Assembly (NCBI RefSeq): GCF_001625195.1
Contig: NC_054389.1
Location: 12,210,520-12,274,519, forward strand
DNA from: Drechmeria coniospora
Lineage: Eukaryota; Ascomycota; Sordariomycetes; Hypocreales; Ophiocordycipitaceae
Direction: 5' to 3'
Length of the DNA: 64,000 bases
The notes beneath the pieces are model-generated. The model was not told the DNA's origin and did not search any database. It saw only the letters and a program-made list of their open reading frames with translations. Made by a program: the position numbers and the translations under genes. This document shows, one piece after another, positions 1 to 64,000 of this stretch (position 1 is its first letter; every line of letters starts with the position of its first letter).

Positions 1-484
1 CGAGCTCGCGCGATTCCGGCCCGCGTGCGGGAGCCGGCTTTCGGGGTGCAGCCGATGGCCGCTCGTGAGGCACTCGGGCGTCAGCGGGCGCGCGGAGCCG
101 GGCAGCGGCTTCCGGGGAATGTTGCGGGCCGAGGCGCTGTCGTCGCTCGACTGGCGGTCGTCCTCGGCGCCGAGGCGAGGCGAGGCAGCGACGTCGGGTG
201 TCACCTCGAGGTGGACGTAGTAGAGCGAGTTGGCGACGTCCTCGGCCGTGACGCTCTTGGCCCGGGGTTTGAAGGTCGAGAGGATGACATCTGAAGGCGG
301 CCGAGAAGGGCAGGGTTAGCGACGAGGGCCTCCCGACGGCGGCGAGATCGAACGTACCTCGCGTGCCCGGGACGCGGGAGATGTAGAGCACGACGGGCTC
401 CTGCTTCTCCTCGTTGGGCTTTTCGGGATACTGGGGCGGGTTGGAGGCGAGGCTGTTGAGGGAGGCCAGAGAGCGGGCCTCCAT
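1..484 (-). CDS. conserved ascomycete protein of unknown function, 5' part (runs off window)
   Basis: Two exons are visible on the minus strand. Exon 1 runs 484 to 358 (42 codons plus one base), the intron 357 to 291 (67 nt; donor GTACGT, branch GCTAAC, acceptor TTCAG), and exon 2 from 290 to beyond base 1. The protein starts MEARSLASLNSLASNPPQYP, then has a stretch ending VVLYISRVPGTR, and crosses the splice into DVILSTFKP and a VTAEDVANSLYYVHLE segment. After about residue 75 it becomes polar and low in complexity (DDRQSSDDSAS). Known: fungal genomes carry an uncharacterised protein with this N-terminal layout (SLASNPPQYP, LYI.RVPG, DV.L...KP, SLYYVH); this is recalled, not searched. No catalytic motif or signal peptide is seen, so it is probably intracellular. 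Splicing restores this conserved block exactly, which is strong support for the model. The C-terminus lies outside the window. Confidence 0.85.
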   Translation of the reverse strand, partial: MEARSLASLNSLASNPPQYPEKPNEEKQEPVVLYISRVPGTRGTFDLAAVGRPSSLTLPFSAAFRCHPLDLQTPGQERHGRGRRQLALLRPPRGDTRRRCLASPRRRGRPPVERRQRLGPQHSPEAAARLRAPADARVPHERPSAAPRKPAPARGPESREL

Positions 485-496
485 GGCGGCGGCGAC

Positions 497-668
497 GGGT
501 CGTGGGCCGGGCCGGCAACCGTCGTCTCGGCCCCTTGATCGGCGGCGTCCTCAGTGCCGCAGGGGGAGATGGCGGCGGCGTCGGGTCGTGGGCCGGGCCG
601 GCAACCTTTGTCTCGGACCCTTTGATCGGCGGCGTCCTCAGTGCCGCAGGGAGAGATGCCGGCCGCTC
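497..668. repeat. 86-bp tandem duplication just upstream of the first gene
   Basis: Two copies, starting at 497 and 583, share the block from GGGTCGTGGGCCGGGC to TCAGTGCCGCAGGG with a few differences. They begin 13 bases upstream of the minus-strand ATG at 484, so they form its 5' leader or proximal promoter. Confidence 0.8.
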
Positions 669-737
669 GGCCGACGATGGTGCTGGTGGAGGGACCGTCT
701 CGCAGGACGCATGGGGGGAGAAGTCGGCAGTGGAGGA

Positions 738-846
738 GTTGGTGCGGCAGCGGTCGGCACGGGAGCGGTTGGTACGGGAGCAGTTGGTACGGGAGCGGTT
801 GATACGGGAGCGGTTGGTAGGGAGCGGTCGGTACGGGAGCGGTCGG
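738..846. repeat. 15-bp minisatellite
   Basis: About seven imperfect copies of GCGGTTGGTACGGGA. The unit is a multiple of three, so spurious repeated-peptide frames stay open on both strands. It lies upstream of the first gene. Confidence 0.8.
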
Positions 847-1761
847 CGTGCGAGTTTGCGGTAGGGCAGGAAGGCGTCGAAACGACACGATGGACGGGCG
901 GCCGAGGGACGTGATATTAGTATCGCAACGGCGGCGTGGGTTGATGGCGTCTGGTCGTCGGTCGTCGGTCGTCGGCCGTCGGCGTTCAGGGATCAGGGTT
1001 CTCGAGGTCAGAGTTTGGCGTCACGGGACGAGGTGGGAGAAGAGAAGAGAGGGGCAAGATTCGCGAGCGGTCGATTGGAAAGGTCACTCGAATGGTGGCA
1101 GGCGGCGGTGTGGCTGTGCCAGTGGCTCGTCGAGGGTACGTACCGCTCTCGCCGATCTTCCGTCGAGGCCCAACGTGCTGACAAAGGCGAGCAGGCCGAG
1201 GGTGGCACGTGAGCAAGGAGGAGAACGAGGCCAGTCGTCAAGCAGCGGATGGTATTAATGGTATTAAGGTATAATAGATATCGAGAACAAGTACTGTACA
1301 GGCAAGAAATACGGCACAAGGACGGTGTAAAGTACCGTTACTCCGTCGCCATGCTTGCTTCCTTGTACCGAATGCAGAGTACATCTACAGCCATGTACAT
1401 GTACACTGCCCCGTACTGCACCGTCCGTACGTCGTAGGCGTTACAACTACATGGTGTGAACCGTCCATCCGCATCATCCCATCAAGCACCGCGCGACGAC
1501 GAGCGCGACGGCGCCAAGGGAACGGGATGGATGTTGATTTACCGTATTTTGCCGTCGGGGGTGGGTCGGTTGGAAAGTCGTCGTCATCTTCTGCGGCGGG
1601 ATGCCGGATCATGGGGTGGCATGGCCTGAAGCGCAGGGGCGCCGAGGGCTGCGTACAGGCCAGGGGGTGCCACGACGGTGGGCGCGGCGCAAGTGCTGTA
1701 ATACTTGCTTGTAGCACGGAGCACAACGACAGCCACTCCGGACCATGACTGCGCACGCCAT
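847..1761. other. intergenic, no supported gene
   Basis: Only short overlapping frames with no recognisable protein and no credible splice pattern were seen. A GTAC-rich, AT-richer patch lies at about 1250-1440. Confidence 0.5.
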
Positions 1762-1953
1762 TTCAGCGCAGGCGGTGTATTAATTATAGGCCTAGAACTG
1801 TACCGTATTCAGTGCAGGCGGTGTATTAATTATAGGCCTAGAACTGTACCGTATTCAGTGCAGGCGGTGTATTAATTGTAGGCACCTAGAACTGTACCGT
1901 ATTCAGTGCAGGCGGTGCATTGATTATAGGCACCTAGAACTGTACCGTACCGT
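1762..1953. repeat. 46-48-bp tandem repeat, four copies
   Basis: Copies begin at about 1762, 1808, 1854 and 1902. Each holds TTCAGTGCAGGCGGTGTATT followed by a TAGGCCTAGAACTGTACCGTA block. The last two copies have GGCACCTAG where the first two have GGCCTAG. Confidence 0.85.
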
Positions 1954-3864
1954 ACCGCCACCTGGCAGCAGGAGATGTGCCAACCTCCAGTACCGCAGTA
2001 CCTAGGTGTGCGTCCCCAGGGGCCGGCTTATGCTTATGCCTGCCCACCAACAGCACCCCCAGCACCAAGGCAGCTCCCCGTCCGTAGGTACCTAGCAGAT
2101 AGTACTAACCTAGGTAGTGCTAACCTCGTACTACCAACTTACTAGGCACCTAGTACTTGTGTGCTGGGTAAATATCAGTACTAGGTACCTAGTAGGTAAT
2201 AGTACCTACCAGCCAGGCTGTGCCCAGGTACCGCTGAGGAATGGTACCTGCCAGGTAGCGCATGACACGACGCGCACACGCCGCTTTCGCCGTCGGCCAA
2301 GCACCCAAGCTTCCGTCCTTTGTACCCCAAGATCAAGTGTACTTGCACGCAGGCCATGCCGACGAGTGCATGTGGGCGCCGGCGCTCGTGCTGTAAGCAG
2401 TCTGCGGCGGGAGACAAGGTTCAGGTTGCAAGCAGACGGCCGTGTTCGGGCCTTGGGCCGCACTTTGACTTTCTCGCGTCATGCCCGTCGCGGCTTGGCA
2501 TGCGTTCATGCCCTTCCTTGCGGCGGCGGTCGTGACGTAGGTGTCGCCGTCGTGGCATCGTCAAGCCTCCCGTCGGCTTGGGCCGCCACGAGGTGGTGTG
2601 CCGCCGGTGTGCATGTGTGTGCATTTCGTCGCGAATGACACCGGAAATCGGTGGACCGAGTGCGTCCGTCCATGGCACGCCTGCGACGCGCATGCATGTG
2701 CCGTTCGTCTCGCGCCGCGCAGTGCTTCGAGGGCATCGGTGGACGACAGGAGTCTTGGGGCGTCCTGGCACCACCGGCGGCGGACGGGCGATGCCGGAGA
2801 CGGGCCTCGGAACCATTTGCGTGCCGCGTCGTGCCGACACCTCCGTGGCCGTTCCTCGCCGCACCATGCCGGGTTGCGACGGCGCGCACGCGTGTACTTG
2901 TCGTATGCGGCACTTATGCAGCGCATCGAGGTACCTGATTGCGCGTACGGAGCACACTGCTGCGACTCCCCTACACGTACAGCACAGGCACAGGCAAGCA
3001 CAAGGTAGGTAGGTACCCAGTACCTCGGCACCCACGGATGGAGTACTTAATAATGCCCGCAGCACACCCGAGCAAGTCGTCCTTGCAGCGCGAGCATTGC
3101 ACGTCGACGCGTGCTTGCGGTCGCATTTCCGCTCCGTACCGAGTGCCGTGTTTCATGGCAGCAAGCATGACGGTGCAGGTGGCCAGCAATCTAGCTTGCC
3201 GTGCCATGCAGACGAGGACATGCGAGTGCGAGCCTGAGATGGTCGGTCTCAGCACACCCACGGCACCGGTACCTGTCGACGCAAGTACCTAGTACTTGCG
3301 GCATGAACGCAGCCTTCGGCACACAGAGGCCTGCACCCAGCCCGCGCCGTGCTCGTGCAGTACAACGACAACCACTGCGAGCTGCCGCGCTTGGTTCTGC
3401 ACTCCGTGCTCAAAATCCATCACATCACTGATATGGTACATGACACCAACAGCACTTGGTTGGGCACGCACATGGTGCGTTGCGCGGCCGCAGAAATGAA
3501 AACGCCGCCGGCTCACCCGACACGGACACCTACGTCAGCGCTCCGTCACGGGCTTGCCTTTGCCCGCCTCCGTGCGCGATGCAGGCAGCGCCCCGCCTTT
3601 TGCTTCGCCGACGACGGTGCCCAGTCCGCTTCGCCTGGCCACCCGACGAGTTGGGTCGCCGCCTCGGCACGGCTTCGGACAGGGTGACGAGGCGCTCAAA
3701 AGCTCGATCCGATGCGGCCACGGCGTCCTTGCGAGCGCGAGGTGCCGTCGCTCCAGATCGGTAGCCTGACGATGGTGGCCGTGGCCAGCGCGGCGGGTCG
3801 GCCAGTGCACGTGACCCAGAATGTGTTGGTGCCCAGCGAGGTGCCCGGAGCAGTTGCACTCGCC
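1954..3864. other. intergenic region rich in GTACC/CCTAG words
   Basis: The words AGGTACC, CCTAGG and TACCTAGTA recur densely between 2040 and 2260 and again near 3000-3300. Several overlapping frames are open on both strands, but none has a recognisable domain, signal peptide or intron pattern. No gene is called. Confidence 0.5.
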
Positions 3865-4560
3865 GTAGGTGTGTACTTGTGGTGGGTGTACTTGTGGTGG
3901 GTGTACTTGTGGTGGGTGTACTTGTGGTAGGTGACCTTGCTGTAGGTGTACTTGCCTTAGGTGTACTTGCGGTAGGTGTACTTGTGGTAAGTGTACTTGT
4001 GGTAGGTGTACTTCTTGTAAGTGTACTTGTGGTAGGTGTACTTGCGGTAGATACGCTTGCTGTAGGTGTACTTGCCTCAGTTGTACTTGCGGTAGGTGTA
4101 CTTGCGGTGGATACGCTTGCTGTAGGTGTGCTTGCCTTAGGTGTACTTGCGTACCTAGTAGGTGAACTTGCAGTAGGTGTACTTGCAGTAGGTGTACTTG
4201 CAGTAGGTGTACTTGCTGTAGGTGTACTTGCTGTAAGTAGGTGCACTTGTAGATGTGCTTGCTGTAGATGTGCTTGCAGTAGGTGTGCTTGCAGTAGGTG
4301 CACTGTACTTACTAGGTACTTGCTGTAGGTGTACTTGCTGTAGGTGTACTGTACTTACTAGGTACATGCTGTAGGTGTACTTGCTGTAGGGTACTTGCTG
4401 TAGCAGTGCCTGCTGTAAGTAGGTGCACGTGCTGTAGATGCGCTTGCTGTAGGTGTGCTTGCTGTAGGAGAGCTCGCCTAGGAGAGCTTGCCTAGGAGTG
4501 CTTGCTGTAGGTGAGCTTGTTGTATGTGTAATTGCCGTAGGCGTAATACTTGCTGTCGGT
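3865..4560. repeat. 15-bp minisatellite, about 45 copies
   Basis: A long array of TAGGTGTACTTGCGG/CTG-type units, interrupted by ACTAGGTACTTGCTG variants after 4300. The three-base periodicity keeps long artefactual frames open on both strands; these are not genes. Confidence 0.9.
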
Positions 4561-5335
4561 GTGCTGATGCCAAGGTGCGTGTAGGGCACTGTACTGTACG
4601 GAGCTGTCGCGGGGACCCGCTGGAGACGTCTGCGGAGTCGCCGAAAGTACCCGGCCCACGCCGCACCAAGCTCCGTATGCCCGCCCCTGTTACATCCCAA
4701 CTCGCGGCCCCACCACCGACGCCCACGGCGATGCTGGTTGGCTGGCCCCTCCCCCCCCCCGGCGGCAGGCGCAATCCGAAACGGCTCCGTATCGAGAATC
4801 GTGTTTGACGGCAGGAAAGAAGGAACGATGGGGTCCCCAGGAGCCGGACGGCAGGCGCTCGACGCACGCCGGGCGGGCGACAAACGCCAACGTGCCGGTA
4901 CTGTTCTCCTCACTGTGCAGAGTACCCCGTGGTACTTGGGTGTCTGGGCTCCAGGTACCGTCTACAAGCATTGTCCCGACGAACCTGCCCACGCGCGAGG
5001 TACCGATGACACCTGCGGTACGTGTGCCGACCGGACGGCCGTAGCCATGAGGTACCTGCTCGTCGTGGACGGCACCTCGCCGCACCGTGGGCGGCCCGGG
5101 CGATCCCTTTTCCGTGCCACCTGCGCTCTCGCCACCGAGCAACGACCTCGACCTCCCCCTCCCGACCTCCCCCTCCCGTCCTCCCCACGAAGCGTCGCCG
5201 CCCCCCTCCCCCCCCATCCTCTCTCGACGAGGGCGTTTGGTTTGGGCCGACGTGTCTAGCTGAGACGTCTCATTCTCGGAAACCTCCACCCGCCGCGAGG
5301 GTCGCCCGTTTGTTTGCCTGCGTTCCCTCGCGGCG
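4561..5335. other. intergenic, no supported gene
   Basis: Cytosine-rich sequence with several overlapping frames but no recognisable protein. Short C- and CT-tracts occur at 5150-5225. Confidence 0.45.
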
Positions 5336-5867
5336 TGCATATAACGTGTCCGCCTGCTGCACCCGCCGGCATGGAGAAGACGCATCTTTCGTCCCCCGTC
5401 CCCTCGCTTCGTTCTGACCAGGTGCAAACTGCACTGGTCCTCCATGCTCCGAGGAAGCGCATAAGCCGGCGAGGTTGTCTTCTGGCAAGGCTGCCACCGT
5501 TGCCGTCGTCGCTTTTTTTTTTTTTTTTTTTTCATTCCTCTTCTTGCCGTCGCTGGCCTTTTCTCGTCTCACGCGCCGAGCTCCTTCAACTCTCGTCGAC
5601 TCTCGTCGCCCTTCGTCGCCCTTTGTCGCCCCTCTCACCTTCTCCTCGCTTGCTTCCTCGCCATTCCGTCGTCGACGCTCGGCCTGCTTGGGCATTGTGC
5701 TCGTACGCCTTCATACTCTCTCTGTCCGGCCAAGCTGCTCGACACGCCATCGCACCCCCCCGTCGCCCCCAGCGCCGCCTCGTTCCCGCTCGACGACCGC
5801 ACCGCACCGCCGCAGTTGATCTGCCGCGCCTCACGCACCCTTCGTCGTCCCATCTCCGGCCGCCACC
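5336..5867 (+). promoter_or_regulatory. probable promoter and pyrimidine-rich leader of the 5868 gene
   Basis: A TATA-like TGCATATAAC lies at 5336-5345. It is followed by a strongly pyrimidine-rich stretch including a T20-type run at 5512-5532 and CT blocks up to the start codon. Pyrimidine tracts before the start are common in filamentous fungal promoters. The distance from TATA to ATG (over 500 bases) would need a long leader or a 5' UTR intron; the transcription start is not known. Confidence 0.4.
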
Positions 5868-6263
5868 ATGCGGCACTTCTTCCTCGCCGCCTTCGTGCTG
5901 CTCGAGGCGACGCACGCGGCGATGGCGACGCCCTCGGCGGACCTCGTGGCCGCCACACCACCGACCGTGGCGACGCCGAAGCTCACACCCGTCGACGACG
6001 CGCCGCCCCGTGTCGTCGTGGAAAAGTACCCCGACGCCGGCCATGAGCTCTCGCTGGTGCCGGGAACGGTCTTTGTCAACGCGCTCGACACCGACAACGC
6101 GACGGCCGCGACGGGCGACTTGGTGGCCTTTGACGTCGCCGACGTGGACCTGTCCCGCGTCGGCGCCCTCGGCTACATCGGCCTGCTGCTCTACATGACC
6201 TTTATCGCCTGGAACCCGGGGAGCCAGAGTTTTTGGATGGGAGACGAGCTGGCCAAGGCATGA
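5868..6263 (+). CDS. small secreted or membrane protein of unknown function
   Basis: 131 residues in one exon. The start is well supported: GCCACCATG is an optimal fungal context. Residues 1-20 form a hydrophobic signal peptide (FFLAAFVLLEATHA) with likely cleavage near A17-A20. The middle is Ala/Thr/Pro/Val-rich and acidic (DDAPPRVVVEKYPD, FVNALDTDNATAATGD) with one N-glycosylation sequon (NAT). Residues about 98-115 (GALGYIGLLLYMTFIAW) could be a single membrane span near the C-terminus, followed by NPGSQSFWMGDELAKA. There is no cysteine in the mature part. The family is not recognised; a tail-anchored surface protein is possible. Support comes from the signal peptide, the start context and normal GC-rich codon use. 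Confidence 0.65.
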   Translation: MRHFFLAAFVLLEATHAAMATPSADLVAATPPTVATPKLTPVDDAPPRVVVEKYPDAGHELSLVPGTVFVNALDTDNATAATGDLVAFDVADVDLSRVGALGYIGLLLYMTFIAWNPGSQSFWMGDELAKA

Positions 6264-6759
6264 GATGAGAGGGCGCCATCGACGGAGCCTGGGAGTGTGT
6301 CTGCATTGTTTTTTTACCCGGCCATCATGTAGCGGCGTGGATACTCCGACTACGAGCGAGCATGTCTTATTGTCATGGTTTTACATATAATACATATACC
6401 ACTTTTGTCGCCATTTTGTTGGCCGCCGGATATGCGTGACCGTCGTCCTTGGGCGGGAGGAAAGCCGTGGGCATTTTGTGATGCGTCCGTTGCCACCTCC
6501 TGATCCAACTCCCTCTGCCTTGGCCATTGCGTGCGTGCGAGAAATGGTGTGCGCATCGGGACGTCGCCGTGCATGAGCGTGACAGGGCGACACTCTTGCT
6601 GGTAAAAGAAGTTGAAACCAAGAGTTATCCGGGAATTTGCAAAGGCGATTATTTTGGAAGTAACAGTGACGGTGCAGTCTGATTACGTAATCGATGGTAG
6701 GTACAGTATGGCCTCGTTGCAAAATGCTTCGCGTCCAAACTGCCGTTTCTCCAAAATGC
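6264..6759. other. 3' flank, no supported gene
   Basis: Moderately AT-rich sequence after the 5868 gene, with ACATATAATACATATACC near 6380. No credible coding frame is seen. Confidence 0.4.
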
Positions 6760-6925
6760 CGTCCATCCGAAATGCTTCCATCCGAAATGCTTCCATCCGA
6801 AATGCTTCCATCCGAAATGCTTCCATCCAAACTGCCTTTGTCCAAACTGCCTTCGTCCAAACTGCCTTTTGCCTTTCCTCCAAACTGCCTTTTGCCTTTC
6901 CTCCAAAATGCCCTCCATCCAACAT
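6760..6925. repeat. two adjoining 15-bp minisatellites
   Basis: About five copies of TCCATCCGAAATGCT pass into four copies of TCCAAACTGCCTTTG and then longer CTGCCTTTTGCCTTTCCTCC variants. The units look derived from each other (TCCAAA or TCCGAA followed by a similar tail). Confidence 0.85.
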
Positions 6926-7412
6926 GACTCTCATCCACTCCCCTCCCACCCTCTCGCCATAAAAAAAGGTCACAAGCTCAACGATGATGGGCCGTTCGAA
7001 CCGGTATTCACGGCACCATCCATCCTCGCCTGGGCACATGGCAAATACAGTCGGCACCCCAAGCCCGCCATCGCCTTCGCCTTCGTCCTGCCGACTCTCG
7101 ACACCATCACGGTAGACCTGCAACCTCGAAGTGGCAGAGAGAGGCATCACATCTGCTTGCGACAATGGAAGTCGGGAATCGACAGCAAAAGCACCGTGGA
7201 AAGTGGAAAATATACAATGAATTCATGCAATTGATCAAACTCTATGCTAAACCCATGTCATAAATGTGGAAGAAATTGGTGCGCAAACATGCTAAACCTG
7301 CTCCGAAACAAAGAATCGGCCAAACAACTGAGACGACGCTAAAGCGTGGGGAATGAAAAGAGAAAATGTTGAAAAAAAATCAAGGACGGGTGGAAAAGAA
7401 AACACCGGCACC
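6926..7412. other. 3' flank of the HsbA-type gene, no supported gene
   Basis: The stretch holds the presumed 3' UTR and terminator zone of the minus-strand gene ending at 7413. No independent gene is evident. Confidence 0.4.
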
Positions 7413-8339
7413 TTAGCTGCTCTTGCCGAGGCCGCCGAGGAGCGAGGTGAAGCCGCTGAGGAGAGAGCTCATGCCGCCCAGGGACGAGCTGCCAGCGGCG
7501 GGGGCCTTGGCCGCCGTGGTCGTCGTGGTCGTCGCCGAGCTCTTTCCCGCCATGGAGAGAAGAGAGCTGGCCATGGGCATGATAATGTCCATGAAGCTGC
7601 GGCGCTCGAGGTCCCTCTTGACGGTCGTCTTGGCCGGGGAGAGGGCGGACATGAACTTGGTGAACATGGGGACGAGGGGCGCGGCCATGGTCATGAGGCT
7701 GGTCAGGAAATCGCGACGCTCGAGCTCGACGCTCCTCCTCTGGACCGAGTTGCTCTTGACGCCGACCTGAGCGCGGCCCGAGCCGTCCTTGTTGACGCAC
7801 TTGGCGTCGGCGTAGGTCTCCTGGGCCTCGATGACAATCTCCTCGAGCAGGTCCATGACGGGGTCGATGATGGGCAGCAGGCCGTTGGGGAACTTGGAGA
7901 GGGCGGCCTGGAGCAGCAGGTGCGTGTTGTCGGCGATGTCGTCGAGGTTGTCGCGGACGTCGTCGCAGGCGTTGGCCGCCGCGATCTTGGGCCGGCTGCG
8001 GATCATGTCGGCCTGGAGCTGGTGGCCCGTGGCGAGGAAGGAGGCGGCGGTGCCCGAGAGGTCATAGGGCGCGCCGGCGTCGAGCATGCCCGACTTGCTG
8101 ATCTCGGCAGTGCCGTCCTGGAGCATCTTGTTGAGCTTCTTGGAGGCGGCGATGACGCCGCTCACGTCGGTGTCGAGGTTCTGGAGCGCGTGGTCGATTT
8201 CGTTCATCTGGCTGGCGACGTTGGTCATGACCGTCTTGACCGTGTTGACGTCGCGCTTGGCCGGCTCGCCGAGGTGGACGGCGGGGATGAGGCCGGCCAT
8301 GGCGCCCGAGGCGAGGGAGAGGTAGGTGAGGTACTGCAT
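7413..8339 (-). CDS. HsbA-family secreted surface-binding protein with Kex2-like C-terminal sites
   Basis: 308 residues, intronless. The start is the ATG at 8339 (MQYLTYLSLASGAMAG). Longer in-frame readings only translate the CAC/CAG microsatellite of the leader. Residues 1-20 are a signal peptide, and AKR at 27-29 is a likely Kex2 pro-site. Residues about 29-185 match the hydrophobic surface-binding protein A / cell-wall galactomannoprotein family: a four-helix pattern with DVNTVKTVMTNVASQMNEID, two cysteines (C125, C181) and LLLQAALSKFPNGLLPIIDPVM. Known: HsbA proteins adsorb to hydrophobic surfaces and can recruit hydrolases. The C-terminal 110 residues are unusual. Dibasic sites at 201-202, 208-209, 241-242 and 246-247 delimit two similar hydrophobic segments starting LERRDFLTSLM and LERRSFMDIIM. 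A Thr/Ala/Gly/Ser tail follows, with no GPI signal. Confidence 0.9.
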   Translation of the reverse strand: MQYLTYLSLASGAMAGLIPAVHLGEPAKRDVNTVKTVMTNVASQMNEIDHALQNLDTDVSGVIAASKKLNKMLQDGTAEISKSGMLDAGAPYDLSGTAASFLATGHQLQADMIRSRPKIAAANACDDVRDNLDDIADNTHLLLQAALSKFPNGLLPIIDPVMDLLEEIVIEAQETYADAKCVNKDGSGRAQVGVKSNSVQRRSVELERRDFLTSLMTMAAPLVPMFTKFMSALSPAKTTVKRDLERRSFMDIIMPMASSLLSMAGKSSATTTTTTAAKAPAAGSSSLGGMSSLLSGFTSLLGGLGKSS

Positions 8340-8345
8340 TTTGAG

Positions 8346-8482
8346 GTGGTGGTGGTGGTGGTGGTGTTGTTGGTGTTGTTGCTGCTGGTGCTGGTGCTGG
8401 TGCTGGTGCTGGTGTTGGTGCTGGTGCTGGTGCTGGTGCTGGTGCTGGTGTTGGTGTTGGTGCTGGTGTTGCTGTGGTAGTT
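8346..8482 (-). repeat. CAC/CAG microsatellite in the HsbA-type gene leader
   Basis: A run of TGG triplets followed by about twenty TGGTGC-type hexamers on the plus strand. On the minus strand it lies between the TATA box and the ATG, so it is probably transcribed in the 5' UTR. Its length is likely to vary between strains. Confidence 0.85.
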
Positions 8483-8540
8483 GTGGTGGTTGGTTTGCTG
8501 ATGATGATGAGAGAGTCCATGAGACGGGCGAGCGCGTGCC

Positions 8541-8547
8541 TTTATAC
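8541..8547 (-). promoter_or_regulatory. TATA box of the HsbA-type gene
   Basis: GTATAAAGG on the minus strand, about 200 bases upstream of the ATG at 8339, with the microsatellite leader between. Confidence 0.6.
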
Positions 8548-8569
8548 TGATGAATCGGCAGCATCACCG

Positions 8570-9357
8570 ACGAGGACGGCGTAAACGACGTTTGGCGTGC
8601 TCAGCCTCCGACGACGTTGTTTGTTTCGCCTCCGCTTGTTCGGATGAAACAGAGGGTCCGGGATGAGCGAGCTGGCGCCCCGTCGCCGGCGCGGGTGCCA
8701 TGGCTGGAAGGAGTACGAGGAGGAACGGCCGTGGCGTCGTTGACGTTTCCCAGGGACCTTGTCATGATGAGACACGAGGCTGTCGTCCTGATCTGATACA
8801 GGCACTGGCGGTACGTACCGACCTGGCAGCCCCGTGCTCCGTTGTACTCGCAAGCACGGCTGACATGTACCAGCGGCGGCGCGCGCGGCGGTGGGAGTAC
8901 ATGCAGATCGGTACAGGCCACGTACATGCCATCACGGGTGTGGATGGTGAGTCTACCGCCGGTAGGTGCAAGTACTCGCACACGCACGCGGCGGCGACGA
9001 GTACCTGCGTGTACAAGCGGTGGGTGCCGGAGGGACATGTACAAGTCCTGTACGCCTGTGAGCGCCGGCACGGAGTACTCGTCGGCGCATCCGTGCGCGC
9101 ACATGTACATGCATACGCCGCGGCGCAAGTACTGCCGATGTACATGTTCACCGGGCGAGCTAGCGGCGGGTGGGGATCAGCGCCGGCCAACCGTGACCCG
9201 TGGCGGACTGCGGGGTTGCGGGGTGGCGGGGCCGCTGGCTGCGGGTTGGCGCCCGCCGTTCAGCGGCGTCCGGGGCCAGCCACGTTCCATCGTGGGAAGC
9301 TGTGGGTCTCCCCTTCGGCACCCCGATCCGATCGACGGCCACCCGTTTGTGCCAGGA
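8570..9357. other. intergenic, no supported gene
   Basis: GC-rich sequence with ACATGTAC/GTACATG words around 8860-9150 and several overlapping open frames. None has a recognisable feature. Confidence 0.45.
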
Positions 9358-9600
9358 CCAAACGGACAGGGTGCAAAGGGCGACGGCGACGGATCGCCAA
9401 CGGACAGGGTGCGAAGGGCGACGGCGACGGATCGCCAACGGACAGGATGCGAAGGGCGACGGCGACGGATCGCCAACGGCCACGGCCATGGATCGCCAAC
9501 GGCCACGGCCATGGATCGCCAACGGCCACGGCCATGGATCGCCAACGGCCACGGCCAGGGATCGCCAACGGCCAGGGATCGCCAACCGTCACGGCAGGGA
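9358..9600. repeat. compound minisatellite (about 33-bp and 24-bp units)
   Basis: Copies of GGATCGCCAACGGACAGG plus a GCGAAGGGCGACGGCGAC tail pass into a 24-bp unit GGATCGCCAACGGCCACGGC(CAT). The shared GGATCGCCAACGG core shows the second array derives from the first. Confidence 0.85.
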
Positions 9601-10189
9601 AGCAAAGTGCCCGAGGGCGAGGATCCGGACGACGAGTCGAATCGGAGACTACGCATCAACAGACGCGCGTCCTGCTTGCGGCACCGTTTGACGCTCGAAA
9701 CGCCCCGCCCGGCGCTGTTCTGTTTCTCGGCCGCAGCAGCACCGTGTTTCGTCAGAAACGGAGTGTTTGTTCGAGGTTGGGAAGCGGCGTCGACCGAACG
9801 GCTACTGCGAGGAGGCCAACACGCACGTCGCATACCCCTCGTCGGGGGGGGGACGGGTGATGCAGCGGAACCTAGCAGCTGGCCACCGCTGCACTGCCGG
9901 CCTACGAGCGTAGGCGTCCGTCGGTGCTCACAGTGGTCAGTAGCGCCCAGGAGGGGCCCTGGGGCGGGCAATCGTGCGCTGGCCTTGGCGGCGTCGCAGG
10001 GCAAAAAGGTCTCGAGAGGCCCTGGGATTACAGCGCAGGGCGGGGCTCTCGGCCACTGAAGCGGAAACGCCAAGCCCGCCGGCCGCCGACGTCACCGGAC
10101 ACGCCGATGGCCAGGGTGGCCTGAGAGGCACGCGCGACTTGTGGGCTAACAGGCGAACACAGCTATGCGCGGCAGTCCCGTTAGCCAGC
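9601..10189. other. intergenic, no supported gene
   Basis: No recognisable protein or RNA gene. Open frames here merely extend those forced open by the neighbouring minisatellite. Confidence 0.4.
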
Positions 10190-10640
10190 AAGTACCGATG
10201 CCCAGCACGACCGACGCCCAGCACGACATGATGCCCAGCATGACATGATGCCCAGCACGACCTGATGCCCAGCACGACCTGATGCCCAGCACGACCTGTT
10301 TGCCAGGAAACCTCGTTTGCCAGCAAATCCCTAGAACGTCCATTAGCCAGCGAGTCCCGATGCCCAGCACGGCCTGATGTCCAGCACGACATGATGCTCA
10401 GCACGACCTGATGCTCAGCACGGTCTGATGCCCAGCAAGACCTGTTTGCCAGGAAGCCTCGTTTGCCAGCAAATCTCGTTCGCTAGATCGTCCCGTTGGC
10501 CAGCAAGTCCCGATGCCCAGCAAGTCCCGATGCCCAGCAAGTCCCGATGCCCAGCACGTCTCGTTCGCCAGCACGTCCCGTTAACCGCGTTAACCGGGAA
10601 GCCTCTTTAGTCAGCAAGTCCTGTGAGTCAGCGAGTCCCG
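10190..10640. repeat. interspersed 17-bp minisatellite
   Basis: Many copies of GATGCCCAGCACGACCT mixed with GTTTGCCAGCAAGTCCC variants. The common core is GCCAGCA or GCCCAGCA followed by a CGTCCCG-like tail. Confidence 0.8.
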
Positions 10641-11431
10641 TTTCCAACTCCCCCGCAGAGGCCGTGACAAGCCCTAAACCCTACACACTATACGCTCTCC
10701 GTTCATTCGCCGTCGTTGGATCTGCCTCTCTTCGCCACGACATCAGCCGGCCCCATCATCGATCGGGCGCACCCTTCATCGCATGCCGTCCGCTCCCTTG
10801 CCGCCCATCGTTGCCCCTCATCAATCACGAAGCCTTGGCCGCCGTCGACAGCTCGAAGCGGGCACCGAAACCAACGGCGGCTGAGGAGGAAACAGACTGC
10901 TCGCCGCCAACCAGCCGTTTCTCCCACGTCCCATCCGCTTCTCACTGCTTGCCCGCCGCCCCCGGTGCGTATATCGGACAAGCGTGGGTGGTTCATCGAT
11001 TTTTGCACGCCTATACCAGTCACGGCCATGGCAACAAACACGAGCCAAGGCATCTTGTAAAGCATGGGCGCGGCAAGCTCCCCCAACACCAGGGCCACGG
11101 CCGCCATGGGCACCTCCGACGTGCCATCGCTGCTCTTGGCCTGGCCGCCGTGTGTTCTCTGCCCTCTGCAGTGACCATCCAGTCACCATCCACGGCCGCC
11201 AACCAACAGTCGCGGCGCTCCCGGATGGTCAGCCATGGCCGCCGTGACGTGGCATGCGTGACCGGGGATCCGTTCGACCTCGACCGCCATCGGCTCATTC
11301 TCGCCTGACGTCCGAGCACAGCCGTCGTCATCCATGTCGGTGCCGTGGACGGTCGAGGCCGCGGCATGTTGACGAGTCACCGCCATGGCAGCAGCATGAA
11401 CCCTGTCCCCCGATGCGAGCAAGGGACTGAC
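10641..11431. other. intergenic, no confident gene
   Basis: A minus-strand frame from the ATG at 11107 has a hydrophobic start (MAAVALVLGELAAP, then MPWLVFVAMAVTG) but no recognised family. Nothing else stands out. Confidence 0.35.
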
Positions 11432-11800
11432 CCAGCATGGGTACCGATGCCCCCAAGGGCCAACCGTCCCGCGTGTCGCTCCCATCGGCTCCATGGCAGG
11501 ATCGTGCCCTCGTCGGACGACCGGCAATGGGATCTGGCCCCTTTGACAATCACCCGTCCGCTTCATGGTTCCCATCTGCTCCACGGCGGGAACCTGCTCC
11601 ACGGCGGAAACGGGCACCTGTCCGATGGCCTGGCATGGGTGTCGGTACCCTTTTGGGCCGGCCGTCCTCGTCATCGCCCCCATCCGTTGCGCCGCGGGAA
11701 CATGCATCCGTCAGACGACGTGGGATTGGTTCCGGGCCCCTCCGAGGCCACCTGTCGTCGTCGTCGCTCCCCTCCGTCCCGCGGCGGGAAGGGGGCATGG
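11432..11800. repeat. degenerate 90-110-bp direct repeats upstream of the Hsp20 gene
   Basis: Four diverged units begin near 11432, 11522, 11632 and 11719. Each has an ATGGG(T/A)..GG(T/C)CCC-like head, a CCGTCC...TCG(C)TC block and a final GCGGGAA (the first ends differently). They end about 65 bases upstream of the TATA box of the Hsp20 gene. Confidence 0.55.
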
Positions 11801-11863
11801 TCGGACGACAATGGGGCGACGCCCTCGTGGACGAGAAGAAAAGGCTACGACTACGGATGCGTC

Positions 11864-11870
11864 CATATAA
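11864..11870 (+). promoter_or_regulatory. TATA box of the Hsp20 gene
   Basis: CATATAAG lies about 78 bases upstream of the ATG at 11945. No perfect heat-shock-element array was found by eye in the 300 bases upstream, only scattered GGGAA and TTCC words. Confidence 0.6.
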
Positions 11871-11944
11871 GCCGAGCGCGTCCCGCTCGCCGACGTGGCC
11901 GACGCTGCTCCCTCCACCGTACCCTTTGTCGACCGAGCCTGCCG

Positions 11945-12595
11945 ATGGACTACCTGCCGGCATCCGTCACGTCCAAGCCGAGCCTGGCGCCCGTCATGCA
12001 CCTGCTGCAGGATCTCGACAAGTACTCCCGCCAGCTCGGCCTCCACCACGAGCACGCGCGCCACCGCGACGGCGTCCATCACGTCTTCATGCCCAACTTC
12101 GACATGCGCGAGCGCCAGGATTCCTTTGAGCTCCTCGGCGAGCTTGCCGGCGCGCGCAAGGACGATGTGACCATCGAGTTCACGGAGCCGCAGACGCTCG
12201 TCGTCCGGGGCCGCGTCGCCCGCGAGTACGAGCACGACCTGCCGTGCGAGGCCGGCCCGGCGCACGAGAATGCGCCGTCTCCGGCGGAGCCGCCGACGAT
12301 GGATGGCGGGCGGTCCGTCGGCGGCGGGGCCCCGGAAGGCCGTTCGCCCCCGCCTGGGCTCGCACCCGGCACCGGACCCAGCGCCGAGACCGAGCCGGCC
12401 AACGCCAACGGCCACGGGCACGCAAAGTACTGGATCTCGGAGCGCAACGTCGGCGAGTTTTCCAGGACGTTTGCCTTTCCGGAGCGCGTCGAGCGCGAGG
12501 CCGTGACGGCCCGGCTTGAGGGTGGAATCCTGCGCATCGTCGTGCCCAAGACGAAGCCGCACCCGACGCGCCGCCATCGCGTCGCCATCGTCTGA
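11945..12595 (+). CDS. small heat-shock protein, Hsp20/alpha-crystallin family
   Basis: 216 residues in one exon. The start chosen is the ATG at 11945 (MDYLPASVTSKPSLAPVMHL); longer in-frame readings run upstream through the promoter and its TATA box. Known: Hsp20 proteins are ATP-independent chaperones that form oligomers and hold unfolding proteins. The alpha-crystallin domain begins FMPNFDMRERQDSFELLGELAGARKDDV (about 48-75), continues with VTIEF and TLVVRGR, and closes with WISERNVGEFSRTFAFPERV and LEGGILRIVVPK (about 161-200). A Pro/Gly/Ala-rich insert of about 60 residues (about 97-158) splits the domain, as in fungal Hsp30-type proteins. The C-terminus RVAIV supplies an I/V-x-I/V motif used in oligomer contacts. 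It is expected in the cytosol and to be heat-induced; the latter is inferred from the family. Confidence 0.92.
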   Translation: MDYLPASVTSKPSLAPVMHLLQDLDKYSRQLGLHHEHARHRDGVHHVFMPNFDMRERQDSFELLGELAGARKDDVTIEFTEPQTLVVRGRVAREYEHDLPCEAGPAHENAPSPAEPPTMDGGRSVGGGAPEGRSPPPGLAPGTGPSAETEPANANGHGHAKYWISERNVGEFSRTFAFPERVEREAVTARLEGGILRIVVPKTKPHPTRRHRVAIV

Positions 12596-13131
12596 CGAGC
12601 CGCCGCAACGTCGGAGGGGAGGACCGCGTGCTCGATCAGAAGGCTGAGGTCGGAAGTTTGCACCTTGTACGACCACGCAAGGGTCAGGCGCAATGGATGT
12701 GACCGGTCACAAGTCAAACACCTCTTCCGTCGAAGCTCGTATTCACTTCCCCTCGCGCGAGTGCATGGGTGAGCGCAGAGGAGGGCAGACGCACCTCGAA
12801 TGGGGCAACTCGTCATCGAGCTGCCATCAGGCCACCGCCCGTGGCTCCCGGGGGCCGACCGGTGCCATGGCGACCCCCGCGAGGCACGTCGTCCACGTCA
12901 GCCCCCTCTCCGTCCGAGCCGTGGTGAGAGCTGATGGAGCGGCCCGTGAATGTCACCCCATCGACAGCTCTGGCGCGCCGTGCATCCGTGTGTCGCATTG
13001 CATGTGGCCTGATCGTGCGAGGATACGGGTCGCGAGAGGGGGAGGTTGTCCGCCGTCGATTTTCGTCCGAGCCAGGGCAGCTCGACGGTTGACGGTTGGG
13101 CATCCCAAGGTTGCCGAGCGATGGTGACGGA
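12596..13131. other. intergenic, no supported gene
   Basis: Nothing recognisable between the Hsp20 gene and the next promoter. Confidence 0.4.
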
Positions 13132-13138
13132 TTTATAT
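13132..13138 (+). promoter_or_regulatory. TATA-like box upstream of the 13457 gene
   Basis: TTTATATGC, about 320 bases before the ATG, implying a leader of roughly 280 bases. A 12-bp repeat GCACACGCAGGG (four copies, 13303-13350) lies inside that leader. Confidence 0.45.
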
Positions 13139-13456
13139 GCGCCTGCCACCGCCGCCATGCCTGTCCGGAGCTGGCGAGGCGTGCCCGTTTGACTCGCAGC
13201 CATTGTCCTCGCGTCGGAGATTTTGACGTTGCACGGCACGATTCAATCCGAGCACATCCGCCATCGATCCTCCAGTGGGCGCGCGGCGTCTTCAACATCG
13301 TACACGCAGGGGCACACGCAGGGGCACACGCAGGGGCACACGCACTCGCCCGTACATCCGTCAAGCTATTCGTGATCCGCTCCGTCCTTGCCTTGAGAGG
13401 CACAACGCTCACCGTGACGTGCGAGGCCCATCGGCCGCTCGTTGCTCCGCCGCGTC

Positions 13457-13918
13457 ATGTCGGGAATGCCTCGGGTGGACACGGCCGTGCTAGGAACCAG
13501 CATCGTCGGCATGGCCGACCAGATCATGCAGGGCGTCCGCGACAACCGCGACCACCGACCGGGCAACGCCCAGGAGCACTACGTCAAGGCCGCCATCGCC
13601 GGTGCCATCGCCGTCGGCGCCTACAAGATGCTCCGCGAGGATGAGGATCGGGAACGCGAGCGCGGCGGCAAACGTCACCATCGAGACGGCAGCGCCGACG
13701 GCAGCTCCGACGGCGGCCAAGGTTCGGCGAGCCCCCGGCGCCACCACGGCACCCGTCGCGAGAGTCACGGCAGGGACCTCACGGCCGAGGCGATCGGCGC
13801 GTACGCCATCGGCCGGCAGATGATGGGGCACGACGACCACGCGATCCTCAAGCTCGTCGCCGAGGGGCTCGGGGCCGCCGCCTTGGCCAGGGAGGTGGAC
13901 AAGGACTTGGTGGAATAG
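13457..13918 (+). CDS. small Gly/Ala- and His-rich protein, unknown function
   Basis: 153 residues, one exon. The first real ATG is at 13457 (MSGMPRVDTAVLGTS); codons upstream in frame offer only TTG. Two Ala/Gly-rich helices, AAIAGAIAVGAYKML (about 45-59) and AEAIGAYAIGRQMM (about 112-125), share a GAxA(I/V)GxYxx core. They flank a charged Arg/Asp/His/Ser linker (about 61-108, with EDRERERGGKRHHRDG). A third amphipathic segment ILKLVAEGLGAAALAREVD ends the protein. There is no signal peptide and no cysteine. The paired small-residue helices could pack like glycine zippers against a membrane or each other; this is inference. The family is not recognised, though short fungal proteins with a GAYKML-type helix and a histidine-rich linker exist. 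GC-rich codon use fits the neighbours. Confidence 0.7.
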   Translation: MSGMPRVDTAVLGTSIVGMADQIMQGVRDNRDHRPGNAQEHYVKAAIAGAIAVGAYKMLREDEDRERERGGKRHHRDGSADGSSDGGQGSASPRRHHGTRRESHGRDLTAEAIGAYAIGRQMMGHDDHAILKLVAEGLGAAALAREVDKDLVE

Positions 13919-14936
13919 GAGGCTGGCCGGGGTGGCATTAGCCAAAGAGGCAGCCGAGGACTAGAAGGAGAAGCAGAACTCGGCGGGCAAAGGATGGACG
14001 GCACGAGGGAGCACGAGCAGCGGTTGGGCCGGCACGAGGGAGCACGAGCAGCACCTGGACTGGCACGAGGGAGCATGAGCAGCCATTGGACCGACACGCC
14101 GTCGACGAGCCATTTCGGCCAAACGCAGTCATTTTTCGGCGCCGAACCATTTCGCCGCTGGACCATCGCCGGCAGTCGACGGGGGACTCTAGTCTCGCCA
14201 TAATGGGCGCGGTGTAATATAGTCATGGTGCATACTTGACAAGAGAGCACTCTGCCGCAGTATTGTCTGCATCGCTGATCGGCCGGTTCTTGCGAGCTCG
14301 ACGGGGAACCGGTCCATCATGGCACCGATCGGCTGCGGCACCTTGGTCGATGCATTCCCTTCCCCGTCAGCTCATGACGCAAAGATGGTTTCCTCCTCAA
14401 GTCGTCGACGGCGGCAACGGCGTGTGCTGAACGGAGCCATCTCGACCACGGCTAACGGGCGCGTCCATCGGCCTTGGGGGGGTGCAGCGGATCTTCGGGC
14501 AGGCGGTCGGCGGCGACGCTCTCCTCGCTCTCGGTCGGGCGCCGTCTGTGGAGAGGGTCGACGCGGGAGCGATCGGCGGCAATGTCCTCTTCGGACTCTG
14601 TCGGGTGACGCTCACGCTTCTCCGCCGACGCCGTCGTCTGCGTGCCTTGGCCCGGTCCACCGCTCGACGGCCGCCGCGATGACTGGGCGGCAAACAACCG
14701 GCGAGGAGGCTGGAGGCCCATCGTCTTGGCCGGCTCGGCGCGAAGCAGGCATCGTGCGGCGCATGCACGGCGTGCGTTGGAGGACAGCGAGCTCAACATG
14801 CTGCGACGATTGGTCGGGCAAATCGGTTCTGCGCCTGTCGTGTCGTATTGTGACGGTGTCGCTCGGTGATGATGGATGACGGACGAGGCATTTGGGCAGA
14901 AGGGAGTCTCCAGCGGCGAGGCAACACGACCATGAG
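13919..14936. other. intergenic, no supported gene
   Basis: A degenerate repeat of CACGAGGGAGCACGAGCAGC is seen at 13998-14085. A minus-strand frame at 14452-14800 contains two PTESEE..AADR segments, but it has no credible start and no recognised domain. Confidence 0.4.
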
Positions 14937-15020
14937 TGCACAGTACCAATTCGGCAAACGGCGCACTCTGCACGGAGCGGGATTGGAACCGGCGGTGGGA
15001 ACGGATGGTGACGTCATGCT
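14937..15020. repeat. dispersed repeat R1, copy 1
   Basis: The stretch CAGTACCAATTCGGCAAACG GCGCACTCTGCACGG (split here for length), then a GATTGGAA word and GTGACGTCA, resembles 17200-17300. See copy 2. Confidence 0.6.
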
Positions 15021-15080
15021 GACGCGAGGCGCCCCACGCCCCCAATGGCCAATCAGCATGTCGTATTCTTCAAGTGTATT

Positions 15081-15240
15081 CCGTATTAGGATATATGTAC
15101 TTGTATGCTGTACTTACTTACTCCATATTAGGATATATGTACTTGTATGCTGTACTTACTTACTCCACATTAGGATATATGTACTTGTATGCTGTACTTA
15201 CTTACTCCACATTAGGATATATGTACTTGTGTGCATGTAC
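15081..15240. repeat. 42-bp tandem repeat, four copies
   Basis: Copies start at 15081, 15123, 15165 and 15207. Each has CC(G/A)(T/C)ATTAGGATATATGTAC followed by TTGTATGCTGTACTTACTTA. Copies 2 and 3 differ by one base; copy 4 breaks off in the 3' half. Confidence 0.9.
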
Positions 15241-16124
15241 AGTACGGAGTAAGTACTTATTGTACTCAAGTACTCCGTAAGTACATTTACTGGAAATACC
15301 CCATACCGGGTACTGAGGACGGGGTACAGGTACATGCGCAGGCAATACTGATAACCTTCAAGTATTAAGACATACAGTGCACTCCATGAACACACACGAG
15401 GCATGCATGTACTTGCGTGTATGCATACTCGGTACTGTACGAGTAATTACATGCATGTTCATGTACTAGAACATCTTCTATACTCTGCACAGTGCAGATA
15501 AGAATATACATACATGATACATGTCCATGTTCTCGTACATGCACATCCATGTCATCATACCGAGGCGGGTTGCCCCTCACACTGTGCGCTCATACGGTAC
15601 GGAATTCCGAGCAAACCTCTGCCAGGACACAAACACAGGTCATGTGACAAGGCTGCCTATACTTGCAAGGCTAGGAGTCAGTTCATCACAGGAGGCAGAG
15701 GGCTCCTCAGATACCAACACTGCACCACCCAGCCATCAGTCCTCCGCCCATGCCTGCCTGCATCTTTGCCAAGTACGGTGCAAGTATGGCTCATCGACGT
15801 GGCCGACATGGCGGATGCCGTTCATGCGCAGCCGAGGGTACAATGCAGGCTGCTATGACGGCGTCATGTCATACGGCTGCTGCACGTGACGAGCACGAAC
15901 CCGGCACTCCAGTCGGACTGTCTGCCCAATGATTTCCTCGATGCTTGCGAATGCTCGGACAAGGCCCATTCGCGTGGAGGAGCGAGTCGAGGGACGAGGT
16001 GGGTTGGCGGAGGGGCGATCGAATCCGCCGTCCTCGGGACGAGTGCTCCTTTGCGGTTGCAGGATCCGTCTCGAATTATGCGCGGGCCAAGGTCGGTACG
16101 CGCAGACGTGGCCGGCCACTCGGG
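15241..16124. other. intergenic, no supported gene
   Basis: GTAC/CATG-rich and AT-richer up to about 15600, then GC-rich. No recognisable gene. Confidence 0.4.
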
Positions 16125-16305
16125 GACGGCAAGGTGCTCGTATGGGCCCGACGGCGTCCATGGACGGCAAGGTGCTTGTATGGCCCCGACGGCGTCAAGG
16201 TGCTCGTATGGCCCCGACGGCGTCCATGGACGGCGAGGTGCTCGTATGGCCCCGACGGCGTCCATGGACGGCGAGGTGCTCGTATGGCCCCGACGGCGTC
16301 CATGA
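16125..16305. repeat. 39-bp minisatellite, about five copies
   Basis: The unit is GGCGTCCATGGACGGCGAGG plus TGCTCGTATGGCCCCGAC. One internal copy is truncated (GTCAAGGTGCTCG). Confidence 0.85.
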
Positions 16306-17195
16306 TGCACGGCAAGCTGGAGATGCACAGCTCGCTCTTGACGGACCTTGTGCACCGTCGTTTGCTCGACGACGGCGGCGTGCAGAGGCCTTGACGGCCA
16401 TCAAGACATGCGTACCGCCACTCGGCAGCAGTCGAACCCACACGGTGCACGGTGCCACGTAGCACGATCCTTTGCCGGATCCCCTTTCGTTTCACGCCGA
16501 GGGGAGGGCACTTGGGGAATGGCCATCCTGCTCTGCCGACCGCAGGGGTGCCAGCTGCGATTCGCACGCGGACCCGCCGCACCAGCGTGGCTCCCGATTC
16601 GGATGCATCGGTGCCGCTAGCGGCGGCGGCGGCGGCGGCGACGGTGGTGGCAGCAGAAGCCCCTGTGTGTGTTGAAACGTTCCTACGCGGTGGTGTGTGT
16701 TCGTGGGCCGGCCAGGGGTAGACGGTGCCCGGGACGAGCGTCGGCTGGCGGCACCGTCGTCGACTCGCTCGGGTGCCGGGGGCCCCTGGACGTCGCAGAC
16801 TGCTCGCCTTGCCCGATGCGGTCGCCCTCTCGGCAAGGCCTGCCGGGAGTGCGGACGGGTCAGCGTCGGGCTGGCGTCCCGAACGTCGCCTCACCGGATC
16901 CAGGCCACGACACCTGCTCGGTGACGGCCGCCGCCTGGCCGCGGATGGCACTGGGCATTCGTGGTCGGCGTGCGGAAGAGGAGGATTCGACTCGCTCGAG
17001 GTGCCGCGTCGGCTGGTCAGGCTCCCGTCGTGCGTCGCGTCGTGTCGGGTCCTGGCCGATCAGGAGCCGTGCCGCTCCATCATCATCGATGGCTGACGAC
17101 CGTCCCGAAGCAAAGGCCGGCCGTCCGGTCGATGAGGGCGACGGGCGACGCAGACGAATGCTGGCAGGTCGGGGGCGGGGTTCGAGATGAGGTGA
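16306..17195. other. intergenic, no supported gene
   Basis: GC-rich, with a short GGC triplet run at 16620-16640. Overlapping frames on both strands show no recognisable protein. Confidence 0.4.
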
Positions 17196-17305
17196 CGATC
17201 TGTACAGTGCCAATTCGACCAACGGCGCACTTTGCACGGTGCTCGATGGAAACGCCCGTCACTTGGTGGTGGCGGCTCGCTCCTGTGGTGACGTCACGTG
17301 GATGC
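17196..17305. repeat. dispersed repeat R1, copy 2
   Basis: CAGTGCCAATTCGACCAACG followed by GCGCACTTTGCACGG, a GATGGAAAC word and GTGACGTCACGTGG matches copy 1 near 14937. In one minus frame both copies read similarly (QSAPFAELVLC against QSAPLVELALY). A purine tract of GGAGGAAGGAGG units follows at 17336-17395. Confidence 0.6.
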
Positions 17306-17750
17306 CACCATGTGCCGACTTCCGGCAGGCACGATGGAGGAGGAAAGAGGAGGAAGGAGGGAAGGAGGAGGAAGGAGGAGGAAGGAGGAGGAAAGAGTCG
17401 GTAGGCAGACTCCAAAGGCAGCTCGCCACGCTTTTCGACGGGTGCCATGATTTCACGACGGAGATGCCGGCACGAATCAATCAATGCACAGCTCAATGGA
17501 CAGCTACGGAGCGGGCACTCCTACCACAGCCCCCACGCCGATCGGGCGTCGGCCGAGTCGCCAGTCGGCCATCTGCATCGACACGGGCCTCGTCGGATGA
17601 AGAATGCCACGACGGAGCAGATCACGCTGCCGCTCGCCGCTCGGCCGTGACAAACTGCGTCGCCGGCCCTCGCTCGGCCTCGCCTCGGCCACCTCGGCCG
17701 CCCGTCTTGGCATGCCGACGGTGAGCCGGCTGCCCTCGACGGCGCCCCCT

Positions 17751-18064
17751 TTACGGGTTCTCAAAGGGCTCGATGGGTTCCTGTCATTCACGGGCGTCAG
17801 CACGGGCATCGGCCAAGACGCACGCACGATCAGGTGCACGTACGCAGATGCGACCTCCACAGTCGGTAACGCAGCAAACGTAGCCGGGCCGGCACTGGTT
17901 GTGCGGGCAGGCGATGATGCACTCGGAGGATTTCTAGGCGACAAGGATTAGAGAGCGTCAATGGCGGTTTGGTCGTGCGGCGAGCTCACCCTCCTGCATC
18001 GTGGATATTCGATGGCCAGTCCGACAGCGGCGAGGGCGGTGACGACGATGACGATTGCTTTCAT
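17751..18064 (-). CDS. small secreted cysteine-rich protein with WAP-like four-disulfide pattern (three exons)
   Basis: No single open frame shows this gene. Exon 1 is 18064-17990 (25 codons), intron 1 17989-17934 (56 nt, GTGAGC donor, CCTAG acceptor, weak branch CTCTAAT), exon 2 17933-17844 (30 codons), intron 2 17843-17781 (63 nt, GTACGT donor, GCTGAC branch, CAG acceptor), exon 3 17780-17751 with TAA. Both introns are phase 0. The product has 64 residues: signal peptide MKAIVIVVTALAAVGLA, then eight cysteines at 23, 30, 34, 39, 45, 46, 50 and 55. The spacing is C-x6-C-x3-C-x4-C-x5-CC-x3-CG-x3-C, which fits the WAP four-disulfide core ending (CC..DCGGRIC). Known: WAP modules are often protease inhibitors or antimicrobial; the role here is unknown. 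If intron 2 is retained the frame runs to a TGA at 17784 and adds a ninth cysteine. Confidence 0.7.
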
Positions 18065-18156
18065 GTTGACGAGACTGCTGGTGGTGGAATCGTTGGACGA
18101 GATGAATCTGGTGCCGGTGGCTCGTCCTGGAGAGTGCCGCGTGGACGGAGGGATGG

Positions 18157-18163
18157 TCTTATA
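18157..18163 (-). promoter_or_regulatory. TATA box of the WAP-like gene
   Basis: GTTATAAGACC on the minus strand, about 95 bases upstream of the ATG at 18064: the right distance for a short leader. Confidence 0.6.
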
Positions 18164-19035
18164 ACGAGCCCGCGCCGCCTCGAGCGACGGCCGCCGCAAA
18201 GGCCATGCCGGCTCTCGACGACTCGCCATTCACGACCATCGACGACGCTCGTCCGCCTGTCGTCCAGCCGTCAAGCCGTCCAGCCGTCAAGCCGTCCAGC
18301 TGTCCAGCCGTCCAGTCGTTTGACGGCTCGTTGCCTTGGGTGGCGTGGTGGGTCGGAGGGACGTTACCTTGACGAGGAAAGTTTGTCGTCGACGAGCCCC
18401 CCCTAATCGCACAGTGTCTCGGTGATTATCCCACGGTGTGCTGGACTCCTGGCCCAATTCGGTAGTCGGCTTACATAATGTCCGTCGTGACCTGGCAAAG
18501 GTGCAGTGCAGTAACAAGGTCCTGCTGGAGGTGCATGTGCTTGTAGGCAGCCGATCCGACCCAGAGTACTCCCTCCGTATTACTGCTGTACTTATTCTAA
18601 GGTCTATATTTATACAGTGATGAATGGTACTTGCAACGATGCATGTGCAACTCGAGTTCATGTAATTATTCCGTACAGTTGCACCAGCTGCCTGCAACAT
18701 CGGCCTAGGTACCTACACACCTACACCACGCAGTAGGTCTGCATTGTACGGCCATTTCCTTTCTACATTATCGCCTCACACGCATTTCGCCTCGCACTTT
18801 GGACAAGGAGAACCACTGAAAAAAATCAGTAGCAAACCTTTCGAATATCGGTTTGATAAGTGTTGGCAGTGTCCTGTAGATGGAAAGCGTTGGCTGATGA
18901 CGTAATCTGTTGCTGTCGTGGATATGTGTTGGAAAAACGCACGCTGCAAGTACTCCGTAATCCGTTCATGTACTGTAGTTGTAGGATTTAAGCATGTACT
19001 TACGGAGTACTCGGTAACGCGGACATTATTGACAT
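18164..19035. other. intergenic, no supported gene
   Basis: A short CCGTCCAGCCGTCAAG repeat occurs at 18264-18320. AT-rich sequence from about 18560 on has GTACTCCGTA words and no gene. Confidence 0.45.
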
Positions 19036-19330
19036 GGTTGATGGAAGGTAATACATGGATGCCATGATGAATTTGCCGAGACTACAGAGTAAAAGTGCCG
19101 CAGATCGCCCTTGGGGTCATGACACACACCGTGGGTGGGATGATAATAATCACCGAGAGACATACAGTGGGATTAGGGGAGCGATATCTAATGCGCTTCG
19201 GCCGCTGTTGGCAAGGTTGACGGATGGAGGGTACTTGGATGTCGTAACAAATTTGCCGAAACGACAAGTACCGCATATCGCCTTGGCCAAGTCCAAGTAG
19301 GGAGGGACACGACACTGTGGGATAATAATC
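19036..19330. repeat. diverged direct duplication of about 112 bp
   Basis: Segments beginning near 19038 and 19215 share GTTGA(T/C)GGA, TGGATG, AATTTGCCGA, a GCCGCAGATCGCC/ACCGCATATCGCC block, ACAC(C/T)GTGGG and GATAATAATC in the same order. A tandem CGGCCAGACACCGTGGGA repeat follows to 19370. Confidence 0.7.
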
Positions 19331-19554
19331 GGCCAGACACCGTGGGACAATCGGCCAGACACCGTGGGAGCAGGGTGGGTGGCCCGTACCCAGGCACGTA
19401 CGGAGCACGAATGCGGCGACCGAGTCCTTGCGCTCGCCAACGATTCGTGCTGTGCGATTTGCGTCCAGATGTGCTTCCATGTGGTTGCATGAATGCCGAG
19501 ATATTATCCATGAACCTCCGACCTTTGCCAGTGCATGCACCTGTTCCCCGTACT

Positions 19555-19735
19555 CTTACAGTGCACGCTTACAGTGCTTAGATGCGCAGTGCATGTGCTG
19601 CAAGTACACGCTTACAGTACCTAGGCACTGTGCATGTGCTGCAAGTATAGTACACGCTTACAGTGCTTAGATACACAGTGCATGTGCTGCACGCTTACAG
19701 TACCTAGTGCACTGTGCATGTGCTGCAGGTACATC
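19555..19735. repeat. about 50-bp tandem repeat, four imperfect copies
   Basis: Units contain GTGCATGTGCTGCAAGTA, ACGCTTACAGT and a CCTAG or CTTAG word in fixed order. Confidence 0.75.
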
Positions 19736-19918
19736 TCCAGGCACAACTCACGTGCCTGCTTTCCGTCGCCGTGGCCGCCATCCATTTCTTCCTTGCACCA
19801 CCACGGGAATCATCCTTTCTCTCCATCACTTGAAACCAACGTGCAGATGGCACCGGCATCGAGCGTCATGGTCAAGGCGTCCCAAGTGTCGCAGGGCCCA
19901 ATCTCACCCCCCTGACGG

Positions 19919-19965
19919 GGCACGCTTTCGTCGGCACGCTTTCGTCGGCACGCTTTCGTCGGCAC
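19919..19965. repeat. 14-bp tandem repeat, three copies
   Basis: Three perfect copies of GGCACGCTTTCGTC and a partial fourth. Confidence 0.9.
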
Positions 19966-20851
19966 TCGCATCTCGAATGCCCATGGCCCTTTGACGCCCA
20001 CGGCGGCAGCCCCCTACGAACTGCATGGCCGTTCACCATGGCACGGCGCGGTATTGATGCTCGAGCTTGGTGCATCCGCGTACTTACGATCCGAGTGCAG
20101 CACGAAGAAATATTCCCCCGAGCGCTCCGCACACGCACAAGTACCTGAACGCAGAAACTGTGCTGTGCTGTGCACAACTACGGAGAGCATGCTTTGCACC
20201 TCGCGTACAGAGTACGGAGCACGCAATACTGCCCGGTAATCCCAGATGCGTGCAGCACTCGTCATGCTGTGCCGTGCCGAGCATTGTTCATCACGCCCAC
20301 TGCCCCGGCCAGTACTTGTGCATCATTGCCTGGCCTTGATCCTTGTCTTGGAACACGTGCCGATCAAGGTCCGCGACCCTCCCGGCAAGCTCCCTGTTTC
20401 TGGAAAAGGGCAATTTTCCCCCTCACCACCGACGTCCTGACGGCTGCATAACCCACCTTGGCATGGAACGACTCAAACATGGGACCCTCCTGGCACCCAT
20501 CGTGTGCGAATCCCTGCATGGAGCCTCGTCCGCTCTACCTGGAACGGTCCGGAGCAAGAATCGGCATGATTTGATTTCGTCCATGCTCCGCCACGGATGC
20601 GTCCCTGCTCACGCTCGTCGACCCACGACCATGGCGCCGCGCATGCGTGTGTGTGCATGAACTGCATCATGCGGCATCTCGCACGCGGGCGGGCTGCCGT
20701 TGTGGGATGAGGCCGAGGGTCAACCCGGACGGTCGCCCACGACGCCTACCTCACGACGCCTGCCTCGCGACGCCTGCCTCCCGTCACCTGCCTCGCGATG
20801 CTTCGTGATGCCACCGGCCCCTGCTCGGCGGGATATCCGACGGACCGTGGG
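19966..20851. other. intergenic, no supported gene
   Basis: No recognisable gene. A 15-bp CACGACGCCTGCCTC-type repeat occupies 20737-20810, just upstream of the next TATA box. Confidence 0.4.
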
Positions 20852-20858
20852 CTATAAG
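20852..20858 (+). promoter_or_regulatory. TATA box of the CX6C secreted-protein gene
   Basis: GGCTATAAGAAGG about 150 bases upstream of the ATG at 21005; the leader between is pyrimidine-rich (CATTTCCGGTCCC). Confidence 0.6.
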
Positions 20859-21004
20859 AAGGGCCGCCGACACCCTCGACGGACCCGAGAGACGCCTGAC
20901 CGCGACAGCTTCGATACGACCGTCACCAGAGTCGGTCCCATTTCCACGCCCATTCCGTTGCCCTTTCCAATTCCATTTCCGGTCCCAACCCGACCACCTT
21001 CGCC

Positions 21005-21676
21005 ATGCTCACCTCGACCTGGGCCGTCTCGCTCTTCTCCTTCGCCCTCTGCCTCGCGCCCCTGCCGGCCCCGGTATCGGCCGTCCCGCTCGACCTCGCC
21101 GAACCGTCAGCCGGCTTGTCGTGTGACGGAGACGCCGCGCAGTCGTCGAGCCTTCCGTCGGCGAGCAAGGACCTCTCCCCCGTCGCCAAGGCCGATGCCG
21201 GGGCGAGCGAGACGTTGGCGGCGCCCGTCGAGCGGCCATCCCGCCTGTCGGTGCCGCGCAAAGATCCCCCTCCCCTCACGAGAGGCGACGGGACCCCGCA
21301 GGGACGGCCAGAGGAACCGCCCGCGGCGTCCCCGACCGCCTCGGTCGCCGCGACGCCGGCCAAACCGGCCCGCCCTTCGACGGGCAACCAGGCCGTCGAC
21401 GACCACTGCAATCGCTTCGACGACGACGCGGGTGCGTCCAAGTGCCGACGCGCCGTCTTTCGATGCAGCGGCATGGTCGCCAGGGACGCCAAGGTGGCCG
21501 ACTTCTTGGCCTGCGTCGACAGGGTGCAGATCTGCATCACCGAGGAGGACCCTTTCAAGAGCCTGCAGAGCGAAAACGACGCCTGCATCGCGCGCGCCAC
21601 TCGGTGCCAGCAAGACCCGTCGATGCCGCTCGGAGATTTGAAGAAGCTGAGCGACTGCAAGGACAAGACGGTCTGA
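21005..21676 (+). CDS. secreted cysteine-rich protein with three regularly spaced CX6C units
   Basis: 223 residues, one exon. CGCCATG is a good start context. Residues 1-26 are a signal peptide (SLFSFALCLAPLPAPVSA). Residues about 27-130 are disordered, Pro/Ser/Ala-rich, with one cysteine (C40). The C-terminal 90 residues hold eight cysteines at 135, 147, 154, 170, 177, 194, 201 and 218. Three CX6C pairs (CRRAVFRC, CVDRVQIC, CIARATRC) are separated by 15 and 16 residues; single cysteines lie 11 residues before and 16 after. This periodicity suggests a stack of helical hairpins held by disulfides. The family is not recognised. Size, secretion and cysteine content fit a candidate effector or apoplastic protein (inference). 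It is the last GC-rich gene; a retroelement LTR begins 262 bases after the stop. Confidence 0.75.
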   Translation: MLTSTWAVSLFSFALCLAPLPAPVSAVPLDLAEPSAGLSCDGDAAQSSSLPSASKDLSPVAKADAGASETLAAPVERPSRLSVPRKDPPPLTRGDGTPQGRPEEPPAASPTASVAATPAKPARPSTGNQAVDDHCNRFDDDAGASKCRRAVFRCSGMVARDAKVADFLACVDRVQICITEEDPFKSLQSENDACIARATRCQQDPSMPLGDLKKLSDCKDKTV

Positions 21677-21938
21677 TAATGGGCCTGTTCGTCGCCGCCG
21701 GCCGGCCATGTTCCGTCTCTGCTCGCTCGGAAATGCGCATCGTGCGGTCGTGCCAAACGTCACGTATGCCTCGGGGGCCCGGCTGCATGGCCACGGTCGG
21801 AGAGGCATTCTCCCATCGGCTGCTTCGCTCGTCGCCCTGGCATTGCTCTCGATTCCCGTATAGATAAAAAATGTCGATTCATGTCTGCGGCAATCTTCCC
21901 ACCCGTGCATCCGTTTCCCTGGGCATGAGAGCAGGTAC

Positions 21939-22118
21939 TGTGTGTTGTATGTATATAGTGGCCAATAGTAGATTAGGATCACGTGATCGTGTGGGGCACG
22001 ATTATAGAGAGGATAAAAGTGGCCGCTTAGGGGCAGCCTCTTTTCCCTCCTTTCGTACCAAATTGAATCCATTGAAAGAGATCTCTTGTTACCAGTTTCC
22101 CCCAGAACCGAACCAATA
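21939..22118 (+). mobile_element. LTR of copia family A (5' LTR of element A1)
   Basis: 180 bp, starting TGTGTGTTGTATG and ending GAACCGAACCAATA (other copies end CAACA). It holds the 12-bp palindrome GATCACGTGATC at 21977-21988 and a TATA-like GGATAAAAG before CTTTTCCCTCC. The flanking bases (GGTAC left, CTAAT right) do not match, as expected for the first LTR of a longer element rather than a solo LTR. Confidence 0.88.
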
Positions 22119-22641
22119 CTAATTAGTGCTGTATATAAAGAATAGTACAGATTGGCAAGGCTTAAAGAGGTTTACAATACTACTACCCGTTTCCTACCAT
22201 AGAAGCCTAGTAGCAGTACGCAACTAAAAGGGTTAGATTCACTAGGTATCCGTCCGTAAATTCAGCAGACGGGCCTAATACCTAGAGTTTAATTGCTACA
22301 ATAAGATTAAGACTATCTTTTCGTCTATACCTTAGGCCATTAGATATATTTACCTTGTGCCTAGAGACATATTTACTAGATTTCTAGGAGTATCATATCA
22401 CACAAACCAACAATCCCAAAACCAACAATCCCAGTACGACAACGTCATTGCCTCCGATTACCCCGCACCGAAATACGTCATACTGCACAACCCGCAATAA
22501 GTGTACGATTCCAACAAGGACACGTAACCCACTTCCCCACTCGCTACAGTACCAGTACAACAAGTCAGAATAAAACCACAATACAGAAAAACAATTAAAA
22601 ACAAATACAAATAATAAAAACAATAAACTACAATAAATACA

Positions 22642-24523
22642 ATGGACGCATCAAGTAACTACCAGCGGTCGACACCAGAAGAACAAGAAAGAATAATGGC
22701 ATACGTTTCGGAGTGTGCAGATTGCGATCAGACAATGGCAAAACTAATAAAGGCTAAATACATCGACATTGACTTAATCCCTAATAAGAATGCATTGGTA
22801 CCATTTTTAAATACCTATGCTATTCGAGCTATTGCAAGTTACAAACGGAACAAGAAACTATCAACAGAGGCAGCATATATAGATTTCCAGACAGATTTCA
22901 AGGACTGGACTATAGATATGTTTAAATGTCTCTATGTTACAGTAAGAAAACTACTCCGAAATGCATTACGCTATAACGGTATATATACAGGCATAATGCG
23001 CGCAGGTATATCACGTCAGCTAGTACAAGTAATTAACAGTACAGAATTATTGGAATGGAATACTGAAGATCTAGAGAGCTGTCTTATAGATTGCTCACCA
23101 TTCTTTAGGAACGTTATTAATAAAACAATTAATAACAGCAATAACCAAGACCTATCAACTATTATTGTTAATAACCCAAGTCGTAATACAGTAAGTAACT
23201 CAGCTAACAGTACAGTACCACAAACCCCCGATTCAAGGGATACAACAAGACAATCGACCGTACGACCGACCGATAACATACAGTACGATACTGTACGACC
23301 GACCGATAACATACAGTACGATACTGTACGACCGACCGAGAAAATACAATACAATACATCGTACCGATTCCGAACAGCAGATACTACAATTCCAACAAAT
23401 ACAGTAAATACTACAATTCAATAAAATACAATTCCAACAAAAACCATAACCCAAGAAAACAACAATAACTCAATACTACCAGTATTGCAAATTTACCGCA
23501 GACAGAATAAGGAAATTAACCAACGGAGTTTTATTCAATTTCAAAAGATATAGAAATTGGAACATATGTTTTCTGGACAAATGTATAATATATTGGACGA
23601 CAAAGTTAAGTATTTCCAGCAGATATGTAAAACAATTAGAATACAACCAAGCCAGTATCATACAGTATTTACAGAGATACTAAAGGGAGATACACACATA
23701 TAGGCTATACAGAATATACAACAAGAATGGAATTTTGGACAAATATATAATGCACTAAAACAGGAGTTTAATACAGAAATTAGGTTCGAAGAATATTACA
23801 ACAAATGGTCAACAATTACATTTACAGCAATTAGGGACTAAGAAGAAAATATAGGTAAAGACCTACAGGATATTCTACGAATCGTAATACAAAGGTTACA
23901 AATATACCAACGGGCATTAGGCCAGGATTACTTAGGAGAACGTCAATTAATGGCTGCAATAATCCGTATATATAAACAAGTACCAGAATTAGCACAGGCA
24001 TTTATATGACCAGCAAAGACATTCCAGGAATTATATGCCGATTTACGTACTTCGATACAAGTACATAAAGAAAATTGTACACAAGGAAACTATTTTGTTA
24101 ATCGGAGATATAACAACAATAACAACTATTGTAACCAAGGTAGTAGGCAAGGCACCTACCAAAGTAGCAGGCAAGGCACCTACCAAGGTAGCAACCGAGG
24201 CACCTACAAAGGCACCAATCAGGGCACCTACCAAGGCACACCAAATAGGCCACAGCACAAGTGGAAGAAAAAGTGTTATATCTGCAATAAGACTGGGTGC
24301 TGGATGCGGAACCATACATTAGAGGAACAACAACAAGCAATTAGTCGCTGGAAAAGAGAACGTAAATTCTCAGGCAATAATACACAACAGTTTGCATTAT
24401 ATCTTACGGAATACAAAGGTAGACCAAATAATAACGATAGTAATGAATGCACTACAGGTACTGTAACACCCGAAGATACAGCAATTATACAGTACACAAT
24501 TAGGCCCAGGATTTATTCTTAAT
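22642..24523 (+). pseudogene. copia gag, element A1 (broken)
   Basis: The first 260 codons (MDASSNYQRSTPEEQERIMA...) are open. After that the frame is crossed by TAA, TAG and TGA codons, several replacing Gln (a CAA- or CAG-to-stop change typical of CpA-to-TpA mutation). Downstream come short QGTYQ-type repeats at about 24130-24245 and a zinc knuckle CYICNKTGCWMRNH (C-x2-C-x4-C-x4-H) at about 24277-24318. Gag would form the virus-like particle and bind RNA. The equivalent gag of element A2 has stops at other places, so the breaks are independent. Confidence 0.8.
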
Positions 24524-24766
24524 ACAGTCGTACCTAACTACCCAAGCAGCATACCATGCACTACTAGGCAAGGTACCTCCTCCTAAGACTACAGATACAG
24601 TAGTCCAGGTACAATACTTCCTTATCGATAGGTATTCGGACTACTAATTCCAAGGCATCCTTCCAGACACAGGAGCAGCAGAACACTCAACTAGAGGGTA
24701 TAACCAGTTTCGGGCACTGCAACGAGAAACTACAGTACAACTTAACAAAACACGCACAGGGGAAGT

Positions 24767-25403
24767 TCTTGCAATTTGGGTGCGCAAGAGGAGGGGTAGT
24801 GGAAGTATATCGCACGGACCAGGGAATCAATCAGGCTGTTAGTAACAGCACAAGGGGAACCAGTTAGTAACTGGATAAGAGTGTATACTTGGTAGTACCA
24901 ATTTATACAAACGAATGCGATTATATTTCAAAAGAGAAACTATTCTAAGGGAATGGCTACTGCCTTATATAGGTGTAGAAATATAGTAAAGACTGTTCCA
25001 GCTTATTCCATAAGGTTCCACCTTATTCCATAAGTAGGGTAAGCAACATTCCGACTTATTCCAAGGAGTTCCAGTACATTCCATAAGTAGGGTAAGCAAC
25101 ATTCCGACTTATTCCAAGGAGTTCCAGTACATTCCATAAGTGGGGTATGGAATATTCTAGAATATTCTAGAATGTTCTAGAGCATTCTGTACTATACCTA
25201 ATTAGGCAAGTATCTTTGATAATAGTTTAGAGAAATAGTATGTTGTATACTATTAGTCAGCTCTGTATACTTACTTATACTCTCAGTATAGTATAGTATA
25301 TCTGCCAGCAGTAGTACTTCTGACAGTTGCTACTGGTAGTAGCAATAATAGGATAGTATCCTATTTGGGTAGTCTTACTAGTATAAATCCTAGTATTTTA
25401 ACA
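24767..25403 (-). mobile_element. solo LTR-like repeat, family B (copy B1)
   Basis: 637 bp inserted in reverse orientation into the A1 protease region. GAAGT is duplicated on both sides (24762-24766 and 25404-25408), proving insertion after A1. In its own orientation it starts TGTTAAAATACTAGG and ends CCAAATTGCAAGA, so the ends are not the usual TG...CA pair. A roughly 62-bp internal segment (TCCATAAGTAGGGTAAGCAA...) is duplicated at 25018-25140. Related sequence forms copies at 25985, 54781 and, more distantly, 63270. Confidence 0.8.
25149..25187 (-). promoter_or_regulatory. heat-shock-element array inside repeat B1
   Basis: Alternating GAA and TTC every five bases: GAATATTCTAGAATATTC, then TAGAATGTTCTAGAGCATTC. 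That is about seven consecutive nGAAn/nTTCn units with one mismatch, the consensus bound by heat-shock factor. Confidence 0.6.
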
Positions 25404-25984
25404 GAAGTAACTGTACAATTTGGAGATACAGAACCAATTAAATCTATTGGTACTGTTAAAGTCAATACACCAATTAGTATAATAACATTCCATATTATGC
25501 GAACGAAAACACTATTCCTACTATGCCTACAAGACCTAGACCGACTAGGGGCATATTTTAATTCTCAGAAAAATAAAATCGTTAAATACACCAAGACTGG
25601 CAAGATTATAATACCAGTAACTAGGAAATAGGGACATCTATAGTTTTTACTAAGACCGGAAGAAAACGCAGCTATCTATTTAACGGATGTACAAATGCGT
25701 CAAATACACCAACGGTTTGGGCACCTATCAGTTGCTAAATTATACAATTTATTGCAACGTTCCGGTAACAATATCGAATATAACCGGATTGCATTAATAA
25801 ACAAATTCTGCCAATATTGCCAAATCAAGGGGAACGCACCTACTAGATTTAAATTTACATTAAAGGACAATATGGAATTTAACTATAACATTATAGTAGA
25901 TGTTATGGATCTAGACAGTAATAAAACCCTATATATAGTGGATACCGCAACTGCATTTCAGGCTACAAGATTTCTACCCAATAT

Positions 25985-26548
25985 TGTTAAAATACTAGGA
26001 TTTATACTAGTAAGACTACCCAAATAGGATACTATCCTATTATTGCTACTACTAGTAGCAACTGTCAGAAGTACTACTGCTGGCAGATATACTATACTAT
26101 ACTGAGAGTATAAGTAAGTATACAGAGCTGACTAATAGTATACAACATACTATTTCTCTAAACTATTGTCAGAGATACTTGCCTAATTAGGTATAGTACA
26201 GAATGCTCTAGAACATTCTAGAATATTCTAGAATATTCCATACCCTACTTATGGAATAAGCTGGAACCTCTTGGAATAAGCCGGAATGTTGCTTACCCTA
26301 CTTATGGAATAAGCTGGAACAGTCCTTACTGCACTTCTACACCTATATAAGGCAGTAGCCATTCCCTTAGAATAGTTTCTCCTTTTTGAAATAATCGCAT
26401 TCGTTTGTATAATTTGGTACTACCAAGTTTGCACTCTTATCCAGTTACTAACTGGTTCCCCTTATGCTGTTACTAACAGCTTGATTGATTCCCTGGTCCG
26501 TGCGATATACTTCCACTACCCCTCCTCTTGCGCACCTAAATTGCAAGA
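25985..26548 (+). mobile_element. LTR-like repeat, family B (copy B2)
   Basis: 564 bp, opposite in orientation to B1 and 581 bases away, so the pair forms a large inverted repeat. It starts TGTTAAAATACTAGG and ends CCTAAATTGCAAGA. Its outer flanks (AATAT and GTATT) do not match and the integrase of A1 does not resume after it. The right flank is therefore not the original target, and a rearrangement or deletion happened here. Confidence 0.78.
26201..26352 (+). promoter_or_regulatory. heat-shock-element array and TATA box in repeat B2
   Basis: GAATGCTCTAGAACATTC followed by TAGAATATTCTAGAATATTC (26201-26239) gives eight alternating GAA/TTC units with one mismatch. Spaced GGAATAAGC(T/C)GGAA words follow. 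CCTATATAAGG at 26342-26352 is a TATA box about 100 bases downstream, the layout of a U3 promoter. Confidence 0.62.
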
Positions 26549-26820
26549 GTATTGATTGGGATAAGGCTAAAAACGACCGTCTCGATGATAAGTTAGCTGA
26601 TGTAATTTTTGTACAGCCTCTTCCAACAAGGCGGGGTATTAATGGAATTTGGAGAGATATTGAGGAAGATATTAAGGAACAACAAGAATTATACTCAAGA
26701 TAATTACTTATATCTTTTTGTACTGTATTAGCGCTAAGAATTTATAGCGGGGCGTTGTAGGGCGCTAGGCGAAAAATCGGGTGAATAGAAGAAATAGTTG
26801 CCTGGAATTAATGTCCGCAA
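26549..26820 (+). repeat. dispersed repeat C, copy 1
   Basis: It matches the reverse complement of 50595-50841 at roughly 90% by eye. It contains an open stretch ending in VQPLPTRRGINGIWRDIEED and KEQQELYSR before a TAA at 26701, possibly the C-terminus of an unidentified transposon protein. In the second copy the same stretch has one stop (CAA to TAA). Confidence 0.65.
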
Positions 26821-27217
26821 TAGCGTGCTAATGTCACTTGAGCTCCTTACTGAGTTTATGACCTGGAAAACAGGCCCTTATACATACTGCATTCAAAAAG
26901 ACTAGTATTTACCCGGTAATTGTCGGAGGTAATAGCCGTCGCCAAGTCTGGCCGTACAATAAAAATAGGATAGCACTCTATTACTACCACTGCTACTACC
27001 ACAAGTTCTACAAGAAAGATATTGCCGATATAAACCGTTACATATTGTCCCGTTATAATATGGCAAACACTATTCCGGAACAAAATCGGTATATTTGTCC
27101 TATGTACTGCACATCCAATAAATTCACAATCTGCCTCGGCAAACTATACGTATTTCAATAGTACTTGCCGGGGAATATTATAGCAGTACCAACCCAAGCA
27201 CACACAAACATAATTAT
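26821..27217. other. AT-rich stretch with an unrecognised coding fragment
   Basis: A plus-strand frame of about 95 codons, open from about 26870 to a TAG at 27161, reads PVIVGGNSRRQVWPYN, later NRYICPMYCTSNKFTICLGK. It has no early ATG and no known domain. It may be a remnant of an element or of an exon. Confidence 0.3.
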
Positions 27218-27393
27218 TATAAGTTATATATATATAGTAACCAATTGTAGACAAGGATTACGTAATCGTGCGTAGCACAATTACGGAGAGGATAAAAGTA
27301 GCCGCATAGTTGTAGCTTTTTCCCCTTTCGTATCAAATTGAATCCATTAAAAGATATCTCTTGTTATAAGTTTCCCACATAACCGAACCCATA
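27218..27393 (+). mobile_element. solo LTR of copia family A, RIP-mutated
   Basis: 176 bp aligned along the family A LTR, flanked by ATTAT on both sides (27213-27217 and 27394-27398), so it inserted independently of A1. The differences from the 180-bp copies are largely TG-to-TA and CA-to-TA: the start reads TATAAGTTATAT where others read TGTGTGTTGTAT, and the palindrome reads GATTACGTAATC. It ends 50 bases beyond the stop codon of the giant gene. Confidence 0.75.
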
Positions 27394-27442
27394 ATTATGG
27401 AATGTAATCGATTTACCGTATCATTACACTAGTATTATAATT

Positions 27443-30400
27443 TTAGGGTGTACTAGTAGGAGCAACAGTACCACTAATAGTAACCGTAGGATCTGAAGCC
27501 TCTACGCATCTTGCTCCGTCGTTATTTGTACTTGCTTGGCCAGTATTTGAAACAAGCTGAACTAGCCCATTGTTGATAACGTCAATCCGATAGATATTGC
27601 CTGAAACATTATCTTGGCCATAAAGGAAGCCATTGCTTGATCCGTAAACGGCTCCTATTTGGTTACCTCCAACGCTTCCTAGATTTTTGATTACGGACCA
27701 AGTGTGTGTCGATAAATCGAAGCGAGCGATATTTGTAGAGCTGCAAGTCGTTCCACACCCGACAGGTCCAAACCCAAAGGCGTACATTGCATTTCCAGCA
27801 CCCGAAACGTATCCTATATCACTAACATGAAATCCGGCATGCCGAGCTGTACCCGAAACAACAACGGCTCCAAAATTCGGCGATGAGCTATTCGAGAGGT
27901 CTACCTGTGCCCATAGATAGTTTGCTTCCGGTGTAGACGCTGTTGCAAGCCCCCCCAAGACAATATATTGACCATCTGTAGTAATATCCCCGCTATTAAT
28001 ATTTGTATAGGGCATTGTAATTGGTAGTGTGACGGTAATTCCACCATTACCAATACGAATAAGTTGACCTCCGCTAATTGTTCCGTAAATATAACTATCT
28101 ATTGCGTTGAATCCGATTCCGTTGATATATGATACTCCAGGAGCTACATTCCCGTTAATAAGATTTAACTGGCCCGATCCTAAATCAACTCCAAATAATT
28201 GAATCGGACTGTTAGCTGCACTACCACTTTGGATTAAGTAACCTGATACCGAACAGTCCAAAGGCGACGATGAATTGAGTATTGGTTGACTTGCGTTTAT
28301 ACATCTTGCTCCATCATTGTTAGTTGTGGTTTGGCCTGTTCTAGAAACAAGTTGCACTAGGCCATTGTTAACGACGTCTATGCGATAAATATTGCCCGAG
28401 TCATTGTCATGGCCATAAAGGAAGCCATCGTCTGATCCGTAAACGGCTCCTATCTGGTTACTTCCAACGCTTCCTAGATTTTTGATTACGGACCAAGTGT
28501 GTGTCGATAAATCGAAGCGAGCGATATTTGTAGAGCTGCAAATCGTTCCACACCCGACAGGTCCAAACCCAAAGGCGTACATTGCATTTCCAGCACCCGG
28601 AACGTATCCTATATCACTAACATGAAATCCGGCATGCCGAGCTGTACCCGAAACAACAACGGCTCCAAAATTCGGCGATGAGCTATCGGAGAGGTCAACC
28701 TGTGCCCATTGATAGTTTGCTTCCGGCGTAGACGCTGTTGCAAGCCCCCCCAAGACAATATATTGACCATCTGGAGTAATGTCACCGCTGTTACTCGATG
28801 TAAAAGGCGTATTAATACCAGTCACCTCGGATATACCACCATCCCCAATGCGAATAAGTTGACCAACGCCACTTGTTCCATATATAAAACCATCCATAAC
28901 ATTATATCCAATAGCGTTAATGGAAGTCACTCCAGGAGCAACATTTCCATTGATAAGATTTAACTGGCCCGATCCTAAATTGACACCGAATAATTGAATT
29001 GGGTCGCTAGCAGCACTGCCCTTTTGTAGTAAATAACCGGAAATAGAGCAATCCAATGGCAGTGTTCCGTTAGTAATCGGCGAAATTGCATCAATACATC
29101 TTGCTCCATCGTTATTTGTTGTTATTTGACCCGTTCTTGAAACAAGCTGAACTGGCCCGTTGGTTACGACATTGATTCTATAGATATTTCCAGATCCATT
29201 ATCTGACCCGTATAGATAGCCGTCATTCGATCCGTAAACAGCCCCAATTGAATTGCTTCCAACACTGTATAAATGTTTAAGAACACTCCATGTATGAGTT
29301 GTTAAATCGAACCGAGCAATATTGCTTGCCGAGCAGGTGGATGGGGGACCCGTACCGCACCCGACAGGTCCAAATCCAAAAGCGTACATTGCATTTCCAC
29401 CGCCTGGAACGTATCCGATATCACTTACATAAAATCCGGGATGCCGAGCTGTACCCGAAGAAACAACGGCTCCAAAATTTGACGACGAGCTATCAGAGAG
29501 GTCTATTTGTGACCATTGAAAGTTTGCCTCTGGCATATCTGTGGTTGCAATACCCCCTAAGATAATGTATTGACCATCAGGAGTAATATCGCCGCTATTG
29601 ATTGAGGTATAAGGCAAAGTAGTAGAAAGGAGTGTGGCAGTACCGCCATCACCAATACGCACAAGTTGTCCGGTACGGCTTGATCCATAAATAAAGCCAT
29701 CCTTTGCGTTATATCCTATAGCATTAATATAATTAATATCAGGAGCAACATTACCGTTTATAAGGTTCAGCTGGCCGGACGCTAAATCAACACCATAAAG
29801 CTGAATTGGATCATTCGTGTTACTGCCTTTTTGAATTAAATATCCAGATAGAGAGCAGTCCAATGGCAGTGTTTCGTTAGTAATCGGCGAAATTGCATCA
29901 ACGCATCTTGCTCCATCGTTATTTGTTGTTATTTGACCCGTTCTTGAAACAAGCTGAACTGGCCCGTTGGTTACGACATTGATTCTATAGATGTTTCCAG
30001 ATCCATTATCTGACCCGTATAGATAGCCGTCATTCGATCCGTAAACAGCCCCAATTGAATTGCTTCCAACGCTGTATAAATGTTTAAGAACACTCCATGT
30101 ATGAGTTGTTAAATCGAACCGAGCAATATTGCTTGCCGAGCAGGTGGATGGGGGACCCGTACCGCACCCAATAGGTCCAAATCCAAAGGCATACATAGCA
30201 TTTCCACCGCCTGGAACGTATCCGATATCACTAACATAAAATCCGGAATGCCGAGCTGTACCCGAAGAAATAACGGCTCCAAAATTTGGCGACGAGCTAT
30301 CAGAGAGGTCCACTTGTGACCATTGAAAGTTTGCCTCTGGCATATCCGCGGTTGCAATACCCCCTAAGATAATGTATTGACCATCAGGAGTAATATCGCC

Positions 30401-31474
30401 GCTATTGATTGAGGTATAAGGCAGAGTAGTAGAAAGGAGTGTAGCGGTACCGCCATCGCCAATACGCACAAGTTGTCCGGTACGGCTTGATCCATAAATA
30501 AAGCCATCCTTCGCGTTATATCCTATAGCATTAATATAATTAATATCAGGAGCAACATTGCCGTTTATAAGGTTCAGCTGGCCGGACGCCAAATCAACAC
30601 CATAAAGCTGAATTGGATCATTAGTATTACTGCCTTTCTGAATTAAATATCCAGACAGAGAGCAGTCCAATGGCAGTGTTTCGTTAGTAATCGGCGAAAT
30701 TGCATCAACGCATCTTGCTCCATCGTTATTTGTTGTTATTTGACCCGTTCTTGAAACAAGCTGAACTGGCCCGTTGGTTACGACATTGATTCTATAGATA
30801 TTTCCAGATCCATTATCTGACCCGTATAGATAGCCGTCATTCGATCCGTAAACAGCCCCAATTGAATTGCTTCCAACGCTGTATAAATGTTTAAGAACAC
30901 TCCATGTATGAGTTGTTAAATCGAACCGAGCAATATTGCTTGCCGAGCAGGTGGATGGGGGACCCGTACCGCACCCGATAGGTCCAAATCCAAAGGCATA
31001 CATTGCATTTCCACCGCCTGGAACGTATCCGATATCACTAACATAAAATCCGGAATGCCGAGCTGTACCCGAAGAAACAACGGCTCCAAAATTTGGCGAC
31101 GAGCTATCAGAGAGGTCCACTTGTGACCATTGAAAGTTTGCCTCTGGCATATCCGCGGTTGCAATACCCCCTAAGATAATGTATTGACCATCAGGAGTAA
31201 TATCGCCGCTATTGATTGAGGTATAAGGCAAATTAATATTAAGGAGTTGAGCGGTACCACCAGCGCCAATCCTGACTAGAGCGCCTGTATTCGTTGCTCC
31301 GTAAATATAGTTGTCTACAGCGTTGAAACCGATAGCATTAATGCGTGCTATATTCGGAGCTACATTTGCATTCAACAAATTTAACTGCCCAGATGCCAAA
31401 TCAACACCATATAGCTGGATAGGATCCGCGCTGTTGCTTCCTTGCTGAATCAAATATCCTGAAATAGAGCAATT
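27443..31474 (-). repeat. five C-terminal modules of the giant protein (807-bp units)
   Basis: Modules start at 31474, 30667, 29860, 29053 and 28258 on the minus strand. The first three spacings are exactly 807 bp and the fourth 795. Modules 1-3 (reading the protein) are nearly identical from the TSINSGDITPDGQY segment on. Modules 4 and 5 are more diverged and lack the GPPST segment after GCGT, which accounts for the shorter spacing. Confidence 0.88.
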
Positions 31475-34400
31475 AAGCCGGGGCGGTGGAACGGACGTCG
31501 CCGTAATTACAACACTAACTGTACACGGGTGAGTGCAGTCAACCGGTGGGGAAACTGTTATTGTTCCTGGTAGAGTGCCGGACACTGTTGTCGTGACAAT
31601 GATGTTGCTCGGAACAGTAATGATAATTCTGGTAGTGCATGGTTGTGTACAATCCGAGGAAGGCAGAACTGTACTTGTTCCGGGGATAGTTCCAGTCGTA
31701 ATGGTAGTTGTAGTAGCTGTATTTAGAACCTGGGTAATAATAATTCTCGTGGGGCAGTTGCCTGTACATCCGGATGAAGGCTGTACCGTACTTGTACCAG
31801 GTGTTGGACCAAATGTTGTTTCAGTAATAAGACCACCTGTAGCTGTAACAATAACAGTGGTCACACAGTTTACAGAACAGCCAGGTGGAGGCGGGATTGT
31901 GCTGGTACCAGGGGTGGGACCAAATGTAGTTTCAGTAGTAAGACCCCCAGTGGCAGTAACAATAATAGTCGTTACACAGTTGATAGTACAACTAAGCGGA
32001 GGCGGAATTGTACTAGTGCCTGCAGTTGGCCCATATGTTGTGGACGTTACAAGACCTCCTGTTAAAGTAACTATAATCTGCGTAAAGCAGTTTACAGTAC
32101 ATCCGGGGGGTGGTGGTATTGTACTAGTTCCAGCTGTCGGTCCAAAGGTGGTCGAAGTGCTGATCCCGCCAGTTGCCGTAACAATAATAGTAGTAACACA
32201 GTTAACAGTGCAGCCAGTGGGAGGTGGGATGGTGCTAGTGCCTGCTGTCGGCCCAAATGTAGTAGATGTTACAAGACCGCCTGTCAGAGTGACTATTATC
32301 TGCGTAAAGCAGTTAACAGTACATCCTGGAGTTGGTGGAATTGTACTAGTACCAGCCGTCGGTCCGAAGGTTGTCGAAGTGCTAAACCCGCCAGTTGCCG
32401 TAACAATAATGGTAGTGACACAGTTAACAGTGCAACCAGCGGGAGGTGGGATAGTGCTAGTGCCTGCTGTCGGCCCAAATGTTGTAGATGTTACAAGGCC
32501 GCCTGTCAGAGTTACTATAATCTGCGTAAAGCAGTCGACAGTGCATCCAGGAGTTGGTGGAATTGTGCTAGTACCAGCCGTCGGTCCAAAGGTTGTCGAA
32601 GTGCTAAACCCGCCAGTTGCCGTAACAATAATAGTCGTAACACAGTTTACAGTGCAACCAGCGGGAGGTGAGATTGTACTAGTGCCCGCTGTCGGCCCAA
32701 ATGTTGTAGATGTCACAAGGCCGCCTGTTAGAGTAACTATAATCTGCGTAAAGCAGTCGATAGTGCATCCAGGAGGTGGTGGGACTGTACTAGTTCCAGC
32801 CGTCGGTCCAAAGGTGGTCGAAGTGCTAAACCCGCCAGTTGCCGTAACAATAATAGTCGTAACACAGTTCACAGTGCAACCAGCGGGAGGTGAGATTGTA
32901 CTAGTGCCCGCTGTCGGCCCAAATGTTGTAGATGTCACAAGGCCGCCTGTTAGAGTAACTATAATCTGCGTAAAGCAGTCGACGGTGCATCCAGGAGGTG
33001 GTGGGACTGTACTAGTTCCAGCCGTCGGTCCAAAGGTGGTCGAAGTGCTAAACCCGCCAGTTGCCGTAACAATAATAGTCGTAACACAGTTCACAGTGCA
33101 ACCAGCGGGAGGTGGGATTGTACTAGTGCCCGCTGTCGGCCCAAATGTTGTAGATGTTACAAGGCCGCCTGTCAGAGTGACTATAATCTGCGTAAAGCAG
33201 TCGATAGTGCATCCAGGAGGTGGTGGGACTGTACTAGTTCCAGCCGTCGGTCCAAAGGTGGTCGAAGTGCTAAACCCGCCAGTTGCGGTAATAATAATTG
33301 TCGTAACACAGTTCCCAGTGCAGCCAGCGGGAGGTAGAATTGTACTAGTACCTGCTGTCGGCCCAAATGTAGTAGATGTTACAAGACCGCCTGTCAGAGT
33401 GACTATAATCTGCGTAAAGCAGTTGATGGTACATCCAGGAGGCGGAGGAATTGTGCTAGTACCAGCCGTCGGTCCAAAGGTTGTAGAAGTGCTAAACCCG
33501 CCAGTTGCTGTAACAATAATAGTGGTAACACAGTTGACAGTGCAGCTACTGGGAGGTGGGATTGTACTAGTGCCTGCTGTCGGCCCAAATGTAGTAGACG
33601 TTACAAGGCCGCCTGTCAGAGTGACTATAATCTGCGTAAAGCAGTCGACAGTACATCCAGGGGACGGTGGTATTGTGCTAGTACCAGCCGTTGGTCCAAA
33701 GGTTGTCGAAGTGCTCAACCCGCCAGTTGCCGTAACAATAATAGTAGTAACACAGTTGACAGTGCATCCTGCAGGAGGTAGGATTGTGCTAGTACCAACT
33801 GTTGGCCCAAATGTTGTAGATGTTACAAGACCGCCTGTCAGAGTGACTATAATCTGCGTAAAGCAGTCAACAGTACATCCAGGAGGTGGTGGGATTGTAC
33901 TAGTTCCAGCCGTTGGTCCAAAGGTTGTCGAAGTGCTATAACCGCCAGTTGCAGTAACAATAATAGTAGTAACACAATTCACAGTACATCCAGTGGGAGG
34001 TAGGATTGTGCTAGTTCCAGCTGTAGGCCCAAATGTACTAGACGTTACAAGACCGCCTGTCAGAGTAACTATAACCTGAGTAAAGCAGTTGACAGTACAT
34101 CCAACGGGTGGTGGGATCGTGCTTGTTCCAGCCGTCGGTCCAAAGGTTGTCGAAGTACTGAACCCACCAGTTGCAGTAACAATAATAGTAGTGACACAAT
34201 TCACAGTGCAGCCAGTGGGAGGTTGGATGGTGCTAGTCCCTGCTGTCGGCCCAAATGTAGTAGACGTTACAAGACCGCCTGTTAGAGTGACTATAATCTG
34301 AGTAAAGCAATTGACAGTACATCCAACGGGTGGTGGGATCGTGCTTGTTCCAGCCGTTGGTCCAAAGGTTGTCGAAGTGCTGAATCCTCCAGTTGCAGTA

Positions 34401-37400
34401 ACAACAACTGTAGTAACACAGTTGACAGTGCATCCTGCGGGAGGTGGGATCGTACTTGTACCAGCCGTCGGCCCAAAAGTGGTTTGAGTAATAAGACCAC
34501 CAGTAAGAGTTACAATAATTTGTGTAAAGCAGTTGGCTGTACATCCAGGTGGCGGTGGTATCGTGCTAGTGCCAGCAGTCGGTCCGAAGGTTGTTGAAGT
34601 GCTGAACCCGCCAGTTGCTGTGACAATAACAGTAGTAATACAATTGACAGTACAGCCAGCGGGAGGTGGAATTGTACTTGTACCCGCAGTTGGTCCAAAC
34701 GTTGTAGATGTTATAAGACTGCCTGTTAGAGTGACAATAATTTGCGTAAAGCAGTTAATAGTACATCCGGGTAGTGGTGGGATTGTGCTTGTTCCAGCCG
34801 TTGGTCCAAAGGTTGTAGAGGTACTGAACCCGCCTGTTGCAGTAACAACAACTGTAGTAACACAGTTGACAGTGCATCCTGTGGGAGGTGGGATCGTACT
34901 TGTACCAGCCGTCGGCCCAAAAGTAGTTTGGGTAATTAGACCACCAGTAAGGGTGACAATAATATGTGTAAGGCAGTTCACTGTACATCCTGGTGGTGGT
35001 GGTATCGTACTAGTACCAGCAGTTGGTCCAAATGTAATAGATGTGCTTAATCCACCTGTAACGGTGACAATGATTTGCGTAACGCAGTTGACCGTGCATC
35101 CAGGGGGCGGTGGAATTGTACTAGTACCCTCGGTCGGCCCAAATGTTGTAACAGTACTGAGCCCTCCAGTCGCAGTAACAATAACAGTCGTAATACAATT
35201 GACAGTGCATCCAGGAGGAGGCGGGACGGTACTAGTCCCTACCGTCGGCCCGAAAGTGGTTTGAGTAATGAGACTACCAGTAAGGGTAACGATAATTTGC
35301 GTAAAGCAGTTGACTGTGCATCCTGATGGTGGTGGTATCGTGCTAGTGCCGGCAGTTGGTCCAAATGTAATAGATGTGCTTAATCCACCTGTAACGGTGA
35401 CAATGATTTGCGTAACGCAGTTGACCGTGCATGCAGGTGGCGGTTGAATCGTGCTAGTACCCTCGGTCGGCCCAAAAGTTGTAATAGTACTAAGCCCACC
35501 CGTCGCTGTAACGATAACAGTCGTAATACAATTGATAGTGCATCCAGGAAGAGGCGGAATAGTACTTGTACCTGCCGTCGGTCCAATAGTGGTTTGGGTC
35601 ACTAGACTGCCAGTAAGGGTTACGATGATTTGCGTAAAGCAGTTGACTGTACATCCTGGTAGCGGTGGTATTATGCTTGTGCCAGCAGTTGGTCCAAATG
35701 TAATGGACGTACTAAATCCACCCGTAATTGTGACAATGATCTGCGTAATACAATTGACTGTGCATCCCGAAGATGGAGGAATTATACTTGTGCCGGCGGT
35801 CGGCCCAAAGGTAGTAATAGTACTAAGGCTGCCAGATGGAATTACAGTTATAATGACTGTTGTTGGGCAGTTCTCATTTCTTACCGCAAGGCCGTTGCGA
35901 CGCATTAAAGATGCATCAGGACATTCAGAATTCGTTGGCAGTACGGTACTTGTTCCAGCTGTTGGTCCAGTCGTGGTAATTGTAACAATATATCCGGTAG
36001 TTCCTACAGTTATAATTATTGTCGTTGCACAGTTTCCAATACAACCGGAAGAAGGCAAAATGGTACTAGTTCCATCAGTTGGACCATATGTAGTTTCGGT
36101 AATAAGACCACCGGTGGGAGTTACAGTTACAATTATTTGCGTATAGCAGTTGACCGTACATCCAGTAGGTGGCGGTATTGTGCTGGTACCAGCTGTTGGT
36201 CCGAATGTTGTCACGGTACTAAACCCACCTGTAACGGTAACAATGATCTGCGTAAAGCAGTTGACTGTACACCCAGGTGGTGGAGGAACAGTGCTTGTCC
36301 CAGCAGTCGGGCCAAAAGTTGTGACAGTACTAAATCCACCCGTCGCAGTAACAATAATAGTAGTAGGACAGAATCCTGTGCATCCACTAGAAGGTAATAG
36401 AGTACTAGTCCCAGCGGTTGGACCATATGTAGTTTCGGTAATCAGACCTCCAGTAGGGGCTACAGTTACAATTATTTGTGTGTAGCAGTTGACCGTGCAT
36501 CCAGTAGGTGGTGGTATAGTGCTAGTACCAGCTGTAGGTCCAAATGTTGTTACAGTACTAAACCCACCTGTAACGGTAACAATTATCTGCGTGATGCAGT
36601 TGACTGTACACCCAGATAGTGGAGGAACAGTGCTGGTTCCAGCCGTCGGGCCAAAAGTCGTCACGGTACTAAATCCACCAGTCTCAGTAACAATGATTGT
36701 AGTAGGACAGAATCCTGTGCATCCACTAGAAGGTAATACAGTACTAGTCCCAGCAGTTGGACCGTATGTAGTTTCGGTAATCAGACCTCCAGTAGGGGCT
36801 ACAGTTACAATTATTTGTGTGTAGCAGTTGACCGTGCATCCAGTAGGTGGTAGTATTGTGCTAGTACCAGCTGTTGGTCCGAATGTTGTCACGGTACTAA
36901 ACCCACCTGTAACGGTAACAATGATCTGCGTAAAGCAGTTGACTGTACACCCAGGTGGTGGAGGAACAGTGCTTGTCCCAGCAGTCGGGCCAAAAGTTGT
37001 GACAGTACTAAATCCACCCGTTGCAGTAACAATAATGGTAGTAGGACAGAATCCTGTGCATCCACTAGACGGTAATACAGTACTAGTCCCAGCAGTTGGA
37101 CCGTATGTAGTTTCGGTAATCAGACCTCCAGTAGGGGCTACAGTTACAATTATTTGCGTGTAGCAGTTGACCGTGCATCCAGTAGGTGGTAGTATTGTGC
37201 TAGTACCAGCTGTTGGTCCGAATGTTGTCACGGTACTAAACCCACCTGTAACGGTAACAATGATCTGCGTAAAGCAGTTGACTGTACACCCAGGTGGTGG
37301 AGGAACAGTGCTTGTCCCAGCAGTCGGGCCAAAAGTTGTGACAGTACTAAATCCACCCGTTGCAGTAACAATAATGGTAGTAGGACAGAATCCTGTGCAT

Positions 37401-40400
37401 CCACTAGACGGTAATACAGTACTAGTCCCAGCAGTTGGACCGTACGTAGTTTCGGTAATCAGACCTCCAGTAGGGGCTACAGTTACAATTATTTGTGTGT
37501 AGCAGTTGACCGTGCATCCAGTAGGTGGTAGTATTGTGCTAGTACCAGCTGTTGGTCCGAATGTTGTCACAGTACTAAACCCACCAGTAACGGTAACAAT
37601 GATCTGCGTAAAGCAGTTGACTGTACACCCAGGTGGTGGAGGAACAGTGCTTGTTCCAGCTGTCGGGCCAAAAGTTGTGACAGTACTAAATCCACCCGTT
37701 GCAGTCACAATAATTGTAGTAGGACAGAACCCTGTGCATCCACTAGAAGGTAATAGAGTACTAGTCCCAGCGGTTGGACCATATGTAGTTTCGGTAATAA
37801 GACCTCCAGTAGGGGCTACAGTTACAATTATTTGCGTATAGCAGTTGACCGTGCATCCAGTAGGTGGCAGTATTGTGCTAGTACCAGGTGTTGGTCCAAA
37901 TGTTGTCACAGTACTAAACCCACCTGTAACGGTAACAATAATGTGTGTAACGCAGTTGACCGTACACCCAGGTAGTGGAGGAACAGTGCTTGTTCCAGCC
38001 GTCGGGCCAAAAGTTGTGACAGTACTAAATCCACCCGTCGCAGTAACAATAATGGTAGTAGGACAAAATCCTGTGCATCCATTAGAAGGTAAAATGGTAC
38101 TAGTCCCAGCAGTTGGACCGTATGTAGTTTCGGTAATAAGACCTCCAGTAGGGGCTACAGTTACAATTATTTGCGTGTAGCAGTTGACCGTGCATCCAGT
38201 AGGTGGTGGTATAGTGCTGGTTCCAGCTGTAGGTCCAAATGTTGTTACAGTACTAAACCCACCTGTAACGGTAACAATGATCTGCGTGAAGCAGTTGACT
38301 GTACACCCAGGTGGTGGAGGAACAGTGCTTGTTCCAGCAGTCGGGCCAAAAGTTGTGACAGTACTAAATCCACCCGTCGCAGTAACAATGATAGTAGTAG
38401 GACAGAATCCTGTGCATCCACTAGAAGGAAATACAGTACTAGTCCCAGCGGTTGGACCGTATGTAGTTTCGGTAATAAGACCTCCAGTAGGGGTTAAAGT
38501 TACAATGATTTGTGTGTAGCAGTTGACCATGCATCCAGTAGGTGGTGGTATTGTGCTAGTGCCAGCCGTTGGTCCAAAAGTTGTTACGGTACTAAATCCA
38601 CCCGTAGCAGTAACAATAATTGTAGTAGGACAGAATCCTGTGCATGCATTAGATGGCAAAATAGTACTTGTTCCAGCAGTTGGACCGTATGTAGTCTGGG
38701 TGATATGACCTCCGGTGGGAGCAACTGTTACAATTATTTGCGTAAAGCAATCGACCGTGCATCCTGGAGGTGGTGGAATGGTGCTCGTGCCGGCAGTTGG
38801 ACCAAATGTAGTGATAGTGCTAAATCCGCCAGTAACAGTAACAATGATTTGTGTGTAACAGTTAACTGAACATCCAGATGCAGGGGGAATTGTACTAGTA
38901 CCCGCTGTAGAGCCGAACGTTGTCACAGTACTAAACCCACCAGTAACGGTAACAATAATCTGCGTAAAGCAGTTGACTGTACACCCAGGCGGTGGAGGAA
39001 CAGTGCTTGTTCCAGCAGTCGAGCCAAAAGTTGTTACAGTACTAAATCCACCCGTTGCAGTAACAATGATTGCAGTAGGACAGAATCCTGTACATCCACT
39101 AGAAGGTAATACAGTACTAGTCCCAGCGGTTGGACCGTATGTAGTTTCGGTAATAAGACCTCCAGTAGGGGATACAGTTACAATTATTTGCGTGTAGCAG
39201 TTGACTGAACACCCAGGTGGTGGAGGAACAGTGCTTGTTCCAGCAGTCGGGCCAAAAGTTGTGACAGTACTAAATCCACCCGTCGCAGTAACAATAATTG
39301 TTGTAGGACATAATCCTGTGCATCCAGTTGAAGGTAAAATGGTACTAGTCCCAGCGGTTGGACCGTACGTAGTTTCAGTAATAAGACCTCCGGTGGGAGC
39401 TACAGTTACAATTATTTGAGTATAGCAGTTGACTGTACACCCAGGTTGTGGAGGAATAGTGCTCGTTCCGGCCGTGGGACCAAATGTAGTCACAGTACTA
39501 AATCCACCCGTCGCAGTAACAATAATAGTAGTAGGACAGAATCCTGTGCATTCATTAGAAGGTAAAATGGTACTAGTCCCAGCGGTTGGACCGTATGTAG
39601 TTTCGGTAATAAGACCTCCAGTGGAAGCTACTGTTACAACTATTTGTGTAAAGCAGTCAACTGTGCACCCTTGAGGTGGTAGTATTGTGCTTGTACCAGC
39701 TGTTGGTCCGAATGTTGTTCGAGTACTAAACCCACCAGTAAGGGTAACAATGACCTGCGTAAAGCAGTTAACTGTACACCCTGGTGGAGGAGAAACAGTG
39801 CTTGTCCCAACAGTCGGGCCAAAAGTTGTAACAGTACTAAATCCACCCGTCGCAGTAACAATAATTGTAGTAGGACAGAATCCTATGCATCCAGTTGAAG
39901 GCAATATAGTACTAGTCCCAGCAGTTGGACCGTATGTAGTTTCGGTAATAATACCTCCGGTGTGAGCTATAGTTACAATAATTTGTGTATAGCAATTGAC
40001 CGTGCATCCAGTAGGTGGTGGTATAGTGCTAGTGCCAGCCGTTGGTCCAAAAGTTGTTACGGTACTAAATCCACCCGTAGCAGTAACAATAATTGTAGTA
40101 GGACAGAATCCTGTGCATGCATTAGATGGCAAAATAGTACTTGTTCCAGCAGTTGGACCGTATGTAGTCTGGGTGATATGACCTCCGGTGGGAGCAACTG
40201 TTACAATTATTTGCGTAAAGCAATCGACCGTGCATCCTGGAGGTGGTGGAATGGTGCTCGTGCCGGCAGTTGGACCAAATGTAGTGATGGTGCTAAATCC
40301 GCCAGTAACAGTGACAATGATTTGCGTGTAACAGTTAACTGAACATCCAGATGGAGGGGGAATTGTACTAGTACCCGCTGTAGGGCCAAATGTTGTAATA

Positions 40401-43400
40401 GTACTAAATCCAGTCGATATTCCTACTGTTATGATTATGGTTGTGGGACAATTACCTATACATCCGGAAGATGGCAGAATAGTACTTGTTCCTGCCGTTG
40501 GACCAGTTGTCGATTGTGTAATAACTCCCGTGGTAGCAATGGTCACTATAATCGTCGTTACACAGTTCTCATTTCTTGGTTCAAGCCCGTGGCGGCGCAT
40601 TAATGCTGCATCGGGACATTCAGAGTTTGTTGGTAATATTGTGCTTGTTCCAGCCGTTGGTCCAAACGTCGATACCGTAATAATCCCCTGTGTAATACCT
40701 ACCGTAACAATAATTGTAGTTGGGCAGTTACCAACACATCCAGATGATGGTAATATTGTGCTGGTTCCGGCTGTTGGTCCTACTGTAGATTGTGTGACGA
40801 CGCCTGTCGTCGCCTGTGTAACGATGATTTGTGTGAAGCAGTTGCTTGTACATCCGGGTGATGGTGGTATGGTGCTAGTACCAGCAGTAGGTCCAAACGT
40901 TGTTATTGTACTAAATCCGCCTGTAACGGTAACAATTATTTGCGTATAGCAGTTTTCTGTACATCCAGGTGGCGGAGGAATCGTGCTAGTGCCATGAGTG
41001 GGACCAAAGGTTGTGATAGTAGTATATCCGCTAGATGTACCTACCGTTATAATAATTGTTGTTGGGCAGTTGCCTACACATCCAGAAGATGGCAAAATTG
41101 TACTTGTCCCCGGTACTGGTCCGACCGTGGATTGTGTTATAACACCCGTAGTACCAACCGTTACTATGATCTTTGTAGGGCAGTTGCCCACACACCCAGA
41201 CGAAGCCAGGATGGTACTAGTTCCAGCCGTCGGGCCGTATGTTGATTCAATTATTAAACCAGTAGTACCGACTGTTACGATTATCCTTGTAGGGCAGTTT
41301 CCTATACAACCAGAAGAAGGTAGTATCGTGCTAGTCCCAGCTGTTGGCCCGTATGTGGATTCAGTAATAGCATTCGTAGTACCTATAGTGACGATTACTC
41401 TTGTGGGACAATAGCCAATGCATCCTGCTGAAGGTGGTATTGTACTAGTTCCAGCTGTTGGTCCGTATGTAGATTCGGTAGTTGTGCCTCCAGTCGGTCC
41501 GACGGTTACGATAATCCTTGTAGGACAATTGCCAATACATCCGGCTGAAGGCAATATCGTGCTGGTCCCGGCGGTAGGTCCAGATGTGGATTCTACGATA
41601 ACACCTGTGGTAGCCACAGTTATAATGATCCTTGTAGGACAGTCACCTACACATCCAGCAGTGGGTAAGATCGTACTGGTTCCGGCTGTCGGTCCGTATG
41701 TTGACTCAATGATTAAGCCAGTAGTGCCGACTGTAACAATAATTCTTGTGGGGCAGTTTCCTATACAACCAGAAGAAGGTAGTATCGTGCTAGTCCCAGC
41801 TGTTGGCCCGTATGTGGATTCAGTAATAGCATTCGTAGTACCTATAGTGACGATTACTCTTGTGGGACAATAGCCAATGCATCCTGCTGAAGGTGGTATT
41901 GTACTAGTTCCAGCTGTTGGTCCGTATGTAGATTCGGTAGTTGTGCCTCCAGTCGGTCCGACGGTTACGATAATCCTTGTAGGACAATTGCCAATACATC
42001 CGGCTGAAGGCAATATCGTGCTGGTCCCGGCGGTAGGTCCAGATGTGGATTCTACGATAACACCCGTGGTAGCTACAGTTATAATAATCCTTGTAGGACA
42101 GTCACCTACACATCCGGCAGTGGGTAAGATCGTACTGGTTCCGGCTGTCGGTCCGTATGTTGATTCAATGATTAAGCCAGTAGTGCCGATTGTAACAATA
42201 ATTCTCGTGGGGCAGTTACCAACACATCCGAGAGATGGTGGAATTGTACTGGTTCCGGCTGTTGGTCCGTATGTAGATTCGGTAGTTGCGCCTCCATTAG
42301 GTCCGACGGTTACGATAATCCTTGTAGGACAGTTGCCAACACATCCGGCCTCGGGTGGAATCGTGCTGATGCCAGGAATTGGTCCATACGTTACCTCTGT
42401 TATCAACCCAGCAGTTCGAGTAACGATAATTTTCGTAGGGCAGTACCCTTCACATCCAGCTAAAGGCAAAACTGTGCTTGTACCAGGTGTAGGTCCATAT
42501 GTTGATTCTGTGACAAAGCCACCGGTTTCAGTAATAATAATTATTGTCTGACAGTTCCCGGTACAGTCAACTAGAGGTGGAATAGTGCTTGTGCCGGGTG
42601 TAGGGCCAAATGTCTTTGAAGTAACATATCCTGCAGTTCGAGTAACAATAATCCGGGTGGGGCAGTAGCCAATGCAACCAGGCGGTGGCAATATTGTACT
42701 TGTGCCGGGAACTGGTCCGAAAGTTGATGCAGTAGTATAGCCGGCTGTAATGGTAATAATAATTCGAGTAGGGCAGTTGCCGATACATTCAGCAGAAGGC
42801 AGAATTGTACTTGTACCTGGCATAGGTCCATAGGTTGACTGGGTTATATGTCCACCCACTCGAGTAACAATAATTCTTGTAGGACATTTTCCTTGACAAC
42901 CAGGTGGCGGTGGTACGGTACTTGTGCCCGGTACTGGTCCATCTGTTATCTCGGTTGTAAATCCTCCTGTAGCTGTTACAATAATTCTGATGTTGCAATT
43001 TGTAGTACATCCAGCTGGCGGTAGAATTGTACTGGTACCTGGTGTTGGGCCAAATGTTGACTCGACTACAACTGTAACAATTACTCTTGTGGGGCAGCTG
43101 CCTATACATTCAGGTGGGGGTAATATTGTGCTTGTTCCTGGCACTGGCCCATCTGTTACTTCAGTCAGTATACGAGGAGTTTGCGTAATGATGATTGTTG
43201 TAGGACAATTCACGCATCCAGGGGGGGGCAGAATCAAACTGGTACCAGGCGTTGGTCCAAGTGTTGTCTCCGTAGTATAGCCACCGTTTGGCGACGATGT
43301 AGGATTAACAATAATTATCGTTCCTGTCTTAAAGGTTCCAGTCGGTACTAGTGTAATAGTCGATGTTATTAATCCCGTTCCCTTACTAGTTAGTGTTGTG

Positions 43401-43921
43401 TATGGACCAGTAAATGTCGTTTTCGGTTCGACAATTACTACTGTCCCCGTCTTATCAGTGCTGGATGGTGGTAGTGATAGCGTAATGGTATTGGTGCCTG
43501 TTCCGATGGCAGTAATGGTTGTATATGGTCCTGTGAATGTTTGCTGCGTTGTGCTCGGCTCTATTATTATAACTGTTCCGGTCTTGCCTGTTCCTATTGG
43601 ATTCAAAGATACTGTGGATGGGGCAGTACCGGTACCAATACCAGTAATTGTTGTATACGGTCCTGTGAATGTTGTCGAACCTGGATACGAAGTGTATGTC
43701 CTAATACTCGCTTTAGCATTGCCTTTATACAAGCACAGAGTTTTCTGTATATCATACCGAACATTATAGCTTTCAATTGTAGTTCCAGAGCATATTATTT
43801 GAAATGGCTGATAATCAACCACCACGGTCCCTTCATCATTGTGTATCGCTCCGTAAGTCAAGAGTATACACAACTGAAAGATGGCTAATTTTGCCAAGTT
43901 TTTTATGTTTTTTATATTCAT
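27443..43921 (-). CDS. giant secreted adhesin-like repeat protein, 5492 residues
   Basis: One uninterrupted exon from ATG at 43921. Layout: signal peptide 1-24 (KLAIFQLCILLTYG); a short unique region with two cysteines (25-82); three TFTGPYTT...GTGT...KTGTVIIIEP repeats (84-207) like those of yeast flocculin and ALS adhesins; about 100 tandem units of 37-38 residues (about 213-4140) of the form GGFSTVTTFGPTAGTSTIPP + GC-x3-C + TQIIVTVT; then five modules of about 269 residues (4150-5492). Each Thr-rich unit carries a paired cysteine (C-x3-C), probably a local disulfide. Such repeats normally form long O-glycosylated stalks. The modules (C-S-x-SGYLIQ, GVDLASGQLNL, DITPDGQY, ARFDLTTHTW, NDGARC) resemble the fungal DUF6923 propeller-like domain; this is from memory. 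There is no C-terminal GPI signal. The role is presumably adhesion or cell-surface binding. Both flanks are transposon-rich; no stop interrupts the gene. Confidence 0.85.
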   Translation of the reverse strand: MNIKNIKNLAKLAIFQLCILLTYGAIHNDEGTVVVDYQPFQIICSGTTIESYNVRYDIQKTLCLYKGNAKASIRTYTSYPGSTTFTGPYTTITGIGTGTAPSTVSLNPIGTGKTGTVIIIEPSTTQQTFTGPYTTITAIGTGTNTITLSLPPSSTDKTGTVVIVEPKTTFTGPYTTLTSKGTGLITSTITLVPTGTFKTGTIIIVNPTSSPNGGYTTETTLGPTPGTSLILPPPGCVNCPTTIIITQTPRILTEVTDGPVPGTSTILPPPECIGSCPTRVIVTVVVESTFGPTPGTSTILPPAGCTTNCNIRIIVTATGGFTTEITDGPVPGTSTVPPPPGCQGKCPTRIIVTRVGGHITQSTYGPMPGTSTILPSAECIGNCPTRIIITITAGYTTASTFGPVPGTSTILPPPGCIGYCPTRIIVTRTAGYVTSKTFGPTPGTSTIPPLVDCTGNCQTIIIITETGGFVTESTYGPTPGTSTVLPLAGCEGYCPTKIIVTRTAGLITEVTYGPIPGISTIPPEAGCVGNCPTRIIVTVGPNGGATTESTYGPTAGTSTIPPSLGCVGNCPTRIIVTIGTTGLIIESTYGPTAGTSTILPTAGCVGDCPTRIIITVATTGVIVESTSGPTAGTSTILPSAGCIGNCPTRIIVTVGPTGGTTTESTYGPTAGTSTIPPSAGCIGYCPTRVIVTIGTTNAITESTYGPTAGTSTILPSSGCIGNCPTRIIVTVGTTGLIIESTYGPTAGTSTILPTAGCVGDCPTRIIITVATTGVIVESTSGPTAGTSTILPSAGCIGNCPTRIIVTVGPTGGTTTESTYGPTAGTSTIPPSAGCIGYCPTRVIVTIGTTNAITESTYGPTAGTSTILPSSGCIGNCPTRIIVTVGTTGLIIESTYGPTAGTSTILASSGCVGNCPTKIIVTVGTTGVITQSTVGPVPGTSTILPSSGCVGNCPTTIIITVGTSSGYTTITTFGPTHGTSTIPPPPGCTENCYTQIIVTVTGGFSTITTFGPTAGTSTIPPSPGCTSNCFTQIIVTQATTGVVTQSTVGPTAGTSTILPSSGCVGNCPTTIIVTVGITQGIITVSTFGPTAGTSTILPTNSECPDAALMRRHGLEPRNENCVTTIIVTIATTGVITQSTTGPTAGTSTILPSSGCIGNCPTTIIITVGISTGFSTITTFGPTAGTSTIPPPSGCSVNCYTQIIVTVTGGFSTITTFGPTAGTSTIPPPPGCTVDCFTQIIVTVAPTGGHITQTTYGPTAGTSTILPSNACTGFCPTTIIVTATGGFSTVTTFGPTAGTSTIPPPTGCTVNCYTQIIVTIAHTGGIITETTYGPTAGTSTILPSTGCIGFCPTTIIVTATGGFSTVTTFGPTVGTSTVSPPPGCTVNCFTQVIVTLTGGFSTRTTFGPTAGTSTILPPQGCTVDCFTQIVVTVASTGGLITETTYGPTAGTSTILPSNECTGFCPTTIIVTATGGFSTVTTFGPTAGTSTIPPQPGCTVNCYTQIIVTVAPTGGLITETTYGPTAGTSTILPSTGCTGLCPTTIIVTATGGFSTVTTFGPTAGTSTVPPPPGCSVNCYTQIIVTVSPTGGLITETTYGPTAGTSTVLPSSGCTGFCPTAIIVTATGGFSTVTTFGSTAGTSTVPPPPGCTVNCFTQIIVTVTGGFSTVTTFGSTAGTSTIPPASGCSVNCYTQIIVTVTGGFSTITTFGPTAGTSTIPPPPGCTVDCFTQIIVTVAPTGGHITQTTYGPTAGTSTILPSNACTGFCPTTIIVTATGGFSTVTTFGPTAGTSTIPPPTGCMVNCYTQIIVTLTPTGGLITETTYGPTAGTSTVFPSSGCTGFCPTTIIVTATGGFSTVTTFGPTAGTSTVPPPPGCTVNCFTQIIVTVTGGFSTVTTFGPTAGTSTIPPPTGCTVNCYTQIIVTVAPTGGLITETTYGPTAGTSTILPSNGCTGFCPTTIIVTATGGFSTVTTFGPTAGTSTVPPLPGCTVNCVTHIIVTVTGGFSTVTTFGPTPGTSTILPPTGCTVNCYTQIIVTVAPTGGLITETTYGPTAGTSTLLPSSGCTGFCPTTIIVTATGGFSTVTTFGPTAGTSTVPPPPGCTVNCFTQIIVTVTGGFSTVTTFGPTAGTSTILPPTGCTVNCYTQIIVTVAPTGGLITETTYGPTAGTSTVLPSSGCTGFCPTTIIVTATGGFSTVTTFGPTAGTSTVPPPPGCTVNCFTQIIVTVTGGFSTVTTFGPTAGTSTILPPTGCTVNCYTQIIVTVAPTGGLITETTYGPTAGTSTVLPSSGCTGFCPTTIIVTATGGFSTVTTFGPTAGTSTVPPPPGCTVNCFTQIIVTVTGGFSTVTTFGPTAGTSTILPPTGCTVNCYTQIIVTVAPTGGLITETTYGPTAGTSTVLPSSGCTGFCPTTIIVTETGGFSTVTTFGPTAGTSTVPPLSGCTVNCITQIIVTVTGGFSTVTTFGPTAGTSTIPPPTGCTVNCYTQIIVTVAPTGGLITETTYGPTAGTSTLLPSSGCTGFCPTTIIVTATGGFSTVTTFGPTAGTSTVPPPPGCTVNCFTQIIVTVTGGFSTVTTFGPTAGTSTIPPPTGCTVNCYTQIIVTVTPTGGLITETTYGPTDGTSTILPSSGCIGNCATTIIITVGTTGYIVTITTTGPTAGTSTVLPTNSECPDASLMRRNGLAVRNENCPTTVIITVIPSGSLSTITTFGPTAGTSIIPPSSGCTVNCITQIIVTITGGFSTSITFGPTAGTSIIPPLPGCTVNCFTQIIVTLTGSLVTQTTIGPTAGTSTIPPLPGCTINCITTVIVTATGGLSTITTFGPTEGTSTIQPPPACTVNCVTQIIVTVTGGLSTSITFGPTAGTSTIPPPSGCTVNCFTQIIVTLTGSLITQTTFGPTVGTSTVPPPPGCTVNCITTVIVTATGGLSTVTTFGPTEGTSTIPPPPGCTVNCVTQIIVTVTGGLSTSITFGPTAGTSTIPPPPGCTVNCLTHIIVTLTGGLITQTTFGPTAGTSTIPPPTGCTVNCVTTVVVTATGGFSTSTTFGPTAGTSTIPPLPGCTINCFTQIIVTLTGSLITSTTFGPTAGTSTIPPPAGCTVNCITTVIVTATGGFSTSTTFGPTAGTSTIPPPPGCTANCFTQIIVTLTGGLITQTTFGPTAGTSTIPPPAGCTVNCVTTVVVTATGGFSTSTTFGPTAGTSTIPPPVGCTVNCFTQIIVTLTGGLVTSTTFGPTAGTSTIQPPTGCTVNCVTTIIVTATGGFSTSTTFGPTAGTSTIPPPVGCTVNCFTQVIVTLTGGLVTSSTFGPTAGTSTILPPTGCTVNCVTTIIVTATGGYSTSTTFGPTAGTSTIPPPPGCTVDCFTQIIVTLTGGLVTSTTFGPTVGTSTILPPAGCTVNCVTTIIVTATGGLSTSTTFGPTAGTSTIPPSPGCTVDCFTQIIVTLTGGLVTSTTFGPTAGTSTIPPPSSCTVNCVTTIIVTATGGFSTSTTFGPTAGTSTIPPPPGCTINCFTQIIVTLTGGLVTSTTFGPTAGTSTILPPAGCTGNCVTTIIITATGGFSTSTTFGPTAGTSTVPPPPGCTIDCFTQIIVTLTGGLVTSTTFGPTAGTSTIPPPAGCTVNCVTTIIVTATGGFSTSTTFGPTAGTSTVPPPPGCTVDCFTQIIVTLTGGLVTSTTFGPTAGTSTISPPAGCTVNCVTTIIVTATGGFSTSTTFGPTAGTSTVPPPPGCTIDCFTQIIVTLTGGLVTSTTFGPTAGTSTISPPAGCTVNCVTTIIVTATGGFSTSTTFGPTAGTSTIPPTPGCTVDCFTQIIVTLTGGLVTSTTFGPTAGTSTIPPPAGCTVNCVTTIIVTATGGFSTSTTFGPTAGTSTIPPTPGCTVNCFTQIIVTLTGGLVTSTTFGPTAGTSTIPPPTGCTVNCVTTIIVTATGGISTSTTFGPTAGTSTIPPPPGCTVNCFTQIIVTLTGGLVTSTTYGPTAGTSTIPPPLSCTINCVTTIIVTATGGLTTETTFGPTPGTSTIPPPPGCSVNCVTTVIVTATGGLITETTFGPTPGTSTVQPSSGCTGNCPTRIIITQVLNTATTTTITTGTIPGTSTVLPSSDCTQPCTTRIIITVPSNIIVTTTVSGTLPGTITVSPPVDCTHPCTVSVVITATSVPPPRLNCSISGYLIQQGSNSADPIQLYGVDLASGQLNLLNANVAPNIARINAIGFNAVDNYIYGATNTGALVRIGAGGTAQLLNINLPYTSINSGDITPDGQYIILGGIATADMPEANFQWSQVDLSDSSSPNFGAVVSSGTARHSGFYVSDIGYVPGGGNAMYAFGFGPIGCGTGPPSTCSASNIARFDLTTHTWSVLKHLYSVGSNSIGAVYGSNDGYLYGSDNGSGNIYRINVVTNGPVQLVSRTGQITTNNDGARCVDAISPITNETLPLDCSLSGYLIQKGSNTNDPIQLYGVDLASGQLNLINGNVAPDINYINAIGYNAKDGFIYGSSRTGQLVRIGDGGTATLLSTTLPYTSINSGDITPDGQYIILGGIATADMPEANFQWSQVDLSDSSSPNFGAVISSGTARHSGFYVSDIGYVPGGGNAMYAFGFGPIGCGTGPPSTCSASNIARFDLTTHTWSVLKHLYSVGSNSIGAVYGSNDGYLYGSDNGSGNIYRINVVTNGPVQLVSRTGQITTNNDGARCVDAISPITNETLPLDCSLSGYLIQKGSNTNDPIQLYGVDLASGQLNLINGNVAPDINYINAIGYNAKDGFIYGSSRTGQLVRIGDGGTATLLSTTLPYTSINSGDITPDGQYIILGGIATTDMPEANFQWSQIDLSDSSSSNFGAVVSSGTARHPGFYVSDIGYVPGGGNAMYAFGFGPVGCGTGPPSTCSASNIARFDLTTHTWSVLKHLYSVGSNSIGAVYGSNDGYLYGSDNGSGNIYRINVVTNGPVQLVSRTGQITTNNDGARCIDAISPITNGTLPLDCSISGYLLQKGSAASDPIQLFGVNLGSGQLNLINGNVAPGVTSINAIGYNVMDGFIYGTSGVGQLIRIGDGGISEVTGINTPFTSSNSGDITPDGQYIVLGGLATASTPEANYQWAQVDLSDSSSPNFGAVVVSGTARHAGFHVSDIGYVPGAGNAMYAFGFGPVGCGTICSSTNIARFDLSTHTWSVIKNLGSVGSNQIGAVYGSDDGFLYGHDNDSGNIYRIDVVNNGLVQLVSRTGQTTTNNDGARCINASQPILNSSSPLDCSVSGYLIQSGSAANSPIQLFGVDLGSGQLNLINGNVAPGVSYINGIGFNAIDSYIYGTISGGQLIRIGNGGITVTLPITMPYTNINSGDITTDGQYIVLGGLATASTPEANYLWAQVDLSNSSSPNFGAVVVSGTARHAGFHVSDIGYVSGAGNAMYAFGFGPVGCGTTCSSTNIARFDLSTHTWSVIKNLGSVGGNQIGAVYGSSNGFLYGQDNVSGNIYRIDVINNGLVQLVSNTGQASTNNDGARCVEASDPTVTISGTVAPTSTP
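31500..43285 (-). repeat. Thr-rich two-cysteine repeat array of the giant protein
   Basis: About 100 units of 111-114 bp. Higher-order blocks stand out: a 222-bp (two-unit) period at about 32060-33960, a 339-bp (three-unit) period at 36150-38520 with seven near-identical copies, a 459-bp (four-unit) pair at 41418 and 41877, and a segment of about 350 bp at 38510 repeated at 39962. The opposite strand is also open over long parts because of the codon pattern. Confidence 0.88.
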
Positions 43922-46615
43922 TATGTGCTCTCTGAGTGCAAATATCGGAGAGTTGGGAAGTGTTTGCTGTTAGTTGTTGAAGATAAAAACTGTGACGATA
44001 GCAACGCGGTTCAAGAACATCTGTTAGAAACAAGGTTCGTCCTACTAAACAATATAATATTTGGTGAAGCCTTGCAGTGAAATCCCATCCAAGCATGTTT
44101 AATTACGAATACTATCCCTATATATGTCTTGCACTTTCGTTTCCCTATTACGCTGCCAACGTGGATGTTCCGTTGTACTACACATATCGCTGCTCAGCGT
44201 GAAGTTAAATATAACTAGTCTTAGGCCGCCGAAACCAATCACCAAAACTATTACTACTGAATTGGGCTATTTCATACCGGATGCTAGAATTATGGCAAAA
44301 TGGTTTAGGGATTTAGTAAAGATGCTGTTCACCTGCCGGTTGCATGAAAAAGCTTAACGCCTAGATGAATGGTTGTGAATCATGACTTGTCATAAGCCAA
44401 AAGTTTGTCCGTCAATACCAGGAGAACTCAAATTTTAACTGGTGCAAGGTAACAATGTGTTGTGGCCGGAAAATAAACCACCAAAACCACACTATCAGGC
44501 TTAGTATCCCACGCGTTAGCTAATGGGGCTAGATCTCAGGCGATCGTTACCCAAATCTCGATTGTGGGTGAGCAACTCGACTCTAGCCCTACGCAGCTTC
44601 AATTAGCGATTATTTTGCTGCATGCATTCCCAACGGCATTACCACCACCGCCTCCTCTAGAAACATTAAAAACAAGGCGTATTTTGCGGTTGATACCGTC
44701 ATGATAGATTGATAGGAGTTTCGGCTTTCCCGCTACAGACGCATGCTTTGGAGCTGAGAGTGTGTGCGAGTGGCTACGGCCGCCCCAGAGTTGGGAATGC
44801 ACATTCGAGCACTGCTTTTCTTGCACCAGTAAATTTTGGAAGTGGGGTCGTGGGACTAGTTTGGAGCTTACCGACAACTTGGATTGCATGATTGAGTACT
44901 TGTACTTATCAAGAAACTGTCATCTGCTCACTAACTAGAGGGTTGAATCCGGAGAAAGCCAGGTTGTCGGGAGGCAGGACGCTTGCCGCAACAAAGGATG
45001 GCCAGCAGGCATGAGCATAGTGCGTCCATAACGCCACTTCCAGCCAGCAACATATTGAAACAGGGATGAAGCTACAAGGGCTTGCTCGTCTCCATCGGTG
45101 GCGCCGTGCAGTGCTACTACTACTACTAGAGTCAAGAGCTTGTTCGCCAAGGCCGCTAGGGTTGACCAACCTGTAGATGAAGTCAGTATAGCGTCGATAA
45201 AATTTCGATCGATTGACGAAAGTACTGACAATGCCGCTAAAGAGCCTGTTTAAGAGTAACTACTTTGAATAGCTTACCCGGTCCACGGGAGGACAAAAAG
45301 AAATGGAGAAAGAGGATGACGGATGTTCATCTTCCGAAAATATTACTAGGGGTAAGACCGGCACGCACGAGGCGCAACCCATCGTACCAAACCAAAAGAA
45401 CAGCAACCGAATAGCCTGAAATTCCAGGATGGAGAAATGCTCCCACAGCGGCCAGCATGGTCGGATTCAGTCTGGCATCTCGTAGTACATTACGGCATCT
45501 CGCAATCTCAACCACAGGCTTACAACTACAACTACACTCTAGGTATTGTGGGCAACCGATACAAAACCCCATCCAGCGCTTTTCTCAGTAGAGTCCAAGT
45601 GATGGGGTATTTATTAGCCTTTAACATCATCTCATAAGATGGATTCGGGACCCTATGGCACAAACTACTGTATTTTGGTGCTTAATAATTGATCAACGTC
45701 TCTATCCACCCTATTGCGACCCGATGCGGCGGAAGAGTTTGCGCGGTCCTTGTGAGCTACTGATGACAACGCTCCATTATTTTGCTTGATACGATACGAC
45801 ATCCCAATCCACTCGCCAAGGTCCTTGCCTAGCAATCATCGAACGGCATTGTCAGATTTGCCACGGTCAATCATCGCGTGGTCCAGCAACCAACCACAAT
45901 GGCGCATTTTTCGATACTAACCACTACCGTCGTGGCATATTGTTAGCCGTAAGGTCACATGGCGACTAGAGTTAACTATGAGGCAGTTTCTTAACAAAGT
46001 TTACGCAAGGAAGCTTGGGGAGAAAAGTCTACGTATCTAGCAATATGGGAAACCACTGTCTACGGACCTCTCGTTGTCGCCCTATTACATCAACTGGGTG
46101 CAAGTTTCGCCAGTTTGTGAAGTTTACATGAAAGAGCATGTCTAGTATTTGCATGTCGTATCGATTGCTGCCGCAGCAACAGTTGAAAATCACAGCAAAA
46201 ATGCTACAGATGCGTTGGGAAAGCACGCACCAATACTTGGTGTGGGATGTGCTGACAAGGACTAATTCTGATTTCAAAATTGAGAATTAGCATTTGGTTC
46301 AAAATTGATCAACCGTCATTCCTGCAGCGCGGCTAAACGCCTCGTCCCGCTCGTCGACTATAATATGATGCAGAAAGTCCAAAGCGACCACCCAACGCTG
46401 GTAGACCGGAATGTGAATATCGGTGGTAGTGCTGACGCTCTGGACCTAGTAAGCACTTGGCAATATCCACCTTGTACTCTAACAACGGCAAGCCAAGACC
46501 GAGAAGAAGTTGCGAGTTATGGGTTTCCTTAGCCTCTCCACGCCCTCTTTGCTCGTCTTTCCTGTCCCTGAGATGACACGGCACGCTCGTACTCCGTATA
46601 AGTGGGGGGCGAAAG
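43922..46615. other. upstream of the giant gene; no supported gene
   Basis: The first 180 bases hold the presumed promoter of the giant gene (a TATTATATTG-like box near 44055 on the minus strand). The rest is of average composition with many short frames. A minus-strand zone at 44909-45640 has several hydrophobic open stretches and a possible intron (GTAAGC near 45277), but no reading joins into a recognisable protein. It may be a decayed gene. Confidence 0.4.
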
Positions 46616-46694
46616 GTATTTGCCCATCCCCAAGTACTGTTTCTAAATTGAACTAGGTAAATTAGAAACATAGTACCTAAGAATGGGCAAATGC
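46616..46694. repeat. long imperfect palindrome (hairpin)
   Basis: GTATTTGCCCATCCCCAAGT...GTTTCTAAATT at 46616-46649 is the inverted copy of AATTAGAAAC...GAATGGGCAAATGC at 46660-46694. About 30 of 34 positions pair around a 10-base loop. Confidence 0.75.
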
Positions 46695-47644
46695 AATCTG
46701 TTACATGCTGTAAGGCACGATGATCTCGCCATGAGCAAAATCCGGCATCTATCACGTGGAACCTTGACTCAGAGAGCTGAACGAGAGGTAAGTAGCTTCG
46801 CGCAGAAGCATAAGTCATGGATTGATACACTTGAAAACAGGCCATCGAATGTAACTGCAGCGAGTGGATGCAGTAAGATGTTTCCATTCCGACTGCAGAA
46901 TCTCTCGTGGCACTACTGGGAACAAAAGCTGGGACGCGTGTTCCATTGAGTGCTCCTCCTGCGCCGTTTGTTGAACCAACTTGCGATTTTTTTTCCCCCA
47001 ATAGACGTCAAACCGCACGGAATCCATTTGCAACGGCCGCATAATCGATAAACTCGTAGAAGATCATCGGGACTAAGCCCTGACCAATCCGGAATCGATG
47101 TGTCGTATTCTTTTGTCACTTGGTAACCGCACAATCAAGAGGATTACCAGCACCTTCTGCTCGAGTGATTGCAAGTTACTCCTGCCGGCCTTGATTCGCA
47201 GCAATCTGCAGGCTCGAAAATTACTGCCTTTGGCGCGCTAAAGAGATTCGTCACCGCCAGAGACTATAGAGTTAAGGAAATCGTAGCGCTACCATTCCCT
47301 AAAAGCGTACCACGTTACCGATTTGCCAAACGACTTGCTCCTCCTTAACATCACATGGCCGTATTCCTTGGCAGTTAACTCCTCCTGTCCAAGGCCAATT
47401 GGCAGGATCTGCTAGTACGATATATCGTGGGCATGTGAAGCTGCAAGTGTAGACTAGTTATGCAGATCATTACGCCAAAGATTCTGTAGCAGCAAAATTG
47501 CCCTTCGGACTTTGCCCGAAGGCTTTTTTGGCCGCCCTAGTAATTACTACGGCTTCTTAGCAATCTGTCCTACGTTGGCTATGGTGGCCAGCCGGATGCT
47601 TCGGAGCTTGTGGGCCGCTCTAGTCCTTTTGTGTCTCGGCGACT
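46695..47644. other. no supported gene
   Basis: Many frames are open but short, and frame changes would be needed to join them. Nothing is recognised. Confidence 0.4.
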
Positions 47645-49280
47645 TGTCTCACGTAACTCGGAATGCCCGGGGCTTTTGCTCCGAATGCTTGGATCAAGGA
47701 CTAAAACTTAGTTGCGCGGGCCTGATGGATGCGGGGGGTTGGTTAGCAGGATTAGCGCTTTAATCTGCAAACCACCATAACAGATCAAGGAAACCCACAA
47801 ACTCCTTCTACTCGGTAGGATTATCCAGGACAATAGAATAGGTGTCTCCTTCCACCGGATTAGGATCCTCCAAAAACCGATTTTCTGACGGTAACTCGGG
47901 ATGCCCGGGGCTTTTGCTCCGAATGCTTGGATCAAGGACTAAAACTTAGTTGCGCGGGCCTGATGGATGCGGGGGGTTGGTTAGTAGGATTAGCGCTTTA
48001 ATCTGCAAACCACCATAACAGATCAAGGAAACCTACACTCCTTCTACTCGGTAGGATTATCCAGGACAATAGAGTAGGTGTTTCCTTCCACCGGACTTGG
48101 ATCCTTCAAAAGCCAATTTTCCGACGGTGACCTGGGGCTTTTGCTCCGAAAGCTTGGGTCAAGGACTAAAACTTAGTTGCGCGGACTTAGTGGATGCAGG
48201 GGGTTGGTTAGCAGGATTAGCGTTTTAATCTGCAAACCACCATAACAGATCAAGGAAACCCACAAACTCCTTCTACTCGGTAGGATTATCCAGGACAATA
48301 GAATAGGTGTCTCCTTCCACCGGATTAGGATCCTTCAAAAACCGATTTTCCGACGGTAACTCGGGATGCCTGGGGCGTTTGCTCCGAAAGCTTGGGTCAA
48401 GGACTAAAACTTAGTTGCGCGGACTTAGTGGATGCAGGGGGTTGGTTAGCAGGATTAGCGTTTTAATCTGCAAACCACCATAACAGATCAAGGAAACCCA
48501 CAAACTCCTTCTACTCGGTAGGATTATCCAGGACAATAGAATAGGTGTCTCCTTCCACCGGATTAGGATCCTTCAAAAACCGATTTTCCGACGGTAACTC
48601 GGGATGCCTGGGGCGTTTGCTCCGAAAGCTTGGGTCAAGGACTAAAACTTAGTTGCGCGGACTTAGTGGATGCAGGGGGTTGGTTAGCAGGATTAGCGTT
48701 TTAATCTGCAAACCACCATAACAGATCAAGGAAACCCACAAACTCCTTCTACTCGGTAGGATTATCCAGGACAATAGAATAGGTGTCTCCTTCCACCGGA
48801 TTAGGATCCTTCAAAAACCGATTTTCCGACGGTAACTCGGGATGCCTGGGGCGTTTGCTCTGAAAGCTTGGATCAAGAACTAAAACTTAGTTGCGCGGGC
48901 TTAATAGATGCAGGGGGTTGGTTAGTAGGATTAGCGCTTTGATCTGCAAACCACTACAACAGATCAAGGAAACCCACAAACTCCTTCTACTCGGTAGGGT
49001 TATCCAGGACAATAGAATAGGTGTTTCCTTCTACCGGATTTGGATCCATCAAAAACCGATTTTCCGACGGTGACTTGGGATGCGGGGTTTTTGCTCCACA
49101 AAAATGGATTAAGGACTTAAAATTTGCTATAGTGGATGCGGAGGGTGGGTTGGGGGGATTTGCGCTTTGATCTTGAACTACTACAACATTTAAAGGAAAC
49201 CCGCAAACTCCTTCTACTCAATCGGTTTATCTAGGACAATACATATTACCTATCCATCCAAACCACCCTCTCCGCTAGAC
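47645..49280. repeat. 238-bp satellite, seven copies
   Basis: Landmark GTAACTCGGGATGCC-type heads lie at 47654, 47891, 48127, 48356, 48594, 48832 and 49070. Steps are 237, 236, 229, 238, 238 and 238. Each unit includes CAAGGACTAAAACTTAGTTG, GGTTGGTTAG(C/T)AGGATTAGCG, CCTTCTACTCGGTAGG and ATTATCCAGGACAATAGAAT. The copies at 48356 and 48594 look identical; the first and last are the most diverged. Confidence 0.88.
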
Positions 49281-50594
49281 TTCTATTCATTAAGAGAATA
49301 CGCCCCCTCGTTCTGTCAGATTAGATCGTCAACGTAACAGATGTATGGGCTCCGCTAGATCGTATCTGTTGTATGAAAGTACGCTTTTTTTCTGCCACTC
49401 GGACTACTTAGCAAATAGAATACCCGATTTGGATCTGTTAGGAAACGCACACCCTTTTCCAATGCCTAGGATCAACCAAGCTACAGACGTAGGCTTTCTA
49501 CTAGATTCTGGATCCATAACATGTTTAAGTTTTGCTAGCACCAGAGCCTCTAAGGCAAAGGCAAACATTTATACCAAGTACAGTTTATAAAGGACAAATA
49601 TATTACATCGTACAATAAAATAGAGTTCTCTAGTATGCGACACCATAATCTAATAACAGCGACAAGTCCATTAACATAACGCTGGGCCCGACTGCTAGAA
49701 CGATACTGTGTATCCTTGTGGCCAAGCCATACCTAAATAGACTTCGTTCAAGGATCTATTACTTACTAGCCTCATGACCGATTTATTTCGGTCCGGGGAC
49801 GTACATCATTGTGTTATGTAGTTGAAGATCAGATACCAGGCGTCCCCGTCATGTACCGATTCACGCCCGCTGGTCTACTGTACTTGCAGCCTGGTGCGAG
49901 CAAGCACAGTTGGTTCGCAACGGGCATCATAAAAACAGCACATCTCTGTGCCCGGTACGGCACTTGGAATCTCAACATCTGTCTTTTTCTTGTCAATGTA
50001 CCATGCCATGGCAGCATGAGTTTTCTCGTTGCGCAAAGTACTGTACTTGTACTTGTGCTTGTACTTTCTCCATGGCCGTGCGTGGGAGATCTATTATCAC
50101 TCATGGCCGTGCGTGGGAGATCTATTATCACTATAATGGACATGCCAAAATCACACCGACAACTCTTTCTTGCTACAAGTCATAGTCAGAGGATTTATTA
50201 GAATAATGCATATCCAAAAACAACGGAGCGCTTGGGGAAAGGAGTCGAGAACCTCCGAATTCTACTTGGAAGTATAACCAGTTTTGTTCAGCCAAGCCCG
50301 CCCTTGGACCTATGGGATAATTCTTTAAATAGCGTACTCATTTGCTGACTACATAAGGAATTTATACTACTCTGCAAATATTTTTATATGAGGTCCGAGA
50401 TGTTAGAAAACCTTGTAGGTTAGCACTAATGAGGTAGCTACAACAGCAATAGATATTCTTTTGTATAAATAGTATATGTGGATTGTTATTATTGTGTTGT
50501 CCCGAATTACCTAGGCTATAGTTGCAGGCATATTTATGCTTTAGGCACTTGTTCTGATACACTACAACCTATCGAATATTATAACTTAGCACAT
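49281..50594. other. no supported gene; contains a 31-bp tandem duplication
   Basis: A perfect two-copy repeat CATGGCCGTGCGTGGGAGAT + CTATTATCACT lies at 50071-50132, just after a GTACTTGTACTTGTGCTTG run. No gene is recognised in the rest. Confidence 0.5.
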
Positions 50595-50841
50595 TGCACA
50601 AATAGATAAATCTAGAGTACTCATAATTATACGAACCGTTTCCTCTATTCATACGATTTTTCGCCTAGCACCCTACAACTCCCCGCTAAAAGTTTTTAGT
50701 GCCTATGCAGTACAAAAAGATACAAGTAATTATCTTGAGTATAATTCTTGTTATTCCTCAATATCTTCCTCAATATCTCTCCAGATTCTATTAATACCTC
50801 GCCTTGTTGGAAGAGGCTATACAAAAATTACATTAGCTAAC
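50595..50841 (-). repeat. dispersed repeat C, copy 2
   Basis: The reverse complement matches 26597-26820. It ends abruptly at the LTR of element A2, which inserted into it. Confidence 0.65.
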
Positions 50842-51021
50842 TGTGTGATATATATATATAGTGGCCAATAGTAGACTAGGATCACGTAATCGTATGGGGC
50901 ACGATTCCAGAGAGGATAAAAGTGGCCACTTAGGGGCAGCCTCTTTTCCCTCCTTTCGTACCAAATTAAATCCATTAGAAGAGATCTCTTGTTACCAGTT
51001 TCCCCCAGAACCGAACCAACA
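50842..51021 (+). mobile_element. 5' LTR of copia element A2
   Basis: 180 bp, starting TGTGTGATATATATATATAG and ending GAACCGAACCAACA, very similar to the other family A copies. Confidence 0.85.
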
Positions 51022-51097
51022 AGTACAATCAGTCAGAACAAAAGCACAATGCAGAAAAATAGATAAAACAAATGTAATTAATAAAACAATAAATACA

Positions 51098-52999
51098 ATG
51101 GAAGAATTAAGTAAATACCAGCCATCGACATTGGAAGATCAAAATATAATGGAATATATTATTAAAGGTGCAAGTTGCAACAGGGAAACCGAATGACAAA
51201 TCCAGGCGGAATACCTAGATTTCGATTTAATCCCAGATGATACTGCACCTATTCCATTTTCAAATACCTATATTCTTCGGATTATCTCTCGTTCCAGACG
51301 GGATGATACATTAACTATGGAAGAAATACAGGCAGACTTCCAGGAAGACTTCCAGGAATAGGACGTAAATATATTCCAACGTAGTCATCTACAGGTCAGG
51401 AAAATGCTTCGGAATATACTACGATACTATAGGGGATATACAGGCCCATTACGGGCAAATATGTCCCGCTAGTTGGAACAAGTACTCCAAAGTACAAAGT
51501 TACTGGAATGGGATAAAAAGGACCTTAGGAACTGTATCCATAAATGCTCACCTTTCTTTAGGGACTTTATTAACGAAACAATTCAACCAAATATTATTAC
51601 GGTAAGTAACTCAACTAACAGTACAGTAATACAAACCCCCAATTCAAGGGATACAATAAGACAATCGACTATACAACCGACCGAGCATACACAATACGAT
51701 ACATCGTACCGATTCCGATCAGAACCAACAATTCCAGCAAATACTGCAATTCCAGCAAATACTCCAACTCCAGCAAATACAATCATTCCAACAAATACAA
51801 GTACTACAATTCAGCAAAATAAACAAATACTATAACCTAAGAAAGCACCAATCCAATACAACCAGTATTACAGATTTATTGCGGACAGAATGAGCAAATT
51901 GACTATCGGAATTTTATTCAATTCTAGAAGATATGGAAATCGGAACATATGTTTGCTGGACAACTGTATGATATTCTGGACGATAAAGTTAAGTATTTCC
52001 AGCAAATATATAAAACTATTGTAATACAACCAAGCCAGTATCATACAGTATTTAAAAACATATTAAAAGGGGATGCACAGACATAAGCTATACAGAATAT
52101 GCAACCAGACTGGACTTTTGGACAAATGTATAATGCATTGAAACAGGAGTTTGATACAGAAATTAGGTTCCAAGAGTATTTTAACAAATGGTCTATAATT
52201 ACATTTACGTCAATTAGGGACCAAGAAAATATAGGCAAGGACCTACAGGATGTTCTACAATTAGTAGTACAGCAAATACATCTATACTAACGAGCATTAG
52301 GTCAGGAAGTTTTAGGAGAACGTCACCTAAATTGCTACAATAACCCGTGCATGCACAATAACCCATGCATGCAAACAAGTACCAGAATTAGCACAGGCAT
52401 TTATCAAACCAGCCAAGACATTCCAGGAATTATATGCCGATTTACGAGGAATTATATTCAATACAAGCATATTAAGAAAATTATATACAACAAGGAACCT
52501 ATTTTGTTGATCGACGATACAATAATAATAATAATCGCTACCAAGGCAGTAGGCAAGGTACTAGGGAAGGCACCTACCAAGGTAGCAACCAAGGCACCTA
52601 CTAAGGTAGCAACCAAGGCACCTACCAAGGTAGCAATCAAGGCACCTACCAAGGTAGCAATCAAGGCACCTACTAAGGCACACAAGATAGGCCACAACAA
52701 AGTTGGAAGAAAATGTGTTATATATGCCGCAAGACTGGTTGTTGGATAAGGAACCATACGATCGAGGAACAACAGCAAGCTGTAAGTCGATGGAAAGAAG
52801 ACCGCCAATTTCAGGGTAAAAACAATACACAACCATTTTCAATATATATTACGGAATTCGAAGGTGGACCAGATAATAACGATAGTGACGAATGCAATAC
52901 AGGTACTAATACACCCAACGAGAAGACATTGATACAATACAATAACCAAGTCCAAGATGCCTTCTTAATACACTCGTATCTAACTACCCAGGCAGCATA
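51098..52999 (+). pseudogene. copia gag, element A2 (broken)
   Basis: MEELSKYQPSTLEDQNIMEY starts the frame, and a TGA stops it after about 33 codons. Further TAG and TAA codons follow, many at Gln or Trp positions relative to A1. Five in-frame copies of the 24-bp QGTYQGSN unit lie at about 52566-52680; A1 has fewer and more diverged copies. The zinc knuckle CYICRKTGCWIRNH is intact near 52713. Confidence 0.8.
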
Positions 53000-53089
53000 A
53001 CATGCCTTAATATGGAAAGTACCCCCTCCGACAACAATAGATAAAGTAGTACAGGTACAACAATTCCTTATAGATAGGTATTCAGACTA

Positions 53090-54652
53090 CTAATTCCAAG
53101 GTATTCTTCCGGAAAAAGGAGCAGCAGAATACTTAACGGGAGGATATAATCAATTTCGGGCCTTACAACGGGAAATTCCGTTACAACTTAACCAAACGCG
53201 TGCAGGGGAAGTCGTGATACAATTTGCAGATACAGAACCTATTAAATCCATTGGGTCTGTAGAAGTCGACACACCAATTGGTAACATAACATTCTACATT
53301 ATGCGAACAAAAACACTATTTCTATTATGTCTACGAGACCTAGATCGACTAGGTGCTTATTTCAACTCACAGAAAAATATAATAGTCAAACAGACTACAA
53401 CTGGTAAAATTACAATACCAATAAAATGGAAATAGGGACACCCTTGGTTTTTATTACAACCAGCCGAGAATGCAGCTATCTATTTAACTAATATACAAAT
53501 GTAATGAATACACCGACGATATGGACATCCATTAGTTAACAAATTATACAATTTGTTACAACGTTCCAGTAACAAGGTAGAATACGAATAGATTGCATTA
53601 ATGAATAAATTCTGCCATTACTGCCAAATTAAGGGGAACGCACCTACTAGATTTAAATTTACGTTAAAAGACAATATGGAATTTAACTATAATTGTTGGT
53701 TCGGTTCTGGGGGAAACTGGTAACAAGAGATCTCTTTCAATGGATTCAATTTGGTACGAAAGGATGGAAAAGAGGCTGCCCCTGAGCGGCCACTTTTATC
53801 CTTCCTGTGATCGTGCCCCACACGATCACGTGATCCTAGTCTACTATTGGCCACTATATACATACAACACACAATAATATTCTAGTCGATATTATAGACC
53901 TAGACAGTAACAAAACCCTACATGTAGTTATTGAGGCAACACCATTCCAAGCAGTACGAATTTTACCCAGTATGAGTGCACAGGTTACTTTGGAAAAGCT
54001 ACGAGAATGCTGGATTAATACATACCTAGGACCACCTGATGTACTAACTACAGATGCCGGTACTAATTTTACTGCATCGGAGTTCCGGGCAGAAGCACGA
54101 TTAATGGGAATTATATACTACCAAGTACTAACAGAGGCGCATTAGTCGGTAGGTAAGGTTGAACGGTACTATCGACCACTACGCCGGGCATATCAAATTA
54201 TTAGCAAGGAACTAGGAGGATCGGCAACAAAGGCAGCAGTTTTACAGATAGCTGTAAAGGCTGTAAATGATACGGCAGGACCTAATGGCATTGTACCAAC
54301 ACTCCTTGTTTTTGGTGCATTTCCAAGACGACATATGGATTCCCCACCGTCAACAACAACAATAAAACGCGCACAGGCTATAAAGGCAGCTATAACGGAA
54401 TTACGGAGGATTAGTGCAAAAAGGAAGGTCAATAATACACTACAAGCCCGTAACGGTCCCAATACTATAGCAGTACTACCATTATCGTTACCAATAGGCA
54501 GTAACGTTCTAGTATACCGTACAGTAAAGGGTACGGAAAGGGCAGGATAGACCGGACCTTATAAGATACTGGGCATTGACGGCGCCAATATTCGCGTAAA
54601 TACGGGCATAGGAGCATTAACATTCCGTAACAGTTACGTTAAACCGTACTAC
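53090..54652 (+). pseudogene. copia protease remnant and integrase, element A2 (broken)
   Basis: The protease motif has decayed (EKGAAEYLT where A1 has DTGAAEHST). GAG-pre-integrase follows with IHRRYGH and CHYCQ. Integrase then shows the three acidic positions: LVDIIDLDSN, LTTDAGTNF and VGKVERYYR. A C-terminal domain follows (PIGSNVLVYRTVKG, GPYKILGIDGANIRV, NSYVKPYY). At least five in-frame stops, mostly TAG or TAA, and a 180-bp insertion break it. Confidence 0.82.
53694..53873 (-). mobile_element. solo LTR of family A, reverse orientation, inside A2 integrase
   Basis: 180 bp exactly, flanked by the duplicated target ATAAT (53689-53693 and 53874-53878). Removing it and one ATAAT rejoins the reading through NYNILVDIID, as in element A1. 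It therefore arrived after A2. Confidence 0.93.
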
Positions 54653-54780
54653 TAAGAAAAAGAGGAAGCCCATATACTACTACTAATAAGACCGAGAGGG
54701 TTCCCCCACCGTAACCCAGATATACCAGGAACACCAGTTGCAGCAACTACTTCCCGCCGTAACCCAGATATACTAACAAC

Positions 54781-55655
54781 TGTTAAAATGCTGGTATTTA
54801 TACTAGTAAGACTACCCAAATAGGATACTATCCTTTTATTGCCGCTACCAGTAGCAACTGCTAGGAGTACTACTACTAGCAAATATACTATACTATACTG
54901 CGAGTATATACAAGTATAAAGAGCTAACTAATAGTGTGTGTTGTATGTATATAGTGGCCAATAGTAGACTAGGATTACGTGATCGTATGGGGCACGATCA
55001 CAGAGAGGATAAAAGTGGCCGCTCAGGGGCAGCCTCTTTTCCCTCCTTTCGTACCAAATTGAATCCATTGAAAGAGATCTCTTGTTACCAGTTTCCCCCA
55101 GAACCGAACCAACAAATAGTATACAACATACTACTTCTCCGAACTACGACTCGGAGCGACTAGCGGCAGTACTACTGCCGGCCAACTCACTACTACAATA
55201 CAACTTGTATACGTAGTAACCAGTCGACTACTGGAGCCAATTGATCGGAACGACAATTGCTGCTCTCCCAATCGCTACTAGCTATTGTCAGCCTATAGTA
55301 CTACTGCGGGCAATTAAACTATTGTGCGACCGAAACGGCAATCAAACCATTGTGCGACCAAACGGGCAATCAAACCATTGTACGATCAAACGGGCAATCA
55401 AACTATAGTATAACTGCGCAGCTACAATCTAGACCTACAAGGTACTACTCTATAGGCATAAATAGCCGTACTTCCCTTGCACTTTAGTTAGAAGAATAAT
55501 CGCATTCGTTTGTATTATTCGGTACTACCAATTGTACACTCTTGCCTAGTTACTAACTAGTACCCCTTATTGCTGTTACTAACAGTGTAATTAATTCCCT
55601 GGTCCGTACGATATACTTCCACTACCCCCTCCTCTTGCGCACCCAAATTGCAAGA
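54781..55655 (+). mobile_element. LTR-like repeat, family B (copy B3), carrying a nested LTR
   Basis: It starts TGTTAAAATGCTGG and ends CCAAATTGCAAGA. Without the inserted LTR it is 690 bp. The ends match B1 and B2, but the middle differs: instead of the heat-shock-element array it has three copies of a 28-bp unit around ATTGTGCGACCAAACGGGCA (55315-55400). Confidence 0.75.
54935..55114 (+). mobile_element. solo LTR of family A nested in B3
   Basis: 180 bp, flanked by AATAG on both sides (54930-54934 and 55115-55119). The uninterrupted B1/B2 sequence (CTAATAGTATACAAC) confirms the empty site. Confidence 0.93.
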
Positions 55656-56493
55656 TATTGTTGTCGGTATCCTCCGAGTCTACCGAGAGTATATCTGGTT
55701 TAAGTCCGTAGTACTCTGGTTTCTGATGGGGCTAAGTTGGGAATTCCCAGTCCTCCATTTCGATATAGCTAGCGGGTAACTCTACTGCAGTCGTTTGGTT
55801 TGTTTGCTCAGCCTCCTTCCTTCCGAAGGGTAGCTGGTTCCAGGCAGTCGTTTAATCTTGGTTTTGTTGAGGAGTTGATTTGTATACCACCTAATTATTC
55901 GTATCCTGGCTTAGGCCTAATTCTAGGGTCTCTGAAGATTATAACTTATTTTAGCTAATTGGTTCTCGGGTCGCTATATGCATCTTCCTTTCGGGAACTG
56001 GGTTCTAGTTCTGTTTCTTCTTTTGGGAATACTTATTGGCAAAGTGTCCCGGTTTTCCGCAGTTATAGTAAGTCTTTGCTTTTTTATGTTGTTGCGTTGT
56101 ATTTAGTTCCATTGGTCTACTGTAATACCCGTATGCTGTAGAGCGGTATCGATAGGCCCTTCCTTAGTTGGCTCGTAGGACGTAGGGTCGTACTGTACGA
56201 CCTTCCTTACTACCTCGTTCTAGTCGGCGTTGATAACTACGGTTATCGATTTTAATTACTATTTCTACGTAATCATTAAATTCATCCGGCTTATCGGCTT
56301 TGCTAAGTTCGTCCTTTACATCTTTACGGAGTCCGTTGTAAAAGTATTCCATAAGGGCAGTATTTCCGAGGTCGAGTTTGGAAGCATAGCGTTAAAACTC
56401 CCGATTATAATACATAGCCGATCCGGTTTGTCGTACTTTAAGTAACGTATAGCAGTCCTTTCTTCACCAGGGTCTCCAAATACAGTTGTAAGT
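55656..56493 (-). pseudogene. Ty3/gypsy gag (element E), C-terminal part
   Basis: On the minus strand it reads VFGDPGEERTAIRYL, MEYFYNGLRKDVKDELSKAD, FNDYVEIVIKIDNRSYQRRL: the retrotransposon gag core. A zinc knuckle YYNCGKPGHFANKY follows at about 56030-56075, in which the first and last cysteines have become Tyr (TGC to TAC). Stops are frequent after it. The N-terminal half lies at 62720-63095, on the other side of element D. Confidence 0.8.
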
Positions 56494-56664
56494 TGTTATG
56501 GTATCGGGCTTAGCCCGATATTGGAGAACGGAGGGAACCAAGGGACCCACTAGGAGGAACGCATACAACTAAAAGCCCTAGTTATTAAGTAGTTTTCCCT
56601 CCTTTAAGTCTTTTAATAAACATCATTAAGAGTCCTAGAGCAGTCGCCTAGCGACTCCGTAATA
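56494..56664 (+). repeat. 5' LTR of element D
   Basis: 171 bp, TGTTATGGTATCGGGC to CGACTCCGTAATA. It has an internal palindrome TATCGGGCTTAGCCCGATA near the start. Confidence 0.93.
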
Positions 56665-56725
56665 TTTAAAAGACTTCACTTATACCGGTTAGGAGGAAGG
56701 AAAAGCCTAACTATCGTAAGTCAAA

Positions 56726-57918
56726 ATGGATAAGGGGAAACCCAAAGAAATTAACCTCCAGCAAGTTATGGAGGACTTTATGGCAAAAGTCCATACAGAG
56801 TTTGGCCGAATATACGCCTAAATGGAAACGTACTCCGTCCAAATCTTAGCTCTACAGAAGAATAGGCAGCAATAGGTACAGCAGGACCCAGGGTACTTGT
56901 CGGCCTAGCCAATAGATACCTCAACAATCGACCCCTAGCAGGAACGGACCGGGGACGAGTCGGGCATACTACGGGCCCGTATTAAACGCAAACCGATTCC
57001 GGTCGGGGACCCGTACGATAGCAATAAGGGCACCTTTGCAGCCTGGAAGTTCTGCATAGACCGCAAGCTCCGGGTGGATAGGGACTTTATTGGGTCCGCC
57101 CAAAACCAATAGATCTTCGTTTAGCAAAACCTCTCGGCCAAAGTCTAGCAACGAGTTACAACGTACTTCGAGGAAGGCTCCTGTATCGGTTACGACCCGT
57201 TCTAATTTCTAACGTACCTCGAATCGGCTTACAGCGACCCCTACCGCTAGCAACTGGCGGTTGTCGAACTAGAGGACATTAGGCAAGGGACGTTGGAGTT
57301 GTTCCTAGCGTTCCTTATACGCTTCGAAGAAAAGCTTACACTAGCAGGAGGGATGCATTAGCCTAGTAAGGTAAAACTTATAAAGCTCCGTATTGGACTA
57401 ACTAAGAGAATAAGGGACTATATCCTCTAGCGGGGGACTATAATAGACAACTATAACAAGGCGGTCGATGCATATAAACGAATCGCATCCGAAATGGAAT
57501 TGCAATGCATAGAGGATAAAATTAAGGACCGGGGCGGGCCCGGCCAGGGGACGGCCAGAGCGACCCCCCAACCCGACAAGGACGGCAATACCCCAATGTC
57601 AGGGGTCAATACGGCAGGCTCTAGGGCTACGGCCGGGCCTAAAGCGGCTACAACCAGACCGATAACGAAAACGAACTGGGGCCAAGGCGGGCCCCAACAG
57701 CGGGCAAAATAGGTTACACGAGAAGAGAGAGACAGGCATAAGGCGGCCGGTATATATATCCGCTGCAGGGAGGGAGGCCACTACATCCAACAATACCCAC
57801 AACGAGCCGCAATCCCATATACCCTAGGGATAAGTATTTAGGCCGCTTAGGGAGAAAAACATATTCACAAGGAATCAGAGACTAAGGAAGAGGAGGGAAA
57901 TAAGGCGCCTTCAAGCTA
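56726..57918 (+). pseudogene. gypsy gag, element D (broken)
   Basis: The frame starts MDKGKPKEINLQQVMEDFMA. The capsid-like part includes GTFAAWKFCIDRKLRVDRDF, ELFLAFLIRFEEKLTLAGG and IRDYIL, then a Gly/Pro/Thr-rich linker. The zinc knuckle reads IRCREGGHYIQQYP (about 57756-57800), with the flanking Cys positions changed to Tyr. More than a dozen stops occur, nearly all TAG. The capsid, had it been intact, would package element RNA. Confidence 0.82.
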
Positions 57919-58019
57919 AGTCTTGCACGGAGGCACAAAGGGTTTACAGGCAAGCGGACTACAAGGAACCAGGGGAATTAGGAGACCGAGTTTAAAAAGA
58001 TTATACTAAAGATAAATAG

Positions 58020-61000
58020 ACTACCCTTTCTTGTTGCTATACTTATAAATTCTATAAGATTCCTTAATATTTAAATCGATAGCGGCTGCAACTGCTATAG
58101 GGCTATTAGCGAAAGGATAGCCTAACGCTTGCAGCTTAAGCTTATCCCTCTTCCAATAAAACGGCTACTTTAAACGGTTATTATAACTTCTCGGCGGAAT
58201 ACAGGCAACACCCTCGCCTACCCTACAATAACCAACATAGTCCGCATAACAATCGATATAGATAGCTAGGAGAGCCCAGTACTCCTATACGTTATCCTAG
58301 GCCTAAGTCGAAACGCTATACTGGGTTTACTATAGATAGAATACCGACGGGTTACCCTAAACGCAATAGATCGGACCCTTACAATCGGGGCGGTAGGCAA
58401 CCAAATCGTACAAGCAAACGATATCCGCCCTCCCGACGGGTCCTAGGAGGTACACCTTACGCTAGTACAAACCTTTTTACGGAAATAATAGGGAGTACTA
58501 GTAGTAACAAGCTTACAAGAAATAGCAATAAAGCTATAAGAAACAGCGCTACAAGCACCCGGAAGTACAAATACAACAGCAATAGCCCTACCTACTCTCC
58601 CAGCAGCCCTCCAGGACTATACTAATCTCTTCGACAAGGAATAGGCCTCAGGCCTACTACCACACCAGGGTTCCCAGGACTACTACATCCAACTGCAACA
58701 AAACAATAAGGGAGAAACACTACAGCTACCCTAGGGCCTACTATACAATTTGCTACAAGACTAACTACTTAAAGTCCGCAAACAGATCATAGACCTACTG
58801 GACAAGGGATAGATACGGGCAAGTTCGTTAGTAGTAGCAGTACCAATACTACTTACCAAGAAAGAAAACGGAGGATAAAGGCTATACGTAAACTACCGGG
58901 CCCTAAATAAGATTATACAATAGGATCGCTACCTACTCCCGCTAGTTAAAGAAACGCTACGCTTACTCTTAGGGGTACGTTGGTTTACCAAACTAGACGT
59001 ACGAGCAGCATTCCATAAGTTACGTATAGCGCCAGGAGACAAACCGCTTACGGCATTCCGCATACAATTTGGTCTATTCGAATAGTTAGTCTACCCCTTC
59101 GGTCTAGCCGGAGTACTAGCTTTATTCCAAAGATACATTAACGGGGTATTGCAGGATAAATTAAAAGAGTAGGTTATAGCCTATCTAAACGACATCCTAA
59201 TCTATACCTCCGGATCGAAGGCCGACCACCTTACTAAGGTTAGGGAAATCCTTAAGCAGCTCCGGGCAGCCGGTCTATACCTAGATCTCGATAAGTACGC
59301 ATTCGTAACAATAGAAGTTAAATACCTTAGGTTTATTATCCAAGCAGGCGTTAAGGTTAAGCCCGACCCAGCGAAAATCGCTGCAATTCAAGAATAGCAA
59401 CCACCTACCAAGGTAAGGGGGATTAGGAGCTTCCTAGGTTTCGCAAACTTCTACCGCGAATTTATTCCCAATTTCGCAAGCCTTACGGAACTACTTATAG
59501 CCCTTACAGGGAGGGGTATACTATTTTGCTAGGGACCCAAAGAAGACGCAGCCTTCCAATCCCTTAAGCGGGCCTTTTCGTTATACCTAATCCTAGTACA
59601 ATAGGACCCAGACAGGAAGACTCTCATTAAGACCAATTGCTTAGGCAAGGCACTAGGCGGATACCTCTCGCAAATCGACAGTAAGGGGGTCCTACAACCA
59701 GTAGCCTACCACTTAGCCAAACTTACACCAGTAGAAAGGAATTATATAATCCACAACAAGGAACTCCTAGCAGTTATTAGCTGCCTTAAGGCATAGTCGG
59801 CAGACCTACAAAGCGTTGCGGAACTATTTACTATTTTAACGGACTACAAGAACCTTAAATACTTTACCAAACTGCAGGAGATATCGGAACGATAGGTACG
59901 GTAGGCGGAAGTCCTTACAAACTTCAATTACTCGCTATAGTATAGACCAGGCTTACAAGTACAACGGCCGGATACGCTCTTGCATCGGGAATAGGACAAG
60001 GAGGACGCACTACGCCTAGGACAAATACTTCGGCCGGTATTAATCTCTACACTATAGGAGGCGCCCAAAGGCCAACCCGCGCAAGAAGGTCCCAACGCCC
60101 AGGACACCTAGGATATAGCAATTACAAATACGGAAACAGATCGGGCGAATACAGGGACAGACCGGGCCCGGGCCGGCTACAAAGTACTAAGCGCCCAAGA
60201 CACAATAGCTACAAATATAGGGGCGGACCGGGCCCGTCTAGAGACAGAAGGGGGACAAGGAGCTATCGATATATCCCAACTGCTCCTAGTAGGATAGGGA
60301 CAGATAAGGAAGGAGACGCTATTTTTATAGGATACGCTAGCCGGCCGACTACTCTTCCCAGAACCCTACCTATAGGAATTATAGGACCAGGCGTTACAAA
60401 ACGATACAATATACGAAGCCTAACGATAAGCAGTTGCAACAGGCGCACGGAAATTCCCGGCAGAAGCAAAGACAAAAGAACAAACGGCCAATTGTACCAT
60501 TAGTACCTACAGCGCAACACACTATAGGGGATACCTATAGGTACTAGCCTAGGAACCACTAACAACGCGAATAATACAATAGGTATACAAATTACCTATA
60601 TCGGGCCACCTAAGTCGAAACGGAACATTCCGGGCACTTTAGCGGGACTTCCACTAGAATAGTATATCGCAGGACGTAGTACGGTATATTCGGAATTACT
60701 ACTGCTACCGGAGCCGCAAGAGCCGTCTACAGAGACAGGGACTCCTACAACTAATCCCCCCGCCAGACCGTTATTGGAAGCAGATATCGATCGACTTTAT
60801 AACCGACCTACCAGTACAGAACGATAAGGACCCCCAATTCTTAATAGTTATTACAGACTGCCTCTCCAAATTCATTTAACTAAAGGCAATAACTACAATA
60901 AGTACAGAGGCTTATGCGGAACGGTTTAAGACCTATTGGTAGCGATTTAGGGGTTTTCCTACCCAGATTATAACGGATCGGGGATTAGACTGGCTTAGCA

Positions 61001-61991
61001 AGTTCTGGATATCCCTATGCTTCCTTATTGGTATGGAACAACTCTTATTAACATTACACTACCCCTAGACGGATAGGGGTACCGAGAGGGCAAATTAAGA
61101 AATTCAAGCCACCCTACGGATCCTAATCTCGTTTAAGCAATTCGACTGGCCGGCTTACCTAGCCGCCTACCAGCTTACCCTAAACAATAGGGAGTCTTCA
61201 GTTACAGGAGTCAGCCCAAACAAGCTATTATTAGGCTACGAAATCGGTATAATACCTAGGGTAGAGGACAACTAGGCAAGCGCAATAACACCAAAAGGGA
61301 GGGCTATTACATTCCTACAACACCTAAGGGAAGGAACAGAAATTACACAAGCGGCTATTGCCTTTATACAACAACGCTTACACAAGTCGGCAGTAGCTTT
61401 AGGTCGCCCAGCAGAGAAGTTCCAAGTAGGTAACAAGGTCTAGCTTAGCCTCAGACATATTAAAACCAACAGGCCATATAGAAAGCTAGACTAGGTAGCT
61501 TCCAAGTTTACGGTACTAGCGGTACTAACACTACTTACAGTAATACTAGACGTTCCTTAGGGCTTATACCCTACCTTCCATATAGACCTTATCGAAAGGG
61601 CAGCAAACGACCCCTTGCCCAGTCAGGTAGTATAGGATTCGGAGCCAGGCCCACTACTAGTCCAAGACAAGGACGGCACCTTGCAAGAGGAATACTAAGT
61701 TAAACGCATCCTTGCAATAAGGGGGGCCCAAGGCCGAGGGGGACAATACAATACCCTTATAAAATAGCTAGGTTACGAACAACTAACCTAGGAACCGATA
61801 GAGGCTTTAGTACAAACGGAAGCCCTAAAGGAATTCACGCAGCAATAGGGAGACCCCTATACAAACGGCAGAGCGCAGGCAAGCCGCAAAACGAAACGTA
61901 AAATTTCAACCACACCAAAGGAAAAAACCAACCCCAGAGCGCCCCCAACAAGGGCCCGACCCAATACTACCACTACGGACACGCGCTAGCC
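58020..61991 (+). pseudogene. gypsy pol, element D: RT, RNase H, integrase, chromodomain (broken)
   Basis: The protease motif was not located. RT (about 58620-59310) is clear: LLTKKENGG, RLYVNYRALNKII, WFTKLDVRAAFHKLRI and the catalytic box mutated to YLNDI (normally YLDDI). RNase H (about 59570-59990) has KTNCLGKALGGYLSQ, LAKLTPVERNYIIHNKELLA and LTDYKNLKYF. Integrase shows the zinc region (GHLSRNGTFRAL) and the D,D,E core (SIDFITDLP, ITDRGLDWL, TDRGTERAN). At about 61695-61815 a chromodomain follows (VKRILAIRGAQGRGGQYNTL, then LGYEQLT and EPIEAL), which would guide integration to modified chromatin. Stops are TAG or TAA at Trp or Gln positions throughout. Confidence 0.88.
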
Positions 61992-61994
61992 GTA

Positions 61995-62402
61995 CTACTC
62001 AGACTCATCGGTCTCCGTATCCTCCTTGCTCTCTTCCTCCTCGGTATCCTCCTCGGGGAGGGTCTCGAAACTGTCCGTTGCGGCACTTAGGCGGGGGCGG
62101 GACGTTATCGAGGGGGGCGGGGGTAGGGGCACAAAACGGAGGCGCCGGGCGACTTGGGCGATGTAAGGGGCGGAGGCGACGGGGCGGCGCAACGGAGTCG
62201 CGTCGTCTACGCGGGACGGGCGCGACCGGCCACTATTGCGGGCAACGCAGGGAGTAGAGGGGGCGGGACGGCGCGACGAGGGGGAACTGTCCGCGCAAGA
62301 CTTGCGCGACTCGCAGATATTACAGCGCATCTCGGCCAAGGTGGCCACCAACTCGGCACTAACGCCCTCCTGCGCCTGCTGACGGCGGGCGAGACCGCGC
62401 AC
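61995..62402 (-). other. GC-rich antisense open frame near the 3' end of element D
   Basis: A stop-free minus-strand frame of about 135 codons with a GTG first codon (upstream TGA), so no clear start. It has a CNICESRKSC motif and a very acidic C-terminus (LPEEDTEEEESKEDTETDES). Base composition is far more GC-rich than the rest of D and it lacks RIP stops. It could be an antisense or captured gene piece, or simply a GC-rich 3' spacer. A run of about 22 A follows at 62421. Confidence 0.35.
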
Positions 62403-62543
62403 TCAGTACCCAACGAATACCAAAAAAAAAAAAAAAAAAAAAATTTTGGGGGGGAGCTACAGATTGGGAAGCCAGCCTAGGGAAGGGTAGGTTGGCTACG
62501 GCTACAGCTAGACTTTATTTCGAACGGGTGGAGCGAGACGGTA

Positions 62544-62714
62544 TGTTATGGTATCGGGCTTAGCCCGATATAGGAGAACGGAGGGAACTAAGGGACCCAC
62601 TAGGAGGAACGCATACAACTAGAAGCCCTAGTTGTTAAGTAGTTTTCCCTCCTTCAAGTCTTTTAATAAACATCATTGAGAGTCCTAGAGCAGTCGCCTA
62701 GCGACTCCGTAACA
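62544..62714 (+). repeat. 3' LTR of element D
   Basis: 171 bp, the same length as the 5' LTR, with seven differences by eye. Six are transitions and five fit CpA/TpA or TpG/TpA change. Confidence 0.93.
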
Positions 62715-62719
62715 TAAGT

Positions 62720-63095
62720 CGCTATTCGAAAGCCTTATAACTAACGAAGGTATTGTTTGTCTCCTTATCCCTTTCTATATCGTTCTTATAGTCCAGGTAG
62801 TCTCGTAAAGTAGGCTCCCAATATTTAAAAGCTTTTCCTATTAAGAGATTACCAATGCAAAGGATTTTTACAGCGGTTCCAGTACTAAAGGCATTTACCC
62901 AAAGGTAGGCTTTAGCCAGGTTAGGAAGGATTGTATATTGCCCTTCTGCCCGTCGAATGCCTCTGGTTTGGGGAATTTATACGTGCCTGATTTCCCTTTG
63001 TAACCTTGGATCTGCTCCCGAAGTATAAGGATCTCGGTCTTCATCTAGGCAAGCATTTGCCCGGGATTCTAGGTCGTACCGCTGGTAGTCGACAT
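62720..63095 (-). pseudogene. Ty3/gypsy gag (element E), N-terminal part
   Basis: The minus-strand ATG at 63095 gives MSTTSGTT, then a coiled segment MKTEILILREQIQGYKGKSG and YKFPKPEAFDGQKGNIQSFL, the usual start of a gypsy gag capsid. Stops and frame changes follow. The reading reaches KAFE just before element D and continues at 56493 with VFGDPGEERT. Confidence 0.78.
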
Positions 63096-63269
63096 ACTGT
63101 TCGAGGTTTATAAGGGTAACTTACCGAACAGGATAAATCAAAATGTAACGGATGCTTGAAGCGTCCTAAGGGTTCTATCACTTAGGTAGTAAGTCAGGCT
63201 TACCGTAAACAATATATCTTAAAAATACAAGGGGAAATACCTCTTGGAATAAAAGGGGTAAAATAGGAA

Positions 63270-64000
63270 GGGTGCGCAGTGGAAGTTCAGTTGCACGGAC
63301 TATCCAAAATGGATATCAATCAAGGCTGTTAGTAACAGCAGGAAGTGCACCAGTTAGTATCTGGGCGAGAAATGCAGATTTGAACAAGTCAAATAGTAGT
63401 GCCAAGGGACAATTCAAAAAGAAAGACTGTTGTATTTCTTGTGCTTGCGCAATGTGTGTTCACAGCGTACGCATGTCTTGTGTGTGTGTTCTGTGTACCT
63501 AACTATCTAAGAGTGTAGGAAAGGTAGGACCCTTTTATACCTGAGAGGTAGTACCTCAATAAGTGCAATGTGCACGTGTTGGAATTCTGTCTGATTCCAT
63601 ACAATGCATCTCCGAACAATCTGCTTGCATTCAATGCAGCTCCAAATACTCTGGTTGAGTCATACTGCAAGTTGCATAGTTGGTATATGCAACTGGCAGG
63701 GTTGATCAGTATTAGGGTTCGGTCGCGACAGTACAGCAGAAGTACTGCAGTAGTCGAGTGGGCCAGTAGTAGTACTACTAGCAAGCAACTGCTGGTTGCA
63801 GTTGGGTGGGTCCTACCGCGCAACAGCAGTACTGTTGGCGGGCAACTACTAGTAGTAGTTGGGAGCGCATCAATTGACGGCCCGATCAATAATCTTGCTT
63901 GGTCGACCAAGTACTACTTGCACGAGATGCGCAATAGTAGTAAATTGGCTGGGCAGTAGTACTGCCATCAGTTGTACCAAGTCGGAGCGAGGAGAATTTG
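63270..64000 (-). mobile_element. LTR-like sequence related to family B, probable 5' LTR of element E (runs off window)
   Basis: GGGTGCGCA, GTGGAAGT, GCACGGAC, GGCTGTTAGTAACAGCA and CCAGTTAGTA occur in the same order as in the reverse complement of B1. On the minus strand it precedes the leader and gag of E, the normal place of a 5' LTR. Beyond 63400 the similarity is not followed by eye. Confidence 0.5.

What the first reader, a model, noticed from the sequence alone, without database searches (positions are those of the whole stretch)
27443..43921. Intact 16.5-kb intronless adhesin-like gene inside a RIP-damaged retroelement zone
Every retroelement gene around it is broken by stops at Gln or Trp codons. 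Yet this gene, itself made of about 100 tandem repeats and five 0.8-kb repeats that should attract RIP, has 5492 open codons. Either it is under strong selection, or it arose or expanded after RIP last acted, or tandem repeats here escape RIP. The protein has a signal peptide, flocculin-like TFTGPYTT repeats, a long two-cysteine Thr stalk and five C-terminal modules.
Basis: partly seen in the sequence, partly recalled or inferred. Interest (0 to 1): 0.82.

Follow-up and report, generated by a model that had tools for sequence, protein, structure and literature searches.

The report
Giant spore-adhesin-like gene with relatives
A worm-killing fungus carries a huge intact gene, one of a few dozen relatives found mostly near its chromosome ends that share a long repeat stalk but end in different binding-type heads, and its repeats look untouched by the mutation system that wrecked a nearby mobile element.

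Summary
The frame is real: 27443-43921 (-), 5492 codons, 104 two-cysteine Thr-rich units, five C-terminal modules. The modules are DUF6923 (320 bits), predicted beta-propellers. The genome is Drechmeria coniospora, an endoparasite of nematodes. The gene is probably not intronless: 9 of 10 sibling N-termini need a short intron at one site, and the window copy's 57-nt version happens to stay open. It is no singleton: 33 related loci have open frames of 2000 codons or more, 25 within 600 kb of a chromosome end. Siblings share N-terminus and stalk but end in GLEYA/PA14, DUF5648, Gly-rich or unassigned tips; tip type does not follow N-terminal ancestry. Fission-yeast C-terminal-tip adhesins are the nearest precedent. 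RIP: the neighbouring retroelement is heavily hit (7 of 66 copy pairs: 121-161 transitions, no transversion); the gene's internal repeats, about as old or older by transversions, lack that signature and show dN/dS 0.10-0.25. Expansion after the last RIP is thus disfavoured; escape or purging remains. Expression, anchoring and binding are untested.

The parts
43758..43921 (-). Exon 1: signal-peptide-like N-terminus plus a short conserved domain (GTVVVDYQPFQIICSGTTIESYNVR)
   Evidence: coordinates derived from the splice sites printed
43701..43757 (-). Predicted 57-nt phase-2 intron (donor GTATGA, branch-like CTAA, acceptor TATTAG) that reads open by chance
   Evidence: same site in 9 of 10 siblings, which need it to be removed; no RNA evidence
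27443..43700 (-). Exon 2: ALS-like repeats, stalk, five tip modules and stop
43259..43672 (-). Three TFTGPYTT repeats resembling Candida_ALS (PF05792), below that model's cut-off
31478..43258 (-). Stalk: 104 tandem Thr/Pro/Gly-rich units of mostly 37-39 aa, two Cys each
   Evidence: dN/dS median 0.12 among 37-aa units
30668..31474 (-). DUF6923 module 1
   Evidence: (five stretches, E 1.1e-95)
29861..30667 (-). DUF6923 module 2
29054..29860 (-). DUF6923 module 3 (96.4% identical in DNA to module 2)
28259..29053 (-). DUF6923 module 4, predicted beta-propeller
27446..28258 (-). DUF6923 module 5 and a short tail with no hydrophobic (GPI-type) end
58858..59334 (+). Reverse-transcriptase domain of a retroelement with 3 TAG and 1 TAA; contrast case for RIP
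47653..49241 (.). Noncoding 238-bp tandem array (6.8 copies; 6 whole copies compared), second test case: no CpA excess

Best explanation
The gene is an intact, selectively maintained member of a family of giant secreted cell-surface proteins of Drechmeria coniospora that most likely act as adhesins of the conidium. Shown by sequence: a common N-terminus, ALS-like repeats and a long Thr-rich stalk with two cysteines per unit, followed at the C-terminus by a tip that differs between members; here the tip is five predicted beta-propellers (DUF6923), while siblings carry GLEYA/PA14 lectin-type or other domains, and one sibling carries DUF6923 and GLEYA together. Inferred: the signal peptide exports the protein, the Thr-rich units are O-glycosylated and disulphide-pinned into a rod that could reach of the order of a micrometre, the N-terminal part and ALS-like repeats hold it in the wall without a GPI anchor, and the multivalent C-terminal propellers bind ligands on the nematode cuticle or hold spore mucilage together. 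New tips were probably acquired by recombination between family members. The internal repeats were not mutated by RIP although RIP hit neighbouring elements at a time when most of these repeats already existed.
Against: No transcript or protein evidence for this locus. PMC4792172 says none of its 10 ALS-type genes was highly transcribed; some may be of this family. No ligand is known for DUF6923; propellers serve many roles. No protein of 3020-9611 aa matched the tail among 1060 scored database candidates, so the model may be missing or split in the public annotation. The stalk model is poor (pLDDT 61). A Metarhizium protein of 534 aa that aligns over 96% of the two-module query has no room for such a stalk (P0005), so the domain also occurs without one. 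Only 11 N-termini were compared, whole sibling genes were not fetched, and each tip was tied to its N-terminus by the reported open frames and coordinates.
Confidence: 0.68

Rival explanations
1. Structural spore mucin: the protein is a secreted, heavily glycosylated matrix protein of the adhesive bud or spore coat; length and stickiness matter, and the tips only cross-link the matrix rather than recognise a host ligand.
For: No GPI-type tail in the printed end; stalk is 26.6% Thr; tips differ between siblings without following N-terminal ancestry.
Against: 11 of 18 sibling tips examined match GLEYA/PA14, a lectin fold used for specific binding in yeast adhesins (PMC8621652 passages); modules are conserved (dN/dS 0.10-0.25).
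Confidence: 0.17
2. Mostly silent subtelomeric reservoir: members are rarely expressed and recombine to make new tip-stalk combinations, in the manner of variable surface-protein families.
For: 25 of 33 loci within 600 kb of chromosome ends; tips do not follow N-terminal ancestry; a truncated near-copy of this gene's tail lies about 92 kb further on (L066; 92.3% identity over 1.36 kb).
Against: Selection on modules, stalk and N-terminus argues that the products are used; no expression data either way.
Confidence: 0.1
3. Assembly artefact or non-gene: a collapsed or inflated repeat array whose open frame means little.
For: Repeat arrays of this kind are hard to assemble; internal blocks reach 99% identity over 600 bp.
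Against: dN/dS well below 1, conserved splice site, 32 other long open relatives at other loci; the assembly combined PacBio, 454, Solexa and optical maps (PMC4792172 passage). The exact number of units could still be wrong.
Confidence: 0.03
4. RIP reading: the gene is intact simply because its repeats arose after RIP last acted in the lineage.
For: Modules 2/3 and some stalk blocks are young (96-99% identical); module 2/3 transversions per site (0.0037) lie inside the range of all element pairs (median 0.0031, maximum 0.0056).
Against: Against the 7 of 66 element pairs with RIP and no transversion, all seven within-gene duplicates tested have more transversions, and m1/m2 and m4/m5 far more. 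Caveat: gene conversion within the array could hide past damage.
Confidence: 0.15

Closest known systems
Fission-yeast adhesin family of Linder and Gustafsson 2008 (C-terminal GLEYA or DIPSY; Map4, Mam3)
   Same: Signal peptide, Ser/Thr-rich repeats first, ligand-type domain at the C-terminus, no GPI signal (PMC6023273 section 12; PMC13147542 passage; the original paper was not read).
   Different: Here the units carry two Cys each, frames reach 5000-6900 codons, the tips include DUF6923 propellers, DUF5648 and Gly-rich domains, and the window gene itself has no GLEYA or DIPSY row in the Pfam scan.
PA14/GLEYA-type Flo and Epa adhesins of yeasts
   Same: Lectin-type domain plus long Thr/Ser repeat stalk in siblings (PMC8621652 passages).
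   Different: Opposite order (tip at the C-terminus), no GPI-type end in the window gene, no PF00624 row listed; the window gene has no PA14/GLEYA row.
Candida ALS proteins (PF05792 repeats)
   Same: N-terminal TFTGPYTT repeats resemble the ALS repeat; above cut-off in sibling L063.
   Different: Window repeats score below the cut-off (17.1 against 25 bits); the stalk units and tips have no ALS row in the scans.
Other fungal proteins with DUF6923 (e.g. Monosporascus P0002, P0020, Colletotrichum P0022, Aureobasidium P0023, Metarhizium P0005)
   Same: DUF6923 by Pfam (P0002 by alignment only), in some with ALS repeats or GLEYA/PA14 in the same protein.
   Different: 324-1022 aa, so no stalk of this size; but the search admits only proteins of similar length to the query, so giant relatives elsewhere are not excluded.

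Membership tests
DUF6923 (PF21959) | Match over the curated cut-off | tested here: met
   320.3 bits against 27, five stretches
DUF6923 (PF21959) | Beta-propeller fold (property inferred here, not part of the Pfam definition) | tested here: met
Drechmeria common-stalk family (defined here) | Shared N-terminus and two-Cys Thr-rich stalk | tested here: met
   N-terminal and stalk searches of the own genome, alignment of 11 N-termini
Drechmeria common-stalk family (defined here) | Conserved short intron after exon 1 | tested here: met
   Sequence signals at the same site in 10 of 11 N-termini including the window; needed by 9 of 10 siblings; no RNA evidence
Fission-yeast C-terminal-tip adhesins | C-terminal GLEYA or DIPSY domain | tested here: not met
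   No such row for the window gene's tail; GLEYA is met in 11 of 18 siblings
Fission-yeast C-terminal-tip adhesins | Ser/Thr-rich repeats before the tip, no GPI signal | tested here: met
   GPI judged by eye on the printed tail, no predictor
PA14/GLEYA Flo adhesins | N-terminal PA14 or GLEYA domain | tested here: not met
Candida ALS repeat (PF05792) | Match over cut-off | tested here: not met
   E 0.0079, 17.1 bits against 25 in the window; 37 bits in sibling L063
Adhesin (function) | Surface location and binding to host | not testable with these tools
   No expression, localisation or binding data
RIP target | Transition-only, CpA-biased differences between repeat copies | tested here: not met
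   m1/m2 35 ts:46 tv, m4/m5 64:66; m2/m3 26:3, with CpA-type 9 of 24 contexted and 4 of 16 polarised C>T/G>A changes at CpA/TpG. The three pairs together: CpA 33 of 93. The neighbouring element: 1787:61, CpA 941 of 1532
Signal peptide | Cleavable N-terminal signal | tested here: inconclusive
   Read by eye; no predictor available

The most novel reading that the evidence does not exclude
Drechmeria keeps a largely subtelomeric, mix-and-match adhesin system: about thirty giant genes with one exchangeable anchor-and-stalk part and many swappable C-terminal binding heads (propellers, lectin-type, DUF5648, Gly-rich), reshuffled by recombination and somehow shielded from a genome defence that mutates other repeats. 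It would be the molecular kit for docking spores on nematodes, and DUF6923 would be a new adhesive head.
Probability: 0.33. Interest if true: 0.82.

Novelty: new variant of a known kind. Interest (0 to 1): 0.64.

Why it matters
Spore adhesion to the cuticle is the first step of infection in a standard C. elegans pathogen model, and in the papers seen its molecules are only listed as candidates. A family of some thirty giant genes with one stalk and several tips gives a concrete candidate set, gives the uncharacterised domains DUF6923 and DUF5648 a plausible surface role, and may explain why the published accounts report separate 'GLEYA' and 'ALS' expansions. The RIP contrast is a second, separately testable question: how long, near-identical coding repeats survive in a genome where RIP has recently rewritten transposons next door.

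Tried and rejected
Rejected: (a) the RIP index as evidence of RIP in the stalk: synonymous shuffles reproduce and exceed it. (b) RIP as cause of the module 2/3 transition excess (26 ts:3 tv): polarised with modules 1 and 4, 16 are C>T or G>A, 4 of them at CpA/TpG and 8 of the other 12 at CpG (counted by hand); unpolarised, 9 of 24 contexted transitions are CpA-type. (c) Weak Pfam rows on stalk and tail (DAZAP2, NUP210_Ig, Kelch_1, GFP, mTERF, Spectrin_2, DUF3732): 0 passing stretches, taken as repeat-driven noise. (d) PDB sequence search of the tail: two chance-level rows. (e) Foldseek TM values near 0.5 are modest; the propeller class is taken from the second aligner, and no blade number is claimed. 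(f) The stalk model is too weak to use. (g) Pfam on 20 flanking frames gave only HSP20 and HsbA above cut-off; the retroelement's other genes were not annotated. (i) The truncated near-copy L066 shows a mild CpA-type bias (20 against 8) with 68 ts:28 tv, too weak to call RIP; its two in-frame stops inside the module region stand where the window gene has Gln, and its frame shifts later. (j) The scan of L022's whole 737 aa listed no DUF6923, while a genome profile search (63.1 bits) and a scan of its C-terminal 337 aa (61.9 bits) do; I follow the latter two.

Limits of counts: family loci were tallied by hand; the lists of 26 and 27 are cut ('more matches are not listed') and the searches score only the best candidates, so 33 is a lower bound and a hand-made list (typed into); open-frame lengths are the tool's. 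Members with shorter or broken frames (e.g. L009, 1390 codons) are not in the 33. The TE statistics sum pairs that share copies, so P values are indicative; 12 element copies (window plus 11) out of 40 listed matches were used. In one search, 30 of 98 RVT_1 rows have no stop and TGA occurs in 2 of 98 (counted by hand). The hit fraction behind the 62-75 expected stops counts a change in either element copy and so overstates one copy. In one search, 1480 of the 2211 unit pairs gave a usable ratio. 'Not described in print' rests over an open-access library; Ji et al. 2020 is not held and supplements could not be read. A search on RIP and tandem repeats was seen as a listing only. Papers: PMC4792172 passages and section 14; PMC4859500 passages and section 8; PMC10512298, PMC8621652 and PMC13147542 passages; PMC6023273 passages and section 12; the rest were seen as search listings. 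RIP rules for Neurospora and the residue-length estimate behind 'a micrometre' are recalled.

Full report
WHAT IS THERE. The minus-strand frame 27443-43921 is open for 5492 codons; the other two frames of that strand hold 252 and 256 stops. The protein has a Lys-plus-hydrophobic start, a short conserved domain, three TFTGPYTT repeats, 104 tandem units with 208 cysteines (67 units are exactly 37 aa), and five C-terminal modules. The printed end has no hydrophobic GPI-type tail.

WHICH ORGANISM. The genome is 32.8 Mb with C1, C2, C3 of 12.54, 10.20 and 9.75 Mb. The finished Drechmeria coniospora genome has three chromosomes of 12.5, 10.2 and 9.8 Mb, active RIP, and retrotransposons enriched in centromeres and chromosome ends (PMC4792172 passages). 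Two proteins named DCS_03341 and DCS_08298 of D. coniospora come from contigs of 10,204,147 and 8,632 bases, the exact lengths of C2 and C10. The window lies about 0.27-0.33 Mb from the end of chromosome 1.

PROBABLY NOT INTRONLESS. Aligning the N-termini of the window gene and ten siblings shows a donor, a branch-like CTAA and an acceptor at one site. In seven siblings the stretch is not a multiple of three and in two it holds a stop, so nine of ten need its removal; the spliced frame is open in 10 of 11, the eleventh (L040) having no donor of the pattern used and reading open as it is. In the window the stretch is 57 nt without a stop, so the raw frame runs through it. The spliced product would be 5473 aa.

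A FAMILY WITH DIFFERING TIPS. DUF6923 has 37 matches in the genome; the N-terminus and a stalk piece find many more long open frames. From these lists I tallied 33 loci with frames of at least 2000 codons, 25 of at least 3000; the longest is 6916 (C3:585-603 kb). Twenty-five of 33 lie within 600 kb of a chromosome end, a space that is 11% of the chromosomes. The ends of 17 siblings were fetched and L009 was at hand. Pfam finds GLEYA/PA14 in 11 of these 18 (L009, L051, L052, L054, L056, L057, L058, L061, L062, L063, L065) and six DUF5648 stretches in L049. L009 holds DUF6923 and GLEYA in one frame, though its frame is only 1390 codons and the stretch upstream is interrupted. By reading, L053, L055 and L060 end in Gly-rich domains; L050 and L059 are unassigned, and L064 missed the end of its gene. 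On a tree of 11 N-termini, tip class needs 5 changes against a shuffled mean of 5.5 (89 of 200 shuffles as low), and the sister pair L041/L047 (100/100) has different tips: tips do not follow N-terminal ancestry. A short, interior relative (L022, C1:6.17 Mb, 804-codon frame) has a similar N-terminal stretch by reading, several stalk-like units and one DUF6923 (61.9 bits), and may resemble the ancestral form.

SELECTION. NG86 dN/dS between modules is 0.105-0.251 with dS 0.113-1.747; among 37-aa units the median is 0.12 over 1480 usable of 2211 pairs; among N-termini of paralogues 0.284 over 45 pairs, maximum 0.61.

RIP. The element near 58.4-60.2 kb has 40 listed copies. Against 11 of them it shows 1787 transitions to 61 transversions, 941 of 1532 contexted transitions at CpA. 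Genome-wide, 68 of 98 RVT_1 rows have stops, nearly all TAG or TAA, TGA in 2 rows. The gene's module pairs m1/m2 and m4/m5 have as many transversions as transitions (35:46, 64:66); m2/m3 (26:3) is transition-rich, but only 4 of 16 polarised C>T/G>A changes are at CpA/TpG. Over these three pairs CpA makes up 33 of 93 contexted transitions. If CpA sites had been hit as between element copies, 62-75 of the 131 stop-capable sites would be expected to be stops (the hit fraction counts either copy, so it overstates one copy). Timing: 7 of 66 element pairs have 121-161 transitions and no transversion in 1801 sites, so that RIP is very recent; the within-gene duplicates have 0.0037 to 0.085 transversions per site; over all element pairs the median is 0.0031 and the maximum 0.0056. 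Most of the gene's repeats therefore appear older than this RIP, the youngest about as old. Either RIP passes over them, or hit alleles were lost, or gene conversion within the array cleaned them. A noncoding 238-bp tandem array nearby has 171 ts:30 tv with CpA at 49 of 160, which favours a general leniency towards tandem arrays, weakly. A truncated copy of the gene's tail at C1:12.347 Mb has two stops where the window gene has Gln, a shifted end and a mild CpA-type bias of 20 to 8.

HOW IT PROBABLY WORKS. The order of parts (export signal, wall-side repeats, very long Thr-rich stalk with two Cys per unit, multivalent C-terminal heads, no GPI) matches the fission-yeast adhesins whose C-terminal domain is exposed at the wall surface (PMC6023273 section 12; PMC13147542 passage), not the yeast Flo/Epa order with an N-terminal head and GPI end (PMC8621652 passages). 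D. coniospora infects through conidia that stick by an adhesive bud (PMC4859500 passages). I infer a spore-surface fibre whose propeller heads bind the nematode cuticle or the spore matrix. Export, glycosylation, disulphides, anchoring, expression and binding are all untested.

WHAT IS KNOWN. The genome papers report expansion of GLEYA and ALS-type proteins and name DCS_00041 as expressed in conidiation and infection, while none of the ten ALS genes was highly transcribed (PMC4792172 section 14). None of the passages and sections seen describes a common-stalk family with DUF6923, DUF5648 and Gly-rich tips. I rate it a new variant of a known kind.

Noticed in passing
window 7416-8600 (-): Frame matching HsbA, hydrophobic surface binding protein A (37.7 bits, cut-off 33.5), another adhesion-linked family noted in D. 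coniospora.
   Followed up: no
window 11309-12592 (+): Frame with an HSP20/alpha-crystallin domain at its C-terminal end.
   Followed up: no
window 1-22000 versus 22001-64000: Sharp compositional step: left part mostly 0.55-0.70 G+C and rich in short tandem repeats, right part mostly 0.34-0.53.
   Followed up: no
L066 (C1:12343500-12350500): Truncated, frame-broken near-copy of the window gene's tail about 92 kb further along the chromosome, on the opposite strand.
   Followed up: partly
L009 (C3:9735218-9738913): Family-type frame that carries both DUF6923 and GLEYA/PA14, with the stretch upstream interrupted.
   Followed up: partly
C3:585-603 kb (L020): Relative with a 6916-codon open frame, longer than the window gene, ending in DUF6923.
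   Followed up: no
C2:5142624-5143277 (-) and C2:5148139-5148792 (+): Two stalk-bearing frames (2302 and 2101 codons) in inverted orientation about 5 kb apart with identical scores, mid-chromosome: looks like an inverted duplication.
   Followed up: no
C10 (8632 bases) and C2:9432-9438 kb: The small contig C10 carries DUF6923 stretches whose readings overlap those of C2:9.43 Mb, perhaps an allelic or unplaced copy.
   Followed up: no
C3:148.8 kb (+) and C3:151.6 kb (-): Two giant family members (3838 and 3968 codons) arranged tail to tail.
   Followed up: no
window 21936-22118, 50842-51019, 53689-53878, 54932-55112: Four copies of a roughly 180-190 bp dispersed repeat (83-84% identical to a stretch of L066) around the gene.
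   Followed up: no
genome-wide, e.g. C2:1876384, C1:3199331: Some reverse-transcriptase frames of over 1000 codons show no stop in the matched stretch, so not every retroelement in this genome has been broken.
   Followed up: no
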